Source: a virus | Length of the DNA stretch: 29,362 nt | Virus record (IMG/VR): IMGVR_UViG_3300031788_000397 | Coordinates: 1 to 29,362 of that record | Reading direction: 5' to 3' (one strand) | Part shown: in pieces, positions 1 to 29,362 of the stretch | Layout: every line of letters begins with the position of its first letter | Position numbering within the stretch: position 1 is the first letter of the stretch | The notes under the pieces: generated by a model | What the model saw: the letters and a program-made list of their open reading frames with translations, nothing else | Told to the model about the DNA's origin: nothing | The model's database searches: none | Translations under genes and position numbers: made by a program

Positions 1-143
1 GTCAAAGGTGCCTAGAAAGACTAATGCGTATCGCACACAAGTCTTTCATGAGCTATCCCTTCGAACTAGATCCTTGTGAGTGCGGAGAACTATGCTGCAA
101 CATGGGCGAGACATGCTCACCTTGTCACGAAGCTTATAACTAA
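1..143 (+). CDS. Small Cys-rich putative zinc-binding protein, possibly cut by the left edge
   Basis: The reading frame ending at the TAA at 141-143 is open to the left edge. It can start at ATG 24 (39 residues) or belong to a longer protein whose start lies outside the window. Counted from ATG 24, Cys residues fall at 18, 20, 24, 25, 31 and 34, with a CSPCH motif near the C-terminus, which suggests a small zinc ribbon or knuckle. No convincing Shine-Dalgarno precedes ATG 24, which favours a partial gene. The family is not recognised. Its place with other tiny early genes suggests an accessory or host-takeover role, which is only an inference. Confidence 0.5.
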   Translation, partial: QRCLERLMRIAHKSFMSYPFELDPCECGELCCNMGETCSPCHEAYN

Positions 144-189
144 TGGCTGTAGTTGCGGGGAAGCAACCAGTAGCTTAACACGACAGTAC

Positions 190-218
190 TAGACAAGAAG
201 AACTAGAAGAAGTACAAT
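190..218 (+). promoter_or_regulatory. Sigma70-like promoter P1
   Basis: The -35 hexamer TAGACA (190-195, 5 of 6 to consensus) is separated by 17 bp from a -10 TACAAT (213-218, 5 of 6). It lies in the gene-free stretch before the small membrane peptide at 244. The hexamer is preceded by GTAC and the spacer contains GAACTAGA; both features recur in the promoter at 667-695. Confidence 0.6.
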
Positions 219-243
219 AAGAGAGTAAGAAAGAAGGTTTGAC

Positions 244-339
244 ATGAGCAAGCAATTAAGTCTATTAGAGGCAGTACCTTTCTTGGTTGTGACAACCATC
301 ATAATGTACGCATTACACATATGGTTATGGGGTAACTAG
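244..339 (+). CDS. 31-residue single-span membrane peptide
   Basis: A 31-codon frame starts at ATG 244 after a purine-rich Shine-Dalgarno (AAGAAGG). It encodes a short polar N-terminus and then a hydrophobic stretch, about residues 9-29, containing Val, Thr, Ile, Leu and two Trp. This looks like one transmembrane helix with very short tails. It is the first gene after promoter P1 and is followed after two bases by the next gene. Such peptides are common among early phage genes, but no family can be named. Small size is the main reason for doubt. Confidence 0.55.
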   Translation: MSKQLSLLEAVPFLVVTTIIMYALHIWLWGN

Positions 340-341
340 AT

Positions 342-494
342 ATGTTTGAAGTAGTGAAACTAGTAACAGAGTCTCTGCTATCCGGCCGCATAATAGCTTG
401 GGAAGTAAGAACTAGGCGCGGAGAAGTAGTGGGCACATATCAACAGCTAGGTATAGCTAATGCTATAGCGGCTGGAATGAATAGGAGAGTATAA
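342..494 (+). CDS. Hypothetical 50-residue early protein
   Basis: The frame opens at ATG 342, two bases after the previous stop, and ends in TAA one base before the next ATG. The tight packing on both sides supports a real gene. The product is a small basic protein with an amphipathic N-terminus, a central Arg-rich turn (residues 23-27) and an Ala/Ile-rich C-terminal helix. No family, metal site or membrane span is evident. It probably shares the transcript from promoter P1. Confidence 0.55.
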   Translation: MFEVVKLVTESLLSGRIIAWEVRTRRGEVVGTYQQLGIANAIAAGMNRRV

Positions 495-495
495 C

Positions 496-615
496 ATGAG
501 TGAGAGAGATAAGCCACTATACCTAAGATTCATGGCATTAGGTAACAAACATTCAAGTCTGGGAAACTTTGTTAAAGCAAGCTATTGGTATCATATGGCA
601 TACTCAATCAAGTAA
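496..615 (+). CDS. Hypothetical 39-residue early protein
   Basis: ATG 496 follows the preceding stop by one base and is preceded by an AGGAG-like site inside the end of that gene. The product is a 39-residue protein rich in Tyr, Met and Ser with no recognised motif. The intrinsic terminator at 620-640 begins four bases after its stop codon, so this is the last gene of the first small transcription unit. Confidence 0.55.
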   Translation: MSERDKPLYLRFMALGNKHSSLGNFVKASYWYHMAYSIK

Positions 616-619
616 ACAT

Positions 620-640
620 AGCCCCGAAAGGGGCTTTTTT
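620..640 (+). terminator. Rho-independent terminator
   Basis: A six-base-pair stem, AGCCCC (620-625) with GGGGCT (630-635), closes a GAAA tetraloop. It runs directly into a T tract (635-640). The polarity fits termination of the plus-strand unit ending at 615. Confidence 0.9.
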
Positions 641-666
641 CTATACGTTTTTCTTACAAAAGGTAC

Positions 667-695
667 TAGATAAAGAACTAGATTCATGGTATAAT
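667..695 (+). promoter_or_regulatory. Sigma70-like promoter P2 with extended -10
   Basis: A perfect TATAAT (690-695) is preceded by TGG, giving a TGnTATAAT extended -10. The -35 hexamer TAGATA (667-672, 4 of 6) lies 17 bp upstream. It sits between the terminator at 620-640 and the gene starting at 725, so it would drive the replication operon. It shares GTACTAGA and GAACTAGA elements with promoter P1. Confidence 0.75.
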
Positions 696-724
696 GAGTT
701 ATAAACAACAGTAAGGAGAACGAA

Positions 725-901
725 GTGAAACAGGAATGGTGGCATGAAACTAAGAGTGATGTTACATACTGTCTAAAGTGTGGCGGACATATGAATCTGA
801 TGAAAGACGCTACATATATCAAACAGTGTCATAATTGTATGACAAAAAGTATAGTGGACAGAGACGTTAAGTTAGGAACAAGGAACTACGAATGGAAGTA
901 G
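725..901 (+). CDS. Small zinc-ribbon protein
   Basis: A 58-residue frame starts at GTG 725, with AAGGAG a few bases upstream fixing the start. Two CxxC pairs, C16/C19 and C35/C38, give a classic four-cysteine zinc ribbon. The C-terminal third is basic and polar. It is the first gene after promoter P2. Such proteins in phages often bind nucleic acid or host enzymes, but this partner is unknown and no named family is recognised. Confidence 0.7.
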   Translation: MKQEWWHETKSDVTYCLKCGGHMNLMKDATYIKQCHNCMTKSIVDRDVKLGTRNYEWK

Positions 902-939
902 GAAGTAGTATAATGAACAAAGAAGTTAAGGAGAACGAG

Positions 940-1095
940 ATGAGAGTTTCAGAGACACTAGAGAGACTAAGTGAGCCAAGTAACTTTACTTCATACAATA
1001 CTTCAGTATTAAGACTTTATGAAGTATGTGATGTTGAAGGATTCGAGTTAAGCGATTTCCTCTTCCTTCTTTGGAAGGAGACATTAAATGTCTAG
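940..1095 (+). CDS. Hypothetical 51-residue protein
   Basis: I chose ATG 940 because AAGGAG lies six bases upstream (928-933). In-frame ATGs at 892 and 913 lack a good ribosome site, and 892 overlaps the upstream gene. The product is acidic, with a Leu/Phe-rich C-terminal segment around residues 36-45. It overlaps the next start by eight bases, a coupling arrangement. No family is recognised. Confidence 0.6.
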   Translation: MRVSETLERLSEPSNFTSYNTSVLRLYEVCDVEGFELSDFLFLLWKETLNV

Positions 1096-1261
1096 AGCAA
1101 CAGGATCTGAAGTAGCACGCGAAGCTATGGTTCAATACTATGTCGATGCGTTCATAGATACAATGGACACTGACGAAATGTATAACCAAGAGTTACGCGA
1201 AGAGATTAGGAAATTGATTCGCGAAGTAACCATTGAATTCAAAGGAGAAGAAATTAAATGA
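1088..1261 (+). CDS. Hypothetical acidic helical protein, 57 residues
   Basis: ATG 1088 has an AAGGAG site eight bases upstream, within the previous gene's end. The product is highly charged and predicted helical, with Glu/Arg/Lys-rich heptad-like spacing at residues 34-57. The stop TGA overlaps the following ATG as ATGA (1258-1261), indicating translational coupling. No function is recognised. Confidence 0.65.
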   Translation: MSRATGSEVAREAMVQYYVDAFIDTMDTDEMYNQELREEIRKLIREVTIEFKGEEIK

Positions 1262-1563
1262 AACTAATTAAGATTTACTGCGGCAGGAATACTAAAGCAG
1301 GTACTTTTGTTTCAATGAAGAGTATTAGCGAATTCATTAAATCAGAAGTAGCTACTCAATACGAAGGGTTTACTGTATACCATACCCTGGGGTATTGGCA
1401 GGGAAAGGAAGAGATATCCTTTGTTATTGAGATAATCACGGAACCGGGTCCCTTGTCTCATCATGTAGACTTCAGACCTCAACAGATAGCTAATGCTTAT
1501 AAAAGGAATTTTGATCAAGAGGCAGTCCTAGTTACTATTCAGGAAATTGAGATATTAGAGTGA
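1258..1563 (+). CDS. Hypothetical 101-residue protein upstream of the primase-helicase
   Basis: The gene starts in an ATGA overlap with its predecessor and ends in a GTGA overlap with the primase-helicase, so it is embedded in a coupled operon. It encodes an alternating strand-helix protein (residues 1-8, 37-45 and 53-61 look like beta strands), compatible with a small alpha/beta fold. No catalytic motif is visible. Its position suggests an accessory role in replication, by context only. Confidence 0.7.
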   Translation: MKLIKIYCGRNTKAGTFVSMKSISEFIKSEVATQYEGFTVYHTLGYWQGKEEISFVIEIITEPGPLSHHVDFRPQQIANAYKRNFDQEAVLVTIQEIEILE

Positions 1564-3191
1564 TACCAAAAGGCAGTTATATCTTTCCTCTTAAACCTGG
1601 TACTAAGGAGCCCTCCATTAGTGGGGGGCATCTTAGTGCTATCTTGGCTCCAGAAGAAGGTAGACCAAGAGGGAACTATGGCATACGTCTCGATGGGCAG
1701 TACATAGTCGTAGACATAGACTGTGAGCACCCAGATAGGGAATCCTTTGAAGCATCCCTGCCTCCCACCTGGGCCCAAAGAACGGCCAACAGAGAGGCCA
1801 GGGCTATTCACTACTTGTATACTGTCCCACCTGGCTACATAGGTTCAGGTAAGAGAGTATGGCTAGGTAATGATGGTAAGAGGTTCGCAGATATCAAGGC
1901 CAAGGGATACATAGTGGGCCCTGGATCTGTGGTAAACAGTAACGAGTATACACAGGCTACAGATAGTGAACCTATGCCTGCCCCAGAATGGCTATTAGAC
2001 TTTTGTCGATCTATACCATCGGAGGATCAAAATATAGTTTCAACACAATATGATGGAATTCCTAACGGAGATCATGATTCATTTTTGTCTACTCTTACCT
2101 ATTGGGCTTCTCATAGGTGGGGCCTATCCGAAGAGGCAAACAAGGTACTCCTTCGTGAAGGGCCCTTGGCTGTCCTACAGGGCACAGACCCCACTCACCC
2201 CTATCTTGAGACGGACATTGATCGTATAGCCCGTAGCGGGGCCTCTAAAGGCCAAGAAAGGCCATTAGAGCTGATTGAGGAATCCTGGATAACTGCCAAC
2301 CAATTGCCGGAGGATCAACCTATCACTAGGTGGCACCTGTATAACTTCATTCCCCAGCATGAATTAGTGCTTCAGTACGGCACAGGAGGCATAGGCAAGA
2401 GTACCTGGGTAGCCTGGTTAGTAGGACAAGTGCTAAAGAAGGGTTTAAGGGTAGGTTTCTGTGCTAGTGAGGAACCTTTTGTAAGGTTCGCAAACAGAGT
2501 CAGATTAGGGATGGTTAACTTTGAAGATAAGCTTTTTGACAACCTGTACGACATAGGAAACACTTGGAAGTTTCCAAGAGACGAAGAAAAACTCAAATCC
2601 GATCTAGAAACATGCCCACTCGATTTTATCTACTTCGATTCAATCTACGATCAATTTGATCATGGACAGAAAGGTATGAGCAGTCTTGCCGAAAAAGCCA
2701 GACCTTGCCTTACTCCCCTGATTCACATTGCTCAAGAAATGAAGGTCACCATATTGGGCACCTTCCATGAGAACAAGTCTGGAGACTTCAATGGACCCAA
2801 AGATATGGAGAACATACCTAGAGTCATGTTACACGCCACTAGCAAGGACGACAGACTGAAGCTCCAAGTCAAGAAGACTAACTTCACTAAGCCTGAATAT
2901 GGAATACAGGTTATAGGTTCATACATTCTAGAAACTAGCCGTAGTGGCAAACCAGTACTAGAAGAGAATGAAGAAGGTGAGATTGTCCAGAAGAATATCT
3001 ATGTAGTTACAGGTTATGAAAAGGTTAGTAAGACTGAAGAAACTGAATATGAACTACCCCCAGAGAAAATTGACAGAAATGAAAAGGTATTAGAGTTGAT
3101 TGATAAAGGGGTTTCTATACGAGATATTGAAAAAGAACTAGGAGTACCAAGATCTACGGTTTCTGATATTAAGAACAAGTTTAGAAACTGA
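1560..3191 (+). CDS. Prim-pol primase / RepA-like helicase fusion with C-terminal HTH
   Basis: This 543-residue protein starts at GTG 1560, overlapping the upstream stop. The N-terminal half carries archaeo-eukaryotic primase (prim-pol) hallmarks: a hydrophobic strand ending in DID (52-54), H84 and D111 in a GYIVGPGS context. The second half is a RepA/AAA_25-type RecA-fold helicase with Walker A GTGGIGKST (274-282) and a Walker B strand ending in D360. The last 35 residues (about 507-543) form a helix-turn-helix with an SIRDIEKELGVPRSTVSDI core. The predicted role is to unwind the template and prime phage DNA synthesis. The fused HTH could direct it to specific DNA, perhaps the hairpin directly downstream; that is inference. 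Confidence 0.9.
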   Translation: MIPKGSYIFPLKPGTKEPSISGGHLSAILAPEEGRPRGNYGIRLDGQYIVVDIDCEHPDRESFEASLPPTWAQRTANREARAIHYLYTVPPGYIGSGKRVWLGNDGKRFADIKAKGYIVGPGSVVNSNEYTQATDSEPMPAPEWLLDFCRSIPSEDQNIVSTQYDGIPNGDHDSFLSTLTYWASHRWGLSEEANKVLLREGPLAVLQGTDPTHPYLETDIDRIARSGASKGQERPLELIEESWITANQLPEDQPITRWHLYNFIPQHELVLQYGTGGIGKSTWVAWLVGQVLKKGLRVGFCASEEPFVRFANRVRLGMVNFEDKLFDNLYDIGNTWKFPRDEEKLKSDLETCPLDFIYFDSIYDQFDHGQKGMSSLAEKARPCLTPLIHIAQEMKVTILGTFHENKSGDFNGPKDMENIPRVMLHATSKDDRLKLQVKKTNFTKPEYGIQVIGSYILETSRSGKPVLEENEEGEIVQKNIYVVTGYEKVSKTEETEYELPPEKIDRNEKVLELIDKGVSIRDIEKELGVPRSTVSDIKNKFRN

Positions 3192-3205
3192 CCGAAAGTA
3201 TATTT

Positions 3206-3239
3206 ATATAGGGGGTCCGGTCGCCGGACACCCCTATAT
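3206..3239 (+). repeat. Strong inverted repeat (hairpin) after the primase gene
   Basis: The left arm, AT-rich ATATA plus GGGGG plus TCCGG, pairs with CCGGA, C, CCCC and TATAT. This gives about 15 paired bases around a three-base loop (TCG) with one bulged A. It lies in the only intergenic gap over 100 nt inside the replication arm. No T tract follows, so it is not a standard intrinsic terminator. Candidates are an attenuator, an mRNA processing or stability element, or an origin-associated palindrome near the primase gene. Confidence 0.75.
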
Positions 3240-3245
3240 CTTCCT

Positions 3246-3251
3246 TATAAT
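3246..3251 (+). promoter_or_regulatory. Isolated TATAAT, possible weak promoter
   Basis: A perfect -10 hexamer lies seven bases after the hairpin and upstream of the helicase region. No -35 resembling TTGACA is found at 16-18 bp spacing, because that place is occupied by the hairpin arm. It may be fortuitous or need an activator. Confidence 0.25.
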
Positions 3252-3265
3252 GGAGTTTGAGATGA

Positions 3266-3514
3266 GTAGAGCGTAGAATCATACTACCTCCCGCAGTCAT
3301 GGCACTCTATAGAAAGTTGGCGAAGGAATGGATAGCGGAGATCAACGGTCAAACTATCAACGGGACCCACTGTTTGACAAGATTTTTAAGGTTTCAGCAG
3401 ATTACATCCGGTTTCATTGGGATAGAGGGAACGAATGGTGTAAAAGGGATAGAGAATGTGCATACTGCAAAAGTAGAGGCAGTTTGCGAGGACCTGGAGG
3501 CCCTCCATGAGTAG
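3266..3514 (+). pseudogene. Fragment of a second SNF2-like helicase
   Basis: The frame aligns residue by residue with about residues 231-310 of the intact helicase that follows. It shares an LP....LY..L.K.W segment and a QQ(I/L)TSGFI core, then an (H)(T/S)AK segment. The similarity begins near codon 3266, upstream of the first in-frame ATG (3299), and no Shine-Dalgarno serves either point. Helicase motifs I-III and IV-VI are missing. It ends in TAG 3512-3514, overlapping the intact helicase start. The two DNA sequences have diverged, so this is not a recent tandem copy. It is most likely a remnant of another helicase left by recombination. A 71-residue product from ATG 3299 cannot be excluded. 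Confidence 0.7.
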
Positions 3515-4901
3515 CTTACCGCCACTGTGGCCCCATCAGGAGAAGGAGAGGGCCAACCACGGCAAGGACAAGCTTATGCTCCTCTGGTCCCCGCGACTAG
3601 GGAAGTCGAGAGCAGCTATAGATTGGCTCCAGAACGCTTGTAAGGGGTCACCACGCGTTCTTATCACTGCTCCCCTAGTTGTGTGCCCTCAATGGATGGA
3701 CATGCTCCTAGAGGCAGGACTGGAGCCTTACGCTGGGTATGGTATACCTACAACCAAGATAGCCACTGCCCTTAACTGGAAACATGTCCAACTAGTAGTG
3801 ATGAACGACGACAAGCTTGGGGCCTTGGAAGAGGCTCTGCTAAAGTGGGGACCGAACGTATACATTGGGGATGAGTCCCATAGGTTCCGGACACCGTCTT
3901 CAGACAGAGGCAGGGCTATGAGGAAAATAGCCTGGCAAGCACAGTACGTTCGCTTACTAACAGGGACTCCTACCCCAAACAACATCGGCAACCTCTGGGG
4001 ACAGATGACAGCCATAGACAAGAACCTATGGGGCAGTTCCTTTACAAAGTTTGCAAACAAGTATCTGATTCGCGATTCTATGTTCCCCTCTAAGATTTTA
4101 GGAGTACTACATGCTGAAGAACTAAGAGAGATGGTGGCAACTTCCTCAAGTGTCGTTAACCGAAGTGATGTATTTGGACCGGACCAATGGCAAACTGTGG
4201 TTCGTGAAGTCACTCTTCCTACTAGGGCACAGAAACTGTATAAAGACCTTGTAAAGGACTGGGTGGTGGAGGATGCTCTAGGCAAGAGTGAAGTCATCGA
4301 CGTTACTCATACTCTGAAGCGCATGACTAGGCTCCAACAGCTTACCTCTGGGTTTATAGTGGATGAAGAGGGTAACCAGCACCAGGTTCACAGTGCTAAA
4401 ACTGATCTCGTGATGAACGATTTAGAGGAGATCGTAGACTCTGGTGAGAAGGTAGTAGTCTTCCATAAGTTTACTGCTGAAGGGAACGAACTCTATGAAC
4501 GATCAGTACGACAGTTCGGAGTGGGACGAGTTCATCGCATCGCAGGAGATATATCCGGTAACAAACGACAGCTTTCTATTGACGCTTTCAATAAGAGCTC
4601 AGAAGCAAGTGTATTCATTGTTCAGACGCAAGCGGGGGGCATCGGCATTAGCCTCGCTACGGCCCTACACGTATTTTTCGTTTCTCAGAGCTTTAGTTAT
4701 GACATTGAACAACAGGCACGGGACCGCGTATACGCTCCCGGATGTGGAAGATGTGTTACATACTATAGGGTTAAGGGATCAATTGATAGCTACGTTGGGT
4801 CAGTCTTAGACCAGAAGGAGAATGTGCAGACAGCAGTCACAACCTCGACAATACACGAGATAGCATTCGATGAAGTAAAGCCAGAACGGGGAATGATATG
4901 A
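3507..4901 (+). CDS. SNF2/SF2-family DNA helicase
   Basis: A 464-residue superfamily 2 helicase, ATP-dependent and DNA-acting. Visible motifs in order are motif I SPRLGKS (28-34, a variant Walker A), Ia around 51-62, motif II DESH (122-125), motif III LTGTPTPN (151-158), motif IV region VVVFHKF (316-322), motif V TQAGGIGISL (374-383) and motif VI QQARDRVYAPG (402-412), as in SNF2-like phage helicases. It is short for the group, with no accessory domains. The start overlaps the upstream helicase fragment and the end overlaps the next gene as ATGA. It probably assists fork progression or recombination with the primase-helicase. Confidence 0.9.
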   Translation: MSSLPPLWPHQEKERANHGKDKLMLLWSPRLGKSRAAIDWLQNACKGSPRVLITAPLVVCPQWMDMLLEAGLEPYAGYGIPTTKIATALNWKHVQLVVMNDDKLGALEEALLKWGPNVYIGDESHRFRTPSSDRGRAMRKIAWQAQYVRLLTGTPTPNNIGNLWGQMTAIDKNLWGSSFTKFANKYLIRDSMFPSKILGVLHAEELREMVATSSSVVNRSDVFGPDQWQTVVREVTLPTRAQKLYKDLVKDWVVEDALGKSEVIDVTHTLKRMTRLQQLTSGFIVDEEGNQHQVHSAKTDLVMNDLEEIVDSGEKVVVFHKFTAEGNELYERSVRQFGVGRVHRIAGDISGNKRQLSIDAFNKSSEASVFIVQTQAGGIGISLATALHVFFVSQSFSYDIEQQARDRVYAPGCGRCVTYYRVKGSIDSYVGSVLDQKENVQTAVTTSTIHEIAFDEVKPERGMI

Positions 4902-5080
4902 CTAACGAAGAATTTAACAAAGAAGTACAAGAGGAGGTTAAAAGATTGATTGAACAAGCAGACGATGAACTAGCTTTAAAAGACTTTATTGAGAAGCATG
5001 GTAGACCGCCTAACACCAACGACTTCTTTGATAGACAAACCGCCATGCTCAATAATATCTTTAAGAAAAGAATAATATGA
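4898..5080 (+). CDS. Hypothetical 60-residue acidic protein
   Basis: ATG 4898 overlaps the helicase stop (ATGA), and the end overlaps the next start (ATGA at 5077), so the gene is coupled on both sides. The product is charged and helical, rich in Glu, Lys and Asp, with a GRPPNTNDFFDRQ turn at about 36-48. No family or catalytic motif is recognised. Confidence 0.7.
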   Translation: MTNEEFNKEVQEEVKRLIEQADDELALKDFIEKHGRPPNTNDFFDRQTAMLNNIFKKRII

Positions 5081-5577
5081 TTATTGAAGGGAAAGAAGGA
5101 GAACCCCTAGTTGTTTTATCCAAACTCAGTGGAGAAGACTACATAAGCGAGCATCTCTTGGCAGGAAAGGACGGAGATTTAATCAAGGTACTTCTTAAAG
5201 ATGCAGGACTAGATTATACAAATTTCTCCTTTGCTAATTGCGAATCAATTTATTTAAGAGGTCTTATTAATGATGCTCGTCCTGCTTGCATTATTGCAAT
5301 GGGGAATGAAGCAATGAAAGAACTCACTAAAAAATCAGGTATGAAGAACCATAGGGGCAAGATTCTAAACCTTCATCCCTCCTTCAATTACTTGTGTTCT
5401 GTGTATCCTACATACTCAGTCGAAGATCTAAAGAATGTACCTACCTTCCGAAAGACTATAATCGCAGACTTACGCAACACCCAACAGGGTGAACCTGAAA
5501 CTGTCGAGTTTGAGTATTGGAGCAATGATGGGGAAGAGTTACTTATCGGACAACCTAAACTGGGGTCCCAAGTCTAG
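5077..5577 (+). CDS. Uracil-DNA glycosylase-fold protein, active site altered
   Basis: The 166-residue protein follows the layout of family 4/5 UDG-like phage proteins. It has an N-terminal LVVLSKLSGEDY segment in place of the usual GxAPGxxED, then a GKDGDLIKVLLKDAGL segment matching the G..G.LLD.LL...G helix. A strand-helix ACIIAMGNEAM (74-84), an RG turn and a C-terminal VYPTYSVEDL where functional enzymes have PTYHPS follow. The catalytic His and the water-activating acidic residue seem to be replaced. It could be a uracil-binding or structural relative, like the UDG domains of SPO1-type phage polymerases, rather than an active repair enzyme. It overlaps phoH by about 50 nt. Confidence 0.6.
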   Translation: MIIEGKEGEPLVVLSKLSGEDYISEHLLAGKDGDLIKVLLKDAGLDYTNFSFANCESIYLRGLINDARPACIIAMGNEAMKELTKKSGMKNHRGKILNLHPSFNYLCSVYPTYSVEDLKNVPTFRKTIIADLRNTQQGEPETVEFEYWSNDGEELLIGQPKLGSQV

Positions 5578-6190
5578 AAACCAGTTAAGCATGAGGGATA
5601 CGATACGGAAAAAGCGTATTAATTTAGCGACAGGACCGGCAGGGACTGGCAAGACTTTCGTTGCGGTATGCGTAGCGTTTGAAGAACTGTTGAGTGGGAG
5701 AGTAAATGGAATCGTTGTTAGCCGTCCTTTGGTACCTGCTGGTTCTAGCTTTGGGTTTCTTCCCGGTACTCTTGCTGAGAAAGTAAACCCATTCATGGAG
5801 CCTATATGGGACACTATCATTGACCTCAACCTACCCAGTATGCAACGTCTCTTGGATGGAGAGGACAGCCCAGTTGAGGTTGTGCCCTTAGAGCTTATGA
5901 GAGGCCGTACCTTCACAGAGAAGTTCATCATTGTTGATGAGGCACAGAACGCGACTCCTAAGCAAGTCGAGATGGCCATGACAAGGCTAGGAAGAGACAG
6001 CCGCATGGTTCTGTGCGGAGATGTGAGCCAGAGTGACATGAGGACTACATCAGGACTGGCCGTGGCCTTAAACCTGTTTAGTTTGGAAGACGAGTTCGGG
6101 ATTGTTCAGTTTGGACTAGATGATATACAGCGCGAAGGTATCACTCGAACGGTGATCGAAAGATTTCATCACTATTTTAATAGGAGCTAA
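5528..6190 (+). CDS. phoH: PhoH-like ATPase
   Basis: Canonical PhoH signatures are present. GPKSRNQ (13-19) opens the domain, followed by Walker A GPAGTGKT (36-43), a SRPLVPAGSSFGFLPGT segment (65-81), Walker B FIIVDEAQNAT (133-143) and GDVSQSDM. Phage PhoH proteins are predicted RNA/DNA-dependent ATPases or helicases of unclear role. I chose ATG 5528 because GGAG lies five bases upstream and the conserved domain starts 12 residues later. GTG 5489, ATG 5525 and ATG 5591 are alternatives, and 5591 would remove conserved residues. The 5' end overlaps the UDG-like gene. Confidence 0.9.
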   Translation: MGKSYLSDNLNWGPKSRNQLSMRDTIRKKRINLATGPAGTGKTFVAVCVAFEELLSGRVNGIVVSRPLVPAGSSFGFLPGTLAEKVNPFMEPIWDTIIDLNLPSMQRLLDGEDSPVEVVPLELMRGRTFTEKFIIVDEAQNATPKQVEMAMTRLGRDSRMVLCGDVSQSDMRTTSGLAVALNLFSLEDEFGIVQFGLDDIQREGITRTVIERFHHYFNRS

Positions 6191-6191
6191 C

Positions 6192-6401
6192 ATGCAGAGA
6201 GATCGTAGGGAATACTACATACAGCACAAGGAGAAGATGAAAGCCCAAGCTAAGGTATGGAAAGCTGCTCTAAGAGAGAGAGATAAGATAATGAGGGACG
6301 ATGAAGAGTATAAGATGACCGATGAAGAGAGGGCCTTGTTCAACAAAAGACTAGATGAATTTTTTAAAGTGCAGGCAGTTTATACTATGGAGGGAACTTA
6401 A
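6192..6401 (+). CDS. Hypothetical coiled-coil protein, 69 residues
   Basis: ATG 6192 follows a good AGGAG site inside the end of phoH. Almost the whole protein (residues 3-60) is highly charged, Lys/Arg/Glu/Asp-rich and predicted to be one long helix or coiled coil. It is followed immediately by the next ATG. No family is recognised. Confidence 0.7.
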   Translation: MQRDRREYYIQHKEKMKAQAKVWKAALRERDKIMRDDEEYKMTDEERALFNKRLDEFFKVQAVYTMEGT

Positions 6402-6596
6402 ATGCAGTATTCTCAATTTAAGAGGTGTGAGTGCTCCCACACCAGAGCTACTCACAATTATACAAACCCGAATACTAACAACGGTAACCCAGGAGGGTAC
6501 AAGCATTGCAGGGGTAGTAACTGTGAGTGCAAAGAATACACAATAGCAGCAAAACAACCGAAGGAAGCAGAACATGCAAAGTATTCGCGTAGGTGA
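6402..6596 (+). CDS. Small Cys/His zinc-binding protein
   Basis: ATG 6402 abuts the preceding stop and has a GGAGGG site upstream. The 64-residue protein carries C9, C11, H13, H18, H35, C36, C41 and C43, arranged as CxCxH ... H ... HC ... CxC. This matches a widespread type of small phage zinc-binding protein. The C-terminal third is basic and polar. Function is unknown; nucleic acid or protein binding is a guess. Confidence 0.7.
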   Translation: MQYSQFKRCECSHTRATHNYTNPNTNNGNPGGYKHCRGSNCECKEYTIAAKQPKEAEHAKYSRR

Positions 6597-6774
6597 TCAC
6601 ATCCTTACAAAATTTTGGGGGGATGCGAGATATGAAGTAACGAATATAAAAGTAGGATACAAGAAGGACTGCTTTGAAACAGATATACATGAATTGTACT
6701 TCATGGATAATAGATTCAGTTCTTGGAGAAAGGCGAAAAAGGTAAAGAAAAATGAAAAACTCAGTAAAACTTGA
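6574..6774 (+). CDS. Hypothetical basic protein, 66 residues
   Basis: ATG 6574 has an AAGGAAG site about eight bases upstream within the previous gene, which it overlaps by 23 nt. The N-terminal 25 residues have alternating hydrophobic residues typical of a small beta barrel (IRVGDHILTKFW, then YEVTNIKVGY). The C-terminus is strongly basic (about 52-65, Lys-rich). An SH3-like or KOW-like fold is possible but unproven. It overlaps the thyX start by 23 nt. Confidence 0.65.
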   Translation: MQSIRVGDHILTKFWGDARYEVTNIKVGYKKDCFETDIHELYFMDNRFSSWRKAKKVKKNEKLSKT

Positions 6775-7372
6775 AGGATGGTACGGCGGGGATCTCACCC
6801 ATGCCCAAGCTGCCTGGACTTCTAGCGGAGGAGATGTCAATGCAAGACTCGACAGGGTACCAGCGTTACTTAAAATGCTCGCCGAGAATGAGCATGGAAC
6901 ACCGTTTGAGCGTAGTCTGCTGCATTTTAGTGTTACTTGCGACACTGCTAGCCACATACATTTCCTCAAGCATAGGATGTTCTCAATCAACGGTGAGTCT
7001 GCAAGATATCGCGAATTTATCGGCGACAAATACTATATCCCTGTAGACTGGGATCCTATTAGTGCAGACATTTTAGAGAGACATGCAGTAGATAGCTATT
7101 CACAATATCACATGACTATTGATGACTGCCCGGTGACTAGGAAACGTGCTAAGGAGTCTGCTCGTTACTTCCTCCCCTACGCTACGCAAGTAAACCTCGA
7201 TATGTCGATGAACTTCCGTTCATTCGTTCATTTCCAAAAACTAAGAAACTCAGAGCACGCGCAACTAGAGATTCGAGAAATTGCTAAAACTATGTTGGAG
7301 TTAGTTAAAAATGGAACCGACGGAGCCTTCACTCACAGCCTCACCGCGCATGGGTTGGGACCACCTAATTGA
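6752..7372 (+). CDS. thyX: Flavin-dependent thymidylate synthase
   Basis: ThyX makes dTMP from dUMP using FAD, NADPH and methylene-tetrahydrofolate. The 206-residue length fits the family. The ThyX motif RHR-x7-S appears as KHR (73-75) and S83 within SINGESARY, so the first Arg is a conservative Lys. An [14 protein letters not shown] segment (48-61) and a C-terminal [18 protein letters not shown] segment correspond to the conserved FAD and substrate-binding regions. It starts at ATG 6752 inside the end of the upstream gene. With the dCMP deaminase two genes on, it forms a dedicated dTTP-supply route. An HNH endonuclease gene overlaps its 3' end. Confidence 0.93.
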
Positions 7373-7772
7373 CAAGAGTGGAGATTGTTGGCTTTGGTTA
7401 GGTCCCATCGGTAAAGACGGCTATGGTAGATACACACAGCTTCAAAAAGGGTTTGGTACAACCCTGGTTCACAGGGTGTCCTATATACTAAATATAGGAC
7501 ATGCAGACAAAAACCTGTCTGTATGCCACAGATGTGATGTAAGAAATTGTGTAAATCCAGAACATCTCTTTCTCGGAACTCACCAAGAAAACATAAGGGA
7601 CATGGCTGTTAAGGGAAGAAATTTAAGTGTAGTTACACTTACCGATATAAAAAATATACGGGTGCTTACATACTTTTTAACAAGAAAAGAGATAATGGAA
7701 GTTATGAGTCTAAGTTTTTCTGCTGTTAGGGAAGTACAGAGGGGGAGAAGTGGAAGACACATTTCGTCCTAG
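7311..7772 (+). CDS. HNH homing endonuclease
   Basis: A 153-residue free-standing HNH endonuclease of the phage type. It shows CWLWLG (26-31), DGYGRY, HRVSY, then [20 protein letters not shown] (71-90) with zinc cysteines and the Asn-Pro-Glu-His core, followed by QENIRDM and KGR. The last 45 residues resemble a helix-turn-helix specificity tail. The start at 7311 has TTGGAG upstream. Starting at ATG 7350 would match typical family N-termini but lacks a ribosome site. It lies between thyX and the dCMP deaminase gene and overlaps both, as expected of an intruding homing gene. Its likely role is to cut related phage genomes near this locus. Confidence 0.88.
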
Positions 7773-8127
7773 TTGGTCAGAATATTTCCTGGAGATAGCG
7801 AGCGTAGTAGCGAAACGCTCCACCTGCCCCCGTCTTAATGTAGGTTGTGTCATAACCTTAAATAACAAGATCGTTACTACGGGATATAACGGAGCCCCTT
7901 CTGGAGAACCTCACTGCACCGAGGTAGGGTGTCACATTGTTGATAACCATTGTAATAGAGTCATTCATGCAGAGCGTAACGCTCTAGTTCAGCTAAAAGA
8001 AACAGGTTCTCGTATGAAGATCTACATCACACATGAACCCTGCGAAATGTGTCGAAGTGCCATTAACAGATATAAAATCCGCGACGTTTTATGGAGTCAT
8101 GATTACAATGGAGTTACCGAAAGCTGA
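7750..8127 (+). CDS. Deoxycytidylate (dCMP) deaminase
   Basis: Zinc-dependent conversion of dCMP to dUMP, the ThyX substrate. The 125-residue protein has HAE (73-75, zinc His and catalytic Glu) and PCEMC (97-101, two zinc Cys). The N-terminal [17 protein letters not shown] and TGYNGAPSG segments are typical of dCMP deaminases rather than cytidine deaminases. The start is GTG 7750 after AGGGGGAG, overlapping the HNH gene. It is slightly short at the C-terminus, where it overlaps the DNA polymerase start. An allosteric dCTP site cannot be judged by eye. Confidence 0.92.
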
Positions 8128-9787
8128 TGTTTGGGCATGGGATATTGAGACAGCCATTGACGGTTCCATTGTGGATTATCCTACTATGCTATCTGCTAGT
8201 AGTGCAGATCATAACTTGGTTGCTGTTGGGGAAAATAACATTCGCAGTCTCGCCAGAGCACTTAAAGATTCAGGTGCTGCTCTAGTAACCTGGAACGGAT
8301 GGGCCTTTGATGAGCCGGTGATGAAGAACTGGGGCATAGAAATGCCAATGAGCCACGACGGCATGGTTATGGCATACATGGACGACGAGACACAAGCACT
8401 GGGCCTAGAGTCTTGTGCTGTAAAATACTTAGGCGTGAAAGGATGGAAACACGGTGATTGGAAAACTTTCGACCCGACTTCAGAGGAAGCTGCTATGTAT
8501 GCGGCTAGGGATGCTCAGTACACTTTACAACTTTACCATGAACTTAGCAGGCGTCTTGGACGAAGAATGGCTACGATTGAAAGTATTATTGCGCCTGCAA
8601 GACGAGCACTCGACAAGCAAACTGCTATAGGGATATACATTAGCAGATGCGCCGTGGATAGAGAACGAAGAAATGCAGAAAACGTACGGGACATGTCCCT
8701 TGCTAGGACACAAGGTTTTACTGGACCCGACTTCAACCCCAATTCTACCAAGCAAGTCGGAGAGTTCCTCCTCGCTCGAGGAATACTACTTCCAACTACC
8801 GAGACGGGGAAGCCCTCAACCGGAGTGGGAGTCTTACAGTCCATCGACGATGAGTTCTGTAAGTCCCTTCTCGAATACAGAGGAGCCGTCAAAACCCTTT
8901 CAACGTATGTCACCCCTTACGAGTCACTTGCATCATTGGGAGACGGGCGCGTGCATCCCGAGTACACGCTCATCCGAACCCTTACCGGAAGATCCTCAGC
9001 CAAGAATCTCAATGTGCAAAACCTGCCGAGAGCATATAAAGACTTTTTTGGAGCACCACTCGGTAAACTCTTTGTTGAGTGCGATTACAGTGCCATAGAG
9101 TTCCGAATAGCAGCCTGGTTCGCACAAGAGTCTACCATTCTGGGCGAATATGCAAACGACCCAGGATGGGACCCTCACCTCTTCGTTGCGTCATTATTCT
9201 ATAGAAAAACGACACAAGAAGTGACCAAAGCGGAGAGACAGATAGCTAAGTCTGCAAACTTCGGACTACTTTACCTGGGTAATGGCTTCACACTGTACGA
9301 GTATGCCAACAAGCAGGGGGTGAAGATGGACATGGAGACAGCTAACGAGATCTACCACTTTTGGCATGAGACCTTCCCAGGGTTCAAGAAGTTCTACGCT
9401 GAGACCAGATACGAACTAGTGTCTACTGGGCAAGTAGAAGGACCCACAGGACAGATCAGACACTTCGGGGACTTTTCACTAGTACCAAAACACAAGAGGT
9501 TAGAATGTCTGAGACAAGCCGTTAACTTCAAAGTCCAGAACCTCTCAGCCCACATTGCTTATATCGCCATGGCGGAGATGAACGAGAGGATGCTCCCCAT
9601 GGTGGGATTTGTTCACGATGCTGTACTATTCGAGTTCAGGAGTGAGCAGGCGTTCGAGTGGCATAGGAGCAATATAAACTATGCTATGATGGTGCATCCT
9701 AGATGCTTTTTGCGGTATCATTTTGATATAGACCTAAACATACCTCTGACCATTGAGTACAAGGTGACCCATGGACCTCCCGCCTAA
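8099..9787 (+). CDS. DNA polymerase I family (PolA) with 3'-5' exonuclease domain
   Basis: The replicative polymerase. Numbering from ATG 8099, Exo I is D15/E17 (WDIET), Exo II is TWNGWAFDE with D71, and Exo III is YAARD (134-138), so proofreading looks intact. In the polymerase domain, motif A is DYSAIEFR (329-336). Motif B is R380, K384, F388 and Y392, with exact family spacing. Motif C is VHDA (505-508), where Ala replaces the usual Glu after the catalytic Asp. At about 562 residues, with the exonuclease domain at the very N-terminus, there is no room for a 5'-3' nuclease domain. The open frame extends to 8033, but that part lies inside the deaminase gene. ATG 8108 is another possible start. 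Confidence 0.93.
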   Translation: MITMELPKADVWAWDIETAIDGSIVDYPTMLSASSADHNLVAVGENNIRSLARALKDSGAALVTWNGWAFDEPVMKNWGIEMPMSHDGMVMAYMDDETQALGLESCAVKYLGVKGWKHGDWKTFDPTSEEAAMYAARDAQYTLQLYHELSRRLGRRMATIESIIAPARRALDKQTAIGIYISRCAVDRERRNAENVRDMSLARTQGFTGPDFNPNSTKQVGEFLLARGILLPTTETGKPSTGVGVLQSIDDEFCKSLLEYRGAVKTLSTYVTPYESLASLGDGRVHPEYTLIRTLTGRSSAKNLNVQNLPRAYKDFFGAPLGKLFVECDYSAIEFRIAAWFAQESTILGEYANDPGWDPHLFVASLFYRKTTQEVTKAERQIAKSANFGLLYLGNGFTLYEYANKQGVKMDMETANEIYHFWHETFPGFKKFYAETRYELVSTGQVEGPTGQIRHFGDFSLVPKHKRLECLRQAVNFKVQNLSAHIAYIAMAEMNERMLPMVGFVHDAVLFEFRSEQAFEWHRSNINYAMMVHPRCFLRYHFDIDLNIPLTIEYKVTHGPPA

Positions 9788-9974
9788 GCAACCGCCTGAA
9801 TCCTACCATTCCATAGCTCTACAACGCCTAGCTGATAAATCTGCAGCCATAGAGCGGGACCTCTGTACCCTAAGAGACGCTGACATCTCAGACCATGCCA
9901 AAGCATTAGCCGCGATAGGAGCAGCAATTGAGCTTGCAAGAATCATTAGAGCCCTTGGAGAATACTACTCCTAG
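9771..9974 (+). CDS. Hypothetical helical protein, 67 residues
   Basis: ATG 9771 overlaps the polymerase end by 17 nt. After a Pro-rich N-terminus (residues 3-9), the protein is almost all helix, rich in Ala, Leu, Arg and Asp from about residue 14 to 64. No family is recognised. It overlaps the proposed TTG start of the next gene, as do several neighbours in this operon. Confidence 0.6.
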   Translation: MDLPPKQPPESYHSIALQRLADKSAAIERDLCTLRDADISDHAKALAAIGAAIELARIIRALGEYYS

Positions 9975-10788
9975 TTCTTTATTAGTCTTCTCCATGTCGG
10001 CTATATCTACATGGATGAGATGCAAAATGAAATATAAATACATGTACGAACTACTTTTAGATGGAGTTAAAGAGAATGAAGCTATGGCTGAAGGTACCGC
10101 CTTCCACACAATTATGGCCGATTATGCAAAAACCAGACAACTCGAAGACACTTCTCCTATGGGAGATGTTGCACGAGTATATCTTAATCACAGAGCCTTC
10201 CCGAATACGGTTGTCTTGGTTGAGGAACCTATCTATGTCGAGTTCCTTAACGGCGTATATGTTAGAGGGACCTGTGACCTTATTTATAAAGACGAAGACG
10301 GCACTCTGGTTGTACGGGATTGGAAGACGTTTGCCCGTCTACCCTCTTTGGATTCGGATTTGGATTTTCAAGCTCGTCTGTATATTGCTCTCGTCATGCG
10401 GCATTTTAGAACGACCAAAGTCAGGTTTGAACACGAGTATGTGAGAAGAACACCCCCTTTCATACCTAAGGATAAAGCAGGGAACGTATGGCAACCAGAG
10501 GATTGTTACCTCACTGAGTCCATCCTGGTCTCTGTGGCCGAATGCGCCCAGATCGTCCAAGAGGTACGATGGGAACTAGAGAATCTACTGAAAACAAGGG
10601 AAACAGGAGCTTATACTCGAACTAATCTAAAGGGAGGAGGATACTCTGACTGCAATGCCTGTAGTGTGAAAGAAATATGCAAAGTAGAACTCACTAATGG
10701 CGAATTGAATGACTCATTACTTTACGGAATTTCAAGGAAGAGAGACCCCATTGATATACTATTACCATTGCGACTCCAACGGTACTGA
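9928..10788 (+). CDS. PD-(D/E)XK nuclease, Cas4/RecB-like, probable 4Fe-4S cluster
   Basis: A RecB/Cas4-type exonuclease. Numbering from TTG 9928, the motifs are H60 in GTAFH, D117 in RGTCDLIY, D131 and K133 in VVRDWKT, and Q148/Y152 in the QARLY motif. C32 plus C242, C245 and C251 give the one-plus-three cysteine pattern of Fe-S nucleases such as Cas4 and AddB. The start is uncertain. TTG 9928 has AGGAG six bases upstream. ATG 9994 fits the domain start but has no ribosome site. The end overlaps the next gene by 80 nt. Next to a Sak4-like ATPase and a putative ssDNA-binding protein, it likely resects ends for recombination. Confidence 0.85.
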   Translation: MSLQESLEPLENTTPSSLLVFSMSAISTWMRCKMKYKYMYELLLDGVKENEAMAEGTAFHTIMADYAKTRQLEDTSPMGDVARVYLNHRAFPNTVVLVEEPIYVEFLNGVYVRGTCDLIYKDEDGTLVVRDWKTFARLPSLDSDLDFQARLYIALVMRHFRTTKVRFEHEYVRRTPPFIPKDKAGNVWQPEDCYLTESILVSVAECAQIVQEVRWELENLLKTRETGAYTRTNLKGGGYSDCNACSVKEICKVELTNGELNDSLLYGISRKRDPIDILLPLRLQRY

Positions 10789-11497
10789 TTCAATCTCCGA
10801 TGTTATAGGCCACAAGGATTTGCATCGAATGGCGGTGAATCACTACGAAGACTTTGATCGTCATGTCACTAGTATCGTGAACAAGCTCACACCAAAAGAC
10901 ATTGTGATAGTCGATACCCTGAATATGTTGGCATCAACAACCAGGACAGACTTCAAATTGGGGACTGATCCAACTGAACAACTATGGGGGAAACGTGAAC
11001 GAATCATCGCGGACAAAAATTACCTTACAGTATACACAGGCGCTAGCCAACTTATCCTTAGACATCTCAAAAATTGCTCAAGAGGTGGAGAAGGAGCGCG
11101 AATCATTGTCACTTGTCATGAAGCAGAAAGGGTTGATGAATCAACTATACCTCCCACGAAAAAGAGAGCACCTGATCTTAATGCAGAACTACTTGGTTCG
11201 CTTATCGGAAGTAGTTCAGATGTATTCAGACTTACGCGATTGGATGATCCGATTATCAACGACAAAGGAGAAGTCCTCTTAGCAGCAGGAACACGTTTGC
11301 TTCAACTACATGCAACAGATGAGTGGATGGCAAAATTTCAAGTACCACTGTCGAAAGTAGCAGGAATAAAGAAGATGCTAGCGAATCCTACATATCCGAT
11401 GTTATGCGAACATCTAGGAAAGGTCCCAACATGGCTGACGATTTACAGTCCTTCGGGAGTTGGAAAGAGTACATTCGTAACTTCGATGCTACGCTAG
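10709..11497 (+). CDS. Sak4-like RecA-fold ATPase with P-loop at the C-terminus (circularly permuted)
   Basis: The 262-residue protein reads like a Sak4/AAA_24 recombination ATPase that begins after the P-loop helix. It has a strand PLIYYYHCD (14-22), Walker B IVIVDTLN (65-72), a strand IIVTCHEAE (132-140) with the Sak4-type His, and a PDLNAELLGSLIGSSSDVFRL segment (155-175). The missing Walker A is at the extreme C-terminus: WLTIYSPSGVGKSTFV (242-257), ending five residues later. Both halves are in one frame with no break. Sak4 proteins are ssDNA-dependent ATPases of single-strand annealing recombination in phages. The order inversion suggests a natural circular permutation. The 5' end overlaps the nuclease gene by 80 nt. 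Confidence 0.85.
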   Translation: MTHYFTEFQGRETPLIYYYHCDSNGTDSISDVIGHKDLHRMAVNHYEDFDRHVTSIVNKLTPKDIVIVDTLNMLASTTRTDFKLGTDPTEQLWGKRERIIADKNYLTVYTGASQLILRHLKNCSRGGEGARIIVTCHEAERVDESTIPPTKKRAPDLNAELLGSLIGSSSDVFRLTRLDDPIINDKGEVLLAAGTRLLQLHATDEWMAKFQVPLSKVAGIKKMLANPTYPMLCEHLGKVPTWLTIYSPSGVGKSTFVTSMLR

Positions 11498-11616
11498 AAA
11501 TTCCCTCGAAAGTACAAGTAGCACTCGAAGTTATCGGCACACATCATGACAATAGAGTTACAACAGTAGCATTTGACGTAATATACAATTACTTGAAAGA
11601 GGAAGAGAATGTCTGA
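11431..11616 (+). CDS. Hypothetical 61-residue protein overlapping the ATPase P-loop region
   Basis: I chose ATG 11431, which has an AGGAAAGG site upstream. The frame can be extended to 11323, but that part lies wholly inside the ATPase gene. The first 22 codons are read from the same DNA that encodes the ATPase Walker A in another frame. The product is mixed, with a Trp/Tyr-containing N-terminus and a C-terminal TVAFDVIYNYLKEEE helix. No family is recognised. It overlaps the next gene by eight bases. Confidence 0.6.
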   Translation: MADDLQSFGSWKEYIRNFDATLEIPSKVQVALEVIGTHHDNRVTTVAFDVIYNYLKEEENV

Positions 11617-12124
11617 AGAACTTACGTATGACCTTAACGAAATCGTAGACTTTAAAAGCCAGGTCCCAGACGGTGAGTATATCGTCCGACTAGTAGACGT
11701 AGAGTTGGAAGGGCTTGGTACTGACAAGCCATACCTGCAAGCAACCTTTGCTATCCAAGAGGGAGAACTCGCAGGGGACGACTTCGCAAAGCGTTACTAT
11801 CTGTCCACCTTTAAGACTAAGAAGGGAGCCACGGGCTGTTTTGGGCTCTCTGACTTCCGTAGGGAAGCAGCAGCTATAGGGGCTGAAGCACAGATAAAAC
11901 AGAAGTTTACCGCTACTGAGTTTCGTAAGATATACGCTCAGATCTTCGGCAAGAAGAAACTGAAGATGATGAAGAGCATGCAGAAGGACGGCAAAGGCAA
12001 GCTGAACGAAGATGGAACTCCAGTAATGTATCAACGCTTCACAATCTTCTCACTTGCCAAACCAGAGCAACAACTCGTCTCCGTGGGAGCTGGATCAGAT
12101 CCTCTCGCAGAATTGGGGTTCTAA
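11609..12124 (+). CDS. Putative ssDNA-binding protein (DUF669-like)
   Basis: A 171-residue protein starting at ATG 11609 after GAGGAAGAG. The N-terminal half has a DGEYIVRLVDVELEG strand pattern followed by YLQATFAIQEGE, as in OB-fold DUF669-type phage proteins. Residues 103-135 are strongly basic and helical. The tail carries an acidic/hydrophobic end (DPLAELGF) reminiscent of the SSB C-terminal tip that recruits partners. DUF669-like and SSB-like genes often sit beside Sak4 recombinases, which fits here. The assignment rests on pattern and context. Confidence 0.6.
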   Translation: MSEELTYDLNEIVDFKSQVPDGEYIVRLVDVELEGLGTDKPYLQATFAIQEGELAGDDFAKRYYLSTFKTKKGATGCFGLSDFRREAAAIGAEAQIKQKFTATEFRKIYAQIFGKKKLKMMKSMQKDGKGKLNEDGTPVMYQRFTIFSLAKPEQQLVSVGAGSDPLAELGF

Positions 12125-12336
12125 TGCTTAGGGAACTTACAGCAGAGACCATACACGACATCAACGCTATTCTTACAACAGCGACGATACTCTTGGAGAC
12201 TATTGAGAAGAGGTCTCCGAACATCAAAGAAGGGAAGCTCGTCCCAGCAAGAGGTGTGCATGACTCAGTTATCTCAGCAGTCAGTAGGATCTTAGGCACA
12301 AATGTTACCTACAATAATTGTTTCAGCGATGACTGA
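12124..12336 (+). CDS. Hypothetical 70-residue helical protein
   Basis: The gene starts in a TAATG overlap with its predecessor. The N-terminal 30 residues form a probable helix rich in Thr, Ile and Leu, followed by a basic turn and a second helix around residues 44-57. No motif or family is recognised. It overlaps the start of the VRR-NUC gene by 35 nt. Confidence 0.6.
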   Translation: MLRELTAETIHDINAILTTATILLETIEKRSPNIKEGKLVPARGVHDSVISAVSRILGTNVTYNNCFSDD

Positions 12337-12625
12337 GGCATCTCTCAAAGCCGCGATTATGAAGGAGCTTTCGAAAGAAGGCTTCTTCTGGCGTGTAGGA
12401 GGAGGACCCTACGGAGTATCAGGTTGTCCAGACATATTAGGAATTTGGGACGGTTGGACTATTGGGATAGAAGTAAAGACGCCTGAAGCATACAGGAAAA
12501 AGGACCGTGGTTGCACGGCTAACCAGATTCACTTCATGGAGAAGATGATAGACAACGGAGCTATAGTTATGGTCGTTTGTTCAGTTGAACAGGTTAGAGA
12601 ATTTCTGACGGCGTTAAAAGGATAA
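12302..12625 (+). CDS. VRR-NUC domain nuclease
   Basis: A 107-residue PD-(D/E)XK enzyme of the VRR-NUC family. The catalytic set is GCPDILGIWDGWTIGIEVKT: D44 in the PD, then E57 and K59 of ExK, followed by Q74 in TANQIHFM and the IVMVV strand. Stand-alone VRR-NUC proteins are common in phages and are predicted structure-specific or Holliday-junction-type nucleases. ATG 12302 has a TTAGG site. ATG 12329 gives the more usual family N-terminus but no ribosome site. This is the last plus-strand gene; its end overlaps the convergent minus-strand gene by 32 nt. Confidence 0.87.
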   Translation: MLPTIIVSAMTEASLKAAIMKELSKEGFFWRVGGGPYGVSGCPDILGIWDGWTIGIEVKTPEAYRKKDRGCTANQIHFMEKMIDNGAIVMVVCSVEQVREFLTALKG

Positions 12626-12869
12626 CTGATCGCACCATAGACATAGGTATGGTAGTAATGTCCTCTGCATCGTCGTAGTCTGAAGACAGCCTATCATCCG
12701 TAGAGGAGATGTGTATGTGATCGTCAGTCCTACCCAACAGGAACCCAATAGAACGCCTAATAACCGGCTTGTAATGTTTAACATAATACTTAGAGTTACT
12801 GGGAGAGTGGCTAATCATAGCGTCTTCCCATACGATGATTAACGAGTCCCACTTCTTAGGATCACTCAT
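12594..12869 (-). CDS. Conserved-type phage hypothetical protein, 91 residues
   Basis: The protein starts with a WDSLIIVWEDA motif (7-17), then an RRSIGFLLGRTDDHIHI segment (38-54) and a TTIPMSMVRSVILL end. This order (W-x-DA, S(V/I)Gxll, hydrophobic strands, IP...) is one I associate with a small family of uncharacterised phage proteins that respond to no known function. The start overlaps the metallophosphoesterase stop by eight bases, so the two are coupled. It is the final gene of the minus-strand arm. Confidence 0.75.
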   Translation of the reverse strand: MSDPKKWDSLIIVWEDAMISHSPSNSKYYVKHYKPVIRRSIGFLLGRTDDHIHISSTDDRLSSDYDDAEDITTIPMSMVRSVILLTPSEIL

Positions 12870-13758
12870 ATAGCTTCCCCTGATAAATTGCCTTGTGATT
12901 TACAATACTGATCTGATCTACTGAATGAATGGGTATCTCCCCATCGACCACATTTATGACAGCGAAACCCTGACTCCAATCAGTTCGCGGCCTATCAGAT
13001 GGGACCCTGGTACCCATGAGCCTGTATGGGTTAGAAGAAGTTCCCGTTTGACATAGACAGCCGATGTCATACGTGAAATAAGTGTGCCTAACATCAAGTC
13101 CGTGCTGGACACGTGCATGCCTCTCGACTTTGTGTAGATGTCCATGAATCACGCTTGCTTGAAACTCGTGAGCTTTGGGAGGGGCATGAGTGAGAATAAG
13201 GTCGGGAAGTACATAATACTCACCCCCTGGGTAGTATCCGGGGGTTGTGATTCCAAGTTCGTCGTAACGTAGAAGGAATTGTTGAGAAAATACGGGCCAA
13301 GTATCTCCTGCTCGTTTGACTCGCATGGCTTTCCGGTTGTGCTCCAGTAGGAATTTTTCTGGTCGAATGTCATGGTTTCCCCCAATCATTATTTTTTTGG
13401 TGAGCTGTGGTCCAGCGGCCGATATAAACGAGCAAAGTTGATCGTACCCTTCTCGTATGGACTCATTGACTGCATCGTATTCTTCGTGCTGGGTATATCG
13501 TGAGAGGAATGGCCAGTCCATCCAATCACCAATGAAATACAGCTCCCTAGGTGATACGTCCATACAAACATATTTGGCTATCCTCATAGCTTCTGGGTCA
13601 TGTATAGGTTCTATAACCTTGGTCTCTGGGTCCTGCAAGTATCCGATCTGTGTGTCAGATACTACGACCGCCTGCCAAGTCTTCTTGAGAACTCTAAAGG
13701 TCTTAGGAGAAAACTTGATAACTTTCGGCCTGGCACAGTTAACTATGGGGAAGTCCAT
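12862..13758 (-). CDS. Calcineurin-like metallophosphoesterase
   Basis: A 298-residue di-metal phosphoesterase. Motifs are SDTQ (34-37, a DxQ variant of DxH), GDWMD (77-81), GNHD (127-130), H191 and GHLH (206-209). All metal ligands are present except that the first His is Gln, a variant seen in other phage enzymes. The substrate could be a nucleic acid or a small phosphodiester and is unknown. The start overlaps the stop of the large transglycosylase gene by one base (TAATG). Co-transcription with virion genes is notable but does not prove it is packaged. Confidence 0.9.
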   Translation of the reverse strand: MDFPIVNCARPKVIKFSPKTFRVLKKTWQAVVVSDTQIGYLQDPETKVIEPIHDPEAMRIAKYVCMDVSPRELYFIGDWMDWPFLSRYTQHEEYDAVNESIREGYDQLCSFISAAGPQLTKKIMIGGNHDIRPEKFLLEHNRKAMRVKRAGDTWPVFSQQFLLRYDELGITTPGYYPGGEYYVLPDLILTHAPPKAHEFQASVIHGHLHKVERHARVQHGLDVRHTYFTYDIGCLCQTGTSSNPYRLMGTRVPSDRPRTDWSQGFAVINVVDGEIPIHSVDQISIVNHKAIYQGKLYE

Positions 13759-16220
13759 TAAATTCCTACTTCTTTCGCTATCTTCTTCTTTTGTGCTCTA
13801 ACAATCTTCGGTTTCTCTTCCGTCCTACGTCCCATGTTGAGGAAGGACGCTTCGATAACATTAGCAAGCTCATCAACTAGGTTCGCTTTACCGCCCGAGG
13901 GGCTCTGTTCAGTTGAGCTTTTGAATGCCTTACCTACATCCTCCAGGCGTGGTAAATACGCCGTGGCGAGGTCCAAGCCGATCTGCCCTAGACCCTTGAA
14001 CTTGCCTTCATCTTCTTGCTGTTTTAGGTCGAAGAGTTCAGATATTGCCCCAATTCTAGACCCGGAGGTTAGATAGTGAACCGGATCCGAGAAGAATGCT
14101 AGGGCTTCATTTATGGGTGTGGAGAACGTCTGGTTCTTACCCGCCTTGGTCTTCTGCCAATCTTTTTGGGCATTAAGAAAGTTTGTCACACGACTGGGAT
14201 TTTCTTGCATGACTTTCAGGAACTGTTGAGGAACTATACCTAAACCAAAAGCTACGAAAGGACCGCCCAATGCCTGAAATACCTTCACAAATGCCGATTG
14301 ATTCCTATAGTCACCTACTCTATCAGATATCAGATGCCCTTTCAAATACTCCTCAACTGAACCCGGTGCGGAAGGACCTAATTTCCGGTCTAATTGCTCA
14401 AGTAAACCAGATCTCCAGCCAACCTCCATCCGGTGAAGAAGATCATTCGAAGCCTGAGTGAATTTGTTGTTTGTGGGGACGGAGTAATCTTGCATTGCTC
14501 CCATCTCTCCCAATCTCTTCTCAATCACCGGATTATGTGAAATCATGTGCTTGAACCCACTAAAGACCGCCTGCATACCACCGGCTTGGTATGTCAAAGT
14601 CCCTACGTTCACAAGACCGTGAGGGATTGGGTTCCAGAGGATAGCCTTCTTACCTAGTTTACCCAGTTCGACAAGGGGATTGTGTTCCTCCACGGTTCGG
14701 AGAGCACGAAATATAGGTGAGTTATCCTGAACACCCAGTCTTTTGAGTTGTGCCGGGAGTCCGGTGTGCAATACACCTGGTCGTGCTCTAGAAAGAGCGG
14801 CAAACTCAGCATTAGCCCCTCTAGTGGCGGCATGTATATCGTTAGGATTAGCGTTAAGGTGCTTGTTCTCTACAGCAAGACGAACCTTCTTGCCTTCTGC
14901 TGTGAGTCCAGCACGGTCGAGGTCTCTTCTTGCTACAAACGCATCTGCGAGGGCTGTGTGGGCCTGTGCGAGCAGCGGAAGGTGGGGGAAGTGTTGTGCT
15001 ATTCCCATTGACTGAGCAACGCCGTGAGCAGCTCTAGCCACCGCTGCAGGCGCATGCAGACCGATGTGCATGAGTCCGGTGCCGATGTGCCCGCCACCCC
15101 CCTCAAGTATCTGCTGACCAATATCAGTTCCTGTTTCGAGGATACCATTTATGTACGGTGCCATTACTTTCGGACTATGTAGGGTATTGCGGACAAACTT
15201 GTCGATTTGAGCATGTGAAGGTATTACGGTGACATGTTTTCCAGTTACATCGTAAGCAGCTTGATTCAGGGCTTCCCCCAAACCTGATGTTGACTGTGCC
15301 TCATTCTTTTCAGTGGGGTTGAAGACCATATCCCAGACATGGTGGAGACCTTCCTGGTATTGCTTAATCATTGCATGAGTAGGAGCATCAGGGGTTTTGT
15401 CTATCTCAGCGGCTTCATATAATGCGCCACCCATTCCTCTTTGAAGGCCGCTAATGACTCCTAAAACGGCATCAACCGGATGATGTCGCATCTCATCCCA
15501 TGCCTGAATACCTCTAACCTCGAAATCGTGTAGAGGTCTTGTAGTCTGAAGGTGACCCATAACTTTGGGCGTGATCGGTTGACCGCGCTGAACGGCACCG
15601 AGGATGGTGTGGGTGTCGTGTTTGACTTTCTCAACTAAAGAGGGGCTGTGAAGGATCTGATCGTCACTACCCATGTTGCTAATCACGGAGTCTGCGTATG
15701 CCAAGCCCTGAGCTGAAGTCCTGCTTCCAGAGTTGTACATCGACAGGGCTTCACGGAGATTACCTCCTGTGGCCTTGAGGTTGTCCTTCATCATATTAGC
15801 TGACAGTTCAGCAGCATATGCTGGGTCCTTAGCAGCACGGTCTAGCTTGTCCTTAGAGATACCAGAAGCAGGATCTAACTGCCAGGGGCTCACACCCTTA
15901 TTACTGTCTCTGTCACGGCCTGTAGCTGCATTGTAGTTGCCGCCAGCTCCTAGACCTGACTCCTGCATTCCAATAGCCTGCATGATCCTAGGGTTGAGGC
16001 CAGAAGCACTTGAGACTTTGTTTATGATGGGGTCATAGGTGTGGGGAGTAGCTCTAGACATCGGAACGAGTGGCACAAAGTCAGAAGACGCTACTGGCTG
16101 AAAGTCAGCAGCAGCAGGGGGAGCTTCCGTAGGTGCGGCAGTAGGAGCAGGGTTGACCGGCTTGAAGTCTGCTGAAGATACAGGTTTGAAGTCATCAGCA
16201 GATACTCCCGGACTAGCCAC
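13758..16220 (-). CDS. Large internal virion (ejection) protein with lytic transglycosylase domain
   Basis: An 820-residue protein, the largest in the window. Residues 9-52 contain four DFxPV-type repeats. Residues about 61-170 form an SLT lysozyme-like domain: IMQAIGMQESGLG with catalytic E87, a SPWQLDP segment (111-117) and YNSG (162-165). The rest is helical and Ala-rich without known domains. This layout is that of T7 gp16-type ejection proteins, which open the peptidoglycan during genome entry, but it is shorter than gp16. It lies downstream of a coiled-coil protein in the gp15 position. Assignment to the ejectosome is inference from domain and gene order. Confidence 0.85.
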   Translation of the reverse strand: MASPGVSADDFKPVSSADFKPVNPAPTAAPTEAPPAAADFQPVASSDFVPLVPMSRATPHTYDPIINKVSSASGLNPRIMQAIGMQESGLGAGGNYNAATGRDRDSNKGVSPWQLDPASGISKDKLDRAAKDPAYAAELSANMMKDNLKATGGNLREALSMYNSGSRTSAQGLAYADSVISNMGSDDQILHSPSLVEKVKHDTHTILGAVQRGQPITPKVMGHLQTTRPLHDFEVRGIQAWDEMRHHPVDAVLGVISGLQRGMGGALYEAAEIDKTPDAPTHAMIKQYQEGLHHVWDMVFNPTEKNEAQSTSGLGEALNQAAYDVTGKHVTVIPSHAQIDKFVRNTLHSPKVMAPYINGILETGTDIGQQILEGGGGHIGTGLMHIGLHAPAAVARAAHGVAQSMGIAQHFPHLPLLAQAHTALADAFVARRDLDRAGLTAEGKKVRLAVENKHLNANPNDIHAATRGANAEFAALSRARPGVLHTGLPAQLKRLGVQDNSPIFRALRTVEEHNPLVELGKLGKKAILWNPIPHGLVNVGTLTYQAGGMQAVFSGFKHMISHNPVIEKRLGEMGAMQDYSVPTNNKFTQASNDLLHRMEVGWRSGLLEQLDRKLGPSAPGSVEEYLKGHLISDRVGDYRNQSAFVKVFQALGGPFVAFGLGIVPQQFLKVMQENPSRVTNFLNAQKDWQKTKAGKNQTFSTPINEALAFFSDPVHYLTSGSRIGAISELFDLKQQEDEGKFKGLGQIGLDLATAYLPRLEDVGKAFKSSTEQSPSGGKANLVDELANVIEASFLNMGRRTEEKPKIVRAQKKKIAKEVGI
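16065..16196 (-). repeat. Four DF(K/Q/V)P(V/L) repeats in the transglycosylase protein
   Basis: Residues 9-52 contain DDFKPV, ADFKPV, ADFQPV and SDFVPL, each preceded by Ser or Ala and separated by Pro/Ala-rich linkers of uneven length. Such short linear motifs could dock onto another virion protein. Confidence 0.75.
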
Positions 16221-17424
16221 CTACGGGGTAGTAGTTGCCGTCCGCATCTACTCTCACTTTACGACCTTTGACCATGTACTCGCCTGGAGGAACACCGGCA
16301 GGAGCACGACCAAGTGAGTTTCTCTGTACGTTTACAGCGGGTTTGCCAGATCCCGCACCAAGAAATGCTGAAACCTGTGGGTTAGCTGCAACACTGTCAC
16401 GAAGAGTTTGATCTGCCTCCTTGGCAGTTGTTAGTGCAGTCTTAGCATCTTCAACGGCCTGGGTTGCAGCAGCAAGTTGATCCGGGTCCGTCACGTTCGC
16501 GTAGGCTGTTGCTAGGCTGCTCTCAGCCTTATCAACAGAGGTTTGTAGACCACGAAGTTGGGTAGTAGAAGTGGAGAGAAGGGACCGTACAGCTCCCATA
16601 GCTCCATTTGGAGAAGACTGGAAACGCTGTTGGAGATTGTTCACACTTTGTGTGTATGCAGCAGCACGAGTAGCAGCAGCTCCCGCAGTTGTTACAACAG
16701 CAGAAGCTCTAGAAGCATCTAGTCCAGCTTGAGCATAGTACTGAGCTGCACGAGCAGGAATGAGGTTACCTTCCGCATCTTTATACTTAGCGTTGACCAC
16801 CTCTTGCCTGGACCTAACCACATCTTCTCTAATGTAGTGACTGTCCATACTGTGTACACGGTCGAGAGCGGCCTGGTCCTTCGCATCTACAAAGGGTTTG
16901 GCTGAGTACATAGATTTCGGGACACCTGAATACTGGTCGAGAATACCTTTACGAGCAGCAGCAGGTAATGAAGCTATAGCAGTCATAGTCTTAGGGTCTG
17001 AAGCCAATACGTCAAACGGCTGTTTCAAGCGGTCGATGTCAACAGCTTTACCGTCCTTGGTAAATTCTGGGAGCTGACCTGCAGCACTAGAGAGAGCCTT
17101 GTACTTCGCTACAAAGTCGGGGTCTTTGGCACGGGAAGGATCAGTGATCATCTGTTGAGTTAGGGTCTTGAGGTCAACACCAGCAGCGGCCTTCTTGTCT
17201 GAGGCCATCTTGTCTGTAGTGCCCTGTAAGGTTAGGGCATTAGAGGCCATGGTCTGGGTGTTGAGCTGAGTCTGTTGGTTGAAAAGCTGTTGCTTCTGAA
17301 TGTCTTCAGCCTTCGTTTCCTTCTGTTGCTCAAGCTGTTGCTTCTCTCCCTGATAGCCAGAGAGAAGACCGCCAAGGACTCCCATGAGTCCTCCGCTAAA
17401 ATTAGGTGCGGTAGGAGTGTCCAT
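16213..17424 (-). CDS. Putative internal virion protein, coiled-coil, Gln-rich
   Basis: About 403 residues from the ATG at 17424, chosen because GGGGAAG lies just upstream and it follows the ATP-grasp stop by one base. The frame extends to an ATG at 17460. The N-terminus has a Gly-rich turn and a small hydrophobic segment (about 7-22), then a long Gln/Lys/Glu coiled coil (about 24-50). Ala-rich helices fill the middle, with another coiled coil around 270-330. The C-terminus contains a YMVKGRKVRVDADGNYYPV tail. It occupies the T7 gp15-like position before the transglycosylase protein and overlaps it by eight bases. Function is inferred from position and composition. Confidence 0.75.
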   Translation of the reverse strand: MDTPTAPNFSGGLMGVLGGLLSGYQGEKQQLEQQKETKAEDIQKQQLFNQQTQLNTQTMASNALTLQGTTDKMASDKKAAAGVDLKTLTQQMITDPSRAKDPDFVAKYKALSSAAGQLPEFTKDGKAVDIDRLKQPFDVLASDPKTMTAIASLPAAARKGILDQYSGVPKSMYSAKPFVDAKDQAALDRVHSMDSHYIREDVVRSRQEVVNAKYKDAEGNLIPARAAQYYAQAGLDASRASAVVTTAGAAATRAAAYTQSVNNLQQRFQSSPNGAMGAVRSLLSTSTTQLRGLQTSVDKAESSLATAYANVTDPDQLAAATQAVEDAKTALTTAKEADQTLRDSVAANPQVSAFLGAGSGKPAVNVQRNSLGRAPAGVPPGEYMVKGRKVRVDADGNYYPVGG

Positions 17425-17425
17425 G

Positions 17426-18760
17426 TTACTTCCCCAATCTAGAGTGGGTTTTCCACCCATACTTCTTCAATTGTAGCAAATCTTTGTTTATATTGTCTGC
17501 CGCATCTGTACGATACTGTAGGTTTTGAATCTGTAGTTCTTCGTCGATGTAATCATAGATGTCATCGTACCCAGCTGTCACTGAGTTCCCTTCACATACG
17601 ATGGTTGCTACATAGCCGGGGGGTGAAGCGACAGTTATACCTTCAGATGGATCAAACGCTATTCCAGACGCTACGAAGTACTTGTCCCAGAAGCCATCAA
17701 TCCCATGAACAGGAATACCCAAAGCAGGACTCTTGTTGTCGAGTTTTGCGATATAGTTTGGATAAGGCGGCACAGAAACATGAAGCCCGTGATATATAGT
17801 ACTGGTATCAAATAGATCATCAATCCCTTGTCCTGTAGCTACATTCCAGAGAAGTTGTCCCAAATTAGATATACCCCTCTGGCTAGTCATCTCAGAATCA
17901 TAGCCCAATCGAGGAGTCCACTCTAGGAACCAGGCCCCCTCATTGTTAACAATAGAGTTAATGTCATATATCCCTGGAGCAGCGTTCTTGGAACGAAAGA
18001 CACTCTCTAGTTCTGCAAACTTCAGTTCTCTCGCTATCTCTGGCTCTTCCTCCTGGTAGAACCATACTGTGTTCAGGGAACAGCCCGTCGCTGGACCCTT
18101 GTCCCCATTCAGGAACTTCTTCTCCTCCAGTGTAGCCCAGTAAGGCCCAACCCACGCCGTCCCATTCCACCATCTTGCCGTACTTAGGGCAACCCCAGGT
18201 ATACGCTCCTGAATAATACATTTTAGGTTATCTCCGTACTGACGTTGTATATGCTGTAGACCGCGAATCATTTCATCTTCGTCAGAAGTTACAAGGGTTG
18301 TGTCACATCCGAGACTCTTGTTTGGCTTCCAGGCCCATCCGCCATCCCCTGATTCCTGCTCCGGCTTACTCGAAAGGAATGCTATAGACTCAGAAACAGT
18401 GGCAAATTGAGTAGTAGGAGGGCAAAGAATACCCACTTGTTTAGCAATGTCTTCCCCAACTTCGCGTTTTTGCTCCAAGGTATCTTGGAATTTCCCACCA
18501 CCAAGCACTAGTTTTCCTGACCTCCTGAGACGTTCGGCAAGTTCTCCATCGTCGGTGAAATCAAAAAAGAATAGAGTATTGGGATCTGCTAGACCCCATT
18601 TCATCCATTCATCAAAGTTGAAACTTATGGGAACCAATCCCACGCCTACCCTACGGTAGAGACTTTCTTTGCAGTACACAAGGATCTCAACACCTTCCTC
18701 AAGTAGGCGTCTCATCCAAGAGAGGGAGAGGAACTCGAGGGTGTGATAGGCTACTCTCAT
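17426..18760 (-). CDS. ATP-grasp ligase, PurD-like
   Basis: A 444-residue protein with an ATP-grasp layout close to phosphoribosylamine-glycine ligase. It has an N-terminal Rossmann-like region, the ATP lysine in WAWKPNKS (K145), a hinge strand CIIQERIPG (181-189), and an LEEKKFLNGDKGPATG segment (211-226) matching the PurD K...GD.GP.TGG loop. The Mg-binding YDINSI (265-270) and FLEWTPRLGYDSE (278-290, E280) follow. These enzymes join a carboxylate to an amine via acyl-phosphate. The substrate is unknown, and PurD proper is less likely because no other purine gene is near. Its start overlaps the Gln/Asn-rich gene (ATGA). Its place among ejection-protein genes is unusual. Confidence 0.85.
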   Translation of the reverse strand: MRVAYHTLEFLSLSWMRRLLEEGVEILVYCKESLYRRVGVGLVPISFNFDEWMKWGLADPNTLFFFDFTDDGELAERLRRSGKLVLGGGKFQDTLEQKREVGEDIAKQVGILCPPTTQFATVSESIAFLSSKPEQESGDGGWAWKPNKSLGCDTTLVTSDEDEMIRGLQHIQRQYGDNLKCIIQERIPGVALSTARWWNGTAWVGPYWATLEEKKFLNGDKGPATGCSLNTVWFYQEEEPEIARELKFAELESVFRSKNAAPGIYDINSIVNNEGAWFLEWTPRLGYDSEMTSQRGISNLGQLLWNVATGQGIDDLFDTSTIYHGLHVSVPPYPNYIAKLDNKSPALGIPVHGIDGFWDKYFVASGIAFDPSEGITVASPPGYVATIVCEGNSVTAGYDDIYDYIDEELQIQNLQYRTDAADNINKDLLQLKKYGWKTHSRLGK

Positions 18761-19716
18761 CCAAGGGAACCATATAACGCGTCAGTAAATGCGGACGATG
18801 CTCCTCCAGTTCCTACACCACCCAAAAGTCCAAGACCTGCTCCAAGAGTAGACCCAATACCAGAGTTCTTACCTGATTGTTGCTGTTGAGCCTGCTGACC
18901 GAACGAGGAAGCCTGTGCCGCATTTTGCTGAGATATGCCCGCTAAAGCATTCATTGCCTGTTCCAGGTTAGAAGTGCCCTGCTGCATGAAGGAGTTAGTA
19001 TTGTTAAGAGAGTTTTGTCCCTGCGTGAGAGTAGAAAGAAGGTTCTGAAGAGACTGAGCGTTGCCTTGCTGACCAGCGGTGTTACCAGCTTGTAGTAGGC
19101 CCAGTTTCTGTGTATCCAATCCACTGGCAGTGTTGGCAACTCCCTGCGCTCCCTGCTGCATGATGTTCTGATTCTGACCAGCGAGGTTACCCTGCAGGTT
19201 AGCAGTGTTCTGGAGAAGTTGACTTTGGTTGTTCTGCATCAGAGCGTTCGTGTTGGTGCCAGGAGCAGCATTAGCTAGGATGTTCTGTAGACCACCCTGA
19301 GAGGCTTGTGCAAGCTGGTTCTGAGCGTTCTGAGCGTACTGAGGGTTTAACCCTTGAGTCTGCTCGTTCTGGTAGAACTGCTGCAGTCCAGGAGTAGCTT
19401 GAGCTAAGTTTGTGTTCTGAGGCTGTGAGGCATAGCCAGTTAACTGTTGTAGTCCAGTATTAGGATTAACTCCGGTCTGACCGGAGAGGTTACCACCAGA
19501 GTTTAGAGCAGTATTAAGACCAGAAGAAAGTCCTCCAGATACAGCTCCTGTGTTATTGCCATAAGCACTAGCTAAACCTTGAAGAAGAGGCTGATAAGAC
19601 TGAGTGTTAGTGTTAGCAAGTTGACCAGCATAACCAGAAAGTTGATTGTTAATCTGACCCTGATTGTTCAGAGCAGTTTGTTCTGCACCACTAGCACTGT
19701 TCTTGCCGCCGCCCAT
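18757..19716 (-). CDS. Gln/Asn-rich putative internal virion protein
   Basis: The 319-residue protein is dominated by Gln, Asn, Gly, Ala, Leu and Ser and has hardly any charged residues between about 30 and 280. The C-terminal 30 residues contain a Gly/Leu-rich hydrophobic segment (GSTLGAGLGLLGGVG) that could insert into membrane. It lies where T7 has gp14, the ejection protein that reaches the outer membrane, and precedes the ATP-grasp and coiled-coil genes. The polar low-complexity body resembles prion-like or amyloid-prone sequence. No enzymatic motif is visible. Confidence 0.75.
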   Translation of the reverse strand: MGGGKNSASGAEQTALNNQGQINNQLSGYAGQLANTNTQSYQPLLQGLASAYGNNTGAVSGGLSSGLNTALNSGGNLSGQTGVNPNTGLQQLTGYASQPQNTNLAQATPGLQQFYQNEQTQGLNPQYAQNAQNQLAQASQGGLQNILANAAPGTNTNALMQNNQSQLLQNTANLQGNLAGQNQNIMQQGAQGVANTASGLDTQKLGLLQAGNTAGQQGNAQSLQNLLSTLTQGQNSLNNTNSFMQQGTSNLEQAMNALAGISQQNAAQASSFGQQAQQQQSGKNSGIGSTLGAGLGLLGGVGTGGASSAFTDALYGSLG

Positions 19717-19717
19717 A

Positions 19718-20008
19718 TCACTTCACTTGATTCTTTCCGCCTGTAGCACCTTGGGGTTGTTGCATGTTATTCTTACCGTTTTGCCCAGTCGCAGGGTTCT
19801 GTTGCATTGCATTCTTAGCGCCGGTACTAGCCTTGTTTTGTTGTTGCCCTGACGTTGCATTCACGTTGTCCATATGAGCTGTAACGTGAGCTAGGAGTTG
19901 GCCTATTGAAGCGGGAGTAGGTTGGCCTGCACCTTTACCCTGTACCCCAGCATTTTTGCCTCCAGCACCGGAGGCTCCAGCTCCAGCAGATGCTCCTGTA
20001 CTACCCAC
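19718..20008 (-). CDS. Disordered Gly/Ala/Gln-rich small protein
   Basis: 96 residues. The N-terminal 30 are Gly/Ala/Ser with a few Lys. A short helix-like SIGQLLAHVTAHMDNV (34-49) is the only ordered-looking part. The rest is Gln/Asn/Lys/Gly disorder. The start overlaps the GNAT-like gene by eight bases, and the stop lies one base before the Gln/Asn-rich gene's start. It is probably a minor virion or assembly protein, by context only. Confidence 0.65.
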   Translation of the reverse strand: MGSTGASAGAGASGAGGKNAGVQGKGAGQPTPASIGQLLAHVTAHMDNVNATSGQQQNKASTGAKNAMQQNPATGQNGKNNMQQPQGATGGKNQVK

Positions 20009-20429
20009 AACGAATGCCTGCTTTCACGACTGGGTGACCATCAGGTAACATTCCTTCTTGCTCTACTCCCCAACCGTACTTTTTCATAGTTCTTAGCATA
20101 GAGAAGTTGTCAGCTACGATGTATCCGTACTTGTAATTGTACGGTAATTGTACGATAAGTTCAATCAAACCCCTTATAGCCACCGCTTGCCCTTTGCTTC
20201 CATCTCCGTAAAATCCATAAACGAAGAGTTCACCAGGAAGATTATCAGAGACAAATAATCCGCACACGGCGCGAAGAGCTTCCTTGTAGAATGATCCCAT
20301 CCATAGTACCGAATTCCCATAAGCGTAGTCTGTATCCTTATCGTATGGAATCTTCCAACGGTCACAGTAGTCATTTATGAAGGGTCTGGCCATGAAATCT
20401 GGAATACGTGAGATGAATGGCTTCTTCAT
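20001..20429 (-). CDS. GNAT-like protein in the T7 gp13 position
   Basis: A 142-residue protein with an N-acetyltransferase-like alpha/beta layout. Aromatic-rich strands around 64-75 lead to a GSKGQAVAIRGLIELIV segment (77-93) at the place of the acetyl-CoA pyrophosphate loop and helix. A YIVADNFSMLRTMKKYGW segment (103-120) matches the common N..s..l..k.GF end of GNAT enzymes. T7 gp13 belongs, as I recall, to a GNAT-related family of similar size near the ejection proteins, which fits. Catalytic activity cannot be judged. It overlaps the neighbouring starts by four and eight bases. Confidence 0.6.
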   Translation of the reverse strand: MKKPFISRIPDFMARPFINDYCDRWKIPYDKDTDYAYGNSVLWMGSFYKEALRAVCGLFVSDNLPGELFVYGFYGDGSKGQAVAIRGLIELIVQLPYNYKYGYIVADNFSMLRTMKKYGWGVEQEGMLPDGHPVVKAGIRCG

Positions 20430-20830
20430 TGAAGTTTTATCCCCAGGCTCTGAAGGATGGACATAAGTGGATTCTGTTGTTGCGCTCCCCCCTGCTGTGG
20501 TTGGCTTTGTGGTTTTTGCTGTTGTCCTTGCTGCCCTTGGGCTACTCGTGGTTGCCCTGCTGCCGGAGGAGGAACTTGAGTCCCAGATAGAGCTTGGAGA
20601 ATTTGCGGAAGCATGTCAGCCAAAGAAGGAACCTGAGACCCATCTTTCGGAGGCGGCTTGGTCGGTTGACCACCCTGACCTGGTTGGCCGGGAGATTGAC
20701 CGCCTGAAACCATTAAATGAGAAAGAAGCACCATAAGAAGCTCTGGAGGGATGTTAGGAGGGGGCTGACCCCCAGGAGCGCCTCCAGGGGGTTGCTGACC
20801 TTGTTGTGGACTAGGAGGTTGACCTGACAT
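20426..20830 (-). CDS. Disordered Pro/Gln/Gly-rich protein, 134 residues
   Basis: The N-terminal 30 residues and the 90-118 stretch are Pro/Gln/Gly runs. Two short hydrophobic helices stand out: PPELLMVLLSHLMV (28-41) and SLADMLPQILQALSG (69-83). A third, LMSILQSLGIKL, lies at the C-terminus. Short helices in a flexible chain suggest a linker or binding protein in the virion. Its start shares one base with the stop of the gene before it (TAATG). No family is recognised. Confidence 0.65.
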   Translation of the reverse strand: MSGQPPSPQQGQQPPGGAPGGQPPPNIPPELLMVLLSHLMVSGGQSPGQPGQGGQPTKPPPKDGSQVPSLADMLPQILQALSGTQVPPPAAGQPRVAQGQQGQQQKPQSQPQQGGAQQQNPLMSILQSLGIKLQ

Positions 20831-21012
20831 TATTTTCCATTGCCGCCTTTTCCGCCCTTACCGCCTTGACCCTGCCAAATGGCATCCTTCGAAGCCTTAG
20901 AATCCTTCAAAAGCTTAGTGACTGCGTCTTCGCCCTTTTGGAGCAGGTTTCTGGTATCAGTAGCAGGTGCAGGCTTTTTCTTAATAACTGGTTTCTTATC
21001 GCTGTTTGCCAT
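20830..21012 (-). CDS. Small Lys/Gly-rich disordered protein, 60 residues
   Basis: A basic N-terminus with KKPVIKKKPAPA (6-17), a short amphipathic helix (about 21-45) and a GGKGGKGGNGK tail. It overlaps the previous gene's end by 17 nt and its stop overlaps the next start. No family is recognised. The packing within a virion operon argues for a real gene. Confidence 0.55.
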   Translation of the reverse strand: MANSDKKPVIKKKPAPATDTRNLLQKGEDAVTKLLKDSKASKDAIWQGQGGKGGKGGNGK

Positions 21013-21187
21013 TGTTATTCCCCTTTATAGGATTCCACATGTTGCTGTTATACTTCGCGAACTTGCCCCACATACCTTGCCCACCTCCTTGGAAGCCTTG
21101 AAAGGTACGCTGAAAACGCTTCATATCTGGAAGTTTTGGCATACCTGGGAAAGTCTCTTGCCAGTTGGGAGGTTTTGGTGTGTCCAT
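20996..21187 (-). CDS. Small Gly/Phe/Lys-rich protein, 63 residues
   Basis: The product is basic and contains FQRTFQGFQGGGQGMWGKF (25-43), Trp residues and Pro-rich starts, with no acidic surface to speak of. It begins one base before the stop of the upstream structural gene region (21189) and overlaps the next small gene. It is probably a minor structural or assembly protein; function unknown. Confidence 0.55.
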   Translation of the reverse strand: MDTPKPPNWQETFPGMPKLPDMKRFQRTFQGFQGGGQGMWGKFAKYNSNMWNPIKGNNNGKQR

Positions 21188-21188
21188 G

Positions 21189-21698
21189 TCACCCTCTTTG
21201 AATGTAAACCGTTCCTACAATTGTACCACTTTGTCCTGCTGTACCCGAAACATTAACACCAAAGACCGAATAGCTGCCAGGGCCTAGGAAGGGAGCAGGG
21301 ACATAAATACTGGCGGTAGGATTGGGAGTAGGATTACCTGGGATAACGGCGTACCCCTTGAACAATACCCAAGCTGGGGCATTCATGAGTGATAGAGTGT
21401 AGATCAATAGGTCACCCTGGTTGATAACCATGAGTGATTGGGTGCCCTGAGCCGCAGGCTGTACGTTGTTGGAGATGTTCGTCCGAGTCGGCATGTTTGT
21501 GAAGGTGAATGAAAACGTACCTGTAGCCGGTAGAACGAAGTTAACGCAGTCTACACATAGTAACTGAGGCGGATTAGCCAGAGGGAGAGATGCAGTAGCT
21601 TGAGTTGTAGTAGTCTTAGGTATGTAGACGCCTTTGCTTGCACTGTATTCATTGACAGTCCTCACGCTGATCTGTTTAGGGGTAGGCGGCACAGTCAT
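21189..21698 (-). CDS. Putative virion structural protein, 169 residues
   Basis: A Thr/Pro/Val-rich beta protein with alternating hydrophobic residues throughout and almost no helix. After a polar N-terminus (1-35), a FVLPATGTFSFTFTNMP segment and a LGPGSYSVFGVNVSG segment suggest an Ig-like or jelly-roll domain. Its start overlaps the stabilisation-protein stop by one base (TAATG). It may be a tail or fibre accessory; no specific family is recognised. Confidence 0.65.
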   Translation of the reverse strand: MTVPPTPKQISVRTVNEYSASKGVYIPKTTTTQATASLPLANPPQLLCVDCVNFVLPATGTFSFTFTNMPTRTNISNNVQPAAQGTQSLMVINQGDLLIYTLSLMNAPAWVLFKGYAVIPGNPTPNPTASIYVPAPFLGPGSYSVFGVNVSGTAGQSGTIVGTVYIQRG

Positions 21699-23494
21699 TA
21701 GTCATGTGTCCTATACTTAGCTTTAATATACCCGTGAATGGCCACCTTTTGCAAGTGGATGACATTCACAGAGTTAGTTCGGACGATGATCTGCAACTCA
21801 GCTCCCAAGGTGCCACGAGGCAAGGAGCCCTGCTGACGTACATAACCAGTGGATAGGTCGAAGGATGAGACATCGGTAAACTGCAAGGAACCGGGGTCCA
21901 CAATAGTCGAGATCGTAACTGTGCCGACTTGTACAGGAGCTTGCAGCTCAATGTAACGGTAGTCCTTCGTGGTCTCAATGTTTCCACTGTCAGTGATACG
22001 AGACTGCATGAATGCCATGATAGGGAGACCGAAGTCTCCAGGGCCTGTGAACCAGTTGTCGATCTGACCAGTAACTTGTAGGTCAGTTCCAATTACCGGA
22101 TTGTCTGATTCCAAATCGAAGTAAACCTGATCTAATGCAAACCCCAAATTATACCATCCCTGGCTTCGCAAATCCCAGAAGTAGGTCTCGTTAAAAGTAG
22201 GAATGCAGAAGTGAACCATCCGGTCGTAGACGAAGCTCGTTACATCGGCAAAATCTGTATCGGAGAACGAGTCAATGATAGATTTGATGTTGGACTGTTG
22301 GTATCCGCCGTCTGAGAGGTTTGTCGGGGTACTTCCATCGAACTGATAGATTCCCTGTTTGGAGATCCACCAACAGACTCCGTAAGCAGTACATATTGAA
22401 CGTGAGGACCTACACCCAATGTCAAATAGCTTGTTAACTTGGAAATCGGCATTAGTTGAGCCAGTGACCTGGTAGGTAGATTTAGACTTGAAGAGGATGA
22501 GCTGTGATCCAATGGAGCATAGTCCGATAGCAACATCATTGAAGTTATTCTCCTCAACCGGAAAGAATCCCTGAACCGTATCAAAGGCCCAAGGCTCATT
22601 GTAGTTACTGAAGTATACCAGAGATGGGTCAGCAGTCGTACCAAAGCCCCAGACCCTCTCCTTGTACGTTGTAATGGCTTTAAAGATAGGTGGAGGGTCA
22701 CGCCTCAGAGTTTCTGCAAGATCAGCACTAAGAGCAGCATCTGAAGTAGTATCTGTGTAGGTAGTAGTACCATTCGGAATAGCAGCAACGAAAAGCCACT
22801 GACCAAGGGAGCCTCCAAGGCGGTAGATGTTTACTGTAGTTACTTGAGGATCAGTGCTCACCGGTATGCCCGTCAGAGTTACGCCTGTCCCAGTCACAGT
22901 TATAGGAAGAGAGAACGTACCAGCACTTGATTCTATGCCATTGCCTTCAAACGTGACATTGTAATAGTACGTGCCAAACATCGTAGCCGCACCATCTGGA
23001 GAAAGCAGAGGTGCGGCAGTGGGAGCTACAATCCCCCAGAAGGTAATTATACCAGTGATAACGTCGTACTTCAACGCTGCATCAACGCCGTCTGTAAAAA
23101 AGACCCAGGAGATTGAATCTGCAAAAGTGACCTGCTCGGAAGGAGACAAGGGGACAGGAGTAGGAATGAGGAATGGGATACCGCCTTCTACAGCTCCATA
23201 TATGAAACCCACCAAACCCACAGTTACAGCGAATAGGTACAGGGTAGGTAGGCCAGCTCTCATTACTCCATGTATTCCGTATACTGGACCAGGGAGCGGT
23301 GCACCAAGGAAGACGCTACGACCCTCGACAGTGACGAAGCCCCCGAAGCCTGAGTTTGGGACGTAGTTTTGACCGGCTACGAAGTTATTAGGAGAGACAA
23401 AATAAGGCTCAGTGGTCGTATCTAAGCCACCGAAGGGACCAACTGCAAGCAGTTCTCCCCAGTAGTCGTTAATGGGATCAGATACAGCAGGCAT
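21698..23494 (-). CDS. P22 gp10-like tail stabilisation protein
   Basis: A 598-residue beta-rich protein. The N-terminus has the GPFGGLDTTTEPYFVSPNNFVAGQNY pattern (residues 18-43 in outline) typical of podovirus stabilisation or tail-tube proteins, which list contact segments for a propeller. Further on, a VNIYRLGG plus FVAAIPNGTTTYTDT segment and repeated ERVWGFG / VYFSNYNEPWAF elements match that family. A CGI-type WISKQGIYQFDG repeat follows. It sits in the T7 gp12-like position and would seal the tail end. The stop overlaps the next gene's start. Confidence 0.75.
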   Translation of the reverse strand: MPAVSDPINDYWGELLAVGPFGGLDTTTEPYFVSPNNFVAGQNYVPNSGFGGFVTVEGRSVFLGAPLPGPVYGIHGVMRAGLPTLYLFAVTVGLVGFIYGAVEGGIPFLIPTPVPLSPSEQVTFADSISWVFFTDGVDAALKYDVITGIITFWGIVAPTAAPLLSPDGAATMFGTYYYNVTFEGNGIESSAGTFSLPITVTGTGVTLTGIPVSTDPQVTTVNIYRLGGSLGQWLFVAAIPNGTTTYTDTTSDAALSADLAETLRRDPPPIFKAITTYKERVWGFGTTADPSLVYFSNYNEPWAFDTVQGFFPVEENNFNDVAIGLCSIGSQLILFKSKSTYQVTGSTNADFQVNKLFDIGCRSSRSICTAYGVCWWISKQGIYQFDGSTPTNLSDGGYQQSNIKSIIDSFSDTDFADVTSFVYDRMVHFCIPTFNETYFWDLRSQGWYNLGFALDQVYFDLESDNPVIGTDLQVTGQIDNWFTGPGDFGLPIMAFMQSRITDSGNIETTKDYRYIELQAPVQVGTVTISTIVDPGSLQFTDVSSFDLSTGYVRQQGSLPRGTLGAELQIIVRTNSVNVIHLQKVAIHGYIKAKYRTHD

Positions 23495-24894
23495 TACTGG
23501 AAGTACGCAACCATGACCATAGTCATGGGGGTAAACGCCAACTGGTCATTACAGGTCCAGGTGACAGATGGTGAGGACCCGCCAATAGCCGTACCGTAGA
23601 ATGTAAAGGGGAAGTTAGCTGCTGCACCATTCTGGTACTGTTGAGGACTATTAGGCCAGGTAACACCTGCTCCGGTCCCTGTTAGAGTAAGGGTTTTAGA
23701 AGAATCTAGGAACTGTAGCGAACCGGAACATATAATCAGGAAGTTGTCACTAGCTAACCCAGGTAGTGCGGGTAATGTAATCGAACCCGTTGTTGCTGGA
23801 GGACTGAAGTTAACTGCAGTAGCGTACGTAGCTCCCATATGAGGATGCGTTGAAGATACCTCAAGCTGGTATGAGGAAGGAGTATCTTGTACAATGGCTA
23901 TACTGTTGTCCGGTGATGTAAGGGTAACTACGGGTGTAGTACCATTCACTGTTATGGAGTCGCCTGCGTTTAGAGTTACATTAGCGAGTTGTGTGTTGCC
24001 ATTTACTCCTAAAGATCCGCCTATACTTGTGTTTCCAGTTACACCTAGGCTGTCAGTAGTTAGTCCTCCTGTTACCGTTTCTCCATTGGGAACAGTTAAA
24101 CCACCACTTATTGTAGCTCCAGTGGAGACATTAAGCTGGAATAGATCAGTAGGGGCTCCCGTAACAGAGAGTCCGTCAGTCATAGTGACAGCACCAGCGA
24201 CGCTAAGGGTACTGTCCATAACGACAGGACCAGTAAAGGTTGAAGTGCCCGTGAAAGTTGGGTTGTTGAAACTCGGTGGGATAGGGGCTCCCGTTATACG
24301 AGCATAAGGGATATCTCCAGCTACTAGGACGCCTTCTTCGTTTACAGCCCAGACTTGGACCGTGTTAACAATGAAGTTGTCGAGAAGTGAGTTAACAGAG
24401 GATGAAGTGTTCGTTACGTCAATTTGACGCGCCACAACGACAGTAGCACTGCCAGCATCCCAGGTAAGATTTACCTGTTGCGAGGGATCTCCCGAAGCCA
24501 GTACTACTGGGGGTGTGCTTATGACTGATCCATTAGCATCTATCTCGAAAAACTCCTGCCACACAATAGGGGTGCCAGGAATAAGTGTGGGAGGACCGTA
24601 CTTCCAATTCCAGGTGCCTGCCTGACACATCTCCATGGCATACGCTGGGATGTTTGGGTTCGTAGGGTCCTCTTGAGTCCATTCGAGTGTAGTCTCATCA
24701 AAGTCGGCATTAACGACAAACCAGAGACATCCAACAACCTCGCGGATGACAGCGTAGGTTGCTCCAGCTTCAGAGGCATCAAATATAAGGCCAGGGTAGA
24801 CCGTATTGATGACAATATCATACGGGTACACATTTGCATTGGACGTAGAAGGGACAATGCTAAAGGGGTAGTAAACAGGTCCTAAATTAGCCAT
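23494..24894 (-). CDS. Tail-fibre-like protein with beta-repeat stalk
   Basis: About 466 residues from the ATG at 24894. That start is chosen because GGGGAGG precedes it and it overlaps the adaptor stop as TAATG, whereas the frame's TTG extension to 24912 has no such site. Residues 1-200 look like a mixed virion-attachment domain. Residues about 210-330 are a Thr/Gly/Val/Ser repeat region starting with NPTFTGTSTFTGPV, typical of fibrous beta stalks. The C-terminal 120 residues form a compact beta domain (SITLPALPG, FLIICSG, SLQFLDSS) likely to be the tip. It is presumably a host-binding or appendage protein. Confidence 0.72.
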   Translation of the reverse strand: MANLGPVYYPFSIVPSTSNANVYPYDIVINTVYPGLIFDASEAGATYAVIREVVGCLWFVVNADFDETTLEWTQEDPTNPNIPAYAMEMCQAGTWNWKYGPPTLIPGTPIVWQEFFEIDANGSVISTPPVVLASGDPSQQVNLTWDAGSATVVVARQIDVTNTSSSVNSLLDNFIVNTVQVWAVNEEGVLVAGDIPYARITGAPIPPSFNNPTFTGTSTFTGPVVMDSTLSVAGAVTMTDGLSVTGAPTDLFQLNVSTGATISGGLTVPNGETVTGGLTTDSLGVTGNTSIGGSLGVNGNTQLANVTLNAGDSITVNGTTPVVTLTSPDNSIAIVQDTPSSYQLEVSSTHPHMGATYATAVNFSPPATTGSITLPALPGLASDNFLIICSGSLQFLDSSKTLTLTGTGAGVTWPNSPQQYQNGAAANFPFTFYGTAIGGSSPSVTWTCNDQLAFTPMTMVMVAYFQ

Positions 24895-25745
24895 TACCAA
24901 TAACCTCCCCAACCAGTACCGCGTCCACCAGTTCCGCCACGGGAAAAGTATGTACGCTTCGTGATGGGCACAAGAGTTTTAGGTTTCGTAGCCTGAATCC
25001 TCTGTATCCAAGGAGTAATCTTCTCAGTTACTTCTTTTTGGTACATCTGTTGAGCCTGAACCATGGCGGAGTTGTGGTCAGAATACGACGCATATTCAAC
25101 CATCTTCCATGTGATAGCCTCAAGAAAAAGAGCAGGGAAGATAGAAGCATCAGGAGGGTTCACCAATGCTGGAGGTTCAGGAATGTAGTCGATCAAAAGG
25201 TAAATGAACGGTGAAGGGGCTGTATTCTGAATAGGGATAGGCACAACACCAATGTAGCCACCTCTTAGGTAGTACATCGGACGGCTGTTACCTCTGTGCC
25301 ATGGCTCCTTAGTGGGATATGGACCGCCAAAGGGGGTGTGAATCTTGGGGTATGTTTCAGGGATTTGTGCTATGTATTGAGAGGTCTGCGGAATGGTGTT
25401 TGCCCTAAAACCAGAGGTGTTATCATACTGCTCAATGATGTCGCCCTCAAGGGTGTAGATATCAGTACCAATGAGTTCTTGTTTAAAGGCAAAGGGGAAA
25501 TTGGGGTTTGCAGGATTGAAGGAAGCAATATAGACCCGCATGAGCTTCATAAGTTCGGGAAGTTGATACTCCTGCTGATCAGTTACCAAGAGGAAGTTCT
25601 GAGTAGCCTGCGGGAAGTCCACTTCGAATGCAAGCTGATTCTGAGCACGATTAGCAAGCTGCACAACATCAGCAGCGGTAAACCTCTTGGTAGAGGCTTC
25701 ATCCATCATAAACCGAAAGGTGTTAGATATTTGACCTAGGTTCAT
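24894..25745 (-). CDS. Head-tail adaptor (gp11-like) protein
   Basis: A 283-residue protein whose N-terminus follows the adaptor layout: an MDEAS..RFTAADVVQLANRAQNQLA helix pair (about 14-39), then a strand FLLVTDQQEYQLP (51-63) and KLMRVYIASFNP. Later there is a YIPEPPAL segment, then an ALFLEAITWKMVEYA helix and a helix with YQKEVTEKI before a Gly-rich tail. Podovirus connector/adaptor proteins share this helix-strand-LP order. It lies between the basic protein and the fibre-like gene, the T7 gp11-like position. Confidence 0.75.
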   Translation of the reverse strand: MNLGQISNTFRFMMDEASTKRFTAADVVQLANRAQNQLAFEVDFPQATQNFLLVTDQQEYQLPELMKLMRVYIASFNPANPNFPFAFKQELIGTDIYTLEGDIIEQYDNTSGFRANTIPQTSQYIAQIPETYPKIHTPFGGPYPTKEPWHRGNSRPMYYLRGGYIGVVPIPIQNTAPSPFIYLLIDYIPEPPALVNPPDASIFPALFLEAITWKMVEYASYSDHNSAMVQAQQMYQKEVTEKITPWIQRIQATKPKTLVPITKRTYFSRGGTGGRGTGWGGYW

Positions 25746-25746
25746 A

Positions 25747-26364
25747 CTAAACCCCAGTCTTCTTTTTCCTAGAACCTTTAACCGCGCCCTTTTTCCCGCC
25801 AGGGATCTTTGATCTTTTTGTTTGCGTCCCTAACTCAGCAGCGTAGTCACTTTCTTTAGAAGTTGAAATAGCTTTCCGTTTCGGTCCACCGACGGCCTTT
25901 GGTCCTTTAGATGATCCTAGCGCCGGACCCTTAGACTTGCTTCCAAGTTTGGGTGGTCCTTCAGATGATCCTAGTGCCCTCTTATTAGAGGGTAGGGCTT
26001 TTTTTACGGGAGTAGCCCTTCCGAGATGCTGGTAACTTGTCGATCTCTCAGGAACCAAAGATTTAGAGGCTGATTCTTCGCCTGTATGAGGGACCATGCG
26101 GGACATAGCCGATTCAGCTACATCTGCTCCAGCACTTGCAGCTCTTTCTCCGGGAATGGAGTAAGGACCAGAAGACATGATCTTGCCGAGTTGATCCTTA
26201 GCAAAGCCGCGAACTTCGTCTCCGAAGTTGAGCTTACTTTGGATCTTTTTCTGAGTAGCTGAACCCGCAGAAGCGTTCTGCCGCTGACGCGTATAATATG
26301 CAGCTTTACGAGCTTTAGGATCTTTAATCCCTTGAACTGCTTTTTCGTCTTCAGTCATTGCCAT
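25747..26364 (-). CDS. Strongly basic low-complexity virion-module protein
   Basis: A 205-residue protein, rich in Lys, Ser, Gly, Ala and Pro. The first 45 residues are helical and charged. The C-terminal 80 contain near-repeats of LGSSxGP / SKGPxxG and end in GGKKGAVKGSRKKKTGV, giving a very positive tail. It overlaps the upstream structural gene by one base. Likely roles are DNA contact inside the head, scaffolding or head completion, but no family match is claimed. Confidence 0.6.
   Translation of the reverse strand: MAMTEDEKAVQGIKDPKARKAAYYTRQRQNASAGSATQKKIQSKLNFGDEVRGFAKDQLGKIMSSGPYSIPGERAASAGADVAESAMSRMVPHTGEESASKSLVPERSTSYQHLGRATPVKKALPSNKRALGSSEGPPKLGSKSKGPALGSSKGPKAVGGPKRKAISTSKESDYAAELGTQTKRSKIPGGKKGAVKGSRKKKTGV
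25901..25978 (-). repeat. Two imperfect 24-nt direct repeats encoding ALGSSxGP
   Basis: GGTCCTTYAGATGATCCTAG at 25901-25924 recurs at 25955-25978, with two mismatches over 24 bases and a period of 54 nt (18 codons). It lies inside the basic protein gene and encodes its LGSSxGP repeats. Confidence 0.8.
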
Positions 26365-26798
26365 TAGCTTGCCATTAGTATGACGTTAGTCGTACCCGTA
26401 ATCGGAGGACCCCCAACAATAGGAGCAGAAACAAAACGTAATGCAATTGCATTGGCTTTGAAGTTGAGCACATTCAAACCAATAGCGTTTACCATTGGGT
26501 TTGACCATTGAGTACTAGACTCCGTGGAAGGAGAAGGACACAAAAACCAAGCGGGAACTGCACTCGTTCCATTTGCCGTAGCAAGGTCAGTAGTGAAGAA
26601 CGCAGTAATTGCAAGACCAGCCCCGTCGCCAGTTAGGCCAAGAGTAAATTCTCTGAAGCAACGAATCAGAGAGTAGTTGTTTGGGTAGATCCCTGGAGGG
26701 GAGACATAGTAAAGCAGCGGACCTGAGTCTGCTGCCGCAGTGAAGGAGTATATTACTTCTCCCGCCGCGTTTCCGATAGTTGCGTGACTACCTGCCAT
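26364..26798 (-). CDS. Putative virion structural protein, 144 residues
   Basis: A beta-rich, Ala/Gly/Thr/Pro-heavy protein with hydrophobic strands throughout and few charges, typical of small capsid or tail structural proteins. It has a distinctive ...LLYYVSPPG... segment (28-36) and a C-terminal ITGTTNVIL strand. Its end overlaps the next gene's start by one base. No family is recognised. Confidence 0.65.
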   Translation of the reverse strand: MAGSHATIGNAAGEVIYSFTAAADSGPLLYYVSPPGIYPNNYSLIRCFREFTLGLTGDGAGLAITAFFTTDLATANGTSAVPAWFLCPSPSTESSTQWSNPMVNAIGLNVLNFKANAIALRFVSAPIVGGPPITGTTNVILMAS

Positions 26799-26805
26799 AC
26801 ATCAC

Positions 26806-27780
26806 CTATAGAATGAACTGATTCATTTTTAGGTAGGTGAGACCTTCCGCCGGTTGTTGCGGGTGATTATCAACAGGAGTACCATAAACAGTTACCACGA
26901 AGGAAGCAGTTGGGCTAGTACCACCATTAAAGACAAAGGTGAGAGTCACGGCTGAGTTAGCCGCGAAGATAGCATCATGGTAAGCCGTAGCGTATATCGA
27001 ACCAGAGATGAATGCCTGACTAGCATTGAAGGTTGGGATGATTATATCAACGGGGAAGAGAGCATCTCCAGGTATAGCCACAGCAGATGGAACCATTGGA
27101 GGGTTACCGTCAGTTTGATCCAAAATTGGAACTGTGTTGGGATTAGGACCACCAGTTCCAGCTACCATTGCTGCTCCACCTGCGGTAACCGTTCCGTGCA
27201 AGCTATTCGTTGTGAAGGTATACAGAGGTGTAACAGCGTCATAAGTCAGAGGCTGAAAAACCATTTCAGTCCCTAAAGAGTTTGCAATGTACGCTCCGCC
27301 GAAGAACTCAGACGGTGCATAAGGTGCAACCATTGAGCCATTGAAGAGCGGGTTGTAGTTGAGAAATGTAGTGAAGTCAGCAACTACTTCTTCGAGAGTG
27401 AGATCTCTCGTAGTAACCGTGTAGACAAAAGGTAGAAGTTGATTGTAGCTGTAGGGGATCTCAGTACCGATGGTAAGAGTTATTGTCTCACCAGCAGCGA
27501 AGACACCAGCAAAGTCAGCCCAACCATATGAGGTGTTGAGTGCAGGAGGTGCAACAGAATCAGCAGCAGTGTACCCACTAACTAAGTTCACGACACCAGT
27601 AAGGCCCACAGCGGGGGCACTAATCAGAGAGTACGAGAGATGGGTAAACTTCATGTTCAAGCCGAGAGAAGCTGGGAAAGGACCACCACCAGGACCCACA
27701 GGTGTCAAATAAGAAATAGGAGTCCAACTATTATAGCCAAGACCTTTTGGGTTCCTATTCTTCGCTTGGATATTGGACAT
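26806..27780 (-). CDS. Virion structural protein, 324 residues
   Basis: A mostly beta protein with low charge and many Gly, Thr, Val and Pro residues. It starts with a basic segment (about 1-15) and has a GETITLTIGTEIPYSYNQL strand region and a SAVTLTFVFNGG region with a strand TASFVVTVYG near the end. GAGGAAATTACAG upstream supplies the ribosome site. Its position after the capsid gene suggests a head or head-fibre protein. No specific family is recognised. Confidence 0.7.
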   Translation of the reverse strand: MSNIQAKNRNPKGLGYNSWTPISYLTPVGPGGGPFPASLGLNMKFTHLSYSLISAPAVGLTGVVNLVSGYTAADSVAPPALNTSYGWADFAGVFAAGETITLTIGTEIPYSYNQLLPFVYTVTTRDLTLEEVVADFTTFLNYNPLFNGSMVAPYAPSEFFGGAYIANSLGTEMVFQPLTYDAVTPLYTFTTNSLHGTVTAGGAAMVAGTGGPNPNTVPILDQTDGNPPMVPSAVAIPGDALFPVDIIIPTFNASQAFISGSIYATAYHDAIFAANSAVTLTFVFNGGTSPTASFVVTVYGTPVDNHPQQPAEGLTYLKMNQFIL

Positions 27781-27937
27781 CTGTAATTTCCTCTTTTAGA
27801 GCTTCTCGCTCTCGTTCTGGTCTAGGTGTGTCTTTGATTCCCTTGTGCGGTCCCCCAGGTCTAAGGTTCGTAGGAGGTCCCAATCTAGGGACCTTCTTCT
27901 TCTTAGGCACCCATAGATCCGACAACGCCTCTAGCAT
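27755..27937 (-). CDS. Possible small basic Pro-rich protein, 60 residues
   Basis: The frame fills the 123-nt gap between the capsid gene and the structural gene at 26806-27780, overlapping both (35 and 26 nt). After nine residues it is basic and Pro-rich (PKKKKVPRLGPP) and then acidic (REREALKEE). The ribosome site of the next gene lies inside its 3' end. A start at GTG 27910 would avoid most of the overlap with the capsid gene. It could be real or a chance frame. Confidence 0.4.
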   Translation of the reverse strand: MLEALSDLWVPKKKKVPRLGPPTNLRPGGPHKGIKDTPRPEREREALKEEITDVQYPSEE

Positions 27938-28850
27938 CTACGGTACCCCAGACAGCGCGGAACTCAGTTGATTGGAACATGTTCTCGCTTTGTTCGTCCA
28001 TCCATGAACGCTGTTCGTCCCATTTGACTGAGGCGAAGACTGAGTGGGAGTCTTGACCGGGTTCGCCTTTGCCAGCAAGCACGAACCACGGAAATGGTCC
28101 GCCAGCAGCGGCGGTAAGGTACACGATTGGCATTGGGGTGATTGAACCAGCGACCGCGTTGATTCTGTTCTCATTTGAGGTTGGGTAGTAGGTTGAGGAC
28201 AGAAGCTCTGAAGCCGTCTGCTGCAAGCCGAGTGGGAAGATCAACTGCGAAGGGGTTCTGTGGGTGACAAGGCCACGGTCATCTGGGATGTTCGCCATTA
28301 GGACGTATGCTTGTTGAAGCGTTTCGACCGTAAGGGAGACTGCTCCTAGATAGTTGCTGTAAGCGTGAACTAGTGGTTGTGCAGATGCCCCTTGGAGGGG
28401 ATGTGCGTTAGAGCAAAGGGGCTGCCCGTCGGCGAGTACGATGGCAGGGTTAAACGCCAGGTTAAAAACATTCCAGAACAAGAACTCCTTGGTCTGATCA
28501 GAGGAGTACCGAAGTAACCCAGGAAGTTTCGGAATGATTCGTTTGGCATCTTCCCTCATCATTATCTTAGTGACTTGATACTTTAGCGCATAGGATACAT
28601 ACGGGAAAAGACTGACGAGACCTTCTTTTGAGGCATCAATTGCAGCGGCCTGACCTTCGATCAGTTCGTCAAGAATCCCGAAACCCACCAAGGACATCAT
28701 TTGGAGGTAACCGTGTGCCGGGTCACCCTCATAGTTGTTGAAGACGGAGGGATAACGAAGTGGCTCAGTCGGAGTTGAATTTGTGTAAATCTTATTCAAC
28801 TGCTTCGTTTGAGCTTGGAAGTAAGTCCTACTGTTGAGCAAGTTTGACAC
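27903..28850 (-). CDS. Major capsid protein, HK97 fold
   Basis: A 315-residue protein with the capsid segment layout: an N-terminal arm, then LADGQPLCSNAHPLQG (138-153), a Leu/Thr-rich VETLQQAYVLMANIPDDRG region (175-193), TPSQLIFPLGLQQTASELLSS (199-219) and a NENRINAVAG region, ending in WFVLAGKGEPG. The DG..L.s..HP element followed by sN and the G.p..Li.P..l...A..ll.s element is familiar from Mu gpT-like and other HK97-type capsid proteins. No scaffold or protease gene is seen nearby. The start at 28850 follows a four-base gap. Confidence 0.85.
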   Translation of the reverse strand: MSNLLNSRTYFQAQTKQLNKIYTNSTPTEPLRYPSVFNNYEGDPAHGYLQMMSLVGFGILDELIEGQAAAIDASKEGLVSLFPYVSYALKYQVTKIMMREDAKRIIPKLPGLLRYSSDQTKEFLFWNVFNLAFNPAIVLADGQPLCSNAHPLQGASAQPLVHAYSNYLGAVSLTVETLQQAYVLMANIPDDRGLVTHRTPSQLIFPLGLQQTASELLSSTYYPTSNENRINAVAGSITPMPIVYLTAAAGGPFPWFVLAGKGEPGQDSHSVFASVKWDEQRSWMDEQSENMFQSTEFRAVWGTVDARGVVGSMGA

Positions 28851-28854
28851 TTAA

Positions 28855-29362
28855 TTATTCTCCGAGGGAGACTGCGAGAGCAGCAAGGTTGAACACGATT
28901 CTTACCCGTGCTCCGAGGTTACCCACATCACTGCCTGCACCTGGGTACAGTGCTTCCGAGGAAGCGAATGGACCATTAATCTTTCCAGTGATGACAGCGA
29001 CTAGATTTGTGGAGGTTGGGTCAGCTACATAGAACCCAGTGACGGGGTCTATATTAAGACCGACCGGAGTCCCGAGAGTGGCTTGCTGAGTTCCACCAGA
29101 AACCCACCCAGTTGTTGCAGTCAAGTTAATACCAAGTGCCACACCGAAGCCAAAAGTGACAACAAGTGTCTGAGATGGTGAGATCGGAAGGAGTCCACCA
29201 ACTTGGGAGATACCGAAGACATTTTGAATAGGAGCCGGAGGGATAATCGTGCCGCCGTAGTTAGCGTTTGAGTCATGTTGAGCTAACCCAACAATACCCG
29301 TTGCCACGTTAACCGGAGCAGGGATGATACCAGGGGTAACAAGGATAGAACCACCTGCGAGA
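28855..29362 (-). CDS. Capsid decoration-like protein, 5' end beyond the window
   Basis: The frame ending at 28855 stays open to the right edge (a GTG at 29307 is not needed as a start), so only the C-terminal part is seen. It contains ILVTPGIIPAPVN..ATGIVGLAQHDSNANYGG, the pattern I associate with small capsid cement proteins (LTPG..., GIA..DA..G...). It is followed by Gly/Val strands and a VGNLGARVRIVFNL end. It precedes the major capsid gene, the usual place for a decoration gene. Confidence is moderate because the N-terminus is missing. Confidence 0.6.
   Translation of the reverse strand, partial: LAGGSILVTPGIIPAPVNVATGIVGLAQHDSNANYGGTIIPPAPIQNVFGISQVGGLLPISPSQTLVVTFGFGVALGINLTATTGWVSGGTQQATLGTPVGLNIDPVTGFYVADPTSTNLVAVITGKINGPFASSEALYPGAGSDVGNLGARVRIVFNLAALAVSLGE

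Follow-up and report, generated by a model that had tools for sequence, protein, structure and literature searches.

A probably circularly permuted Sak4, a phage recombination ATPase, with its Walker A segment at the C-terminus

The locus and its genomic context

The window, as we call the whole 29,362-nucleotide stretch analysed here, is the viral record IMGVR_UViG_3300031788_000397. Its replication module comprises genes for a primase, helicase, PhoH, thymidylate synthase, HNH protein, DNA polymerase A, exonuclease, permuted Sak4, SSB-like protein and an apparent VRR-type nuclease, the last label being our reading of a match to the phrog_93 endonuclease. The structural half (13758-28850) lies on the minus strand, and most of its proteins have no PHROG match. 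Matches to an internal virion protein and a lytic tail protein suggest a podovirus-like phage. The genes at and around the putative permuted Sak4 are:

9928..10788, plus strand: upstream PD-(D/E)XK exonuclease gene, same operon (PDDEXK_1, 3.8e-20; phrog_69, 5.8e-24)
10751..11497, plus strand: putative permuted Sak4 gene, 248 aa from TTG 10751 or 262 aa if from ATG 10709 (phrog_124, 9e-13; AAA_24, 8.6e-7, above its cut-off)
11431..11616, plus strand: small ORF in another frame, starting inside the Walker A segment; present in contig L001 (3690-3998), absent in contig L012; not part of the enzyme
11609..12124, plus strand: downstream SSB-like gene with a weak DUF669 match, same operon (phrog_7778 SSB, 7e-4; DUF669, 0.03; L001 homologue, 8e-6)

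The order polymerase–exonuclease–Sak4–SSB–nuclease–phosphoesterase is conserved in two other viral contigs, L001 (IMGVR_UViG_3300015203_000004) and L012 (IMGVR_UViG_3300012208_000005). Conventional Sak4 genes have an exonuclease as neighbour in Aikoy, Turuncu and PHTowN, and a DUF669 SSB in phage Bhz54. The permuted gene occupies the normal Sak4 slot, exonuclease–Sak4–SSB.

Reading frame, start codon and order of motifs

The original prediction described an unbroken frame at 10709-11497. Direct reading confirms that all 262 codons are open, but the start is probably TTG 10751 and not ATG 10709. In both L001 and L012 an ATG stands at the codon matching TTG 10751 (MIYYYGCDGNG and MIYLYSTDGNG, respectively) and overlaps the exonuclease stop. 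Upstream of that ATG neither homologue has an open frame, there being just 3 and 6 codons since the preceding stop. Since both homologues start at this codon, the native protein would begin at strand 2 of the ATPase fold. At 10751-10788, where the exonuclease ends and Sak4 begins, the window has about 22 bases fewer than L001, the loss lying between near repeats (ATTGATAT). Because of this loss the exonuclease end is frameshifted and its frame runs on to 10788, leaving TTG as the likely Sak4 start.

The frame contains IVIVDT (Walker B), IVTCHEAE and PDL...GSL in the order usual for Sak4, as had been predicted. It closes with WLTIYSPSGVGKSTFVTSMLR-stop, so that the Walker A segment does lie at the C-terminal end; VPTWLTIYSPSGVGKSTFVTSMLR forms the final 24 residues before the stop. 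The parts of the protein can be listed as follows.

10751..10792, plus strand: new N-terminus, corresponding to ATPase strand 2 (MIYYYHCDSNG), aligned to the conventional Sak4 profile from position 44-45
10901..10918, plus strand: Walker B strand IVIVDT (D55), aligned with the conventional Walker B; the Asp is invariant in three permuted proteins
11114..11128, plus strand: CHEAE, end of the next strand; same motif in the conventional Sak4s L002 and L007
11333..11335, plus strand: K195, equivalent to the Lys of the conventional AK-x-R motif, whose Arg is absent here
11423..11494, plus strand: relocated segment with strand 1, Walker A and helix 1 (VPTWLTIYSPSGVGKSTFVTSMLR), identified by phrog_124 (46-63), AAA_24 (5-22) and the selection test below
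11447..11470, plus strand: Walker A, SPSGVGKS by direct reading (K239; K253 in the numbering of the original prediction); SPSGVGKS in L001 and GPPGVGKS in L012

The linear order is therefore strand 2, Walker B, the CHEAE strand, the C-terminal helix and then strand 1, Walker A, helix 1 and stop. Relative to the normal family, the break sits precisely at the boundary of helix 1 and strand 2. D8 (10772-10774) stands at the position of the catalytic acidic residue of RecA-type ATPases and may have that role. D8, the Walker A Lys and Ser, the Walker B Asp D55, H123-E124 and K195 are kept in all three permuted proteins.

Homologues with the same order

Homologues of the same order, for which the original prediction proposed a search, lie on the two further viral contigs. 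The L001 protein (gene at 3001-3753), found in a viral contig scan, is 75% identical to that of the window over its whole length, tail included. The L012 protein (gene at 2392-3135), found by scanning with the C-terminal 59 residues, is 61% identical and ends VPTWLTVYGPPGVGKSTFVTSSLREKV-stop. Both have the same order and the same stop position, and the contigs come from other metagenomes, making three datasets in all. Only three members are known, none of them cultured. A tblastn search of INPHARED phages and PLSDB plasmids, together with scans of GTDB contigs, gave no relative at a usable E-value, and scans with the neighbouring polA and exonuclease returned the L001 contig only. Four other candidates (L013-L016) were set aside, the tail match being the ordinary mid-protein P-loop of a primase-helicase, and another (L010) was rejected as a chance match to CHEAE.

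Profile matches and the rotation test

The body of the window protein matches Pfam AAA_24 and phrog_124, the PHROG family of Sak4-like ssDNA annealing proteins. It enters phrog_124 only after the P-loop, at position 74 (residues 25-213). On each of the three contigs phrog_124 gives two matches, one to the body (71-238, 74-236 or 91-250) and, downstream of it, one to the tail (46-64, 46-63 or 47-62); the same search found no second Sak4 in the three contigs. The E-values over the three permuted proteins range from 9e-13 to 6e-16. With AAA_24 the tail is matched at 5-22 and the body at 38-192 (for L012 the tail alone is listed in this search, its body having been matched in the Pfam scan), and the proteins as they stand score 29.4, 43.2 and 35.8 bits against a cut-off of 27. 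A profile of eight conventional Sak4s (seven from annotated phages plus L002) aligns with the body from position 44 on and with the tail at 22-38.

Rotated strings, used for scoring only, gave a consistent picture. Placing the tail in front produced the top score among all rotations with the eight-sequence profile, raising it from 7.4 to 28.5, from 31.8 to 47.0 and from 7.9 to 23.1 bits; none of 300 shuffled tails reached the rotated score. The AAA_24 scores rose from 29.4 to 40.3, from 43.2 to 51.9 and from 35.8 to 43.9 bits, a gain of 8 to 11 with a single match over 5-192 of 195, and the phrog_124 scores from 49 to 62, from 55 to 69 and from 60 to 71 bits, a gain of 11 to 14. In both families the two separate partial matches are replaced, on rotation at exactly this junction, by one that spans the full length. 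The three independent contigs, the profile matches in permuted order and the rotation test support the claim that this Sak4 is circularly permuted.

Selection on the tail and trivial explanations of it

Between the window and L012 the tail (72 bases, 24 codons) differs at 26 nucleotides but by only 4 amino acids. Random placement of the differences is expected to cause 15.0 amino-acid changes, and none of 20,000 simulations gave as few as 4. Judging from these substitutions, the tail is functional and under strong purifying selection. When 205 open frames with 100 or more codons were examined, only the three orthologues ended in a motif of this kind, apart from a weak match in one unannotated frame.

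These findings bear on two explanations that would make the unusual order trivial. One is that a conventional Sak4 lost its N-terminus and carries a chance look-alike of Walker A, possibly as a by-product of the ORF at 11431-11616. That ORF does overlap the tail in both the window and L001. However, L012 lacks it and keeps the tail, so the tail is not its by-product; moreover, 22 of 24 positions of the tail are conserved in the main frame against 11 of 23 in the other, and the simulations point the same way. With homologues of the same order already contradicting it, we regard a chance look-alike as extremely improbable. The other is that the gene's 5' end was misplaced during assembly or where contigs were joined; the deletion of about 22 bases at the gene start, relative to L001, might be invoked for it. 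Against this, the order is common to three contigs from three datasets with 61-75% protein identity, and both flanking genes are intact. The homologues exclude a conventional Sak4 whose N-terminus was lost to such an error, and the chance that the order is an artefact is very slight. We also rejected the idea that translation passes into the small ORF downstream by programmed frameshifting, because L012 lacks that ORF. Nor does the L012 protein have a hidden continuation, since its SSB gene starts 2 bases past the Sak4 stop.

Relation to known ATPases

The permuted proteins resemble the Sak4 family (phrog_124; AAA_24, PF13479), which includes the proteins of HK620 and of staphylococcal phage 52A (PDB 8RC5), in the body, which extends from strand 2 as far as the C-terminal helix, in Walker B, the CHEAE-type strand and the type of Walker A, and in the exonuclease–Sak4–SSB operon. 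They differ in having Walker A at the C-terminus rather than N-terminal before strand 2, in lacking the Arg of AK-x-R and in a longer RGGEGA insert ahead of the CHEAE strand. The RecA, RAD51, RadB and UvsX core has the same set of motifs, in conventional order, and probably the same fold class; RecA's extra domains are absent from Sak4-type proteins.

Natural circular permutation of a P-loop NTPase is also found in the GTPases YjeQ/RsgA, YlqF and YqeH. These are TRAFAC-class enzymes with the order G4-G5-G1-G2-G3, unlike the present protein, a RecA-type (ASCE) ATPase with its break directly after helix 1. No GTPase G-motifs (NKxD first) were read in the permuted Sak4, and the Pfam scan gave no GTPase family. 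To our knowledge, circular permutants are rare among P-loop enzymes and none occurs in the RecA-type class. In a literature search, whose scope took in few subscription journals, we found neither a published permuted Sak4 nor a natural permutant among RecA-like or AAA+ ATPases.

If the enzyme works, the RecA core can be interrupted immediately behind the P-loop helix, the fold's most conserved part, and the protein would offer a small natural test case for the roles of strand order, the trans finger and filament assembly. Annotation pipelines that seek an N-terminal P-loop would call such enzymes truncated.

Structure, mechanism and origin

We consider it likely that the protein is a true circular permutant of phage Sak4, with a RecA-like core and a composite site of Walker A and Walker B, acting as an ATP-dependent annealer. 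The chain would fold into the usual RecA-like core. A few residues (GKVPT) connect the C-terminal helix to strand 1, and the end of helix 1 would lie in space at the start of strand 2, which leads us to infer that the core can close. The C-terminal Walker A would then meet Walker B and D8 from the N-terminal half in one ATP site. Conservation of the residues concerned is what suggests an active site built from both ends of the protein. The neighbouring SSB would help to load the enzyme onto ssDNA produced by the exonuclease, where it would assemble and, like the Sak4 of HK620, anneal strands with the help of ATP. HK620 Sak4 binds ssDNA, anneals only with ATP and is stimulated by its cognate SSB (PMC5928155).

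The subunit interface may differ from that of conventional Sak4s. In the Sak4 of phage 52A (8RC5), one protomer holds ATP-gamma-S through Walker A Lys41/Thr42 and Tyr216 and the next through Lys229/Arg231/His232, the AK-x-R motif reaching the nucleotide of the neighbouring protomer (PMC11846896). The Arg two residues past the Lys of this motif is invariant in the eight conventional Sak4s. It is missing in all three permuted proteins, which have Gln, Gln and Pro instead, while the Lys is kept. Hydrolysis or subunit contact may therefore differ, and the composite site would include an altered subunit contact.

Two other readings of the permuted protein were weighed. In one, it has lost ATP hydrolysis and acts in annealing as a structural filament that binds ATP or nothing, with Walker A serving binding or folding only. 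The loss of an otherwise invariant trans Arg fits such a protein, as does the finding that the K30A mutation of PA73 Sak4 reduces recombineering only 1.7-fold (PMC5928155). We think it quite unlikely, given that three divergent members share D8, the Walker B Asp and both the Lys and the Ser of Walker A without exception, that the tail is under strong purifying selection and that HK620 Sak4 requires ATP (PMC5928155). In the other, Walker A is donated in trans, with the C-terminal segment exchanged between adjacent filament subunits and each ATP site made of two chains. ATP does lie at the subunit interface in the RecA/Sak4 class (8RC5; PMC11846896), and the linker ahead of strand 1 (GKVPT) is short. 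However, the end of helix 1 and the start of strand 2 match (profile positions 38 and 44), which fits closure within one chain, and donation in trans seems unlikely to us. An extension of this idea, that the permutation changed the ATP sites of the filament such that the C-terminal Walker A enters the neighbour and the lost trans Arg became dispensable, is likewise doubtful.

AlphaFold2 gave a mean pLDDT of 35 with the three permuted sequences and of 47 with seven rows including conventional fragments, both from alignments too shallow to show how the tail packs, and in neither of these unreliable models is the tail folded as a P-loop. The models are poor because there are too few homologues. 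With the pLDDT-47 model, itself of low confidence, the best folds in Foldseek were RAD51, DMC1, RecA and phage RecA-like proteins (E about 0.002-0.01 for RAD51, DMC1 and RecA).

Circular permutants typically arise when the outer parts of a duplicated gene are lost. The permuted gene, too, probably arose by tandem duplication and subsequent loss of the outer halves. In translation no significant relic of a second copy was detected, and at the DNA level the best match was a 15-base exact one in the exonuclease gene, so the duplication can be put forward only as the probable origin.

The small ORF that overlaps the tail has no family match. Its C-terminal half (VQVALEVI...AFDVI) is conserved between the window and L001, and its middle varies in length.
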